Positions 1 to 64,000 of a DNA stretch of 64,000 nt are shown here, in pieces. The position numbers and the translations under genes are program-made. A model generated the notes under the pieces. That model searched no databases, was not told the DNA's origin, and was given only the letters and a program-made list of their open reading frames with translations. Source of the DNA: Polytrichum commune (Eukaryota > Streptophyta > Polytrichopsida > Polytrichales > Polytrichaceae); the NCBI GenBank assembly GCA_950295325.1, contig OX485803.1, forward strand, positions 34,053,554 to 34,117,553, read 5' to 3'. Within the stretch, counting starts at the first letter, position 1. Every line of letters begins with the position of its first letter.

Positions 1-170
1 ATACCATTGCAATACAATATGCCATGTCCATCCTCCTCCATAAGAGGAGAATTGAAAACCACCAACCGCTCCCCCAAAACTTAGACCCTCCATAAAACCC
101 AGAAAACTTATATAATATTTAGTATCTATTTACAGCTCAGAATGAGGGATTGATGCCGGTTGGTTGGTAC

Positions 171-300
171 AAATTTCCTGCCTTTTACTCACTTGCAACA
201 CCAAGTCACGCGTTACATTTTAGACGATCATACGGACTCGACTGAAATCGAACCCGGAACGTCTTAACTCAAACATCCTCCCACAACCAACCGAGGAATC
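171..300 (-). repeat. possible tRNA-related SINE fragment
   Basis: Read on the minus strand, the stretch holds a Pol III B-box-like element (GGTTCGATTTC) about 30 bases after a G/T-rich A-box-like stretch. This is the layout of a tRNA-derived SINE head. I see no A-rich tail and no target duplication, so this could be chance. Nothing else is recognisable in the first 540 bases. Confidence 0.22.
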
Positions 301-543
301 ATGACTTGGCGTTCACTCTCATAACAAAAACACTAATTATACCTAAAAGGCATGCACCACCGTGGGCCATGATCGGCCCACGTTATTTGTTTCTCGGTTA
401 CTATAGTGTCCATCCTCGAAAGAGGAGAGTAGTTTTGTCCCAGCTTCCCCATGTCCTGTGGGCATCGGGTTGTTGGCATTACGAACGGACACTCTATTCA
501 CGCCGGCCCCTAAAAGGGACTGGAGTTTCTATCTATCTATCTA

Positions 544-1600
544 GGTGGCTAGATTAGACTTAGGGTGATTCATTGCTTATGTTGATTTATGTGTGATGTT
601 GTTGGTTTGGGCTTAGTGTAGGTGGCTAGATTAGACTTAGATTGATTCTTTGCTTGTTTAGAATTTTGAGTGATGTTGCTAGTTTGGGGTGTAAGGTAGA
701 GGGTGCTTAAACCAACACTTTAAGCTATTGCACATACATATGGCTATGTGGTTGATATATAAAATATATATTCATATTAGCCTTTGGGCTAAACATAGGT
801 ATCAAGAAAGAAAAAATATTTTTAGTCTCAATTGAATATTTGATGAATATTCAAACTCAAAACTACTAGCTTCCTTATACCAATCCATAGGCCCCATGTA
901 TGGCAACCTCGCATATGATGAGGACCCCCACCTTCATTGCCTAGAACCAACACAACATAGTTGGGTACTAGACCCAAACTACATCAAAGCCCAAGTAGTA
1001 ATGGTATGCAAAGCCACACGGCTACCTCCATGATCCCTCCCGGTTCGCTTGCAAAACCATCACCTTGCATCCCGGGAACCGACCCCTTTGCATCCCGGGA
1101 AATGACCCTTTTGTGCTTTGTGGGCCTACCTCCTTGGCGTTGTGAATAGAATGACTAGAATAGGCATTGACAAGCCACCCTGATCCCACCTTGAACCAAC
1201 CTGAGATAGAGTGGAGCCCGTTACATACCCTACATGAAGGTCATGGAGGCCGCTATGAGGTGGCACCACTAATGGCACCTAAAACCGTCACTTCGTGGGC
1301 CCAAACACTCCTACACCGCCGGGTACGGTTCAAGGTTGTAGAGTGTTGGCAATTGGGAGGCGTTTATAGGTGTTGGTTTTGGATGGGGTGTTGGATTTAG
1401 CACCCTCTACCTTAGTGTAGGTAAATGGTTGCTAGGTTAGGGTGTCTGTTTGATTAAATTTAGGTTGATTCTTCGCTTGTTTAGGTTTTTGAGTGATATT
1501 GTTGGTTTGATATTTAGTGTAGGTAAATGGTTGTTGGGTTAGGGTGTTGGTTTGATTAAACTTAGGTGTGTTATTTTGTTTGGTTTAAGGTTGATGGTGT
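544..1600. repeat. short tandem repeats split by an inserted element
   Basis: Imperfect direct repeats of about 77-102 bases, recognisable by GTGTAGGT followed by a GATTAGACTTAG or GATTAAACTTAG block, lie at about 544-691 and resume at 1415-1600. The interruption is the inverted-repeat element at 692-1414. The array looks like a minisatellite that existed before the insertion. Confidence 0.55.
692..1419. mobile_element. non-autonomous DNA transposon with terminal inverted repeats
   Basis: The left end reads TAAGGTAGAGGGTGCT and the right end is its reverse complement, with similarity continuing for about 26 bases (CCAACAC follows on both arms after two differences). GTGTA occurs at 689-693 and 1415-1419 and may be a 5-bp target duplication, but the boundary is ambiguous because a TA could belong to the repeat itself. 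The interior has no coding capacity that I recognise. The superfamily is not assigned. Confidence 0.6.
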
Positions 1601-1824
1601 AAGTTGTAAGACTTCTTGCTGGTTGGGTGTGCATGTCCATGTCCATGTTATTACATCAATGCATATGCATATGCACATTGGAATTGGGTTTCATTTGTGA
1701 ATCACTTCAGCTTAGGTGTTGGTAGATTATTTGCAATGGTTTTCTCTTTATAGTTGTGTACTATTATGTTGGCCTTGTAGTTGTATTCTAAGATCTTTGT
1801 TGAATTTTAAAACTTTGTCTTGAC

Positions 1825-2480
1825 ATGGCAAAAAGACAAAAATGCCTTCGTAGTATATCTTATAAAAATTCGCAAAGTAATGATTCAAACATTGCCATCA
1901 TCTGAAGGTTGCATCTTTTGTCCGAGTTTGACTCCAATAGAAAATGTTGTGAGTTAGCAGAAAGATGCATGGTATACTATATTTGATTGGATTGAGTTTG
2001 ATTATGCAATGGATAGAATTTGTTTACAAAATGGCAGACAAATAAAAATGCATATCAACTTTTGCCACTATGGGCAATATTAATATTTGAATATCAACAT
2101 TTCAAGACCATGAGAAGAGTGTAGAACATGGGTGCTTGACTTAGGCGATAAAGCCATGCATTCTTTGTTCCAAGCAGCCTATTACATAGGGAAGGAAATC
2201 ATTCCCTTTAAAAAAATTCTTGGTTTGTGAAAGATAAAACTAATATGACGAAGACATTTTACCACAGTGAGAGAAGTTGTGGTAAGATTTTATTTTGCAT
2301 TTTATCAGTGGTTCAAAAGAAAGTTTTGGATAGGGTTTGAGACTCTAAGTTTTTTGGTATTATGATTGATGAGTTTACGGATATATCCATAACATGCCGT
2401 CTTATTGCTAGTTTTGTGAAGGAGATCTTCCTTTTTGTGTTTTTCTTGGATTGTTACGTAATATGACAAAATTTAATTTA
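1825..2480 (+). pseudogene. hAT-type transposase relic (DUF4371/ZMYM-like)
   Basis: Translation from the ATG at 1825 begins MAKRQKCLR, a common start for this family. A shifted frame near 1965 gives a WxxFDWIEFDYAMDR stretch like the family's TTF-type zinc-finger region. At 2315-2460 the frame reads QKKVLDRV, a TGA stop, DSKFFGIMIDEFTDIS and then RLIASFVKE. The MIDE(S)TD block is the hallmark of plant and animal hAT transposases of the DUF4371 group. Frameshifts and stops show that it is dead. Terminal repeats were not found. Confidence 0.6.
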
Positions 2481-3236
2481 ATACCCCTAATGTGCACGCA
2501 CACTAATATATACTCATATGTGTTATAAAAGATGCATCCCTCTGGAATATAGTTTCCATGCAGATACAAGGGTCTAAGCAACTGTGAGCATGACGTGTGG
2601 AAAAATTTAAGGGGAAAAATAATTCCTTTTGTGTCAGAATAAAAAGCCCTCTATGGTATTCCCAAACATAATGACACGGGTCAAGATGGGTGCATTTTGT
2701 TACATTTAAGGTAGATGGGTCTTAAATGGTCACTTTTCCCAAGGAGCCCACTTCTTGTAGGATATGAAACACACAATTAGTACAAGATGAATTGCAAATC
2801 CAAATAGAGGCCATAGCCAATTTCTTGATGATTTTTGGAGTTCATATGAATATCTTATGTATTATCAAAGTGAGGTATCCCGTGCTCATTAAATGGTCAT
2901 ATATGTCCCTTTAATTATCTTAAATTTTGAATCTAATATGATTATCATATTTTGAACATTCATTCCAATCTCTTTTTAACACATTTCTTTTTGGTATCAA
3001 TTCTTGGAGGTAAACCAAACCATATACCACTCACATATAGGTATCCTAATAAGAAAAGCAACCAAATTATAAGGGCTATCTACTTTGTGGTTTAGGCTTA
3101 TCTAACGTGTGTTGAGTACTTTATTTAGCATTTAACACAACATGTGTTGATTGTCAATGACCTCAGACATTGTAAAGGGGCTAATTAAGTAACCCGCTTA
3201 CACATTGTTAAGAAATGATGACCTAAAATATATTGT
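2481..3236. other. AT-rich intergenic sequence
   Basis: No reading frame, repeat or RNA gene that I can support. Possibly further decayed transposon sequence downstream of the hAT relic. Confidence 0.4.
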
Positions 3237-3420
3237 TGCTTTTTTCTTTTCTTTTTCTTTTTTTAAGACAGAAGGCCGACATGCCAGCGCCAAATTAAAG
3301 CACAGGAGCCGGTTGACCACCTGGCAAGTTTTCCGTCAAGTAGAGAGGAGATTTCACAGCCGGGATTCAAACCGCCAACCTCTTCCTTGAGATTTGGGTA
3401 TCTCTCCACCATCATCCGGT
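3237..3420 (-). repeat. tRNA-derived SINE, minus strand
   Basis: On the minus strand an A-box-like stretch (TGATGGTGGAGAG, about 3403-3415) is followed some 35 bases later by GGTTTGAATCCC (3361-3372). That is one mismatch from the Pol III B-box consensus. A body of about 100 bases follows and ends in an A-rich tail of A-runs separated by single G (3240-3266). Head, body and tail order is that of a SINE. No target duplication could be set. Confidence 0.5.
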
Positions 3421-4880
3421 AGTTTAAGGTCATCTCGGACCGATTGTTGCTTCTTATGCAATATCCATAAAATTACTCAACAATGACATGTACACGAAAT
3501 AGTCCTATTAATGTGGAAAGAATTAGTGTGGGCCACTCTAGACTAATTGTCTAGTTGGGGTAGAAATAAGTGGGTCCAAGACCTCGAGTTTTCCCAACAG
3601 TCTTCGAACCAATACCTTACACAGAATGAAAATGTTTGGGCTAAAACTAATGGCGCCCATATTCATATCCAATATGGAAACTAATGCGGGCTCTAGAGAA
3701 TCACTATGGCTTGTACTAATAGGACTATTTGGTGTACTTTTCTTTTCTATTTCAAAACTCATTGCCTTTCCCGTTTTCATATGCACGTTGAAACATGAAG
3801 AATATCAATGTCACGAAGGCACAATTTGAGCACAATGACTTAGTATTCTTGGGATCCTCAAAGCACGCATGTGTTGTAGCTACAATAAGTAATGGTTATG
3901 CTCGAGAATCCAACCACGATAAGGTGTACCACAATTGTGTCATGCCTCACCTTTTCTTCACAGTCCTCAACACTCCTTCGAATAAGTATCATGCATTTGT
4001 TTTAATTTTACATGGGTTTGTAACCAAGAAATAACATTGTGGATGAAAATGGTCATAACATTGATTAATGATTGGCATTTTCAGATGTTGATATTGGGCA
4101 CCTCAAAGATGAGTCCTTAAAAGATGTAAGGATTACTCTTTAACTAGTCCTAGTGGTGCACCATATCGTGGGTTGGACCTGCCTTGGTTCATTCCATATG
4201 ATTGTGGTCTGGGTTTCTTAACACCATTCGAGTGAGTATCATCAGTAAGAATTGAGCCCTATAAGTTGGTTGTTGCTTCATCCCAAATCAAGGTCACCAC
4301 AGTAATTGAGGGTCCCGAACCATGATTCAGGAGCTAATTTAGCAAAGAAGAATAAACATGGGGCTCTACAACAGTAATCAACATTTTCACCCTCCCCTCC
4401 GCCGATTCTCCTCCCCCTTGGTAGGGGAGGGAGGGAACTGGCATGTACAAGAGTTCCTCTCATCCATCCAACATAAAACTTGACCGCCTATAGGATTATT
4501 GCCGATGCATTCCAAACAACCTCAAGTAAGCTAATCCGGGATCTTTAAAACTGAATTCCAGAGTCAAACCAACTGAACTTGAAAAAAAAAAACTAACCTC
4601 TGAGTTGCATACTATTTCAAGACTTTTATATTGAATGAATGAATGAGAGCACACTTGTAATACGATAATTCCCTCTCTCCCCCTCAATAGGTTGTTGTGA
4701 ACATTCACATACACTTTGATTGTAGAAAATGGTTCTACAAAGTTACTTACGTCTCTAGTTCTCAAAATTACACCGGGTGGCAAGGGGGAATTCTTACGCG
4801 GGCCACCCCTTGACCATGCACACTAGCATTGGCCGGCAGTGCTTTTATTTCACAGTCGACCTTTGGACGTTCCCTTTCAT
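3421..4880. other. intergenic sequence without recognisable genes
   Basis: Only short reading frames without family signatures occur. A small CT/GA-rich patch lies at about 4385-4435. I see no RNA gene or transposon end. Confidence 0.4.
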
Positions 4881-4886
4881 CCCACC

Positions 4887-5330
4887 CACCTGTCTATCTG
4901 TCCATCTACGACCCCATCATTCATCCACAAATCATTCATCGAACCACCATCCTCTCTACCTGTCCATCTATGACCCCATTATTCATCAGCATAATCATTC
5001 ATCCACCCACCTGTCTATCTGTCCATCTACGACCCCATTATTCATCCACAAATCATTCATCGGACCACCTTCTCTACCTGTCCATCTATGACCCCGTTAT
5101 TCATCAGCGTAATCATTCATCCACATACCTGTTTATCTGTCCATCTACTACCCCGTTATTCATCCACGAACCATTCATGGAACCACCTTCTCTACCTGTC
5201 CATCTATGACCCCATTATTCATCAGCATAATCATTCATCCATCCACTTGTCTACCTGTCCATCTATGACCCCGTTATTCATCAGCATAATCATTCATCCA
5301 CCTACCTATTTATCTGTCCACGATCCTCGT
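4887..5330. repeat. ~118-bp minisatellite built of ~59-bp half units
   Basis: About three and a half imperfect copies run head to tail. Each copy has two related halves: CTGTCTATCTGTCCATCTAC followed by ACCCCATTATTCATCC, and CTACCTGTCCATCTATGACC followed by a CATTATTCATCAGCATAATC block. The repeat keeps reading frames open in several frames, which explains the long Ser/His/Pro-rich apparent proteins here. These are not genes. Confidence 0.85.
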
Positions 5331-5429
5331 CGTACTTCGTCTCCCAATCAACTATTCACAATTGTGTCATCCATCGTTTACCGTGGACGGGCCGGGGGCC
5401 CGGGTGGGTAGGCCGCGGGTGACCCGTGA

Positions 5430-6192
5430 TTTGGGCACCGAATGCAGCGAGTGAAGGGGAGGACTCCTGGTGCACAAGAATTCAAAGGAGGCGGAAAGGC
5501 AGAAAAGCTGAGGAGACTCGGCCGATTTTGCGTGAAGGAAATGACGATGCAAAGCATCGATCGTCTTGCATGCACTCTGCGTTCCTACGAGATCCTCTTA
5601 ATTGTCTAAGGCTTAAGGAATTTTCGACATTTGTTCGCATCACGAATAAAGTACTGCTGCGGCCATGGTCGATTCATGTCTAATATGCTGTTTAGAATTA
5701 GAGAGTCCCTTTGAAGTCACGAAAAAGATACGTAGGGACGTGGCGGAGAAGAGTATTGAAGAGTAGACATATATTCATAGCCTTCCTATGGATGCCTCAT
5801 TCGCGCATCTTGTACTTCCCTGCTTTGTAGCGCGCGGGGAGGGGGAGAGAGAGGGAGAGAGAGAGAGAGAGTGTTGCGATCTGCTACTTTAGAGTACCGG
5901 CAGAGAGAGGTGGAATTAGTAGTCGGCGTCTGCATCGGTTAATCGTGCATTGTACGTGGCCAAGCGTGCACATAGAGGAGTTACGACCATTGAGTCAAGC
6001 TTGAAGCGTGCAGCTTCATTTCTTGAGAGAGTCGTCGGAAGCGGTGTAATTATATGTGCACCGTGCTGCTTTCTTCTACCATCGTGAAGAGCACGTAAAT
6101 AGAGACCTGTTTATTGTGTCAAAATAGGAGCAAGCTGTCGTGTGTAATCTGCATAATTTACGTCTTAAAAGGAAGGAGCTATAATTTTGGAA
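5430..6192 (+). promoter_or_regulatory. likely promoter and 5' leader of the J-domain gene
   Basis: This 760-base stretch upstream of the J-domain start has no other gene. It carries a GA-rich tract at 5836-5872, a motif common in plant 5' leaders and core promoters. No TATA box or transcription start can be fixed by eye. Confidence 0.3.
5836..5872. repeat. (GA)n microsatellite
   Basis: A nearly pure purine tract of GA dinucleotides with a few extra G, about 320 bases before the J-domain start codon. Confidence 0.85.
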
Positions 6193-6756
6193 ATGGCGAC
6201 ATATCCTAGCTTCACAATTTGTCGTGGTTGCCGGCAGTCCAGCAAATCGACAAAAGAACCGGCCTCGTCGCAGAGAGGAGGAGCACGAGCTTCAGCGGGA
6301 ACATCGTATCAACAACCAACGGCACTGGAATTCAGTCGCATTCTCGGTGTCAGCCCAAACGCATCGAAAGTTGAGGTGAAAACCGCTTACCGCCGACTGG
6401 CTCTCCAATACCACCCTGATGTGTGCAAAGACAATGAGTGCGACACAAGGTTCATGGAAGTAAACAGAGCATACGAATCTCTCATGACCATTGCCTCATG
6501 CTCCAACTGCCCCAATGCAACAGCCGGCGATAGCTTCTCTAACGGTAGCCAATGGGCGTCAATGCACTACGGGTTCCACGAGGCTGCAGAACCTGCAACG
6601 TCTGGAGCAGATCAAGATGACGACCCCTGGGCAGATTTCTTGCAGAGCCTGGTGAAAGGAACGTACGAAGATCAGATTCGAGGGGACTCTTCTTCTGGCA
6701 ATTCAAGACACACCAGTACTGCAACAAGGCCGTCTTCATGTGAAGGCGCTTGGTAG
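6193..6756 (+). CDS. small J-domain (DnaJ-like) protein, probably chloroplast
   Basis: A single exon encodes 187 residues. The J domain lies at about residues 44-100 (FSRILGVSPNASKVEVKTAY, then RRLALQYHPDVCKD). The HPD tripeptide at 74-76 stimulates Hsp70 ATPase activity. Helix IV is weak, with SLMTI where relatives often have a TLSDP-like turn. The Ser/Gly/Thr-rich, acid-poor N-terminus of about 40 residues fits a chloroplast transit peptide. Size, domain order and the short C-terminal tail ending in Trp resemble the plant J8/J11/J20 group of small plastid J proteins. The ATG at 6193 is the first in frame and directly precedes the transit-like segment. Function as an Hsp70 co-chaperone is known for the family. 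The plastid location is inferred. Confidence 0.85.
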   Translation: MATYPSFTICRGCRQSSKSTKEPASSQRGGARASAGTSYQQPTALEFSRILGVSPNASKVEVKTAYRRLALQYHPDVCKDNECDTRFMEVNRAYESLMTIASCSNCPNATAGDSFSNGSQWASMHYGFHEAAEPATSGADQDDDPWADFLQSLVKGTYEDQIRGDSSSGNSRHTSTATRPSSCEGAW

Positions 6757-9700
6757 GAGTCTGATATTGCTATCAATCACCGTCTGTCACTGGATTATTG
6801 AGGATCTCAGCATACCTCGATACTCTACGTCCATGACGAAATTTTTCCTCCGCAGATACTGCTCTTTTAACGCCAACACGGTCACAAGAAAGCAATCCTC
6901 AGTTGAATGTTCAAGTATATATCTCAGTAGAGTTGAACAGGCAGCTTACAAGTTACGAGGCATAGGCATGTCACACGTAGGCGCATATGTCACGTAAGAT
7001 TGAACACAAATTACAAGTGGTGAAGTGTGGCAGGTGAACGGGGTCCTACAATAAAGTTGTGCGACTGAATGAGGACGACCCCGGCCGGTGACGATCGACG
7101 TGATGGACGCCGACGTGCAATCCATGTCTACTTTGATAAATTTGACAAGCTTTCAAAGATTTCAAAGTTGATTTCAAAAGGCTGCTCGACATGACATAGA
7201 GCTCACGATAGGCTATTGAACACCCCAAGAAGTTTTGCTCCATAAAACAATTGCGTACGCATCTAAAGGTATGATATCGACTTCTCAAGTGACCAGCTTG
7301 TCAGGATCTTCCATATGTATTCACACAGTTGAATCTCTCATCGAAGACATTGAATTGCAAATATTGTTCTTGGAGAGCTGTACAGGATAGTTATAATTTG
7401 CGTATATACATCACTTCCTCAGACTTTTGGTAGATTATCTGCGCCAGTGACTTTGTAGTATACTTCAATAGGTATGTTCATGGCATCTTTTCATGCTAGG
7501 TGATGACAACAAGTTTCATACTTGTAGAATCTAGATTAGAGTGTGCAAGAGCTCAGTGTGGCCATGTTAAAGGTGGCCGAGAGTGAGCACTTTTAGGAAA
7601 TTTTTACTCCTCAAGAGGAAATTTGAGGAGCAGAACTGGTGTTTGTTTCCACGTCCCTTAACAAAACTCACCATGAGCTTGTATACAATATGGTTCCCAG
7701 ATTGAAGTCATCTTCGAGTGGTCCTCTAGTCTTAATCCTCCTGTCGGCACCTCATGTTTGCAGGCTGCTCGTGGTCTTGATTTTGAGAGAACAATTTTCT
7801 TGGTAGATCTTTAAACGACCTTGATTAATTTGGAGAAATCAGACTCAGTCTGTGAAGATATACTAGGGTACACAGCAAGGAAGTGTTGCATTACGAATGC
7901 CAATGGTTCTTACAGTCCGAGGGGTAGAGCATTTTCTATGACGTATCAAAACAACATTTTAAAAGGATTCCTTACAAACTATCAAAATGGAGTAGTTATG
8001 AGGCACCATCAAAGGCTCGCATCCGTATGGTTAAGAAACAAAAAATTCCTTGGCACTTTGGATTTATTTGTTGCAATCATGAGATATGTCATGTACACGG
8101 CTGAAATGTTGTTACCTTCTTCTCGAGTTCATTTGGTTTACGACTATGACAACAAAGCATGCGATAGTGTAAATTGTACACGTGAACCTTTCTCAGCAAA
8201 CGCTATGATAAAAATGGCAAAAACTAGTCTTAAATTTGGACTGCATCTTTTTTTATAAACACGTCTTAGATGCATCTACACTGTAATTTGTGAAAAATAT
8301 ACATCAAGATTTATTATTTGACCACAATGCTTCTTAAAGTAAGTATAATTAATGTTTCGTGGTTTGCTTCTACTAGTTTCCTCCCCTAATAATTTATTTT
8401 GCAACGTGCTTGTGTCTTGACAATGCAAAAGCACTCTTAGATTTGTAGAAATCCTTTGTCCATATTTACCTAAGTCATAGATAAACCTATAACAAAGTGA
8501 CATGTTGCATTTGTCCATATTTATTTTTCTATGTGTCAACAAATTCACTAAGACTCACAAAAATGCCATGACATTATTGTTCGCATTATACAATATATTT
8601 AGTATGTATGTGTGCATTTGGTGTTAGAGGAAGTGCCAAGTCTTGGACAAGGTAAGGGAGCACCTTTAGTTATAATTGAGACATTAGTGTAGGAAGATCC
8701 AGAGAAGTGTATCTTGGCATTATTTGAGATCTGTTGTCATACTTGTGATACTTAATAACTAGTTTGTTCCTATTAATGTTGTGAACCTTAATTGCATGCC
8801 ATGTTTTGGCACTGAAAATTGTACTAGGTTTATTGTAGACCCCTCAACTTTCCATTAAATTGGTTTTCGTTCATTCTAAGAATTGATCCTCAATTTACAT
8901 ATCGTTGTTCAACTGGGAAATTGGGTTTGGTGGGCTTGCACCTAACCCCTCGGAGGTTTACATGAATTACATAGAATATGAATATAGATCAATTATTTAA
9001 AACTAAATTCAAGAATAAATAAATCATGTACGTATTGTAAACAACAAACCCAACAATGCACAATGTTCGGAAATAATGAATGTTACTGTGAACAATGGAT
9101 AACGAACTACCAATTCTTAGCTAGGTTCCAATACCATGAACAAACAATGGCTACTAATGACTCTTCTGCTCAAAAAATACTTATAAGAAACTAACCCGAT
9201 TTGATAGAAACAATAAAAATTGCAAGAATTTTGTGGATCATTTTCAGTGGATTGGAACCTACAATTGTCAAGATTTTTTTTCCTTTTTACGACCTTAAAC
9301 CCAACAAGCAACATTGTTAGCTACTTTTGAAAGTTTTTGTTAGAATTTAAAACCGCCTTGTTTTCTTGGTTACTTCACTCGATTGTTTGGCGAGAGTTGG
9401 CCGAAATGGGAAGGGGTCATTGACGTTGTAGAAACCACAAATTGAAGACTCCCGATCGATTGACCATCCTTCCAATTTGATAATGGGAAGCATATTTTGC
9501 CTCAAATGTGAGGACGTCTAATGCGACACCTGTGTTTGTGCTGCATGTCAACCTATTAAAAACGAAAGCTCTTTGGTAAAGAGAACCACAGAACAAAGAC
9601 CTTGACAACAATTTCTTTTTGGTCAACATTGGGACTCAAAAGTGAGACTCGTTGTGATCAAGGAATACAAAAATGCAAAAAAGAAGAAGATCGGGGCATG

Positions 9701-11284
9701 TGTCGTCTCACTTTCAAACTTGGATTAAAAGGTCTGTATGTGGCCCTACTGTGGGCAGCCACTTCCAACTTCACAAACATTTCTAGCCGTTGGATCGGCT
9801 TGGGAATTGCCTCATCCAGTTAGTATTGAGCAATTATGAATTGCTGTAGATCGTCATTTCAAGTTCTAGAATTGGAACCTAGATGCAAAAGTTAGAACTA
9901 GAGGTCCGACTGACTCAGTTCGATGTGAAGCTTTGCATAATTTTCTCCCGTTGCAATTATGTTCACTTCTAAACCCAAAATTAGTTACTGTATTTTGTGC
10001 ACATAGTTGAGTCTCATGGTAACACTCATCGGTTTGGTGTCCACTCTTCATTATAAAGGTCATCAAATGCCACTCAAACATGTGTGTTTGATTAAGAAGA
10101 GTGAGGTCCCGCGTGTTAGTAACTTAGGCACTCTACAGTTCACATGTGTGCAACTAGGTTGACCTTTACAAACATGTTGACTCTGTACCTATGAATAGTA
10201 TTTGGGGTCAAAACCAAATCTCAAAAAGTTATGATTCATCCGTATAACAACGACCACATTTAATAGATATGTTTTTCAAACTTGTATCTTGGATGTTGTC
10301 GTAAACAAGCAATCAAAGTAGTGTGGGAAGTCGATTGATTAGTGTGGGTCAACCTAATTGTACATGTGGGTGTAGTTAGGGGGTGACTGCATGGGACTGG
10401 TAAGACTCGTATAAGTTGAATGGGCCATGTGATATTTTGGAGAGAAGACTTGAACCCAGTATCGGTCTTGTTCTTTGTGCACTTCTTGACCTAGTACAAA
10501 GCCAAAGTGAAGAATCACGCAGCCTTGCAAATCACAAGACCCGTTTTATGGGACTGGTCTTATGCTTCAACCAAAACACTTGTTGACTTTCTTAACTTAC
10601 ATGATGAGTTTTATATTGGTTTAGTAGTGGTCTCAATGAACAGGGGGGACCGGTGGAGTTTGACAAATAAGTGGTTGATGTTCAAGACTTCAGGAAAATT
10701 ATCCATCATTTTAGAGGATCCGAATCTATGAAGTATACTTCAAATCAATAATTTTAAGGAAAATTTGCAGGCTTGAGCCCAAATTACATCAGAAAATTAT
10801 TTGTTATTCCCAACTGTATATTTACATCACAAATCTAGTAAGCATTCTTTATGAATTATCATCGAGTCATTTCGAATGTGATGATAACTAAAAACTACAA
10901 TATGCTCAGTGAATGTCCACAAGTGAGGAAAAATGTTAAGGAGGAATGTGATACCCGACCGTCACAAATTATATGAGTTGTTTGTTGGATTGCACCCAAT
11001 TTGAGAGGTATTTTCAACCATTTGTTTATGAGATTATACATTAATCAAGTTCAAACACAATAATAGGGCACGTCCAAGAAATTTTGTAATGCCCTTGACA
11101 CCAAAGAACCCCATTGCCCACCTGATGAACATTGCATTAAACATAATTGCATAAATGTTTAGAGTTTGGTATGCTAAACACATCTGCTCCAAGGTATGTG
11201 GGTCTTACGTGGTCACTATCCTTAATTTTGATATATCTTATATTAGAATGGAATATTGCAAGGCCCGTAGCCAAAAAATGACAC
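6757..11284. other. intergenic sequence without supported genes
   Basis: This AT-rich stretch follows the J-domain gene; its first few hundred bases probably include that gene's 3' UTR. A 145-codon open frame at 7821-8258 lacks an ATG start and matches nothing I recognise. I see no terminal repeats or RNA genes. Confidence 0.4.
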
Positions 11285-13471
11285 CAAAGAACCCCGGGTA
11301 TGCAACTCCTTTATTATACGCAGGGGGCATCGTATTAAAAACGGCTTAGAGGACGGCTTTTGTAAAAATTATATCAAATTATATCAAATTAAAATGATCA
11401 ACAAGTTGGGTGAAGACCAAATTAAATAAAATGAGATGAAAAAAAAGTTGGGTTGCATATTTATTAAAAAAAACTCCATCGTATGTAAACAATTGAAACA
11501 CCTAGTTTTTTAACCTTGTAGAGCGTCTAAGAGGGGTATTCAATGTAGATGTCGGATTAGGAATCACAAATGATAGAGGGTCCTTTCGAGGTCTCCCTCT
11601 TTTGGAAGGAGTTGTGGCAATTATAGGTGTAACACATTCCTTCGGGGGACGTTAAATACCCCCCCCACGAACTTTTCGGAGTGTCAGAGTCGGGCTGGGG
11701 CAGCCGCCCGGCCAGAAAATCCGAATTTTTTGGACCCGACCGAAAACTGCTGCCCGCCCGCCCGATTTCAAAAAAACCATTGCCCTTGCATTCTTGAAGG
11801 CCACTTACTCACAAATCCCATATTGAGTGCACTTCACCTTCAAGGGCCAAAATCCAATATATATGTTCACTTCCATTGAGTAAATAAGCAATTGACTAGG
11901 GTTTCATTATCAAAGTGAAACCGTCAATAAAACATGTAATTAACTTCGAAGTCAAAAATATTACAAAACCCTCACTAACACTAAGGTTATAATTTTTGTG
12001 ACTCACAATTTGAAATTGTCTTTGTCATTCTAAAATGACACTTAAATTTAGTGTGCTAATTTAGTATGTGTATTTTATAATATTTTAGGTAATGCCGTCT
12101 ACTTTCACAAGTATTCATACACATTCATTAATATCAAGTGGGATTAAATATAATTAAGTCTAATTAATCTTCATTAATCCCAAATAAATCAGAAACTATG
12201 CTTACCAAATTAAGTAAACCTAATTGATTATAAAATGTACTTACTGTAATTAATTAATTAATGGAATTCATTCCAGTGAGTTAATTCTAATAATTAATTT
12301 TTGGAATCAATTCCAGTGAGTTAATTATAATAATTAATATCTGGGATTTTGTGATATTTTTGACTTCGAAGTTAATTACATGTTTTATTGACGATTTCAC
12401 TTTGATAATGAAACCCTAGTCAATTGCTCATTTACTCAATGGAAGTGAACATATATATTGGATTTTGGCCCTTGAAGGTGAAGTGCACTCAATATGGGAT
12501 TTGTGAGTAAGTGGCCTTCAAGAATGCAAGGGCAATGGTTTTTTCGAAATCGGGCGGGCGGGCAGCAGTTTTCGGTCGGGTCCAAAAAATTCGGATTTTC
12601 TGGCCAGGCGGCTGCCCCAGCCCGACTCTGACACTCCGAAAAGTTCGTGGGGGGGGTATTTAACGTCCCCCCATTCCTTCTCCCTATCTCTACCTCCACT
12701 ACATGAGCCTCTACACTTCATCTCACAATCCATGTGTTTGTTTAAGCCAAGGATGACCCTCCCAAATGAGCACAAACACACTCCAAAGCGACGACACAAA
12801 GGCTCCAAAGCAAAGCTGCACACTCCAAAGCAAAGACACAAAGGCTCCAAAACCGAACACAAAAGCTTCAAAGCGAATATATAGAAGCCTCAAACCCTAA
12901 GCCCTAACCCTAAACCGGGAACCCATGATATTTTGAAATACCCCATGATATCCTTGAGTAGTTGGGGCACCATATGATGTATATGGTCTTAAAAATACAT
13001 ACCTCAACTGTATCCTAACACAAATCATTAGTTTTATATCCCAACAGTTAGACCAGTAAGTTGCCTATACATAATTTTAAAAAATCCACACGAATATTTG
13101 CCTCCAATTAGAATTATAAGCCACGAATAGTTGCCTCCCATTAAAATTATAAGCCATGAATAATTGCCTCCCATTAAAATCATAAGTCATTCACAATGTT
13201 AAAATTTTATTAAAAAGTTCAAAAAGTTGGGTAGTTTGACCTATGGTACATGTATTAAAAAAATCATATAATTAGGTTTTTAATGCAATTATATGCTTCA
13301 AAATATATTCATTTCCTATATATAATTACATTTTTGGATTCCTTGTTAGAAGGGCTACAAGGGTTTCCTACATTAAAACAAATTGTATCACTCAATATTG
13401 GACTAAAAGGCATTATAAGTAATTATAATCAAGACCATATAATACGGGAGTTGCGTACCTAGGCAAAGAAC
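11285..13471. mobile_element. 8-bp-TSD DNA element, copy A1, interrupted by a Mutator-like element
   Basis: The element spans 11293-13463. The left end reads CCCGGGTATGCAACTCC and the right end is the near-inverse GGGAGTTGCGTACCTAGG. Both sides carry an exact 8-bp duplication, CAAAGAAC (11285-11292 and 13464-13471). Without the nested 1,028-bp element and its extra 9-bp duplication, the copy is about 1.13 kb and non-coding. It has three short direct repeats around TTGCCTCCCATTAAAAT at about 13100-13190. An 8-bp target duplication fits hAT elements, but the terminal sequence is not the usual CAGGG type. It is the longer sibling of the copy at 13572-14044. Confidence 0.85.
11635..12680. mobile_element. 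Mutator-like (MULE) foldback element
   Basis: Two arms of about 327 bp, 11644-11970 and 12345-12671, are nearly perfect inverse copies. The ends read GGGGGACGTTAAATACC and its reverse complement. An exact 9-bp duplication CATTCCTTC flanks them (11635-11643 and 12672-12680). Long terminal inverted repeats plus a 9-bp duplication define Mutator-type elements. The 374-bp centre is AT-rich and non-coding, with a repeated TTCCAGTGAGTTAAT motif, so the element is non-autonomous. It landed inside the element at 11293-13463. Confidence 0.92.
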
Positions 13472-13563
13472 ATTTGTTAAAATGAGATTGAAGTATGTTC
13501 TCAAACTATTTTAACCATTGGGAGGGCTGTACGATCATTTAAAGAGGCTATACGACCAACTTC

Positions 13564-14052
13564 CTACCAATCCCGGATACGCAACTCCCATATTATACGC
13601 AGGGGGCATTGTATTAAAAACGGCTTAGAAGACGGCTTTTGTAAAAATTATATCAAATTAAAATGATCAAAAAGTTGGGTGAAGAGTCTGAAGACCAAAT
13701 TTAATAAAATGAGATGAAAAAAAAGTTGGGTTGCATATTTATTAAGCCTCCCATTAAAATTATAATTCATTCACAATGTTAAAATTTTATTAAAAAGTCC
13801 AAAAAGTTGGGTAGTTTGACCTATGGTACATGTATTAAAAAAAATCATATAATTAGGTTTTTAATGCAATTATATGCATCAAAATATATTCATTTCCTAT
13901 ATATAATTACATTTTTGGATTCCTTGTTAGAAGGGCTACAAGGGTTTCCTACATTAAAACAAATTATATCACTTGATGTTGGACTAAAACGCATTATAAG
14001 TGATTATGATCAAGACCATATAATACGGGAGTTGCGTACCCGGGCTACCAAT
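13564..14052. mobile_element. 8-bp-TSD DNA element, copy A2
   Basis: The element at 13572-14044 (473 bp) has ends CCCGGATACGCAACTCCC and GGGAGTTGCGTACCCGGG and an exact 8-bp duplication CTACCAAT (13564-13571 and 14045-14052). Its left ~170 bases match 11293-11475 and its right ~270 bases match 13190-13463. It is therefore an internal-deletion derivative of the family seen as copy A1. It is non-coding. Confidence 0.9.
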
Positions 14053-14701
14053 ATGTGCACTTACCTACAAATGCGGACATCCAACCGCTACTTGCAAATG
14101 GGCCCACTAACTTTGAGAAATAAGTGGTTCAAATAAGTGGTAATTTGCCTATGACCCCCACATGAGGAAGAGTTGTATGCATGTGGACCATCGTCATTGT
14201 CATAACCTAACCATCACGGCTTGGAGAGTATGGAAACGCAATTGGGAAGAGACTTGAAGAAAGATGAAAGTTGCATATTATTCAGGATTTCCAACCATTT
14301 ACATGTTGTGATCTTTTGGCATTTGTAATAATTTTGAGGTATATTCCACAAATTCATCTAAAATCATCTGTAATTTTCTTGAAGTTCTAAACTTTAGCTG
14401 GTTATTTCTCAAACTCGACTGACTTGTTTGTAATTAGCGGTGCACTTAGAAAAGGGGTCTCAATATGATTTCAAAATGACTGGGTAATGATTGTGTTTAG
14501 GTCAATTGAACTATGTTGAAGGTGGTTCAAGTCTTCAGGTTTGGTGGTGATGTGAAGTCATCTTGGTCACTTTATAAGTATGAACAACGTGTCGAAACGA
14601 CACGAAATGGCACACATTTGGCCCTTTTGACTCATGTTAGAATTCCCCTCCCGAACCTATACTGAACCTCCTGACATGCCATTAATCATGAATCATATAA
14701 A
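14053..14701. other. intergenic sequence
   Basis: Nothing recognisable between the 8-bp-TSD element and the LINE fragment. Confidence 0.4.
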
Positions 14702-14965
14702 TCCACCACACCCCTCACCACCCTCTTTGATAGAGAAATCTATCACCTCTCCCTACATGCTCTTCCCTCCTCCAAAAGTCCAAGTCTAGACAAAATTCCC
14801 AACAAAATCATCAAAACACTCCTCCCAAAACACCACGGCGCCCTATACAATCTATCTACATGTCTTTACCACCACAATCGGATCCCTTTTGACTGGAAAC
14901 ACAACAAATCAATTCTTCTCTACAAAAAAGAAAGAACCACACTCATGCCTAAGTCTTTGTCATGC
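14702..14965 (+). pseudogene. LINE reverse-transcriptase fragment
   Basis: An uninterrupted frame reads LFDREIYHLSLHALPSSK, SPSLDKIPNKIIKTLLPK, HHGALYNLSTCLYHHNR and IPFDWKHNKSILLYKKER. The KSPSLDKIPN block corresponds to the KSPGPDGIPN block at the start of non-LTR reverse transcriptases. The later PxxWK...ILLYKK block corresponds to the next conserved strand. Only this N-terminal part remains, with no catalytic YADD box, so it is a truncated scrap. Confidence 0.6.
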
Positions 14966-15170
14966 TTTTTGTGAAGTCAAATTTGTGGATTTTTTGCTCT
15001 AATGAGAGAATAATATGAAAATAGATTAAAGAAACTAGATATTCAATTAACATGTGCCAATATTCAAGCCATAACTTACGAGATGGAGAAAGGAAGATTT
15101 TGAAAGACTATGGTGTGATTGGAAGGATGAGATGGAAAAAATAAAATGTTAAAACATATAAAGTGTATAA

Positions 15171-15231
15171 AACACACACACACCCCTTTATCATGTAAGA
15201 TAAAGGTGTGTGTGTGTGTGTGTGTGTGTGG
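15171..15231. repeat. AC/GT microsatellite forming a hairpin
   Basis: An (AC)n run with CCCCTTTATC is followed five bases later by its inverse, GATAAAGG and (GT)n. The whole could fold into a hairpin with a stem of about 25 bp. Confidence 0.8.
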
Positions 15232-16833
15232 TTTTTTTCCTTCTTAAGAGAGATTTAGAGACAATATTCGTTTAACTTTGGCCAAGAGGACAATTATCTT
15301 ACAATGTATTAAGGATCAAGAATTGAACCTTGTTTATATCTAGTTACCCTAGTTGAGAGGACTAGTGGTTATGTTCTTTGTAATAAAGAGTGATTCTTGA
15401 GGCTATCGTCTACATAAAGCTTGAGAGCAAAGTGATGTTGATTAATCTTTGTGGTTGAGATTATGTTATGTTTGACAATCAATAAAAGTTTGTAAGTGGC
15501 AATTATGGGAGAGGAAATTGATTGTTAATCATTATGTTTCTATGCATATTGTTTGTGATTTGATTGGAAGTTACATAGTCCATGGTCTGAGAGAGATTCA
15601 ATTTGAGTAAGAATAATTTGTTAAGTTATTAGGGTGAGACTATTGCCTATGAGGTAATGTGAGTGATTCACAAAATTGAATACCGTATGTCACCTCGGAA
15701 AACTCTGTGATTGAGTTCTTCGGATATAAGTTCAGCTATGAAGGAATTACTTTGTTGAACATAAATTTTAGTGAATCATCTGTGGTAAGATGAAATCTTT
15801 CTGAAGATAGAGATGTGATTGCCTGAAATTAATAAACTACTAAGAATTACCAAAGTTGTTTGAGATCGACAATTGCCCACTACATCAAATAAAGGAAATT
15901 ATTGCTAGCAAATTGATTGTCAAATGAAAGAGATCATGTAATCTAAGAGAACCCATTGAGGACTTTAACGAGTTAGGGAGGATAACTCGAAACTAATTGT
16001 TTGAGAGAATTATAGAGAATTGATTACAAGATGTAAGTTTGCCTCGAGTATCTAACTCTAAATAATCTCATAAGATTATGTGATTGATGAGATTAATCCA
16101 GGTTCCTCATTCATATCCTAAAAGAGAAGCATTTATGGTTTAGGGATGAGAACTTGAGAAAGACTATCGTCTTAGTGTATTACCAAAATAATTTAATTCA
16201 CACGAGACTGCCGACTACATCGAAGTGTCCTTGGCTTTGGTAAAGAGACTTGAATGGGATACTTTATGCAAGATTATTGTCAATGATTATGCTTATGCTT
16301 GAGCACCGCACTTGGCCAATTAAAATGAACTCATTGCTAGAATATTGTCCAAGAACATAATTCGAGGTTGAGTGTTTGTCACAAAATGCATGTACTATGA
16401 TTGAGTGATTTTGAAATCTTTGTGTTAAATTTAATGAAATATGACTTTAACACCCAAAATAACATGACATAATCCTATGTTTGTCCTAATAAAACTTATT
16501 TGAGACACCTATACGATACAAGGACCACCTTTTAAGTCTTCCCTAAGTGTTTCCTTGGTTTTTGTCTTATCCAAATTCCTAACTACATTTTCTTAGCAAT
16601 AACAATATACAAAGTGTTTACAAGCATGTTTATAATGAGGATATTGATAAGAGTACTATTGAATTTTTAAATGCATGTACACTTTTTATTTATAAGTAGG
16701 AAATTACATATAATGTAGGTAGACATCGTCCATGAATATGCTATTTTGGTTTGCTACTTATTTGGGTGGTTTGTACCTTTGTGGTAGCTTGATGGGGAGT
16801 TCCTATAGTGACCGCTATTGAATCCCGGTGGCG
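15232..16833. other. intergenic sequence without recognisable genes
   Basis: Stops are frequent in all frames and no family signature, terminal repeat or RNA gene is visible. Confidence 0.4.
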
Positions 16834-18683
16834 CTAGTTGTGGCATGTTGTTGTCCCCCGCATGTGTGTTGACCGTGGAGTTGTGTGGTGCGTGTGGGAG
16901 TCTTGCAGTGTTGGCTTGAGGATTGGGGGGGGGGGGTCCGGCAAGGTGGCGGCTATTGTTTGCATTATGTTGTGGATGCGGTGGTTCGATTGTTGGAACT
17001 CCATGGCCATTGCACTCATGATGTTGTGGATGTTGGCTGCGTGTGATTTGAGTATGTCCGTGGATGCCTCGATTCGCATATCCGTGTAAACATTGATGTT
17101 ATTGGTAAATGTGTTGAGTTTGTCGTCCATTATCTCGACGAGTTCCTTCATGGCCTTAGGTGAGGCCCATGTCTTGGGATATCTTCTCATACATGGGAAT
17201 TTGTGTGAAGTGTAGGTGTTGTCCGGGAACCGCATCTGGTCGTTCGGAAGGGTATAGGATTTGCTTCGTTCTTGGGAAAGCTCGACGGAGTGATCGGAAT
17301 TCTTGGATTTCGGTGGCGGGTGTTCCGATGGCGGTGAATTCCTCATTGGTCCAGGTCTCCTTCAATTCTCTCTTGCCCCGTTGGGTGGAGAGTGTCTCTT
17401 GCATTTGAAAACCAAGCCACATTTGACCAAGCATGTCAATGCTCAAGGTGGCTACCCGTTTTGATCTTGTATGAGTGGGTGGTGGTGTAGTCTTACATGG
17501 TATTGTGGGCATGGACGTGGCGGTGTAGTCCTCGGCTTTTCTTCTCTTTTTTGTTTGGCTTTCCGAGGCATCTTCCAACCGGGGGTTACGGTATTGTAGC
17601 ATTGGCGGTGTGCTCTCGGAGATGTGTGCGGACTTGTGGGGTGTTGCTTGTGTGGCTTGAATTGAATTCCTTTCGAGTGACATTTGTAAGGAGCTACCTC
17701 CTCGTTCCGGTGACACGTTCTCAAGTTGAGCGTCCATGTCTAAATTCTCTTCGTGGATTTGAGAAGGTTGATGTGGAGGTGGTACGGTGTGAGATGTTGG
17801 TGGCTGGGCCGATACTTGTTAGCAGAATTTGACATATTGATCTTTGAGTGTGGGTGGCGGCTGGTGACTTGATTGTGCCATGATGGGTGGAGGCTGAGTT
17901 GGCAGGGTCGGTGTCGTTCTAGCTAGAGTATATGACCGTTGGGGGTTGGCTGTTACTGGGGCCGCGGCTAGTCTTGCATGCCTCGGGTCTTTGCTTTGTT
18001 NNNNNNNNNNNNNNNNNNNNNNNNNNNNNNNNNNNNNNNNNNNNNNNNNNNNNNNNNNNNNNNNNNNNNNNNNNNNNNNNNNNNNNNNNNNNNNNNNNNN
18101 NNNNNNNNNNNNNNNNNNNNNNNNNNNNNNNNNNNNNNNNNNNNNNNNNNNNNNNNNNNNNNNNNNNNNNNNNNNNNNNNNNNNNNNNNNNNNNNNNNNN
18201 GGGTGCCGTGTAGCTCTCTATTGTGTGTTGCCTTCCTGTTGGTGTGGTCGTGTCTAGGGTAGTCTGCGGTGGGTAGCATTCGCCGTCCATGTGTGAGCCC
18301 TCGTCTTGTGTCCTGGTGTTCGTCTCTATTTGGTCCAGATGTCCGCTTAAGGTGTTGGTTGGTGGCTCCTCTTCTGAGTTGTCGAGTGGTTGGCTTGTGT
18401 AGTCCTTCGCTAGTGCGGATTGCTGGTCTCTGTCCCTGTTTCCTATAGCTGTCATAGAGTTGGTATGAATGAGGAGTGGAGTGAGGCTGAGAGGGGAGCG
18501 TGGAGGGCATGCAGTGGGAGGGAGAGTGCTAGGCGGTAGAATGTTGTGAGTGTAGCTATGTGTGAGAGATGAAAGGTGGATGGTGTGGTGTTTGGGGATG
18601 GGACTGTGAAGTAGGGAGGTGTGTTTGCTAATTCGGGTTTTTGTGGGTGTGTCTTCGTTGGTTTTATTTGTTTCGGAGTCCAT
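16834..18683 (-). pseudogene. broken low-complexity coding relic, possibly LINE ORF1-like
   Basis: Three minus-strand frames follow one another. 18683-17919 is Thr/Pro/Ser-rich and starts at an ATG. 17737-17156 starts MDAQLENVSPERGGSS and includes a basic TKKRRK stretch. 17160-16834 continues in another frame with a helical, coiled-coil-like region (MKELVEIMDDKLNTFTNN, then heptad-like DILKSHAANIHNIMSAMAME). A +/-1 shift near 17160 and the 200-N gap break the reading. A basic, coiled-coil protein in a transposon-rich region would fit a LINE first protein, but I see no zinc knuckle. The open frames may partly reflect GT-rich composition. Confidence 0.3.
18001..18200. other. assembly gap (200 N)
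   Basis: Exactly 200 undetermined bases, a conventional gap size. The true length is unknown. Confidence 0.99.
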
Positions 18684-19116
18684 TAGTCAGCTGTTTGTGG
18701 GTAATTCTGGTTGGTTTGTAGAAGGTTCTAATTGGTGGTGTGTGCTCTGTGTGTGCTCTGTGTGACTGTTGTGGGTACGGCGCGGATTGTGGAGCGGCAG
18801 TGTGCTGAGCCCTTGTGTGAGCGGCCTTATTTGAGCTGGTGGGGAGTTTCGAATGCTTCGGATTTTCGGTGCTGGGAGTTTAAGAGTTCTCTTGGGCAAC
18901 CTTCTTCGTTCAGGTAGTTCAAGTAAGGTGTACAAGAGGATTTGGGAGGGTGAAGGTGTCTTTGAGTGGGGGGGCCAGTGTTTGTTTTGTGCGGGGATGG
19001 GGGTGCATGTCTGTGTATATGGTAGTTGTGATGTGTGGTGTTTTCTTGTGTGTATGGTTTAGTCCAGACTTTGGTGGGGTGGATGGGGGGGGGGTTGGAC
19101 CAACTGTGGTCTGTTG

Positions 19117-19786
19117 GTAATTGACAGGGTTGTCTATTGTGTCGTGACGGAGGCTAATCTTGGCATAATGTCGTGCCGTCACGACACGTATCCGTCACGA
19201 CATTATGCCGGATGTTGTGTTTATCCTGACGGACTTGAATTTTACCGAATTTTGTGTGTAATTACATTACCCCATTTCGGACAAGTAGGATGTAAAATGT
19301 CCACGTGTGATGACATGTCAGCAAAATAGAGGTAAAGTGGGGAAAAAATTACTAGCCCCCGTCCGCCCCCGTCCGCCCCCGTTCCCGCCCCCGGTCCGCC
19401 TCGTCCCTGCCCCCCCCGCGTCCGCCCCCCCCCTCCCTCCCCGTCCGCACCCCCTCCCTTTAAATTTTTTTTTTTTTTTTACCCGTCCGCCCCACAGTCG
19501 TCCGCCCCCGTCCGCCCCACACACTCCTTAGTCATATTTTACTACTTTGATTTTAACAGAATGATAACAGAATGGCAAAATGGTTTACCTGGCGCTAGGC
19601 ATATCCACGTCCACGTCGGCCTTTTCTGCCACATAGGACGCCACCTTGGCAAGAAGGTAAGTATTTTACCCACCCTACTAGCTTCCCCCTAGGTTGACTC
19701 TACGTGGACCCTATTGTGTCGTGACGGAGGGGTCCGTCACGACACGACACCGTCATGACGTCGGGATAGACAACCCTGGTAATTGA
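19117..19786. mobile_element. hAT-type MITE, copy 1
   Basis: The element at 19125-19778 (654 bp) has ends CAGGGTTGTCTAT and the exact inverse ATAGACAACCCTG. An 8-bp duplication GTAATTGA flanks it (19117-19124 and 19779-19786). CAGGG ends with 8-bp duplications define hAT elements. The interior has a second nested inverted repeat (CGTGACGGA and TCCGTCACGAC) and a C-rich stretch at 19355-19525 built from repeats of CCGTCCGCCC. No transposase is encoded. Confidence 0.92.
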
Positions 19787-19841
19787 GGATAGCTTGTGAT
19801 TTTTTCCTCTTCGGGCTAGCCTAATGGTATGCGATCGATGG

Positions 19842-20566
19842 AGGAGGGGCAGGGTTGTCTATTGTGTCGTGACGGAGGGTAATCCCGACATAATGTTGTG
19901 CCGTCACGACACGTATCCGTCACGACATTATGCCGGATGATGTCTTTATCCTGCCGGACTTGAATTTTACCGAATTTTTTGTGTATTTACATTACCCCAT
20001 TGCGGACACGTAGGAGTTACGATGTCCACGTGTGATGACATGTCAACAAAGTAGAGGTAAAGTGGGGAATAAAATTACTAGCGCCCGTCCGCCCCCGTTC
20101 CCCGTACCTTCCCGTCCTCCCTCCCCGTCCTCCCTCCCCGTCCGACCCATCCCCCCCCCCTCCGACCCTTCCCCCCCCCCCCCCCCCCCCGTCTGACCCC
20201 TCCCCCCCCCGTCTGACCCCTCCCCCCCCCGTCCGACCCTTCCCCCCCTCCGACCCCGCGTTCCCACACGTCCGCCCGTGCTCCCCACCCGTTCCCCCCG
20301 TCCGACCTACACCCTCCTTAGTAATATTTTATTACTTTGATTTTAACAAAATGGTAAACACAATGGCAAAATGGTTTACATGCCAAGGGAAATATGCACA
20401 TCCACGTCGGCATTTTTTGCCACATAGGACGCCACCTTGGCAAGAAGGTAAGTATTTTACCCACCCTACTAGGTTGACCCTAGTTTGACCCTACGAGGAG
20501 CCTATTGTGTCGTGACGGAGGGGTCCGACCCGTCATGACGTCGCGATAGACAACCTTGAGGAGGGG
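19842..20566. mobile_element. hAT-type MITE, copy 2
   Basis: The element at 19850-20558 (709 bp) belongs to the same family as the copy 71 bases to its left. Its ends are CAGGGTTGTCTAT and ATAGACAACCTTG and its 8-bp duplication is AGGAGGGG (19842-19849 and 20559-20566). Different duplications show two independent insertions rather than tandem duplication. Its C-rich core (20085-20310) has diverged from that of copy 1 into runs of CCGACCC and CCCCCC. Confidence 0.92.
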
Positions 20567-21179
20567 TCGTCTGGTGACCATTTCTAGTAAGTGTATCTTT
20601 GTGATTTTTGGTGTTTGTAATGTCTTTGTGTGGTAATCTTTGTATGTAACACTATATTCGTTAAATTGAGACTTTCTCTAGTCTCAAATTAATATATGGA
20701 TCAAACAACATTCCGTGTTCCGAAACTATATTGAGAACAATCTCAAATATATTATATGTTCTAATATCCCAAATCTATTATGTGTGGACATAAGCACATA
20801 TGGTAGAGCACTCAACACCAACTTCATCAACAAAAACACTTTGGGTAGAGCACTCCAAACTAGTTTCACCCAAAAAACATATAAAATGATTTCTATTATT
20901 AGCATGGTCAATAAAATATAGACCTTGCAACATACAAAGTACATGCAATAAATGCATTTTTCTTCAATGGAAAATTTAGTCCCAAACTTAATAAAAAAAT
21001 GAACTTCACAACTGTATTGAAATATAGTAAATGGATATTCATCCAACCCCAAACAATATAACATTCGCAAGTTCTACCCAAACTTTGCCCCAAGTTTGAG
21101 GAGCACACATATGAGTAATATGTAATTCAACGAATTACATATTACACTATAATCATGCTAACACAATCCTCTCAACTTC
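20567..21179. other. AT-rich sequence 3' of the transposase-like gene
   Basis: No gene is visible. It may hold the terminus of the large two-gene element, but I could not identify terminal inverted repeats by eye. Confidence 0.35.
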
Positions 21180-21868
21180 TCATTCAACGTGGGTTGCTTC
21201 TTCTGCGATCCGAGCAAGGTTGTCTTTTGCAAAAGTTATGTACTTTTGAGGGATGGACACTGATCCACTATAATTTTTCCGTGGTTTCCATGCTATGAAT
21301 ATAGAATCTGTATCTACCCAAGATGGACCGTGCTTAGAATCCACCTTCCACCGAAAGTTAGGGTTTGTATCCCAGCCTATATAATGCCGAATCACATCTT
21401 CATTCCTTGCCGTCGGTCGGTAGTACTCCACTTGTATTTGTCGAAAATGAGGGCTGGAAGTTACAAAATTGGGTTTGGACAAAGCTCTTGCCACCCACAC
21501 TGGCTTTGCATATGTCTCGTCTCCAGGACGCAAAATGAGCATATAACCTTCATGACAATCCACTGCAATGCGGAAAGATGGTGGCGGACGACTACTAGCA
21601 GGCCCCACGTAATGGTCGTCCACATCAAACTCCTCTCGAACCTCTCCATTTCCCAAAAGACTAGCCTCCAAAGCTTGTACATTGACACGTGTTTGTGGCC
21701 AAAACCCATGCCTTAAAGTAAGGGGTGTATCTTGATGAAGGTTTGCCAAAGCGCCACGAACACGTGTCCAATATTGTATCCAACTTCCGTAACGAAGCCA
21801 ATACGATCCACCAACATCCGCTACCCTCAAACTCTCATAATATTGTATGAAGCCTGATATGCCTTTAC

Positions 21869-23812
21869 AAATGTGTGAGCCCAAATTGATGCCCACATTG
21901 GTTGTTAACACTTGTAAAACATTACAAGTGGTGTTTTGGTGATTTATGATTATTCACAAAAATATAAAAAGAGTGAAGCTTGAAGAAAGCTTAGTTTGAA
22001 GCATTAGGCTTTTGTGGAGTGGATTTAAGTAGGAGAAGGACAAACCTTGGTAAAGTGTGGTAGGTAGAAAGCCAAGGTTAGTTAAATGTTTGAATTAGGA
22101 TCCTTGTTGATCATTTGAGGGAGGAAGGCTTAGGAGATAGGATTAGAGCCTACAAAGTAGGAGGAGATCTCGAGGGCTTATCGTGAGCCTTGAGGGTGCT
22201 CACCCCCTCAAACTCACTATATAATTCTTCATTCTTCCCTCACTCATCCTCTCTTTCCTTCGTGCTCCAAGGCACCCCACGGGTTATAAGTGTGGGTGTT
22301 GGAAGCAAGATTGGAGCACATGTGTGTGCTTAGTTTGTAGTTGGAGAGCCAAGGCTATTTGGCCTTGAAGAGGGCTTGACCTCTTGACTAGAAGTAGCTT
22401 GAGTTTGAAGAACTTAGAATTTATCTTATAGCTTTCAATTGTAGTACTTGGATTTACATAATGATTTGGACTTATAAGTATTATGTAAGATTGAGCATCT
22501 AGTTTTGTTGGAAAGTTTATATTGAGAGTGGAGCACTTAGTTTTGTTAAGTATTCCTTCGGTTGAGGGCCGGATACATTTTTGGGCATAACCTGTTGAGA
22601 TCCTAGAGTTTACAATCCCAACCGGTTACATGTCCACATCCTCCTGTTTTCCTTTATTAGATCGGGTTATATTCTATAGTCCCCTCTAAGCTGGTCAGAC
22701 AAATTTATGGGCATAACCTGTTGAGATCCTCCTGTCTGCAAGTCCAACCGGTTACAGGTTGAGAGCCTCCTGTTTGCAAGTCCAACCGGTAACCTGTTGA
22801 GATCCTCCTGTCTGCAAGTCCAACCGGCTACAGGTTGAGAGCCTACTGTCTGCAAGTCCAACCGGTTACAGGTTGAAATCCTACTGTCTGCAAGTCCAAC
22901 CGGTTACAGGTTGAGAGCCTACTGTCTGCAAGTCCAACCGGTTACAGTTGAGATCCTACTGTTTGCAAGTCTAACTGGTAATATTATTAGTTTGGGGTAT
23001 ATTCTGTAGCTTTCTCTAACTGGTTGGATGGGTTTTGGGCATAACCAGTTGAGGTCCTACTGTTTGCAAGTCCAAATGGTTACAGGTTGCCATCCTCCTG
23101 TTTTTATTTATTAGCTTGGGGTATATTATATAGATTCCTTTGAAATGATCGGGTATTTTCAGCAGTCTTCAACTTCAACCGGTTATCTCTCAAGCTCAAC
23201 CTGTTCATTCGTAACTAACTGTCGGTTCTCCCCGATCATTGATTGAGCCGGTCTAAACCTTAGGCATAGTTAGTTGAAAGCTAACTTAAGTATTAACATT
23301 AGGATAAGATTAGTTGAAAGGGGAAGGACTTATGCTTAATGATATTAGAAGCGAGCTTAGGCTAAATCACGTACGGGGCTCATACAACACTAGGAGAACA
23401 AGAGCCATTACTTGTGATCACAAGTAGGGAGGAATTATTAAAGCTTGTGAAACTACCATAAGGCTTACAAGTATTTTTTTTATTACTTAAGCTTACATGG
23501 AATCTACAAGGGAGAGCTCATGTAATAGTGTGGAGTCGACGGCAAGGACTCGCTTCACAAGAGGGATGTCTTTGAAGGCGTGTGTGGCAAAAGCGGCCGG
23601 GTGGACGTTGGAGAAGTACAAGGATGTGACATTACCCGAGATTAAGGAGTGTAAGAAGACATAGTATAGACTTGGCTAAGTTGTGTATATTCCAACGATA
23701 GATTGGAATCATACATTGTGTTACAAAGAGAGAAATCTCTACATGTCATTATAAACGTCTCCATTCGGGCTAGGACGAAATTGAAGGGTGGAGGTTTTTT
23801 GGTGACAAAATG
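21869..23812 (+). mobile_element. solo LTR of a retrotransposon (1,934 bp)
   Basis: The element 21874-23807 begins TGTGAGCCC and ends GGTGACA, giving the TG..CA ends of an LTR. A 5-bp duplication AAATG flanks it (21869-21873 and 23808-23812). Joining the flanks restores the reading frame of the interrupted transposase-like exon (EDICKGISGFIQ), matching EDIIKDVSCFIQ in the second copy, so the borders are secure. On the plus strand a TATATAA at 22218-22224 is followed by a pyrimidine-rich stretch, as in an LTR promoter. No internal retroviral coding region or second LTR copy is present, so it is a solo LTR. Confidence 0.85.
22700..22985. repeat. 38-bp minisatellite inside the solo LTR
   Basis: At least six head-to-tail units of exactly 38 bases, marked by AAGTCCAACCGGTTACAGG, have ACCG at 22747, 22785, 22823, 22861, 22899 and 22937. 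Decayed relatives extend to about 22590 and 23215. Units alternate between GAGAGCCT and GAGATCCT. Confidence 0.9.
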
Positions 23813-26376
23813 TCCTCCAAATTCTTCATAGGTATTGGTTTGCAAGGCTTAGGCTCTCCGTCAGGCAACATCGTCCTTCCCTTCCTATCAACACGCCATA
23901 CAAGGAGACCCTCCGGTGGGCTCCAGTCTTGTGACGTGCACAACAACTTGTATTGCATGGCGGGGACACCATCGTCACGCACGTAGAACCGAAATTGTTG
24001 TGCCTTCGTATGTCCGATCAATTGGTGAGCTCCGCTTCGAATATACGGTTCTATAAATGCCTTGAAGTCAGGAACCTCCTCGATCATATGGGGGATGACG
24101 GGAATGTTCTCCAAATCCATGTACGACTTCATCAACAATGGAATTGTTGGAAAATCCTCCTCGCGCAACTTCATGCTCCACCGCCCAAAAGATGCATCGA
24201 TATCGTAGTGCGTGTGGCCTACCAATAGAAAGGACACAAAAACCTCCTTGAAAATGCCTTTCGCCACCAACAACGACCGATATGCAAAAACATATATACT
24301 TTTATTGTCCTTCGCACAATTGTCCAATTAGACACGCAGAGTTGGGGACAACTTCTTGGCAATCACATCTTCACTTGGTGGCTCCGGCAAGGAGTGCATG
24401 TATACATCTCTTCCATCCAATACCACTTCATATAGAGGTGTTGATCCCGAGTTTTCAAATAACAATCTTGATGAATAGGACGGCGGTTTGTCCAAATCAC
24501 GTAAAAGCTTTGCAAATGACCCTATCGTGTGGTTTGAATCCGCCGGATACAAATCAAGAGCATAATGAGCATACTTGACATCGCCATGTCCATGTGCAAT
24601 CATTCCTGCAAAGCCAACCCAATGGTTTAATATTCAACTATAACACCAAAAAATTCACATGGTGTACATCTATGGCCCCAAGTACAAACCTAAAAGCACA
24701 AATTTGTGTTGAGGTAACGCAATGCAATTGTTATCCAAATCACCTGTAACCGAAACAGGAAGCTTAAAAAGGCCGTCCGTAGCTTTGATTCGATTTGCAA
24801 AACATGGTGAGACTGTTTTGGCATGGTCCATTTTGTCATGGATGATTGTAAGGACCTCCAAAGGCCTGGAGATGGACAAAGCTCTATTTGTGTAGTAATC
24901 ATTACGGTGTGCCTCTTGCATGTTCACATGCTTGAAATAGTTCATTTGATGTGCGGCATAGGACTCTGTCCCCATCGTGTGTGCATCTCGAAGGCGTTTC
25001 AACTTCTCGCATTTGGAACAACGGGCAAATTTGTCGCCTCGTCTTTTTGTAATGTATTCGCTAAAGTTCGATTTTTTGATAGCACTTAGTTTCGACAACG
25101 AAATTGGGTCTAACCCGGCCTTCTCGCCAACTGCGTTTACGTCCAACAATATGTCTTTCCATTTCGTGCCTGTAGGAAGAACCTTCTCCACAACCTTTTC
25201 ACCGGTTGAAAGTGTGCGTGTTTTGTGCGGCATTGCATCGGCAAGGGGGACAATGATGGTTGCCAGAGTCGCTGTTGCTTGTCTCGTTGCTTCCCTTGGT
25301 TTCTTTAAGCCCGTATTCCCATGGTGACGGGACCGGCGTCCTTCCTTGGCATACGCGGCTTGTCTATAAAATTTCGCTTTTGACACACCGTGAATGGTGT
25401 ACCATGCCGTACAACACACGTCTATGCTCTCAAGGGTGATGACCTTGCGACCCGCTCCGTTCACATGTATCGCCCTATGGACATCAAGCTTTTTGGTGGA
25501 TCTTAGACGGAAATCTCCAAGCCACATTTCCTCGCGGATGGCCTTCAATTTATCCCTTGGGAACAATTGGCAACAACGATGTACACAACAATCCTTTGTG
25601 GCAACTTCTCTAATAGACTCCTCACAGAGCAACCTTTGACGTTTACACTCATTTGCAGACGGAGTAGGACGTGCCAATGTATCGTACTTCCGTAGGCCTT
25701 TGCGTGGCCGAATGTTTGCTTGGAGCTCCTGTTGGATTTGGATGTGTCGTCGCTCATGCTAATGCAAATTAACCCCATCAATTGTCACATTCCTCAACGG
25801 CCACCTTCGCAACGAGAACCTATGAGTTGGATTCACTTCGGAATGTACGAGTGATTCCAATATAACAACTCCAACGTCGTCGGTGCCAAGGGGGTTTTCA
25901 TCAATACAATCTTGTGGATGTGTGTTACGACAAATACCCTCCGCCACAGTAACTCCATTGTCATTAACAAGTACCACATCCAAATTCACCCATGAAGCTC
26001 GTGAAAGCCCAACACATTCCACAGTGGGGCAAGAAGGGGCAGATGGCGAAGGACTCCCCAAATGACCTTCATCTGCACTGTCACCAAAACTATCCTCCCC
26101 GACAATGTCTAGGTCATTCCCAGAAGAAGAATGGGAGTTGCCCATGTCTTCAGAGAAGGCATCCCCTCTTCCACCAACTCCTTCCATTTCGCCTACACAC
26201 ATGCATATGAAACCTCAACAAACATGCACACCATGTAAAGGTTCAAAAGAATCAAATATCGAAAAATGCAAGACATCATGATAAATGGGGGCACCGAGGA
26301 TAAAGACATTTGCAACACAACTACAATGTGAACTCCCAATACTTTGCGCAAGTTCCAAAAACAATTTTGTCCAGGG

Positions 26377-26885
26377 GTTTGGGTCGACCGACCCAAACCT
26401 TCTCATGGTCAACCTCCAGCCGCCCATGCTGGGGTTGGGGTTTGGGTCGGTCGACCCAAACATTCTATGTCAAGGGGTTGAGGGGTTTTGGTCAAGCCCG
26501 CCCACACTGGTCCAGGGGTTTGGGTCGACCGACCCAAACCTTCTCATGGTCAACCTCCAGCCGCCCATGCTGGGGTTGGGGTTTGGGTCGGTCGACCCAA
26601 ACATTCTATGCCAAGGGGTCGAGGGGTTTTGGTCAAGCCCGCCCACACTGCTCCAGGGGTTTGGGTCGACCGACCCAAACCTTCTCATGGTCAACCTCCA
26701 GCCACCCAAGCTGGGGTTGGGGTTTGGGTCGGTCGACCCAAACATTCTATGCCAAGGGGTCGAGGGGTTTTGGTCAAGCCCGCCCACACTGGTCCAGGGG
26801 TTTGGGTCAACCGACCCAAACCTTCTCATGGTCAGGCTGAAACCCGCCCACACTAGCGGAGGGGTTTGGGTCGGCCGACCCAAAC
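26377..26885. repeat. 141-bp tandem array carrying eight 22-bp palindromes
   Basis: Units of 141 bases repeat about 3.6 times just upstream of the minus-strand transposase-like gene. Each unit has two palindromes with arms GTTTGGGTCG and CGACCCAAAC and centre AC or GT. Copies start at 26377, 26440, 26518, 26581, 26659, 26722, 26800 and 26864. Only the seventh (one arm base changed) departs from perfect symmetry. Long apparent proteins with repeated VDRPKP- or GSVDPNP-like motifs on both strands are translations of this array. Position suggests the 5' leader intron or promoter of the gene ending at 21180. Confidence 0.93.
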
Positions 26886-26999
26886 CTTATAAGAATCACA
26901 CTAAAACCCGCAAAATCCGGCGGATAATGCGGTGGATAATCCGAAATTCCATATGATTTTGAGATCATTGCAAAGTTCCCGGTGGGCTTCCATGCTGTG

Positions 27000-28214
27000 G
27001 ATAGGTGCTCATGAACTTGCATGCTGTGGATAAGTGCTAATGAACGGCAGCATGCACGAACCTTGAAGTATAGCTCCGACTAAGAGTTCTCTCAACGAAT
27101 TCAAGAGTGGGAGAAGAGCAAAAAAGGACAGACTTTTGGAGGGTGCGTCCCTTTATACTATCCACCTCCGTTTCTCCGACTTCCTCATTGGATGCCTTTC
27201 CCGCCTTGTTCTCATGCAGAGGTTATTTCAAACCTCCTGACATAATTCCCCGTTTTCTGTTTATAGTAGAAAATGCGCATCTATCAATGCCCCTCTGATA
27301 CCCCAGCCGTCATATGACTTAGTCTATGATATTTAATCTATTTATTTTGTTTTGGGTGGATATGACACACGCCATTGGGAGGAACAGTGGCGGCCACATT
27401 GATTTTTTCAAGTGTCATGACGGTATACTTTAACCAATATGTAGACCAAAACACAACTCCATTCAATGTTTTCATGTGTAAACCTATTTCGGTGGGGTTA
27501 GGGCCATTTGGAGGTTGCAATTATGAGAGAGTTTCGAAGGCTTGAGGCAATTGTCATGATGAATAAAATTATTTATTTGTCTCCCCTAAACCCTAAACCC
27601 TAAACCCTAAAACATTGCTCTATTCTCTCGCATGCAATTGTGGCAATGACGGATATGACATGCACCATTGGGAAAAGGGTGGCGGCCACATAATGTTTTT
27701 CAAGTGTCATGAGGGAAAATGTTTGTGATAAGTGATTTAGAATAAAAACTTCTACAATATCACTCTAATGCATCATATACATATTAAATCATTATATTAC
27801 TATATTTGAACTCAAACATTACGGTATATTTTAACCAATATGTAGACAAATGAAGTCTAAACATTGTGTAACGCCTTATGGTAAGAGTCACAAAAAATAC
27901 AATAGTTAAAGTGTAGTTATTAAGATCCTCGCATGAAGAATTATTAATATTGAAAACAAATGATGTCATGACAAAGTTGATTTATTGTTCCAAATCTCAA
28001 TTTGCAGCAATGCCAGTTACAAAAGCTTTTAAAGAACATGTTATGTCATTTGTAATGATTGCATACAACATTGCTCTATCTCTCGCATGCAAGTGTGGCA
28101 ATGACGAACATATGCGGACGTCGTTAAGGGGATACAAACCACCAATGTTGCTTTTTAGTTCAATCTTTCAATGATATTTGAATCCATCAAGTTCACTTCA
28201 AGTTTACTAATGTG
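27000..28214. other. spacer with short repeated blocks
   Basis: No gene is visible. Blocks around GGTGGCGGCCACAT with TTTTTCAAGTGTCATGA occur at about 27385-27420 and 27680-27715, and TTTAACCAATATGTAGAC occurs at about 27430 and 27832. This indicates partial local duplication. Confidence 0.45.
27585..27611. repeat. short interstitial telomere-like tract
   Basis: Nearly four perfect CCCTAAA units, the complement of the plant telomere repeat TTTAGGG. Too short for a functional telomere. It supports a plant origin. Confidence 0.85.
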
Positions 28215-29010
28215 TGTGAGGAAAACATCCAAAGTTGTACCCTAACCCCTTATGACATCCACAACATGAAATCTGTATTGAATAAACACAAGACCAATAT
28301 TTAGTATAATATCATGTTTAAACATCCCAAATAACATTGCAGTTACTGTAACCTTCCTATTAGACTCTTCTTCATATACAAACAACATCTATTACATCTT
28401 GCGCCATTATCTAATATATGCGGAGGGAACATTGAATAACAAGATGAATTTGATGTTGTATTTATCCGATTTAGTCTTATATTACATTCCATATATTAAA
28501 TACCATGTATATTGGCGACTATGTGATTCATCAAAGTGAGACAAATATCCAAAGTCCGGCCCCTTAACCCTAATAACATCCACAACATAAAATGTTGTTT
28601 TTCCTAAACACAAGACCAATCAGTATATCACGTTTAAACGTCCCAAATAACTTATTAACGTAATCAAGATTATCTTTACTATAACCTTCCTATAAGACTC
28701 TTCTCACCATTCAGACAATGTTATACGTTAATATTGGATAGATTAATATGTTATAACCCTAACTCCTAAACCCTAAACCCTAAACAACAAATCTCCTAGT
28801 TGTTCAGTATTGCCTCCATATACAAACAACATCTACTTTATCTTGCGCCATTATCTAATATACGTGGAGGGAACATTGAATAAGAACATGATTGATTTCA
28901 TGGCTTCATACGATGTTGTGCTTCTCCAATTTACTTTTATATCACATCCCAAGTAAATATATCATGATCCACGGTTTATTGGCGACTATGTCATGCATCA
29001 TAGTGAATAT
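28215..29010. repeat. diverged direct repeat pair, ~330-470 bp units
   Basis: 28215-28540 and 28541-29010 share ordered blocks: ATCCAAAG, ACATCCACAACAT, AACACAAGACCAAT, TTTAAACRTCCCAAATAAC, TATACAAACAACATCTA, TTGCGCCATTATCTAATATA, GGAGGGAACATTGAATAA and TATTGGCGACTATGT. The second unit is longer because of an insert that includes a telomere-like CCCTAAA tract at 28755-28785. No coding potential is visible. Confidence 0.7.
28755..28785. repeat. short interstitial telomere-like tract
   Basis: Three to four imperfect CCCTAAA units within the longer unit of the direct repeat pair. Confidence 0.75.
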
Positions 29011-29394
29011 CTATGGGATTTACTAAAAACTTGAGCATGTTAGCATGTTGAAATAAGGATCATGCAATTCAAAACCCTGACAAAATGCACTTTGGGAAGG
29101 TATTCATTTAGGCTCCACATTCAAGTCTTCTAAATTTCGGAATTTCATGTTGGGGGGTGGGGGTTATCTTTTTTATTCATGGAATATTGTGTGAGTTGTT
29201 GGCATCATTGGTAAAGTCTAAATGTCAATGATTACATCGTTCAATGTCACGCAATTGTATTATTTTCCTAACGTGCTCAAACAAAAGATAAACCAATGAT
29301 TTCAACTTGTTTGGAAAATTAAGGTTATGGTGTCATGTAAGTAGGGGTTGAGTCTTAGTTTTAGCATAAAGTTGCGTTGTTAAAATCCATTAGT

Positions 29395-30783
29395 TATATA
29401 AATGGTTAGTTTTGTAGATTACCGCAGTTGATGTGGAACCTTAGGGTACTCCAAAGTGTCGTTAAAAAATTAATCCCCGCTAAGGGGTTTGAGTTAGGCT
29501 TTAGGATTTTGGGTCCCGCGTAACCCTATTTCCGTTGGTGCCCTAATCTTGTGGGCACCCTATTCGTGCGGTTGGGCGCCAATTCCCGAGGCAAACAAAA
29601 CCCCAACCGTCACTTTTTTTCATTCTTTCTCTCTCTCTCCTCGCCAAGCACTCGCTCCGCACCTCGTTTGGAAGCGCCGCCTCTCTTGAAGCGCGGCTTT
29701 CACGAAGCGCCGAGGCGATTCAGGCTCTCTTTAGCTATTTCCCTGCTTTCTCTTTCTCTCTACTTCGTCTATTTCCCTGCTTTCTCTTGCTCTATTCACA
29801 GTAGAACTTCTGCAATCTTAGAAGTTAGGAGGAGTTTAGAATAGAACAGAAACCTACGGAGGAGGGTTTCAGGGCGTGAAGGTGAAGGGAGTTCGTAGAG
29901 GAGTCGTGAAGTGTTTTAGAACATTCTGTGAGAGCTTTAGTTTGTGTTTCGAAGTGCATGTGATTGTAGATTTGTATCACATGTGTAATTTTTTGCGGGT
30001 TTTGGAGTTATTTTGTTTTTGGAGTGCTCGTGAGCTTTAGGAGTTCTTCAAAGATAATGAGGAGGTGTTTGAGAGATAGAAAAGTCATTTGAAAGGGTCA
30101 CTTGTTGTTTGAGAGATTCAGTTCTTGTTTTGAGAGTTTCAGTTGTTGTTTGAGAGATTCAAAAGCTTGTTGAAAGACACAAGCTTTTGATCTGTGTTGA
30201 GAGACTAAAGAACTGTTTGAAATATTCAGTAGATGCTTGGAAATTTCATAGTGTGTGTGAGTTGCATTCTGTAGTTTGTGTGTTATTGGAAGAAGAACAC
30301 CATATCCACTCCATCCTTGCTGCAACAACAACCCTGAAAGGTATTCTATGTTATTAAATCAAACATGTATTTGTTAATTCATGTTGTTGTAGCATACACA
30401 ACGCATAAGCACTGTATATGCTACATGCCAAGTTAAAAAAACTATATTAAAATAGAACAGTTTGGGGAGACGACCCAAACACAGCCTGCTGTTTGGGTCC
30501 CTCGACCCAAATCACAGCCTGCTGTTTGGGTCCCTCGACCCAAACGCAACCTCTACAATATAAACTTATCAAGATATCCTTGATGACAATATAAAATGCA
30601 AATCCACCCAAGATAACGAAATGCCATATAAACATATAAATGAAGTTAAAAAATAACAAGACACAATTCAAAAATAAATGCGTTGATGCATTACATTTCC
30701 CTTCCATCACGTGACATTTAATCTATTGTGAAGAAGTTTGGGTCGAACGACCGAAACTAACATCCTTGCTTCTTTCTTTGCAG
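29395..30783 (+). promoter_or_regulatory. putative promoter, leader exon and 5' UTR intron of the large plus-strand gene
   Basis: A TATATAA lies at about 29395-29402. A CT-rich leader-like tract (29620-29645) and GC-rich, apparently non-coding leader follow. A good donor (AAAG before GTATTC at 30341) and acceptor (TTTGCAG ending at 30783, directly before the ATG) mark a 443-bp intron in the 5' leader. Four palindrome copies lie in that intron. The exact transcription start is not determinable. Confidence 0.4.
30460..30757. repeat. four palindrome copies in the leader intron
   Basis: Imperfect copies of the 22-bp palindrome start at 30460 (one base short), 30491, 30524 and 30736. Those at 30491 and 30524 share the right arm CGACCCAAA and are 33 bases apart as a tandem duplicate. 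Confidence 0.85.
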
Positions 30784-33700
30784 ATGGCCCCAAAGAAAAG
30801 ACCAGGAGAAAGGTGGTTCATGCTTGCGCCAGACGTGTTATGGCAGGAGCACGAAACACCTCAAGATGACTCATATGTCCCTAAGGACGGGCTTGTCCTC
30901 GCCTGGTCAATCCAAGTAGTAAAAACCTCCCTTTACAAAATGATATTCGTTGTCAAAGTAGGGACCGTGGAAAAATATACCTGGGCGACTCTTACGGGAT
31001 GGGAGGTGGCGTCGGTCCAGTCTCTTGGAGACTACGCAGACGTCATCCTTGAGAACAGCGCTGTGCAGAATGCTCATATGTTTCTGCACCAGTTCGTTGA
31101 ACCCTTTGACGCTACATATGCAAGGGAGTCATGTGTCGAACCTGACGTAATCAAACCCGAGACAATTTTCATCGATGCCAGTACATCGAACACAAAGGTC
31201 TCGAGCCGGTTTACGAAACTAAAGCATGCAATCAGCGTGCTCAACAAAGCCCTGCAAAGCAAAACGAAGTCTCAGCAACCCGTCAGGCGGAAGGTACCCA
31301 CTGAGGAAGGTGCAGGGTCGTCAAGGCCTCAATCGGTGAGGATGCCGCAACCAGTCCCGGCTAGCTCAAGACGAACCACTCCATCGGAGACACCGGCGGT
31401 TAGCGAGACTCCTACGCCTTCTGGCAGCCGCCAAACAACTCCCTCCAAGAGGGCGAGAGAGTCATCTGTGATGACTGACGAGCCAGTCTCTCCCGAATCG
31501 CGCATGCCGAAGCCAGGGCAGGAAGTGGATGCAGGGGAGATCCAAAAAATCGTGAACAATTTCACGACCAAGTGCTCCCATTGCTTTTTCATGGGCAGGG
31601 ATTTCAAATTCGACGTGAACATCAGTCAGTGTCATCTCGCGCCACCAGAAAAATGTGTGCGGGCAAAAGAAGACGCCTACGTCGATTGGATAATCGCGCA
31701 GATCGTTAGCGAACAATTCAAAGACGACATGCAAACCATTGTAGTGATGCCCCAGGGACTGAAGAAAATGCCTACCCCTGAAATGTGGGCGACAATTCAG
31801 AAAGGCAATTTTTGGCTCATAGACGGCCAACACAGCGTTGAGGCTTCCAAGAAAATCCAACTGATGACTGAGTGGGACGATCCCAACCATCAGAAGGAGA
31901 AGTTGAAGGTGTGGAAGGCACTTGTGGTGTGGTCTGACGATGAGACCCGACTGAGCGACATCTCCCGTTACTTTAACATGGGCAATAAGAAAAGGGCCTA
32001 CCAAGCTTCCTGGATAAGGAATATCATGGCCTCGCGGGAGGTGTGGGAGTTCTATGATAGGCCTCCCAAGGAGAGGGAGAATGCGAAGGACAAGAATCCC
32101 AAGTGGGAGGTGAGTATTGTTTGGGTCGATTGACCCAAACTCCTTTTGCAGCTTTATTTGTGTATTTTGGGTCGCTCGACCCAAAGTCTTGTTGCAGTCA
32201 TGTTTTTTTAGTTTGGGTCGATCGACCCAAACTCTTGGTGCAGATACTGGTCATGATATGTTTTGGAAAACACATGTACATATCTAACATGCATTCAAAT
32301 GATTGTTTTGATCACATGCAGGACTTCAAATACCAAATGATAAATAAATTCTCCTCCATTGATAATGCTAGTCACAAACATAAGAAATACAACGAGCTTA
32401 GAGGGGAGATTTATTTAATCACAGCATCTGACTCCGTTTGGATGAAGTGGAAGAGTGTATTTGAGAAGTATGAGACGGGTGAGCTCATCGACCCGGACAC
32501 AGGAATTTTCTTCAACCAAACCACGCGCTTCAAACAAATGAAGCCTCTTGTGAGAGAGTTCTTTAGAACTCTTCAAGGCCTTTCCGAGACGGAGATGGAG
32601 AAGGCGGCGGCGCATATCCTGCATTTCATGCCCACGGCGAAAAGGTGCTGGGTGCACCCGAAGATTGTCTTCTTAAAGCCCAAATCCTTCGTCCCTTCAT
32701 GCTACACCATGAAGGAATGGACGGAGAATAGGAAAAAGAAGACAACTATAGTGCAGAAGCTGCATAAATTGGTGCCGGAGAGGAATATTGTTGTGGACGG
32801 CGAGGTTCATGAGGCTAACTGGAGAGCATTCAAAGCTGAATATAAGTTCACCAGTGCCTCCATGGCGGCTCTAATAAGGGAAGCGGGGGACGACTTCCTG
32901 CGGGCCAAGATGGTGAAGGGTGGGAAGAACCGGGCGCTTCCCGACCACACAGCGCGTGCGTTCTCGAACTTCATCAAGGAGAAGAAGATTGTCCAGTTTG
33001 AAGGGGACGCTTACTTCAACCTTGTCACCTTCGAGCCTTTGAAAATTCAGGGCTGGCCAGGTCAGGACGCCAGAATGGCCATAAGGACGAAAGCAGGGGG
33101 GCGTTTTCCATTCGGAATGATAGATTTCAGGAACATTCCTGGAAGCTCATTTGAGGGTACGATGAGCACATTGTTTTACGACCCCTTCCTATCTAAGTTC
33201 GTCGATTATGCGAGTCCTAAGTTCAGGGAGATTGATATCTGGCTATGGATAGTCGAAGATAGGAGGGCGGAGCAGGTGTACGACCTTGTCCGGAAATTGC
33301 AGCCGGAGTATGCAGTCTCCAAGTCTCACTACATCGCCGCACCGGCGGAGGGGGCCTACACGTCGTTGAAGGACAAGAAGACCAAGGTCGTCAACGTCCT
33401 GTGTTTGTACTTCGTGTACAAAGCGGAGTTGTTGAAGGTGCCGAACCACCCTATATCCCGGATGGACAAGCTCTTCCAAGTTCCAGATGGGTTAGGTGCC
33501 AACAAATGCCTATACGACGAGGCCAAATACGCAAACTATCCTGCAGATGAGCTGCGGATGGAATTCTACATGCGGATGCTGAGGACCTTGACTAGGAGAG
33601 GGGACTGTATCTTCAACGTGTTCGGGGGCTCGAAACCCGTCTATGCTGCCATGGTAAGTTACATTCTTTAGCTCTTGCGCAACTTTGGTCGTTCGACCAA

Positions 33701-36602
33701 ACCATGCTCTTTCTTGGTTTGGGTCGGTCGACCCAAACTAGGGTCTGTCTTGGTTTGGGTTGGTCGACCCAAACTAGATATTGTTTTTGGTCTTGTTTTT
33801 TGTCTTGCAAATTCTAATTTCTATATAACTTGGATTGTGTAGATGTTGGGGTTGAACATCTACTCGTACATAGAGGATGGCGATCTGCAATTTTACAGGA
33901 CGCAAAAATCGCTGGCAAAGAAGATGGATATCCTCGATTGGATCCCGGGAAGCTACGTGGACGAGGTTGTTGAGGGGGGTGAGAACCCTCTTGATAGGGC
34001 GAGGCGGATCAACCCGGAAGAAATTGCGATGAGGGCAACAACCCAATTACCCGAACCTCTAGTCGGGTTGCATCCGGGCAATCCGTCCCGTACAGGAGGT
34101 GGAGAGCTGGAAGAGGAGGAGGAGGAAGAAGAACACGGAGAGGAGGAAAAGGAGGGGGATGTGGAAGAAGGGGCAACGGGATTCACGCAAGAATCCGAAG
34201 CCCCTCAGAGGAAGAAGGCTATGCGTGTGGCAACCCCGCAGAGTAAGATGATGCCCGTCCTTACGGTGGACGATGCGAGGGACATGTACTCCAGGGACGC
34301 GACTGCCACGTTCCGGGAGAGGAGGAAGTTAAAGGGAAAGAAGCTCTATGGCGATTACGCATTGGAGGAGACCATTGCCATTAGCAGCGAGGACGACGAC
34401 GACATTGAGCTCGCCAAACGGCTCAGATCGGATCCCCCCTCCCCGACAGCGTTCGCAGGCATGGTTAGGGTGAAACCCGAGGTCCTCACTGTGGAGGAAG
34501 CCAACGAGAAGATGCGTAGAAACGAGGAGCAGCGCGTCCGCCTGCAGAGGGCTGCTGCGGAAGAACCCTCCGTGCGGAACGAGGTCGCAGAGCTGAGGGC
34601 TCTCCTCTTGGAACAAGAAAGACTAAGGGCGATGGCCCAACCTCCATCCAGCGCCGACTTGATATCGCAAGTCATACAAGGGATGTGGGCGCAAGGATTG
34701 GTGGTGGCTCCGTCCAGCTCGTTTCCGCACTTGCCCCCCGGTTTCCCAGCGCAGAGCATCCCTCAGCACCCAGTGTCGCAAGGGTCATTCAGTTTCCAGC
34801 ACATGATGCGGCCGCCCCATGTTCCGTACGCGCCGGTCCAACAAGTGGACGATCCCAACATCTGGCGCGTATCTGGAGCCTCCTCCCCGTTGGGCCCTCC
34901 ACCACTACGGCCCCCCATAGTCATGGCGCCCCCTCACCAGGCGGACGATCCGAGGATGTTTGGGTCGACCGACCCAAACCCACCGTCGACTGTAGTGCCC
35001 CAAGGCGCCTCCCCCGATGCAGGACAGTTTGGGTCGGGCGACCCAAACCCCGCAGCAGCTCAGTCCTCCCTTGACGAACTTGTGTCTCAAAAAGACACAA
35101 CCATGTTAGATGTTGAAGGCCTCCAAGGGCCTGGTGATACCTCTACTCCTAACCAAATCGATGAACCTATGCATGATGCATATGCGGAGATTGGTTTAGG
35201 ACAAGGGCCTGATGCTCAACCTTTGCAGGACAAGGTCCCTGACGTAGGCAGAGAAGGCGGTGGCGAGAGAGGTGGGGCACCGGGGACGGTGGAGGCATCC
35301 ACATCGTCGAGACATGACCAGGGCGAGGTAACACACTGAGCCCTCCCAGTTTGGGTCGACCGACCCAAACTTCCTTGGTCATTGTCTTGTTGGCGTGGTC
35401 GTGTCCCCCTTAGCTATGAGGAACTACACCCCCCGACGCACCCAACAACGTGCTCACCCCCGCGATCCCCTTCGTCTCACCTCACTCGACTACGCTCGAC
35501 CTTGGCGGCGCGCAACCAATTTTGTAGATGTAGAATTAGGATAGTGTGAATGCCCTCGTTCACCGCGCCCCCCCCCCATAAAATTGTACATAGAGATTTG
35601 TAACAATAAAATTATTATTTTTGGCGCCCATATGTTAGCATCCGTGTCCCAATGTATGTTGTTCCCCTTGTATGTTTTTGTTGCCACCAATGGTCCAATT
35701 CTTCTTGTGTTTGCACAAAATTTCCGTTCTGCTTGAATTAAACATAGCATAACATAGTCCTCGCCGCCTTCTCTCGCTCGTCGCCGCAGGGATCGGAGCA
35801 TAGCGTCGTGGCTCCCCACCGGTCCTCCCCGAGGAGCGTGGAGGACAGCGCGGTGGTCCCCCCGATTTTGCCCTCGCCACCTTCGCCTCCCAAGACCCGG
35901 TTCCTGGTGCTAGACCTCAACGGGGTCCTCGTCCAGTGCGTGCACTGTCCCAGGGTCCCCACGGTGCCTTTCTGCAAGCCCGAGGACGGGAACTACGATG
36001 GACCCCCCGCGTACATCAAAAGCAAGCTAGTGTACCTCCGCCCGTCCCTTCGGCGCTTCCTGCAGGTCGCCCTATCCAAATGGTGGGTGATCATTTGGAG
36101 CTCCATGAAGTCCGAGAATACCCAGGCCGTCGTGGAGTTCATCTTCAAGGGACTCCAACCCCCGTGCTTGGTCCTAGGACATGATTCTTGTAAAACATTG
36201 TACACCCCCGAGGGCAGGGTTGTGAAGAAGCCCAACAATCCCGCCGTAAACCAATTTCTTAAGGTCTTGAAGCCAATCGTATGGGACCAGCGCCCCAACA
36301 TGGTCAGCTGTCCCTACGACGTTCGCCCCACCCGTGACAACACGTTGATGGTGGACGACAGCGCTTCCAAGAACATTTTGAACCCGACCTCGAACTTCAT
36401 AGTTTGCCCGACATGGACGGTCGAGAAGGTCCGAGACCGCTTTTTGTTAGACCTACTTAAGTACCTTCAAACGCTCGTGGGGAGCGGACTACCCGTGCCC
36501 CGGTTCCTTAGTTGTAATCCGATAGGCGAAAGATACATGGATCCGAAGGACTATATGTACAGAGAGTTGTATGCTCACGCGAAATATAATAAACTCATTT
36601 GA
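30784..36602 (+). CDS. giant ParB-like / HAD-phosphatase fusion protein, four exons
   Basis: Exons 30784-32109, 32322-33653, 33843-35327 and 35790-36602 join in phase 0 at GT..AG introns (donors GTGAGT, GTAAGT, GTAACA) to give about 1,651 residues. Exon 1 (1-442) has a Ser/Pro/Thr-rich linker and then NFWLIDGQHSVEASKKI. DGQHS at 347-351 resembles the ParB/DGQHR nuclease-like box. Exon 2 (443-886) ends GDCIFNVFGGSKPVYAAM, reminiscent of motif I of N4/N6 DNA methylases but without the usual FxGxG. Exon 3 (887-1381) has an acidic stretch near 975-997, coiled-coil-like helices and a Pro-rich tail. Exon 4 is an FCP1/NIF-type HAD domain: LDLNGVL with Asp1423, IWSSM near 1485 and Asp-Asp 1570-1571. 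The second motif-I Asp is Asn (DLN), as in a plant HAD subgroup, so phosphatase activity is uncertain. All exons are open and codon use is GC-rich against an AT-rich surround, so the gene looks recently active. Whether exon 4 truly ends at the TGA or splices onward is unsettled. Confidence 0.7.
32119..32232. repeat. three palindromes in intron 1 of the coding region
   Basis: Copies at 32119-32140 (centre AT, one arm mismatch), 32165-32186 (arms altered at the ends, centre CT) and 32211-32232 (perfect arms, centre AT) lie 46 bases apart in the 212-bp intron. The first begins nine bases after the splice donor. Confidence 0.92.
33683..33774. repeat. three palindromes in intron 2 of the coding region
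   Basis: A shortened copy at about 33683-33702, a perfect one at 33717-33738 (centre GT) and a near-perfect one at 33753-33774 fill the 189-bp intron between exons 2 and 3. The last two are 36 bases apart. Confidence 0.92.
34958..35048. repeat. two palindromes inside coding exon 3
   Basis: Perfect-armed copies at 34958-34979 (centre AC) and 35027-35048 (centre GG) are translated in frame as MFGSTDPNP and QFGSGDPNP. They lie in the Pro/Ala-rich low-complexity tail of exon 3, where an insertion would be tolerated. Their spacing of 69 bases keeps the frame. Confidence 0.93.
35349..35370. repeat. palindrome in intron 3 of the coding region
   Basis: A perfect-armed copy (centre AC) begins 22 bases after the splice donor at 35328, within the 462-bp intron before the HAD exon. 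Confidence 0.93.
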
Positions 36603-36718
36603 GATACTACATGGTGTGCCATTGTGTGTGATATATTATGCCTCAATTGTATATCGATTTTCACATGCTCCCCCCCCCTCCCCTTGGGTTTTGTTTGTTT
36701 TAATTTTGCCATCAGCGT

Positions 36719-37510
36719 TTGGAGCCCTCGATTGAGATCGTCAGCGAATCAAACTTGGGGGGCTTCTTCTACAAGACCGTCTACGATGCCGCGTCCACCA
36801 TCGACTACTCCAAGGAGCCTATTGACGCCGGTGTCGTCGATAGCCCCCCACCCAAGCAAATCTTCCGGCATTCTCCGTCCCCGTCGCCGCTCAAGGGCAT
36901 AAATCGCAAATGCGTCCGGACGTCCCCCTCTCGGCCCGGCGGCAGTAGTACACCTCAACGGCGGCTGCGGATGGACGCTCGGCCTACGAAGAGTGGAACC
37001 CTTCCTATTCCTTTGCGGGACGCATTGCCCCTCCTCGCCAACTCCGACGGGAACGCCCCCGGTGACAAGGTGAACCCCCCTCCCCCCCCCCCCAAAACAT
37101 GGTTAATCGCGCATTACAATCATCCCGCACTTAAAAAATGAACGTGTGACACGTTTGGGTCTTCTTCCCTAAACTAACACGTGTGTTCATGCATTGACGC
37201 GTTGCAGGTTGCTCCCACCCGTAAACCTATGCGGGCTAGTGTGTCCGTCGAGTTGGAGCGTTTCTACTCCATGACCAGAAATGCAAGACAGTCCACTTCA
37301 TCGTATTCGAATTCTTCGTCGTATAATTCGGGCGGCCGACGGAATCCAAAATGTGTTATTGATGGCGGTCACCCCAAGAATGGCTATAGTCGCGGGGCGG
37401 AGATTTTCAGGAATGTTGAAGCAATGCGAGCAAAAGAAGCCGCAGCAAAAGAAAAAGAGGCAAAAGAAAAAAAAGCAAAAGAAAAAGAGGCAATCTCCGA
37501 GGCTAGATAG
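36719..37510 (+). CDS. probable downstream exons of the large gene
   Basis: Two open stretches join cleanly: an exon to 37069 (donor GTGAAC) and 37208-37510 (acceptor TTGCAG). They read ...GNAPGDK then VAPTRKPMRASVSVELERFY and end in a Lys/Glu/Ala-rich helix (KEKEAKEKKAKEKEA) before TAG. The 5' border is unsure. Acceptor CATCAG before 36719 would be phase 0. Acceptor GTCAG at about 36743 would pair in frame with a donor GTATGC in the final codons of the HAD exon, removing its TGA. The first part contains a Ser/Pro-rich linker. No family is recognised. It may be an alternative C-terminus of the large protein or part of a neighbouring gene. Confidence 0.45.
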
Positions 37511-37639
37511 GCCATAGTAGGCGTAGGGTTTTGGGCCATAGGCAATATGATTTTGGGTCGCACTATCCAATGGATGTGTGGTGTTAGCATGCTATGCATT
37601 TTACATGCCATACTTTGTATGTTTTTTTTGCAATAATAT

Positions 37640-37915
37640 AAGTGTCACATGATTTCCCCTTCCATATGGTCTAAGGTTTGGATTGCCCTACCTAAACCAT
37701 CACAAATACGAGTTTGGAATATTTTGTATGTTATATTATATTGCTTGACATATCTCCCCTTCAATATGATCTATGGTTTGGATTGCCCTGCCTAAACCAT
37801 ATTCATACAAGCTCTCATATTTTGTGTGTGATAATATGAATGTTTTAAGATTTCCCATTCAACGTGGCCTAAGGTTTGGATTGCTCACCCTAAACAATCA
37901 CGAATATGAGATATT
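37640..37915. repeat. ~100-bp tandem repeat, three units
   Basis: Three imperfect units are marked by AAGGTTTGGATTGCCCTACC or close variants at about 37672, 37773 and 37871, each preceded by TTTCCCCTTC- or CTCCCCTTCA-like sequence. They lie just beyond the large gene and could be its 3' flank or the end region of a mobile element. Confidence 0.75.
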
Positions 37916-40900
37916 AATGGGGTTCTTGGTCTAAACACCCGCTTCAAAGTGTTCGCATCTTACAACTTTCTCCAATATGTGTTCCATTTATCCTTGTCCT
38001 TATTTATGTGAATGTCTCAAAATGCCCAAAAAGTCTCAATTTAACGAATATAGTGTTATGTGCGGTAGTTGGTGTTGTGTGACATTTCTTCGTGTGGTTG
38101 TTGTATGGATGTATGGCGGAGTGGGTTGTGTATTGAAATGATTTGTAAGTTCTGAGTTTAGGGTTGCATAATACCTTTGGGAAGTTGGAGCAGCCTTTGA
38201 TGCGTGTGTGTGGACTGTGTGTGTGGGTTGTGGATGGGCGGTGGCGGCTGGTTTTTGGTGTAGCTCCTCCGAGAGTGCCATCTACTCCCTGCTCCTGCGT
38301 CGTTGGAAGGTGGCTGCGACGACTGTGTTGGAGGTTGTTTAGGTTGCCGGTGTAGATCGCGAGTATAGAGACAGGGGGTGTGGAAAGTAGCATTTTTAGG
38401 TTTAGGTTTGAAGAATTGCAATGCTTGCTGGGGGCTGCAGAGTGTACAGAACACTAGTACAATGATAAGAGAATGTTTTTGAAGACTACTCCATTGTTGC
38501 TTGTTGGATCTGGTGTTTGGTGTGTTGATTGTCGCCGCTAGGGTTCTGTGTCTTCGCTTATGGGACTCCTGCTTGTTTTTCCTTCTGAGGAGGTTGTCCT
38601 TACGCGCGTGCTGGTGCAGTGCTGTGGGGGGTGGTTCTTGTGTCTTATGTCTAGTCTCTGCGTTCAAGTTCTTCACAATGGCCTGCGGCAGAGTGGTAGC
38701 AGGTGTGTGTTGCGGTGCGGCGGGAGCGGCCATCAATCTCTCTTCAAATACTAATAACTACTTAATAACTACTCTTAGACCCAATTACTTAAATGGTTGA
38801 TACCCGGCTTCCAACCTCCCTTGAAGTCCACTTAATAGCAAAGCCTTCCTGATGGCAAAACTAGTGGTTACCGGCTTCTCCCTTGTGTTACCTCGATCCC
38901 CTTGGCTGCTAGCTCCTTCTTGTCTACAACTAATGTCTCCTCTTAGCTACGGCTGTTGTCTCCATTGTCTTTGGCAGCTACCTTTCTCATTTCGGTTGTT
39001 ATCTCAACTCCTTGAGTCCTTCTAAACTTAGATCTAATGCTGCTCAAACACACTCACACCTCAAAACCCTCTTCTCCCGACATTTCTCACACAACCAAAC
39101 TTGTGATTGCAAATACATACACCCCCCCCCCCCCAATTTATATCCCTAATCTTTCATTTATCATATGCTCACGATAGGTAGTAACCCCTCCATCGTTACC
39201 AAAGCACGAGCTTCTAGACAATGGTTGGTCAAAGGACCAAGAACACAATGGTGCCAACACACCGTTCTTCTCTGTCTTTTCTTATGGAGTTATCATCTCA
39301 CGATTAGAAGCAATGCTACTAGCTTGGAGGATAATTTGACATTGAAAGAAAGGGAATGGCTAGTAGTATGCTTCCAGCTGCTCAAAAACTGCCCTTCAAC
39401 TAATGAATGTCACGATATTGTCTACACTAAATATGATATTTAGTGACACCAGTTCTAATTGTCTTGCTCAATACTAATTGTAAACTGTAGAAAAGTGTCA
39501 CCAACACTAAACGTTAACCCAACATCATTTGTCATTCCTTGTAAATTTGGGGGGGGGGGGATTAGAGTTACAGTGTTGTAATTACTGTCACTTACCAAAT
39601 GATTTTTCATCCAAATTTCAATCATCCATGACACTATTTCATCACAAGTTGCTGACAAGAGGAGGTAGAGTTTTGGCCAATGGATGAACTCATCCATCAT
39701 CTATCCATCCATCATCCATGACGATATGTGTTCAGTTATTCATAAGAAATGCCACCCGAAAAGTTACCATAGTGACATTAAATATGGCACTAAATATCAT
39801 ATTCAGTGTACTTCTTGCAAGCCCGGTGAAGAAAATCTAAGGTAGGAAATCATAACCCATTAATGACCACTAGTGGTGCACTAGAGTAGGAGCAAAGTGG
39901 TTCTTGTGCGGATCCAAAATGGCTAAATTAATTAGAAAAGTGGTGGTCCGAAAAGGACGCATGGCTATATGAAATGCAATGATTGGCCGGATAGGTGTTG
40001 TTTCACACCACTTGTGATCACTTTTGGGTGCCATTAAGTTAACCGTTTTGCGTGTCTTTGTATGTGGAGTAGAATATTTTGATGTTTAATTTAGGGAGAC
40101 TCTATTGTACAAAGAGGGGGTTTGACTTACTCGCCTCTTTGAAAAAATGTAATTGATTATTTACAAGGAATAAGATTACGAAACAACTTGCATTCCTCAT
40201 CATTTCCTCTTCTCCATCTCTGAAAAATATTGCACAAAATTTCAAGCCACTCTTTCTAGCCAAATCACCTTATTTTCACGGGTCATGGTATTCATACCTT
40301 ACTTTTATGCATCATTGTGAGACTCAAAAACTTTCTCTATGGAAACTCTTTTGAAGTTTGTGCGCCTAGGTCAAAGGCTGATCCTTGCTTACGTAAATTG
40401 CTCAAGGAGAGAAATCATACTATATGGCCATGGCCATTGCCATTGAGACACATTGCAAGTGCAAGGAGGCAGGCAGCCCATCAACATTGCAGGAGTTTTG
40501 AGTTAATCATCACCACGCGGGATTCGGGAACACGCCAGACTGTAGATAATTTCACGACTTCCTTGCCAGCATGCAAAGTTTCAGTATATTAACAATCAAG
40601 ATGGCAATTGTTATCAGCATTGGACTCAGTATCGATCTTCCAAAGATTGGTGGCAGAATCTTTATTTGCAACCTAGTATTTAGTACTAGGACTTTCACAA
40701 AGGAAAGTTTCCCAACACTAAATAATATAAGCATCTTGAGATTCAATAACAATCTTGGAATTTCTGCCGATAGCTTGTTGTAGAACTGGGTTCCTCAATA
40801 TCCAATACATATTCTACTGCTCATATGACTAGTTGAACACATCATTCTTCGGCTCATTGCCGAACGTCATGATCTTCAATCACCCAGCCTGATCAGGAAC

Positions 40901-41275
40901 TGAATGTATGCATATCTCCGACCATCGATCAAGCGCCCCACGAAGTCATGAGGTGATCTGTCAATACCAAAACAAACAGAAATGTTAATTATTGGTGGCA
41001 GATACTCACAAAACCCAGCCACATCACCAGTCTCCATGAATTCTGTAAGTAGAGGAAGTATGTTGCAATGCACAATTAAGTTCCATGATCAGATTGCATT
41101 ACAATACTTTCACTATGGGCGACCAATTGAGCTCTAATTCCCGGCTTGATCTTGAATAACGATCGATTCGATTGTGCACGAAAGAACTCAAGCAGTGCCA
41201 CTTTGGCATGCAGAGAATTATTCGGAAGTGATGTAGTGTCATACCTGACTTGATGGAGATGAACGCAAGTTAGTT
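37916..41275. other. intergenic sequence without supported genes
   Basis: GT-rich plus strand at 38040-38750 leaves long minus-strand frames rich in Thr, Pro, His and Gln, probably through composition. A C-run lies at 39121-39134. Possible terminal exons of an unknown minus-strand gene near 40870-41070 are discussed among the rejected items. Confidence 0.35.
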
Positions 41276-41662
41276 CTACACGGAGCAGTCGAGGGCGCCG
41301 AGAACGAGGCCCAGCAGAGAGCTTACCAACCCGCCCAGCAAGTTGGTGACAGCCGTTGCGACCCCGCCCACCGTCACCTGAATGCCATTCACAACTTCGG
41401 TGAGGACCACCTCGGTGACACCCAAGGGGCAGTTGTAGGACGCTGTAATCTCCTTCCCCAGGCTGTCCACCAAGCTCACGGTCAGGCCCATCACCTCTTG
41501 AGTGACGTTGACGACGGCTGTGACACCCGCCGCGATGTCGATGCCATTCACGGTGATGTCCAGCGGAGTCTCGTTCTTGCAATTCACCTCGTTCCCATGC
41601 ACCGCCATCGCGGCGGCGAACAGGACCATGCAGATGAGAGCGCTCTTCGCAGCGGACGCCAT
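41276..41662 (-). CDS. small secreted protein with internal repeat, unknown family
   Basis: The 128-residue protein starts at the ATG at 41662, in good context (AATGG). Residues 1-23 form a typical signal peptide: a short basic start, hydrophobic ICMVLFAAAMA, and likely cleavage after AVHG. The mature part has three cysteines (28, 78, 126), N-glycosylation sequons at Asn30 and Asn52, and a hydrophobic Leu/Gly/Val-rich C-terminus (LLGGLVSSLLGLVLGALDC). Two segments are alike: VNGIDIAAGVTAVVNV (38-53) and VNGIQVTVGGVATAVTN (91-107), suggesting a duplicated beta unit. Codon use is strongly GC-rich compared with flanks, supporting a real gene. It is a single exon. I do not recognise the family; a cell-wall or extracellular role is only a guess. 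Confidence 0.7.
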   Translation of the reverse strand: MASAAKSALICMVLFAAAMAVHGNEVNCKNETPLDITVNGIDIAAGVTAVVNVTQEVMGLTVSLVDSLGKEITASYNCPLGVTEVVLTEVVNGIQVTVGGVATAVTNLLGGLVSSLLGLVLGALDCSV

Positions 41663-43547
41663 TTGATCTCTCGATCCAACTTTCTGAATCCTCGTGAGGT
41701 GCCGGAGCTGTATAAAGCTGGAGGAGAAGTATGAGGAGGGTGGATCTGGTAGCTGCAGCTGCTGCAATGGAAGATGATGGTGAGAACTCCGAGGACGTTG
41801 TGCAGATCATATAGCTGATCGACTCCGTCATACGTGATCTGGACACCTTTACAACGTCGGCGTCGCCGCGTAATTCCACATCAGGAAAGTGTTGTCGACG
41901 TGCCATCTGCCAACCGATGATAATCCTTCATGAGTCGTGCCTCGACGCTCCTGCATTTGGATTATCTCCTTCCGGTGCACTTTAGGCAAACTTTAGGCTT
42001 TCGACTGCACCTGCATGCATGGTCACTTGCAGGTGATGAACGCCGACTTGAATCATGTGCATACATGGGGAGTCAACAATCGACTTTCGTGGAGTAGCTG
42101 AATCAACTAAGGCCTGCACAATGTAGTCTCCGAGTGATGAGGGAACGCTGCACAAGAACCCGCAGTTACCTCCGACTTAGTGCTCACTGCGTCTGACCAA
42201 TCTATACTGGATCCGCCTTGGTTGTGGTGCTCAATCGTGTCAAAGTGTAAGCCAACGCTGGAGATGCATTTGGCATTTTCTTCCTCGTAAGTACCCATAG
42301 ATTTCTTACATTACTCTGAGCTTCAGTGTTAAGTCCTTCGGCTATGGCCGGTTCTTGGGCAATACTTAGATGTATAAACAGCCAAGAGTCCTAAACCCTA
42401 AATCTTTGAAGCGCTCAATACGAGCTTTGATTCACAAAGTGTGTAGACCTCTTTGATTCACATGCTGGCCGTGGGACTCCATCAAGTGCATGTATGTGTA
42501 AATGCACATTCGGATGACCACCAAAGACGGGAAGCTGATGATTAAAAATTCACAGTTCTGGATCTTCGATGCTCACAGCAACTTCAATGAGCGTGTCGAA
42601 ATTCTCAGCAACTATTTCCCACATGGCTTCCTGCTCTGCATCATAGCCAATTTTGCAGACATGGAATGCCAGAAGGATTCATGAGAGGAAGGATCATGTG
42701 TTGCATACAATCAATTCTAATTACAAACTAGGATCAGCCTAAGCACAGAGCGATGCATCCATTCAAATTGTTCAGTGGAGAAATTAAAAGATATTCAACA
42801 GATAATACATTCAATTCAGTGCTCAATTTCAAAAAGTTGGGATTTTTGAATATCTTCAATTGTGCACTCTCATGGAAGAGTGTAGGTAGCTGGATTGAAA
42901 AAAAATCATGCAAGTTGTGTTTGGTTGGTGAATCAGAACTGACAAACTTTTGAAACATGTTATCCATTTGAAAAGCATTCAAGGGATATCTCAGTACTGG
43001 ACAGTATGTATCCACTCACTTAGACTGACGTAGAATGGCAAGGACAATTTTCACATTTTTTCTGAATTGACATTTTGCAAATTCTAGTCAAAGTTTTCGC
43101 CCATGGCCCATGACCCAAATTCGACAAGCATTACCCTAGAATGTTGTCTAGATTGACACAAAATGATTATTTTCTAGAAGAAGTTGAGTAGAGAAGAGAG
43201 GTTCCTGGGGTACAAGGGCTAGTAAACAATTGGGGTATGTGTATGATCTAGAACTTGCTACATATAGTAGAGCAATAAAATGAAAACTGAGAGATGTCAA
43301 TTCTAAGCACTGGTTGTCTAAATCTAGAGTTGCCATGTTGAAGATGTCCCAACCATCCTTGAGGGCTAGAAACCCAGAATTGTTAAAGAGAAAGGATGTA
43401 ATTTAATTCAGTTCAATATAATGTGTACACACATCCGACTAGTGCATCCGGTGGTGAATCAACATTGTGGGATTTCATTGGATATTATTGGTGGTTGTTC
43501 ACAACCAAACAACTTGACCTCTACCAAGTTCTCATTGGTTTGATTTA
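41663..43547. other. upstream region of the secreted-protein gene and intergenic sequence
   Basis: The first few hundred bases (to about 41950) are GC-richer and probably include promoter and leader of the minus-strand gene. No other gene is recognisable. Confidence 0.35.
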
Positions 43548-46440
43548 CCTGTGGGACGAGCAAGATTGTCTTCTGCAAATGTTAGGTACTTTTCAAAAAT
43601 GGATAGTGACCCACTATGATTCTTCCGTGGTTTCCATGCTACAAATATGAAACTTGTGTCTATCCAACTTGGACCATGCTCAAAATCCACCCTCCGAAGA
43701 GAATTATGATTTAAATCCTAGCATGTGTTATGACGAATCACATCTTCATTCCGTATTGTTGGTTAGTGGTACTCCACCTAAACATGTTGGTAAATGAAGA
43801 CTAGAAGTTACAAAAATTGGTTGAGACAAAGCTCTTGCCACCCAAACTAGTCTAGTATATGTCTCATCTCCATGACGCAAAATGAACATATAGCCTTCAT
43901 GACAATCCATTGTAACACAGAAAACGGTGAGGAACAATTACTAGCAAGCCAACGTAATGGTTGCCCTCATCGAACTCCTCACAAATCTCCCCATTTCCCA
44001 AAAACCATGCCTCAAAGTAAGGGAGTTATCTTGATGAAGGTCCATCAAAGCTGAATGAACATGTGTCCAATAGCCTATCCAAGTTTCATATTGGTGGTGA
44101 AATGATCCACCAACATTCATAACTCGCACACAATTCCAATCTTGTATAAAACATGATACGTCCTTTATAATATCCTCCACATTCTTCATGGGTACTGGTT
44201 TGTAAGGTTTGGGCTCCCTATCTAGTAACATCGCCTTATTTTCCTCGTTAACAGGCCAAATAAGAATCCCCTCCAGTGGGCTCCAATCTTGCGTCATGTG
44301 CAATAGCTTGTACTTCATGGTTGGAAAACCATCATCATGCATGTACAACCGAAATTTTTTAGCTTCTTTTGTGCTCAATAGACGGTGAGCTTCATTATGA
44401 AGATATGGTTATATAAATGCTTTGAAGTTTTGCATCCTCAATCATATGTGGGATGATGGGAACATTATCCAAATCCATGTACATCTTTATCAAGAATGGG
44501 ATTGTTGGGAAATCCTCATGCAACTTCATGCTCCACTCTCCAAAAGATGCATCAATACTATCATGTGTGTGGCCCACCAATAATAAACATACAAACACCT
44601 CTTTGAAAATGCCTTTTGCAACCAACAAACACCAATGGGCAAACACATATTTGTTTTTATTGTCCTTGGTGCAGTTTTCCAATTGGACCCACATAGTAAG
44701 GGATAATTTTTTCGCAATCACATGCTCATTAAGGGGTTATGGCAATGAATCCAAGCATGCATATTTTCCATCCAACACCACCTACCTAATATAGAGGCAT
44801 CAATCCGGTATTTTCAAATAATGATCTTGAAGAGTACGCATGTGGTTTCTCTAGATGAAGCAACAGCCGTGCAAATGACCCAATGGTGTGGTTTGAATCT
44901 ATTGGACACAAATCAAGAGCATAATGGGAAAAATTGACATCACCATGGCCATGAGCAATTATCTCTACAAGATTAACCCAAAACGATTATGTCCATGCTC
45001 CTAAGTACCATAACAAATAAGCAGATTTTTGAAACCCCACAAAATGGAGATTCACTAGCTATGAGACATTGGAGAGAACCATATTACCTATAACTAAATC
45101 ATGTAATTAAAAAAAATCCATCCATAGCCTTGATTTGATGAAAAAAACATGGTGAGCATGTTTTGACATAGTCCATTTTAATGTGGATGACTGTGAGACA
45201 ATGCTCTATTTGTGTAATAATTAATACAATATGCCTTGCTTATCTTGCTTGTTCACATACTTGAAATAGTTCAACTGATGTGCAACATAAGACTCAATTC
45301 CAATCATATATGCATCCCAAAGGTACTTCAGTGTCTCGCATTTGGAACACCAAGCATACTTGTCACCACATTTTTTTGTGATGAAGTAGTTGAAGGTTTT
45401 TTTTCTTAATTGCGCTCAATCAGATAACGAAATGGGCTATAAACCAACCTTCTCACTAACCGCATTTACATCCAACAAGAGGTCTTTTCATCTCATCTTC
45501 ATGGGAAGAACCTTTTCAACAACCTTCTCCCATGTCGAGAGTGTACGTGTTTTGTGTGGCATCACGTCAACAAGAGGCACAATAATGATGGCTAGAGTAA
45601 TAGTTGATTATCTTGTTTTTTTTCTAGGTTTTAAAAAATCCAAACCCCCATGGTTATGGGACCAGTGGCCTTTTGAGGCATAAGCCACTTGTCTATACAA
45701 TTTTGCTTTAGATACACCATAAATTATATACCATGCCGTACAACACATATCTATGTTTTCAAGCTTGATCACATTGCGCCCCATCTTATTCACTTGTATT
45801 CGATGGTGCACGTCAAGTTTTTTTGAAGATGTAAGGCAAAAATCTCCAAGCCACATTTCTTCCTGAATAGCCTTCATTTTCTCCCATGGAAACATCTGGC
45901 AGCAATGTTGAATATAAGAATCCATCATAGCTACTTCTCATATGGACTCTTCTATGAGTAGTTTTTGGTGTTTACACTTATTCGTAGAATAAGAAACACA
46001 TGCCAATACATCATACTTTTGTAGGCCTTTCCATGGCCACATATTGGCTTGGGGTTCCTCCACGTGGGTTCCTCCTAGATTTGCTTATGGCATTGCTCAT
46101 GATCACACGAGCTGACTCCCTCAAGCATCACACTCTAGCATGGCCATCTACGGAGTAGTAACCTATAAGTGGGATGCACATCGGAGTGAACAAGGGACTC
46201 AATGATGACAACACTGACATCCCCATTCCAATCTTGAGAGCCCCGAACACTGGACAATGGGCTCCATCGATATTATATTGAAGGTAAAGGATTTTCCACA
46301 TGCTCTTCCACTTCACCATCCTCAATCTCACCCTCCCTAACAATGTTGAGGTCATTTTCAGCTGGAGATAACATAGCATCGTCGTCTTCAGAGGAGCAAT
46401 CCACTCTTCTACTCATTCCCTTCATTGCATCAATACCTAC
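43548..46440 (-). pseudogene. DUF7869-type transposase-like gene, copy 2, decayed
   Basis: Collinear with the gene at 21180-26187 but broken by many frameshifts and stops. Recognisable blocks in order on the minus strand are: MKGMSRRVDCSSEDD start after a GTAG acceptor (near 46426), CCTAWYIIYGVSKAKLYRQ (about 45700), IIAHGHGDVNFSHYALDL (about 44960), VQLENCTKDNKNKYVF (about 44670), LLLVGHTHDSIDASFGEW (about 44580), LTLRHGFW (about 44010) and WKPRKNHSGS-like sequence near 43620. It lacks the solo LTR and keeps a Gln codon where copy 1 has TAA, which defines the ancestral reading. Confidence 0.75.
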
Positions 46441-46490
46441 AAACAAGTAAGCCAGAACAATCAACATTGTTGAACTCCACCCATTAAGTG

Positions 46491-46510
46491 CTTGGGCGAC
46501 CGACTCAAAG
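46491..46510. repeat. decayed copy of the 22-bp palindrome
   Basis: CTTGGGCGACCGACTCAAAG differs from a 20-base core of the palindrome by a few changes. It lies about 65 bases upstream of the copy-2 start, the same relative side as the palindrome array upstream of copy 1. Confidence 0.55.
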
Positions 46511-46689
46511 TAAACTAGACATAGAATTGCCAACCCCAAATAAAAAAAGGCCACACATGAAACATGGAAACATATTCAAAAGATTATGTTATCATACGCT
46601 ATCATTGTGAATCAACAAATTTCCACTATAAATTATTTCCAAATAACATGCATCTCAATTTGGACTCATGTGCATATTGCCAATTGAGA

Positions 46690-47290
46690 GGAATAGGAAA
46701 AACTTGGGAAATCTTGGGGTGGTTCATGAGCCTCCTAATGTAAGGAGTGAGCTTGGCCTCTAGGAATGTGTCCTTCATGTTGCCTTTCCAAAAAAGGGGG
46801 AAGATGACGGTGCCTGGAGGTTCAAGACACTGTTGGCAGGGTTGTCATCGACGAGGAGCGTGTTGAGAGGGTTGGGCCACTAGCCAGCAAGAACATTGCG
46901 TAGCATGGGAATGAGGTCCCAAAGCTTGGACTTCAAGACTTTAAGAAATTGTTGCCCGCCATCCCCACCCGCCTTCAAGACTATCTTGTCAAGAAGTTCA
47001 TCACAAGACTCTTGCCCAAGGATGAGGCAAGGGGGGTTGAGACCACAAAACAAGGAGGAGATGATGGGCTCAATGTTCTCAAGCAACATGGAGCTCCACA
47101 CTATCACGTGAGCAAAGTCTTTGACCTCTTGTTGAAACATCGCAAGCTTGGATGAACTCAGACCACCTAATAGTTAATGAGAGTTTCCCCATTGTAGTCC
47201 ATGTCTTTGGGGCTACGGAAACGGACATGGGAAACATTTTGAACTTGCATGGAGTGGTCTAGAATCCCATTGAGATTGAAAACAATTTTT
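46690..47290 (-). pseudogene. HAD (FCP1/NIF-like) phosphatase domain relic
   Basis: Minus-strand segments align end to end with the HAD exon at 35790-36602. They include FNLNGILDHSMQVQNVSHV (about 47275, against LDLNGVL in the intact gene), PKDMDYNGE, HVIVWSSMLLENIEPIISS, NPPCLILGQESCDELL, QFLKVLKSKLWD and NTLLVDDNPANSVLN (about 46850). Frameshifts and stops near 47165 and 46890 break it. The ParB-like and methylase-like parts are not visible upstream. It lies on the same strand as, and 250 bases from, the transposase-like relic, unlike the divergent arrangement at the intact locus. Confidence 0.7.
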
Positions 47291-50271
47291 TTCTAGAACC
47301 CACTCTAATTCTCATATTGAGAATGAATGTGGACCACATTGAATTTTCAACCCACTCCAAAATTTTAGTACACGTGAGCCACGATTTTTGTTTTATATTT
47401 CTAAAGTATGAATGTGGGTGATCATTTGTTTATGTGCTACTAATAGGTTGACTAACTTACATGAAAATATTGGTGGGAAGTATTCATGAAAACTTAGAGG
47501 AAAACCCAGGGTCTTGGACCCACATTATTTCACCTTGATTAGGAAATTAGTGTGGTCCACATTATTTATTTCCACGGTAATTTTCCACCCACACCAATAG
47601 GACTATTAAGTGCAGTATCACAGGACATGGCTGTGGATCTGTCTGTGGTTCAGCTACGAATGGAAAATTTGGAAGCTGAACTTTTTTATTTTGTTTGAAG
47701 TGAAGAACAACTGAGTGAGCTTGCACTCGAACTTTACTTGATGCTTTACTCAGAAATTTTTATATTATGTTCACAAGAATTGTGAGAGTACTGGTCTTTC
47801 TGTTCCCCAACAATCATAACACAAAGTGCTCCAGTAAACAAGCATAGGACTGATGATGATTGCAGCCTAACGTAGAAAGACCTTGATCTCCAATTGTAGA
47901 ATGACGTTCTCGAGGACTTCAAGTTGACCAAAAAAAATTTCTGAAATTTGCTCTTTGTGACCCTATGTCCACGTCCCTGCCAGACTTTGGGCATGTCATT
48001 TTGTTAGCATTTGGAGATCAACATATAGAAGTTAATACCAAACTGAAACCCATTTGCAATTTCCAGATTTAAAAAGTGTTTATGATGCCATCCACCAGAT
48101 GTTTCTTAGCCTATGGATACACCACACATTCAAAATTTCAACCACATCCAATTATTCAAAATTGTCATCAAATCTTCATAATATGGTCCAAGAAATTGTT
48201 TAGAAAGTTCTTCAATCACATCCATATCTTATCAACATATAAGTCCTCAGCAATCATCTTGTGATATGCAAATCTTCCATTATGATAGATTTGCAGATTT
48301 ATTAATGATGTAGGACTATTTTCTAGTGACTTAGGTCAATAATCCAAGACTTATAATATGCTTGCAGTGATAACCTCGTCCTGATGAAAATCTAAGAAAC
48401 TCAACTTTTACATTTCAAGTTTGTTTGGTGAAGTTGTTTCAAGTCTTGACATTGTACATCGGGCATAACCCAACACCAACTGTGCTTGTGTGTAGAGTAT
48501 CTAGACCTTATGTAGTCACGCTTCTTAATTACTAGACACATACATGTATTTGCGTGGTATATGACAAGGCTTGTTGTTGAGAACAAACACCAAAAAGACA
48601 TGTGTAACAATGAGAATGGACTATGTAATTCAGACATCATTGTACGTTCAGTAGTTAACACAGTTGAAAGGCTTTATATAAACGCTCAGAAAACGAAAAT
48701 CCTCACTGTGACCTCTGATAAGCTTTACGCCTAAACTCTGATTCTAAAACTTGAAGCAACAATCTCTGTGATTCGCAGTTCCTTATGGTACAAGACAATC
48801 CCGACCCTATCCAACAGCCAAAATTGTCCGAATGTGGAAGTGCCCACAATGAGGCAACATAACTTATTAATCGGAATGCGGATTTTTATGGACGAGCTCA
48901 AATTCCCAGATGCATCCTTCCCACCAACCAAATAGGTGATGGGCGATGAGACAAAACTCAGCAATGACATTTCAATTTCAGAGTTCACAGTGTCCATCAA
49001 CCCGAGCAGTTGTACGATGAAAGCACAAATGGATGGACCCAAGCTGCATAACTTGCTCCTTGCTCAATGCCCAAAAAGTGGAAAAATCTTCAAAGTCAAA
49101 AGCAAACATGTATGTACTTGCTTGCTCCAAAACCCTCCTTGCCAGGCACAGAAAAATCATTTGCACATTATTCCCACACATTCTATGCTTTTTGAAAGTA
49201 AAACAAAAGGTGCACTCAATATCTGAAAGCTCCCAAAGCAGGCAGCTGAGGAGCACTCACACTGAGTACACATGCATCACAAACCTTTCACATTGTTTAA
49301 TTCACATCAGACTGTAACAACAATAATGCAATGCCGAGCAAACGAAGGGTTGCAAATGTGATCTTTTGTTTCTCTATTATTTGATAACTGCAAGATTTTG
49401 AGGGACTAGATGTGAGTTGAATCAATGTTGAATGAATCATGAGCTAAAACGTTATATTAACGTTGCAAAGATGTTAAGACCCTAAAGGTACTTGACGATC
49501 CTGACTCACCATTAAGCATTGGCCACTTGCATTTTGAGATGTGCGACAACTGTTATATGTAGAGGACGTTGCTTGTAGAGTTTGAAGGCATCGTGTGAAC
49601 TGTTAATCTTGGATACATGACCTCAGTGTTGATTAGAAAACAAAACAACATTCTAAATAAATTTCGTCAAAATAAATTGAAGTTTTTTGTCCCTAAACAT
49701 TGAGTTGTATCATTGCACTTGAGGACCAACATGAAACCCAACACATGGCATGGAGATGGCGCTAATTCTCAACTTTCAGTTGACACTCTAAACTACAACA
49801 ATAAGTTCATCATTCCAAAGTGATTGGAACTCCCTCAAAAAATTTAGGCCAAAAGTTATGTAGTACACATACACATGATCACCACCAAAAGGTGGTTGTA
49901 ACTTATGGGAGAAGAGGCTCTTCTCTCATGCTTGCTTTCTTAGGAAGACAATGTTTACATCTATCTAGATCTACATGTGGGCATGCTAAGTAGTTTCTTG
50001 ATCCCATTTATGGATGTAAGAATATGGGGGCAAGTGTTGCGTAGGGGACCCCAACGTCTCCACCTATAGTTTCTTTGGGTTGTTGTCTTTTTGCAATCTT
50101 ATGATCTCACTACCTCCATATTGCTCATCATCTACCTACTCATTTTTTAAGTATGAGAAGAAACCCGACAAGTGGGGTCAGCCCGTAAGATTCCCATCAA
50201 AGAACCTTAAAACAGGATGGCATGCATGGCATAACGGATATTCGATCTTTAATATTTCAAATCATCGTGTA
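47291..50271. other. intergenic sequence without recognisable genes
   Basis: Only short frames without signatures. No terminal repeats were found by eye. Confidence 0.4.
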
Positions 50272-50342
50272 CGATGATGCAAGTAACCTACCCAACAACT
50301 CTCCTTGACCTTAGTTCTTGAGGTAGGTCACTTGCATCATCG
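50272..50342. repeat. short foldback sequence
   Basis: CGATGATGCAAGT at the left and its exact inverse ACTTGCATCATCG at the right, with CCTACC and GGTAGG inside, give a stem of about 19 bp around a 30-base loop. It abuts the next foldback unit at 50343. Confidence 0.75.
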
Positions 50343-50495
50343 CATTACAAACATACAAGTCTTGGGCAATTGACCTACGTCAATGAAGTTTTCCCCTACA
50401 TCACTAGAAGTCTGCAAATCTACTAGACTAATAGATTTGCATGTTTCAAGCCCCCCAATGCGAGACAATTGTCTAGGACTTGTATGTTGGTAGTG
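50343..50495. mobile_element. diverged CACTA-like foldback element
   Basis: The left end CATTACAAACATACAAGTC and right end (inverse) CACTACCAACATACAAGTC match imperfectly for about 30 bases. The ends and the inner AATAGATTTGCA motif resemble the better-preserved element at 50654-50868. No clear target duplication. Confidence 0.5.
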
Positions 50496-50650
50496 ACAGT
50501 TGCTTAAGAGTTGAGAACGAATCCGGAATGATGGACTTCGAGCACAACATTTCCGCTCCATCAATCTAGAACTCACCTCAAGGTTAATGAAGTGACTAAA
50601 TGGGTCTAATTAACCTAAATTGTGACCAATTCTCAATCAATTCCTTCGAC

Positions 50651-50871
50651 TTGCACTACAAGCATATGAGACTTAGGCAACTCGCCTTGTATTGGTGAAA
50701 ATTCTCTTGTGTCGTTGAAAACTCTAGAAATTTACCAAACTAATAGATTTGCAATAAATAAATAAATAATCTTGCAGCACTGAAAATCTAAAATCTACCA
50801 TGGTATTAGATTTGCAAGAAATTTCACCGACCCCAGCCGAGTTGCCTAGGTCTCATGTGCTTGTAGTGTTG
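50651..50871. mobile_element. CACTA-type MITE
   Basis: The element 50654-50868 (215 bp) has ends CACTACAAGCATATGAGAC and the inverse of CACTACAAGCACATGAGAC, with terminal similarity of about 30 bases. A 3-bp duplication TTG flanks it (50651-50653 and 50869-50871). CACTA ends with 3-bp duplications define the En/Spm group. It is non-coding and AT-rich. Confidence 0.8.
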
Positions 50872-51009
50872 CTAGCCAGAAGACTGATCAACTGATCATC
50901 ACGCAGATTTCTTAACAACAGATTCCCAACAGATTCCCATTCTCGGCCAGCAGTCAAGAATCATGTCAGTGATGGCAAAAATTTGCAACATGCTAGTAAT
51001 AAGAAGAGC

Positions 51010-52015
51010 AGCTTTCAAACCAGCTCATCACCCCCGGCGATGGCACTCGTGAGCTCGGATCTTGTGATGTGGTGAAATATTGAGGAAACAATCTTCATTG
51101 TTTACACCAAAATTCCCGACCTCCCTCACAGAGAATGCGAATCCCCTGCTCTGTTTGGACACAAAATGCTCTACCATATACTCACATCTGCTACGACTTC
51201 TCTTGCATCTTTCTCCGAGATTAAATTACTTTCTCGAGCATTGCTGCTAAGGTTTACAAGCTCCATAATTTTACTCTGGTGACCATGTCCACGCACAGTT
51301 CATGGTCACAGGGCCTAACTCCATGGCCAACATTGAATGGGGAGCTCCGATGATGTAGTCTGAGTCTCTGAATTTGACAAGCTTCTTCAAGTTTGCACAT
51401 GCTATAATTCTCATGTCATGGCGTCAACTTGCAGCATAAGCAAACATGCGATGTTGATAGTGTTGTAGCTTTCAAACCAGCTCAATTACCCCAGCGATGG
51501 CATTGCTAGTGACACATTCGACAATTTACATTCTTCACAGCAAAACAGGCTGTGAAGAATATATGTTTCCGGAACACTTGCCAGAGAGGGGATGAACCAC
51601 CTCGCATTGAGTAATACTAGGATGGTGACGCCAATTTACAGACTCAAATTCTTGCAGCAGTAGTTGGCAGCATCCTAAAGACACACACACTCTTCACTCC
51701 AGTATAAGTAAGTTCTTTTATTCTAATCAAAATTCCCGACCTCCCTCACGGAAAATGTAAATCCCCTGCTTTGTTTGGACTCAAACACCTCCACCATACA
51801 CTCTGAAATTATGCTACAGCTCCTCTTGCATCTTTCTCCGAGATATACGTATTTTCTCCAACATTATATTAGCACTTGTAAACCAGTTCTCAGGTTCGAC
51901 ACAAGCTCTTCATCTCTGCTAATATGCACAGTTTACGGTCACAGGGCCTAAGCCATGGCTAGCATTAAATTGATACTTGTATCCAGAGCCACCTCCGATG
52001 TATGCACAGGTTAGG
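51010..52015. repeat. direct repeat pair downstream of the Dof gene
   Basis: Blocks at 51013-51355 recur in order at 51470-52000. These are TTTCAAACCAGCTCA with CAGCGATGGCA or GGCGATGGCA, AAAATTCCCGACCTCCCTCA, AATCCCCTGCT with TGTTTGGAC, CTTGCATCTTTCTCCGAGAT, and GGTCACAGGGCCTAA followed by CCATGGC. Identity is partial, so the duplication is old. The repeats end about 100 bases beyond the Dof stop codon. Confidence 0.75.
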
Positions 52016-52114
52016 GTGTCTCTGAATCTGAAATTTGAAAAAGCTACTTGTCGTTTGTACACGAACTTCTTAACCCTGTGCAGATGGGAATCATCTCCTT
52101 TTTCAGCAAATTAC

Positions 52115-53350
52115 TCAGTGATAGTACATGTCAGCGGCATTCATCTCACCCCACGAGGAATTCGAAGCATCCTCATATGCATCATGGCCATGGGAGTAGC
52201 CGTCATTCGCCACAGCGTTGCCTGGATCCTCTGTTTCGCTGCTCGGGGGAATGTTCGTCTCCGATGAGAAGCGTTTCCCCATCACAGGCCGGCTGTGCAT
52301 CAGGGCAGTCTCCCAGAACCCCGGTTTGCGAGGAGCCATGTTCCCTGCAGCGGCCTGTTGCTGGCTGGACAAGATATCCTCAAACCCAAGTGCAGGACTC
52401 TGTTGTCGTTGCAATGACTGCTGCGAAGGGATCAAGGGTTTGGATTGCAAACTCTGCTGCTGTTGCTGTTCCTCCCATGCCTGCCGCATCGCGAGCTTCT
52501 GCAGCTGCTGAATCTGAGCCCACACTGCCGCTTTCTCCATCTCCTCTGGAGAGTAGTAGCCTCCGCCATGGTTCATCGCCATGGCCGCAGCAGCGGCGGC
52601 GGCGGCGGCAGCCTGCGTCTCATAGCAGAGTGCTTGCAGGTCAGCAGCTTCAAGGTGGCGAGACAAGGAGATTTCCATCACCTGTGCGTACACCTCCGGC
52701 TGGTTCTGCTCCAAGAATTGTAGGAACGACATTTGGGAGGCGGGGTGGGGGTTGAATCCGCCGGGGCCAAACCCTAGCGATGGTGCTGGCATCGACTCCA
52801 GTGGTGACTCATGTGACAGACCATGATGGTGATGATGTTGCATCAGCATGTGGTGAAGATCTCCGGGAAGGGCTTGGTGATGGCCATGATGATGATCAGT
52901 AGGTTGCGCATGTTGGTGATCGGTGCGAGTTAGGTATGTGTTGTCGTTGTTGTTGTTGGTGATGTTGCGGCTCCGTGAGCGGGTCTTCTTGCGGGATCCA
53001 CCCCCAACAGGTACGTTGCGAAGGGTTCCCCCCACGGTCCAGTAACGTTGGCAGTTGCGGCAGAAGTATCGTGGCTGGTTCACGCTGTAATTATTGTAGT
53101 AGCAGAACTTCGTGTTCAGGGATTGGCAGCGGGGGCAAGGGAGATCCTCCTTCGTGGGGGGAGGGCGGTCTCGTAAGCTGCCATCTCCGCTACCTCTACT
53201 GGTTGCTGGCGATCCTCCTTCCCCTGCAGATCCCCCTGAATCTCCGTGGAACTGATCCGGCCCCTGCAACGACTCCTCGGTTTCGTCTTCGAAGCCTAAT
53301 TCTAAACTTCCTCCTCCTCCACTCTGCGCCTGACTCGCCGGAAGATCCAT
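52115..53350 (-). CDS. Dof-family zinc-finger transcription factor
   Basis: A single exon encodes 411 residues, starting at the ATG at 53350 ([10 protein letters not shown]). Residues 72-122 form a complete Dof domain: C72-x2-C75-x21-C97-x2-C100, with [34 protein letters not shown] and VGGGSRKK. Dof proteins are plant-specific activators or repressors that bind AAAG cores in DNA. The N-terminus is acidic and Gly/Ser-rich. The rest is low complexity: Asn, His, Ala and Gln runs (for example nine or ten Ala near residue 255), typical of transcription factor activation regions. A basic RKKTRSRSR stretch after the finger may serve nuclear import. Domain and frame are intact and codon use is GC-rich. 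Which Dof subgroup it belongs to cannot be told from this alone. Confidence 0.95.
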
Positions 53351-53539
53351 CGTTTTTTCACAATTTCTTTCACTTCCTGTCACCTGATGTGCAAATGATT
53401 GCTTCTACTCTACTTTACCATTCCCCTCAGTTCTACCACTCAAAAATTCTTTCATGCACTCACCACTCTACCCTTTGCTCAACGTTCCCAATCTACCGAA
53501 CCTCTCTCCACGCAAGGTCACAAATTCTAGAACCAGAAT

Positions 53540-54600
53540 TAGCTCAACATTAATGTCTGTCTGTAGGATCAAATGTCTAAATTCGCCAAGGCTCGTGTCC
53601 CATTTCAGTCACAGGCACATCATACAGCTGTCTTTCACCACTAATTGATCCCCTACTCAGGATTTAGAATAGGGGGATTAACATCCTCCAGGGAACCTAG
53701 ATTGGGGGACGAATGAAGCGACTCGAGTATCTCACATCAGCACTCCAAGGTCCTGGTTTTCGTAAATCGGAAGCCCAGACCAAGTTTAGCTCAGATCAAG
53801 TACGTCTGTAGCATCGCATTCAGACCGAGCTGCCTCGTGCCTGAATTCACCCGTCACAGTCACAACAGCTGGCAGCTCTCACCAATAATCTCCTCTTTAA
53901 ACTCAGCATTCCAAGGAAGCTGCTAGAATGGGAGAAGATCAATGAATCAACTGCAGCACCCGAATTGCTCCACGTCTTCTCTAAATTCCGGGATAGACAG
54001 AAGAATTATCAGCTGCAACCCTCTGGTCCAGCCTAACCCGCAGTAAATCTCACACAGACATGCAGCAGGAGTACCGCTACTAGCTGATCAAATCATGCAT
54101 GTATGTCTGTAGCATCACATGTCCGAATCGACCGAGCCTCGTGTCCGAATTCCGTCACGCACACCACAGCATCAGCTGCCTTTCTTCACCACTAATTCCT
54201 CCAAACTCTGGATTCAGGGAAGCAGCTAGAATGAACCAGCTCTCATCTGAATTCTGGCGCAGACATGTCAACTAATAAACTGCCACCCTTTGGAGCCTAC
54301 CCCGGACCAAAGCTCACCTAGACAGACAGACAGCAGCGCTAAGTTGAAACAGCTTCCTCACATCAAGACTCCCAAGTTATACCGCTCTGAAAATGTCGAC
54401 CAAGTTTAATTAGCTCACATCTGCAAATATAGATGTATGTGTGTTTAGCTCACATCACATGCCCGAACCAACCGAATTTCGTGTCCGAATTCCGTCAGAC
54501 ACAAAAGCTGCGGCCTTTCACCACTACTCCATCCTTATCACATGAGGATCATTCAGAAATCATGCAGAAAACCCTAGACTTCTCCAGGGGTGCTAGAATT
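53540..54600. repeat. four diverged ~300-bp direct repeats upstream of the Dof gene
   Basis: Similar blocks recur at about 53551, 53805, 54100 and 54430. Each has a GTATGTCTGTAGCATCACAT-like start, then CGAnCCGAG or CCGAAT, CTCGTGTCCGAATTCCGTCA, an AGCTG-CTTTCACCACTAAT block and a GCTAGAAT end. They fill the presumed leader/promoter of the Dof gene. No coding frame persists through all units. Confidence 0.65.
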
Positions 54601-55360
54601 AGGGACCAAGAAGAATCCGCCTCCACCGAACACAGCAGGAGTTCCTTCTAAGAATTAGAAAACTGTTGCAGAAGAAACTTGCCCACATGAAGTCACCAGC
54701 CCCAAATTTGGATCCTCACCAGAAGGACGGCCGGCAATCAGCTGCTGGCCGTGAATGATTGTACTGTCCACCGAAGATGCAGCTAGCTCGCTCGCTCGCT
54801 CTCTCGCTTGTCCACTCCGCCGATCGAGAATCAATCTCACCCACCTGGACCCCTCCGAACGGAATCATCAACCTGTCAATTAGCAGAGCATGAGCAGCTG
54901 CAGCAGTGCCATCTATTGAGGTACAACAACTCTGGAGGATTAATGGGACAGTCCTGAACCCGTTCGGTTCGGAGACGCCACAGTACTCAGCCTCATGTCA
55001 CTACTACTACTCCAGACTCCTCCGATCGAGATTCAAGTTCCAGTCAATGTCGTCAGAACCAAGAAGATCGTTCGTTTGAACCACTGCAGCAGCCCAGCCT
55101 GGTGATCTGCGCATGCTGCATGGGTCTGGCAAATTGTGTTCGGAACTTCGGAGTACTTCGAGCTTGTGCGCTTCGTAAATAAGACCTGTAGTCAAGGTAA
55201 ATGATGAGGTTGGTGGTGGGCGATGGCTATGGCGATGGCAGTGGGGCAGCTGCTGAGCTCATCCTTGCTCAACGTCATTCAAGATCAACCAATTTGATCT
55301 CGTGTTACTTGTTACCAGTCTATGGCGTCTGAGCCTCTATTTTTAGGAAGGCTTTACTGC
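54601..55360 (-). promoter_or_regulatory. possible distal promoter or leader of the Dof gene
   Basis: Relatively GC-rich sequence with a (GCTC)n-like tract at 54787-54810. It could contain the transcription start of the Dof gene, whose leader would then be long. No core promoter element can be fixed. Confidence 0.25.
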
Positions 55361-55364
55361 AATT

Positions 55365-55440
55365 TGCAACACCGACTCCAATCCTTGCATTCCCAACATC
55401 CTTGGAATATTATATTGTGCAACTTATGTGTAACTTATAA
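55365..55440 (+). repeat. dispersed repeat, copy 1
   Basis: ACCGACTCCAATCCTTGCAT followed by CCCAACATCCTTGGAATATTATA; shares its core with copies at 57145, 59240 and 59575. Family not recognised. Confidence 0.6.
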
Positions 55441-57144
55441 CATTATTAAGCAGTGTGCATTTGTTCATGTGGGCCCTAAGAATATAACCATGGTATGTCC
55501 CAACCTAGTAGTGCAAGGAGATTTAACTTTAAGTCTGATTTTGCACTAGATTAGGGCATCGCATGGTTATTATCTCAAGGTCCACATGAATTAATGTGCA
55601 CTGCTTAATAATGTTATGCACGTCAAGGTATCCATAGTGGACCAGGTGCGTTTAATCGCTCACTAGGGTCATGTATGTTGACACGGATGAGATCTATATT
55701 TTTTAGGCGAACGGAGTTAAGGTTTATGTGGTGGCAGTTTGTGAATGATTGCCCTTAACAACTGATTGCCCAAGAATTAGCATTTAGATGAGTGGTCATA
55801 GGTCACCCTATAGATTGATTGTGTCCGTACAACTTATTAAACCTTTGATAATTAACAACAAGCTCTATAGTAAGAAGTTATAGCATTGCATAAATTCCAA
55901 ATAGTACCTAGTGACACTAAATATTATAAATTGTGTACAAGCTTCACATTGTTGAAACTATGGACAATTGTAATAATTATCACATCTACAACCAAAATGA
56001 AATGTGTGATAAAGTGGAAAAAACTTAGGCCAATAGGTACATACATGGGTGCAAGCACGGTAAAGTGGACAGTTTCTGATCCATGCCTAGTGTTCAGTGA
56101 AAGTGATTCAAAACTATACACTAACTTTGAATTTCATGAAGAAAAAAATCATAAACACTTTTAAAATATAATGATTTACAAAGCCAAGCAAATTATAATG
56201 AAAAAAAGAATTCCAAGAAAAGTCTACATATTTTAGAAGACAGAGCAAGTGGTGTGCAAGTAGGTGATATTGAACAAGTGATTGTCTAAAATTTGCTCAA
56301 ATTGATTACATTAAATTGATGGTTTTCCACAAGGTTTTGTGATGATGCCCTCAAGTAGATAATGAATTCAAGGAACATGAAAGAAAATTCCAACTTCAAA
56401 ATAGTTGAGGTCATGAAATCTACGTCCAAAACCAAACTCAACCATTTGCTTTTGAGCATCACTTTTAATGATAAGTATTGAAGATCTCAACTTGATTTTC
56501 TAAATTTGAATATTCAACACAACAACAACGGTCATCATGAAAAGAAATCCAATTTAAACAATGCTTTGCTACTACTTTTAGGCCTTTGACCAAAAAAATT
56601 ATGGTTTTAGTATACCGGAGCACTTTTTTGGTCCACTTTATCATGCTTGCGCCCACATATTAGAATTTTTTTGGACCCATGTCATTTTTGAACCCACAAT
56701 ATAATATGTTCAAAACTAGAAATACGGAATCAATATTTTTTCATGAAAATTGTGGATTGAAAATGTTATATGATATATTGACATTATATCAATACTATAC
56801 CAGGAATGTCATTATATTTTTAATAAAATATACAACAATGCAAATGTATGCAAAGCCCATCATGAGCAATGAGGATTTTAAAGCATGGACTACCTTCTAC
56901 GACACAAAGAAACACAAAGATTCATTCCAAGCCATTAGAAGAATAACTTATTAAGTTATGTATATAATTTAATGGGTTATAATCCATCTTAATTTTCAAC
57001 CCACACATACACCATAGTGGGCAACAATGTTTCCTACCCACACTAACTTTCAAACACAAAAATAGGTGGAGAAGGTGTAGCTTCTTACTTACTCACCAGC
57101 TCCTTTTACCCTCCAATATCTTTATGTTTGGTGAAATTTATTGT
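55441..57144. other. AT-rich intergenic sequence
   Basis: No gene. Two short stretches near 56040 and 56655 share ATGGGTGCAAGC or its inverse and may be ends of a decayed inverted element: AAAGTGGACAGTTTCTG against CCACTTTATCATGCTTGCGC. Confidence 0.35.
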
Positions 57145-57260
57145 ATCAACACCAATTTGAAACCTTGCATTCCCAACATCCTTGGAATATAAAATGGGGA
57201 TAATATGCAACCTATATGTACCTACTCCCTAGATTTTGTCCACTTTATTGCATGTTCTTG
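57145..57260 (+). repeat. dispersed repeat, copy 2
   Basis: CCTTGCATTCCCAACATCCT continues TGGAATATAAAATGG, then a TATGTACCTACTCCC block and TTTTGTCCACTTTATTGCAT. Confidence 0.6.
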
Positions 57261-57463
57261 TATGTGATAAACTCTCGAAAGGTGGGTGGATGAAAGTCTC
57301 ATGTGAAGTTACTTGGTTAAGTGTTGGAGGAGGGGCAATTGTTGTCATCAACTGTTGAGACTTCTCATTTAGGACTTACTTAGGACCTTGCCACACTGTC
57401 CAGTTAATTTTGCGATTGCTTTGGCTCCATAACCAACCTTTTTGCGTGCCGGAACATGAGGAG

Positions 57464-57997
57464 TTAGGGCCGCTTTACACCTATATAGAGGCCGGGCCGA
57501 TTCCCCTTGAGGCCAATTGCATGAAATTTCAGTCCCTTTTGGGTTGGAGGCCAGCCTCAACTACACATTAGAATAAGAATATAATGGGGGCCAATTTTCC
57601 CATTTGTAAAGGTCTTAGGGTTAAGAAGCTAGGCCGACTCAATAAATCTAGCATAATCCAACGGATCTAGCATAATCTAGCATGAGCCGTTCGTATTTCC
57701 ACATAATCCAATGGATATAGTTCGCTGAAAAATCATATTCTATTAAAAAAAATTGAAATGTGACATTGGTCCCAAGGCCAAGAATTGGCCCTCCATTTTG
57801 GGTGCACCCAATTCATTGAGCTCGGGCTGTGTCATACCTTACATTTTTTTATTAAAAAACTCATACCACCAAACTGGCCCGGCCTCTAGGTGTAAAGGGG
57901 TTGGGACCGATTTCAGCCTTTTGGCCAATCACAAGTGAAGATTTCAAGCCTCTTACACAAGGAGTTGGCCTGGCCTCTAGGTGTAAAGCGGCCCTTA
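57464..57997. mobile_element. PIF/Harbinger (Tourist-like) MITE
   Basis: The element 57467-57994 (528 bp) has ends GGGCCGCTTTACACCTA and the inverse of TAGGTGTAAAGCGGCCC, and TTA on both sides (57464-57466 and 57995-57997). GGCC-type ends with a 3-bp TTA duplication define PIF/Harbinger elements. A third copy of the end motif (GGCCTCTAGGTGTAAAGGGG, about 57880) lies inside, near the right end, suggesting an internal rearrangement. Confidence 0.82.
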
Positions 57998-59239
57998 TAT
58001 TGCCTGCACTAATTGCAAGCCTCATATGGCCGTTCGCAATATGTGCGCTCTATCATCATGATTTTAGCAGTTAACTACCGCTGAATTTAGCCTCCAACAC
58101 CACACCATCATCCGCTCGCATATCGAGAGGCCATCAATTTTTTCATCAGCACTTGCAAAATCAGAGCTTCCTCAATTGCCTGTTGATGATGCCAAGTAAC
58201 ATGCTTGTAGACTCCGAGGCTGCTTCAATGTCCATCACCGTGAAAGGGTGGAAGACTCATGATTCTTGGCACTACTTGCCATAATGTGTTGGGTGGCCCA
58301 CACTAATCGTTGTGAGTTGTGAGTAGATGATGTGCTCACACCACACGATGAACGAGGAGAAGCAGCGGCTAGTTACAGATGAACTGGTTGAGTTTGAGAA
58401 ATATCAAGCAATTGGTGTTCAAGACCTCAAGAAGATTCACGATCGTTTCGGAGAATTTTAGAGAAGAATATACCCCAATTTGTTGAAGAAAAACCGAAAG
58501 ATGTTCACATGTAACCAGTTGGACTTGGAAGCACTTGGAATATCGACTGATTATGCCCAAAAAAACCTCCCCGGACAGCGAGCGCAAGCCTCAGGAGGCG
58601 AAATTGACGTCACTACAAAATAGATGAATTGGACATCGTTCACTGACTTCCTCCAAAGATTTGAGGCAAACAACCATCGACCGTTTTGTATCTAGATTCA
58701 TGTTGAATCATCCAAAGGGCAGACATGCGAAATCTAAACTGTGCTCAAAACGTTTGAACGCCATGCAAATCTTCAAATCAGTCAAGAATCATTTGCACAT
58801 AGGAGTCAACAAAGAACATGTTTAGGATAAGTTGCCCATAAACCACAGAGGTGATAAATGTTAAGTTTAAGTTCATGGACCAGTTCCACTATAAATCAGT
58901 TGAGAGCACACTCCCATATTTGAATCAATCCAAACATGACTAACTCTATTGAATCAAAAACATCCACGTAACACAACATAACAAACGTAAACATGAACAA
59001 GAAAAGTAGATGAAACAGTCAAAAAACCATTCGAACAAGTGTCAAAAGAATCAAAACAAATTGCTCACGACTAGATTATGGGTCACAATTGGACATTAGG
59101 AGGTTAACCAGCAGCAATACAGTTACAAGGAAGGCTTGCCTCCCGTTAAGCCAATTTTGACGGTTTGGTAACTAGTTCAGGTCCCTGATCTCCTAGCTAC
59201 TGTAGTGGCCTCGGGTATGTCTCTTTGTTTAGTAGATTT
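57998..59239. other. intergenic sequence without recognisable genes
   Basis: No signatures or terminal repeats visible. Confidence 0.4.
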
Positions 59240-59400
59240 CTATTGTACCAGCACTAACTCCAATGATCCGATCCTTGCAATTCCAACATCTTTGGAATAT
59301 CATACTATGCAAGGTCCTATTATATGTGCCTATTCCCCAAGTTTCATGCACTTTATCTCATGTTTTTCTATGTGGTAAACAGCCCAAAGTTTCATGTGAA
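59240..59400 (+). repeat. dispersed repeat, copy 3
   Basis: CCTTGCAATTCCAACATCTT continues with TGGAATATCATACTATGCAA, a TATGTGCCTATTCCCCAAG block and CATGCACTTTATCTCATG. Similarity extends to GTGAAGTTACTTGGTT. Confidence 0.6.
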
Positions 59401-59574
59401 GTTACTTGGTTGGAGGAGGAGCAATCGTCATGCATCAACTGTTGAGTCTTCTTCTTTGTCGTTAGTTGCTTACTTACGGACTTCCTTCCATCTATGATAT
59501 CCTTCCTTTCTAACTCATGCTCCCTCACTCACTTAGTTACATACTTGCTCTCCGACATCCTTGATCTTAGGCGA

Positions 59575-59745
59575 ACGTATTGTATTAACGCCGACTCCAA
59601 ACCCTGCATCGTCAACATTCTTGGAATATCATATGCGAGCTATATGTATTCTCCAGGTTTTGTCCACTTTATCACATGTTTCCTCCGTGCGGAAAAAAAA
59701 AAAAAAAAAAAAAACTTTTCAAAGTTCATTCCATGTGAAGTTACT
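59575..59745 (+). repeat. dispersed repeat, copy 4
   Basis: GCCGACTCCAAACCCTGCAT, then AACATTCTTGGAATATCATA, CTCCAGGTTTTGTCCACTTT, an A-run of about 20 at 59693-59714 and CATGTGAAGTTACTTGG. Copies 3 and 4 lie about 335 bases apart and may be a local duplication. Confidence 0.6.
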
Positions 59746-59749
59746 TGGT

Positions 59750-62700
59750 AAGGAGAATTCCAATGATTGCGTGTTTGATTGCATGTCGTGGGCCAGGTGT
59801 GAGTCCCAAGTAAAGCCCGCTTTACACTAGAGCTTGAGTTGAGAGGGGGTTGCCAATTCACCAAGCGTTGCAGTTTTTAGGATTTTGGACAAAATAATTA
59901 ATGCATGATCCAAAGCTCCCACTAGTGAGTCGGAGCTTGACCAACCATCGAGCTCATAAAAGCTTGAGCAAGTGTAGATTGGCATGCCTTGTAGTGAAAT
60001 ATCAAGGGCGCAATGATATCAAACAAAGAAGAAATCATGACAAGCCCAATAATGTCTACAATTTCATTGGCTTGAGACTCACGAAAGGTCGAGAACTCGA
60101 ACCCTTGACATTCTTAAGTGGCCACCATTTGATAATGGCTTAAGACGAAGACCAACAACCCAGTACTTTTACCGAAAGCTTGTCAAAATAGGCATTCCAC
60201 ACATATTAACCCATGAAGACATCATCTAAGCATCATAAACCCCCAGTCAAAAAAACTCAAGCTCCCAAGTTCAAAACTTGAGTTTGAAATCGACTTGAGT
60301 GAACAAACATACATAAGAGGATCATCCCCTCCAATGAGAAGCCTCTTTTCTTTCCTCAACCTCGCTAGTCGTAAATGGTGCCTCATAAGTTCCCCATGCA
60401 CATACATTCTAAACTCCGTAAGATCATGCTTGTGGCAACCAAAGTGCACATGATATTAAGGAGTTTTATATTGTTAACGTGGACGCGTGATGTAAGAGAA
60501 TCAGTATAACATGTAACATTACAGGATAACACAAAGTCAGCATTACAAAAATGACAATAATGACAACGACGACAGCGTGATGCGTGCGAGTGTGCCGTTT
60601 GAACTCGCTCGTGGTTTATTTCAATGTCGAAACCCACGATATAGGGAAAAGAAAACATGATAACAAGGAGTGAGAGCATCCGCTCCCTAGGGTTTCGGGA
60701 TACAAGAGAAAGAGTGACATTAAGGAGGTCGGTGTTACGGAGTTTAGAGTGTAGAATTTCCAAACTATCATTCATTCAATGGACATGATGAAGGGCTTGG
60801 GAGGATTCCCCTATCTTCCCCACCAAGCTTTCCCAAAGCTTGGAGCTTATAATTCGATCGTACATGCCACATGTGGGGTTGACCCGTGGGTCCTCGCACG
60901 TTGACTCCGAATATTTTGTTTTCAAAGGCATGGTAAACGATCATTGGACGCATGTTGAAATTGGAAGGAGAAAGTCGTCCCCGCTTGACTACTTATTTCA
61001 TAACCGCCGCGACTTTATCCCTTTTGAAGTCAAGGTTTTGGGGCTTCTTTTTGTGTGGAGCCTTTTTGTGGAGTTATGGTTCGGGTGACAGGGCGCGGGG
61101 AGTCAACTATGCACGGGCACATGCTCCAACATCGGTGTGTGATTTGGATCCGTCGAATGTCGTTTCCTTTACTAATTTTGAACAAGGCTTATGATCACGC
61201 ATGTCCGGCAACGGTGTGGTGAAGTTTGGGGGCGGCACATGTCGATTCTTAACGAACATTCACTTAAGATCTAGCGCGCGCCAATGAATGTAACATGAAT
61301 GTTACGTATGGCAGTCATACATTTGGGGGTTCAAACGCATGATATTGTGGTACATTTGTGGGTTTTGGGTCTGTCCACTTTTCATATCAAAAAGAATATC
61401 AATTCTGGTGAAAACACGACGAAGGGGTTCTGCATACGAGCTTGTCAATTATGAATCCCTAGCAGTGCAAGTCACCCAACCAACGCATAGGGAATGGATG
61501 ACGTCAAGGTTGCATCTCATTGTATCATCACTATCGAATTGGAGACAAAAGGTTATAATATGTCAATGCTTACTAGTGATGGGAAAGATATGCAAATGCA
61601 TAAATAGAATGCAATGGTTCCAAAACCTTGATCATTGCAAAATTGGCAAGATCAATCCTTATAGATGAATCATTGGAGAGGGGGAAAACAATTCCAAAAT
61701 GGATTAATCAGAAGGCAATGCAAGTGTAAATCGTTTCGCTTAATAGGAAGGCAATTGCACATTGTCATATACTTGGAAGCACTACTTTAGAGCTCAACTG
61801 CATTTTGAACCATGCAATTATTGGTTTCAAACTAATGATACAAAATGGTTTTTTCAAGGCATTATTTTGAGTGTGGGGTCATCATTCAATCAGTACTGAT
61901 ATTATGTTTAATTGGCAAGATATGTTGTGTAAGATGGAAGTGTACAAGGATGTTTAACCCCCAAAAAGCAGCAAGATTTTGCATAGAGTTCGCTTTATTT
62001 TGGAAATGACGCCTTTAAATTGGGATTAGGTTTCACAAACCTCCTTGAGTGTGAACTTAATATGTAATATTTACATAAAAACATCATGTTAGATTAACAA
62101 TATTGACTCCATAAATTTGTGTAGGAATTATGTTGTACATTGTGAACCATATATATATAGGATAGTGTATTGAAAATTCATCTTGAGAATGTTATACTAA
62201 GTATGATCCATAACAACTCCTCAAACATGCAAAATGTCCCTTGAATTTGTGCATAAGCTCTTCCCCCTCCCTCCCCCCTAAAATTACTCTCTATCTCAAC
62301 TTCCCAACCAAAACACAAGGGAGTGAGCATTCACTCTAAAGTGGGTTTACATTTTAACATTTTGTTATTCTAAAATTTTAAGTTGATTGTGAAGCATAGC
62401 ATTGTAAGTCCCTTAAGAGTAATATATTCCTTAAGATATAAATGAATAACATTTATGTAAATACTATACATATGTTAAATTTTCTTTTTTTTTAAATTGA
62501 ATATCATCTCTAGAATTATAAGACCAAATATATACTCGAATTTGAATAGGCTAGTATGGACTTGATGAGTATATTTTGTGCACACTTGTAGGACATAATA
62601 AATATTCAAATCACATAGCAACACACTAACTATGCACATGACAAAATTTTATGTGGCATAAAAAGTCGTGCGCAAATATTTATCTATGAATATAAAAAGT

Positions 62701-64000
62701 TGAAATAATCGGGAAACCATTATTTGTGGTAGGAAGCATCACACAGGGTGAGAATAGTAGTAGGCTTGCAATGGCACACGCAACATTGCTACAATTACAT
62801 ACATAGAAGAAGGAGTAGGCACGGCCCATGGGAGTTGACCATTATCTCGAAATTGTAAGTGGGTGAGCAAAGTGGTACGGATAACAACGAAAGTATCCTA
62901 ATTCCACAAACAAATCACGTGTACATTACTTTGCAAGGGGTCACTATAGGACACACCCAAAGATGCACTTCATGTTAGATGGTACATCTTATTACATGCC
63001 ACATGGTAAACATGTTAGATGTAAAAGGCTTTCATTCAAGTATTACAAGATAAAATCTGAAGAACTAACCAATCATGTGTTCACACCTCGAAATTCGATG
63101 TTTCTTGGAATTTCATAAATTGGGAATGATTGTGGGCACGGACCAAGGAACGTACCAACTTGCACATCTTTCAAGTTGTCCTCTTTTGAAACATTGCATG
63201 TTTTTCTACATAAATATCTATTGAAATCAACACTCGAACAAAATACAAACGCTTTGACATAATATCAACGTGTTATGTTGTAAACATTGTACATTTGATT
63301 TATACCCTACACCATATTTTGAAACACATGTTTCTTTCTTCCTTCCTTTTATTTTCATCACAATATGATATACAATCAAGACTCTTTTTTTTTTGCTTAA
63401 CTAATCTTTTGGCACTTGAGTTCATCATGAAATAACAAACGATAAAGTAATCTGCACATGAAAAACATGTATAATTTGATAATAATAAAATACTAAAAGA
63501 TTGCAAAACTAATTTGAGAAGAAACTTGATGCGTATCATAGACACCTACGGGCAGTTGCCAAGAGATTGTTTTTGAAGACATGCATCTCACAAAGATGTG
63601 TATGTGACCATTATATTTTAAATTCTAATCTAATTAAGGTGGCTACAACTGAACAATAATACGTTAAATTACATTATGGATGTTTATTTTGTCACCTTAT
63701 ATCTTATTTACCATCAATTTTTATTTTATTTTATTTCATAATCATTGAAAGTTGTTTCTAAATTACATATTTGTACTTTATTTTTGTTCCATCTAATTGA
63801 TCATATTTAATTCATCCTTGATATCATTTTTTGCGCTTTGTTGTTATCATCATCATTCCTATTATTATTACTACTATTCTAGTCCCGGGTAGGGTACTCG
63901 TACATGTATTTAATAACCTATGTGCAACGGAAGGGTATTTATCATGGGGCTATTTATCTAAGAAATTGGAATTCTTTACACCCTATCAGTACAGATAAAT
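59750..64000. other. intergenic sequence to the window end
   Basis: No gene, transposon end or RNA gene that I can support. Composition is slightly GC-richer at 60550-61200 but the frames there are short and without signatures. Confidence 0.4.

Follow-up and report, generated by a model that had tools for sequence, protein, structure and literature searches.

The window, by which we mean the whole 64-kb stretch of moss DNA analysed here, harbours a DUF7869 transposase-like gene and a divergent giant gene (Table 1). Both sit in one 17,412-bp unit, because they are enclosed by an exact 29-bp pair of terminal inverted repeats (TIRs) that lies beyond the random range. The pair was found by self-comparison of the window, and its identity drops sharply both outside and inside; in each of 15 order-3 Markov sequences with the length (64 kb) and make-up of the window, exact separated inverted repeats were at most 14–18 bp long. 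Exact inverted repeats of more than 29 bp are confined, in the window, to one fold-back structure at 11.6–12.7 kb, and the 24-base core of the TIR, searched across the 64 kb with up to three mismatches, matches only the two ends. The repeats lie 504 bp past the stop codon of the DUF7869 gene and 519 bp past that of the final exon of the giant gene, and they fit the terminal inverted repeats expected of a TIR (cut-and-paste) DNA transposon. Candidates for the target duplication are TA, the outer two bases of the TIR, or TG just outside it, and no longer duplication was seen by eye at the element ends. Ends of the CACTA/EnSpm (CMCT) type, taken as CAC..GTG with a 3-bp target duplication, were considered and rejected: CACTA does occur at position 4 of the repeat, but the outer triplets TAA/TTA are not direct repeats.

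Table 1. Positions of the features of the element and of the decayed second locus within the window
Feature	Position	Strand	Basis or content
Whole element	20647..38058		17,412 bp including both terminal inverted repeats; exact 29-bp inverted repeat
Left terminal inverted repeat	20647..20675	+	29 bp, or 27 bp should the outer TA be the target duplication
DUF7869 transposase-like gene, broken	21180..26187	-	PF25273 1.1e-30, reading frames, comparison with locus 2
Insert within the DUF7869 gene, 1,938 bp	21871..23808		Absent from locus 2; carries a 38-bp x 6.9 tandem array
Eight palindromes upstream of the DUF7869 start	26377..26885	+	141-bp x 3.7 tandem array, likely 5'UTR intron
Likely 5'UTR intron of the giant gene with three palindromes	30491..30757	+	Two palindromes within a 33-bp tandem unit
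Giant gene exon 1	30784..32109	+	Predicted PH-like domain, disordered linker, predicted ParB/Srx domain with DGQHS
Intron 1	32110..32321	+	Three palindromes, 46-bp tandem unit
Giant gene exon 2	32322..33653	+	Helical region, then predicted beta-class DNA amino-methyltransferase fold
Intron 2	33654..33842	+	Two palindromes, 36-bp tandem unit
Giant gene exon 3	33843..35327	+	Low-complexity region, preceded by the probable end of the methyltransferase-like domain; two coding palindromes
Intron 3	35328..35789	+	One palindrome
Giant gene exon 4	35790..36602	+	NIF/FCP1-type HAD domain, PF03031 8.9e-14
Probable exons 5 and 6	36716..37069, 37208..37510	+	Open coding-looking frames; degenerate palindrome (37153) between them
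Tandem array just inside the right end	37651..37906		98-bp x 2.6; decayed palindrome-like motifs
Right terminal inverted repeat	38030..38058	-	Exact inverted match to the left repeat
Locus 2, decayed DUF7869 gene	43536..46212	-	Three pieces with 70-78% DNA identity
Locus 2, decayed HAD domain	46634..47155	-	34% identical to exon 4, tblastn 3e-19

The first-pass annotation of this DNA had placed a DUF7869-type transposase-like gene and the giant gene at one locus, and both points hold, the pair being enclosed by the TIRs and the minus strand at 23770–24327 matching PF25273 with 107.1 bits against a curated cut-off of 26. This copy of the element has no intact transposase, given an in-frame stop at 24328–24330, in the middle of the domain, and the 1.94-kb insert; a further stop lies near the N-terminus (25759–25761), unless it is spliced out. 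The insert could be read as an intron, since a GT..AG pair is present, but by hand reading the frame shifts, and we treated it as an insertion. Part of it (22578–23239) is 71–76% identical, in inverted orientation, to a stretch at 58.3–58.6 kb (58348–58563), which suggests a further repeat family.

Among 610 candidate proteins, 273 matched as homologues of the DUF7869 protein, the best 120 of the 273 being 47–93% identical over the aligned part. The giant protein, with 42 and 44 homologues, likewise belongs to a family with many members, and all three counts (42, 44 and 273) could mean many copies per genome or one per species. The acidic boxes HDKMD, QLDN and HTHDDID are conserved in the alignment consensus of the DUF7869 relatives and suggest a transposase of RNase H type. 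CMCT transposases have been defined by C(2)C and H(3–4)H between the second D and the last E in the part of the source cited here (PMC12730594); by eye, a 32-row alignment contains no CxxC between QLDN and HTHDDID, the catalytic residues themselves being presumed. Comparison of the DUF7869 profile with solved structures gave nothing relevant and no match to a transposase fold, and a text search of the literature for DUF7869 found no paper. The data suggest that DUF7869 is the transposase family of giant elements.

Exons 1–4 of the giant gene are open over 442 + 444 + 495 + 270 = 1,651 codons, in agreement with the earlier description of a divergent, intron-containing gene for a protein of about 1,650 residues with a DGQHS box, which lies in exon 1, and an FCP1/NIF-type HAD domain, which lies in exon 4. 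That description, a ParB-like/HAD giant protein, named two parts that were both found but was incomplete, as a DNA-methyltransferase fold is also predicted. Structure models place a PH-like domain at about residues 12–162 of exon 1 and a ParB/Srx (ParB/sulfiredoxin) fold at residues 274–405, and in exon 2 they predict a beta-class DNA amino-methyltransferase fold at residues 226–444, with the motif IV strand before the motif I strand. Across the 40 and 45 member sequences of the two exon alignments Pfam gave no consistent match, nor did PDB sequence profiles with these alignments give a relevant one, so the ParB and methyltransferase assignments rest on the predicted models. With Foldseek by itself, the best E values for the two models were 4.6e-3 and 0.093, neither of them under 0.001, and in the structure search for ParB unrelated FAD enzymes came close behind KorB. 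The exon-1 model has a pTM of 0.40. The helix-turn-helix of ParB proteins reads the parS-like site; its place here, after residue 405, was modelled with low confidence. The HAD domain was recognised by sequence, NIF (PF03031) scoring 51.9 bits in exon 4 against a cut-off of 21.8, and narrower NCBIfam HAD models scored far below their cut-offs.

The three enzyme-like parts have well-known signatures: an arginine motif, GxRR or GxHR, in ParB/Srx proteins, a DPPY catalytic motif and an FxGxG SAM motif in beta-class DNA amino-methyltransferases, and a DxDx(T/V) nucleophile motif in NIF/FCP1 HAD phosphatases. In the family alignment the ParB/Srx pocket arginine is absent and DGQHS stands at that place (DGQYS in P0038); DPPY is replaced by DFRxxP, whose D, F, R and P are invariant or nearly so; FxGxG is partly kept, as FGGSK in the window protein, with loss of the second glycine; and the HAD motif of exon 4 in this copy reads DLNGV instead of DxDxT, the second Asp being Asn. 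The missing arginine is conserved in the active-site pocket across the ParB/Srx superfamily (PMC5512222). Since all three signatures are altered, catalysis by the giant protein is doubtful. A viral or prokaryotic home was also considered and rejected, because viral contigs searched with P0004, P0002, A1, A5 and the palindrome, and genome contigs searched with A5, contained no relative.

Both genes were said to share a private palindrome family, and this is borne out. The 22-bp palindrome GTTTGGGTC-N4-GACCCAAAC occurs in 19 copies with at most two mismatches and in two degenerate copies, and all 21 in the 64-kb window lie inside the element, between 26377 and 37697, against a mean of 0.01 matches (up to three mismatches) in shuffled sequences. 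Eight are in the leader of the DUF7869 gene, three in the leader intron of the giant gene, three in intron 1, two in intron 2 and one in intron 3; two more are in the coding sequence of exon 3, where they read FGSTDPN and FGSGDPN, and the degenerate copies are in intron 5 and near the right end. Sixteen of the 21 belong to five tandem arrays with units of 141, 33, 46, 36 and 98 bp, which by eye have little in common beyond the palindrome. In the array at 26377–26885 the palindrome centres alternate between GACC and GGTC, which are reverse complements, and neighbours can pair over 23 bp.

The palindromes are a trait of the family, because in relatives the intron tails, open frames continuing into intron 1 or intron 2, encode this palindrome far more often than shuffled tails do. 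Homologues reaching the junction numbered 29 for intron 1 and 37 for intron 2, with tails of at least 12 residues in 19 and 19; 12 and 12 of these matched under strict scoring and 17 and 16 under relaxed scoring, compared with at most 1 and 0 for shuffled tails (four window rows were dropped, and P0042 was outside the input). In P0074 another variant, FGPxGPN, is present in two copies. Covariation of the two arms, scored by eye from the peptides with the ambiguous P0073 left out, gave L-Q 7, F-E 3, L-E 1 and F-Q 1 (one-sided Fisher 0.067), which is suggestive and not strong enough to count.

The second locus at 43.5–47.3 kb had been described as relics of the same transposase-like family, a HAD domain and a palindrome. 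The two gene relics stand, and the palindrome is reduced to a weak resemblance at 46490–46510. At this second locus the HAD and DUF7869 relics share a strand, unlike the arrangement at the first locus, and no TIR remnants were found. Taken together, the TIRs, the two genes, the common palindromes and a decayed relative 20 kb off support the proposal of one mobile element family, and from this anatomy the element is, or was, probably mobile.

Our preferred reading, to which we give a probability of roughly 0.6, is a large plant TIR DNA transposon with a DUF7869 transposase and a giant accessory factor that recognises the element's own palindromes and counters silencing. The DUF7869 gene would be, or would have been, the transposase of the element, and because it is broken this copy could move only with transposase provided in trans. 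The divergent giant gene would encode a chromatin or DNA factor, whose ParB-like domain, with the adjoining methyltransferase-like domain, would recognise the 22-bp palindromes packed, largely as separate tandem arrays, in the introns and leaders of both genes. Once bound, the protein may spread or clamp, as ParB does, and would mark the DNA of the element and keep its expression on against host silencing, as VANC does for VANDALs. Nuclear phosphoproteins, for instance the tail of RNA polymerase II, are possible targets of the C-terminal HAD domain. We favour a factor that binds its own element because the ParB fold is a natural palindrome reader and the methyltransferase fold a natural docking or writing module, and because the layout of the motif beside a non-transposase protein equals the description of VANDAL and VANC.

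In Arabidopsis VANDALs, which are MuDR-type elements (PMC12730594), VANC binds a motif and DNA methylation is lost (PMC5735166, PMC10398659). The VANC motif is concentrated in introns and upstream regions and has been spread by tandem repeats, the layout that we found here, and that of VANC21 is a 9-mer in one orientation (PMC5735166). Like VANDAL, the moss element has, beside an element-encoded protein other than the transposase, a short motif multiplied in tandem and placed in introns and upstream regions; unlike in VANDAL, this motif is a 22-bp palindrome, and the portions of these papers cited here mention neither a ParB fold nor a methyltransferase fold in VANC.

The element had also been put forward as an undescribed kind, which is true in part. 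In Ectocarpus, the 21.5-kb Sola1-1_Ec32 encodes ParB-like and N4/N6-type methyltransferase domains in one 1,104-residue protein, whose gene runs on the other strand from the transposase; further cases from green and red algae are cited as well, these proteins are regarded as a possible novel accessory class that binds and modifies its own transposon, and the giant families described there often have pseudogenised transposase genes (PMC12477816). The moss element resembles these as a giant DNA transposon with a predicted ParB-like and methyltransferase-fold protein on the strand opposite the transposase, a likeness of description, and differs from Ectocarpus Sola in its DUF7869 partner and in the length of its protein, at least 1,651 residues. 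The HAD domain, the PH-like domain and the palindromes are unnamed in the part of the algal description available to us (PMC12477816). Bce_0392 of Bacillus cereus, with a ParB domain fused to an adenine methylase and a reported nonspecific nicking activity, shares the pairing; it is prokaryotic, and no HAD domain or private palindromes are named for it in the sections cited (PMC5512222). Fungal DNA transposons of many lineages carry a TET/JBP gene thought to counter silencing (PMC12730594), a DNA-modifying accessory gene alike in kind, which encodes a dioxygenase, not a ParB/methyltransferase protein, and travels with other transposases. Among the matches listed for ParB with transposons or methyltransferases, the Ectocarpus paper was the only relevant eukaryotic case, and no match reported a ParB-methyltransferase transposon gene in a land plant; PMC12062965 added nothing relevant. 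As far as our searches go, what is new is the pairing with DUF7869, the presence of HAD and PH-like parts, and the palindrome family.

These results suggest that plant transposons may have, besides VANC and seemingly unrelated to it, a second arrangement in which a sequence-specific protein travels with its own binding sites; here the predicted ParB and DNA-methyltransferase folds are combined with a HAD domain and with a transposase-like gene of the DUF7869 type. They also provide a concrete target for studying how giant transposons escape silencing, namely the palindrome of 22 bp and the protein, whose predicted folds are known ones. In bacteria, ParB-fold proteins bind short palindromes, the parS sites, near their own genes. 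The moss locus also has palindromes near a predicted ParB-fold gene; it departs from the bacterial system in that DGQHS replaces the arginine motif, and binding here is only proposed. More speculatively, this could be a eukaryotic self-recognition of ParB/parS type, in which the giant protein would load at the palindromes in both genes, spread as a clamp and keep the element open or mark it as self, with protein and palindrome changing together across subfamilies; we regard this fuller version as tentative.

It is unlikely, in our judgement, that within the same transposon the palindromes are pre-mRNA hairpins, acting in splicing or in feeding or escaping small-RNA silencing, while the giant protein does something else. 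The 19 clear palindromes do lie in predicted transcribed parts, intron 1 (z -6.8) and the leader array (z -12.5, arms paired over 23 bp) fold far beyond shuffles, a G-T wobble is kept in three of the four clear palindromes with an arm mismatch, and the first intron 1 match falls three residues past the exon in 13 of 17 matching tails. However, palindromes inevitably lift folding scores, wobble is weak evidence since transitions are the commonest mutation, and two of the palindromes are in coding sequence. Moreover, the neighbouring gene encodes a predicted ParB-fold domain, and ParB recognition sites are themselves palindromes.

Rather improbable, too, is an enzymatically active giant protein that marks its own element as an N6-adenine or N4-cytosine methyltransferase. 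The predicted beta-class fold and motif order would allow this function, which has been proposed for the algal counterparts (PMC12477816), and DFRxxP appears to be under constraint because it is kept in P0093, a relative only 29–30% identical; against it, DFRxxP stands where DPPY should be and FxGxG survives only in part.

We consider it improbable to a still greater degree that the palindromes are internal binding repeats of the DUF7869 transposase and the giant protein unrelated cargo. Many transposases bind repeats, and the largest palindrome array is in the DUF7869 leader; known binding repeats are mostly subterminal, whereas the outermost 500 bp or so on each side contain no clear palindrome, with decayed ones near the right end only. 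That these are host genes between a chance inverted repeat is very improbable: a single copy with its ends in hand, the lack of a certain target duplication and homologues that could be one gene in many species would fit, but the 29 exact bases lie just outside both genes against 14–18 in all 15 controls, a decayed DUF7869/HAD locus with a different gene order lies 20 kb away, and the DUF7869 gene is broken beside an open giant gene.

Several other features of the window are recorded here. An open reading frame for a Dof zinc finger, introns and CCCTAAA repeats identify the window as plant DNA. The plant telomere repeat, CCCTAAA, is present in four exact units at 27584–27611, in the part of the element that separates the two genes, with a shorter run near 28765, and directly outside the left end there are cytosine-rich tandem arrays (19355–20257). 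Further out, 200 N in a row at 18001–18200 represent an assembly gap or a masked stretch. The fold-back region at 11644–12671 is a near-perfect inverted repeat with 328-bp arms, 98% identical, and a 115-bp exact core, either a fold-back or another mobile element. An open reading frame at 6187–6756 contains a DnaJ domain (PF00226, 1.3e-16), and another, on the minus strand at 52115–53383, encodes a Dof zinc finger (PF02701, 2.3e-32), a plant-specific domain.
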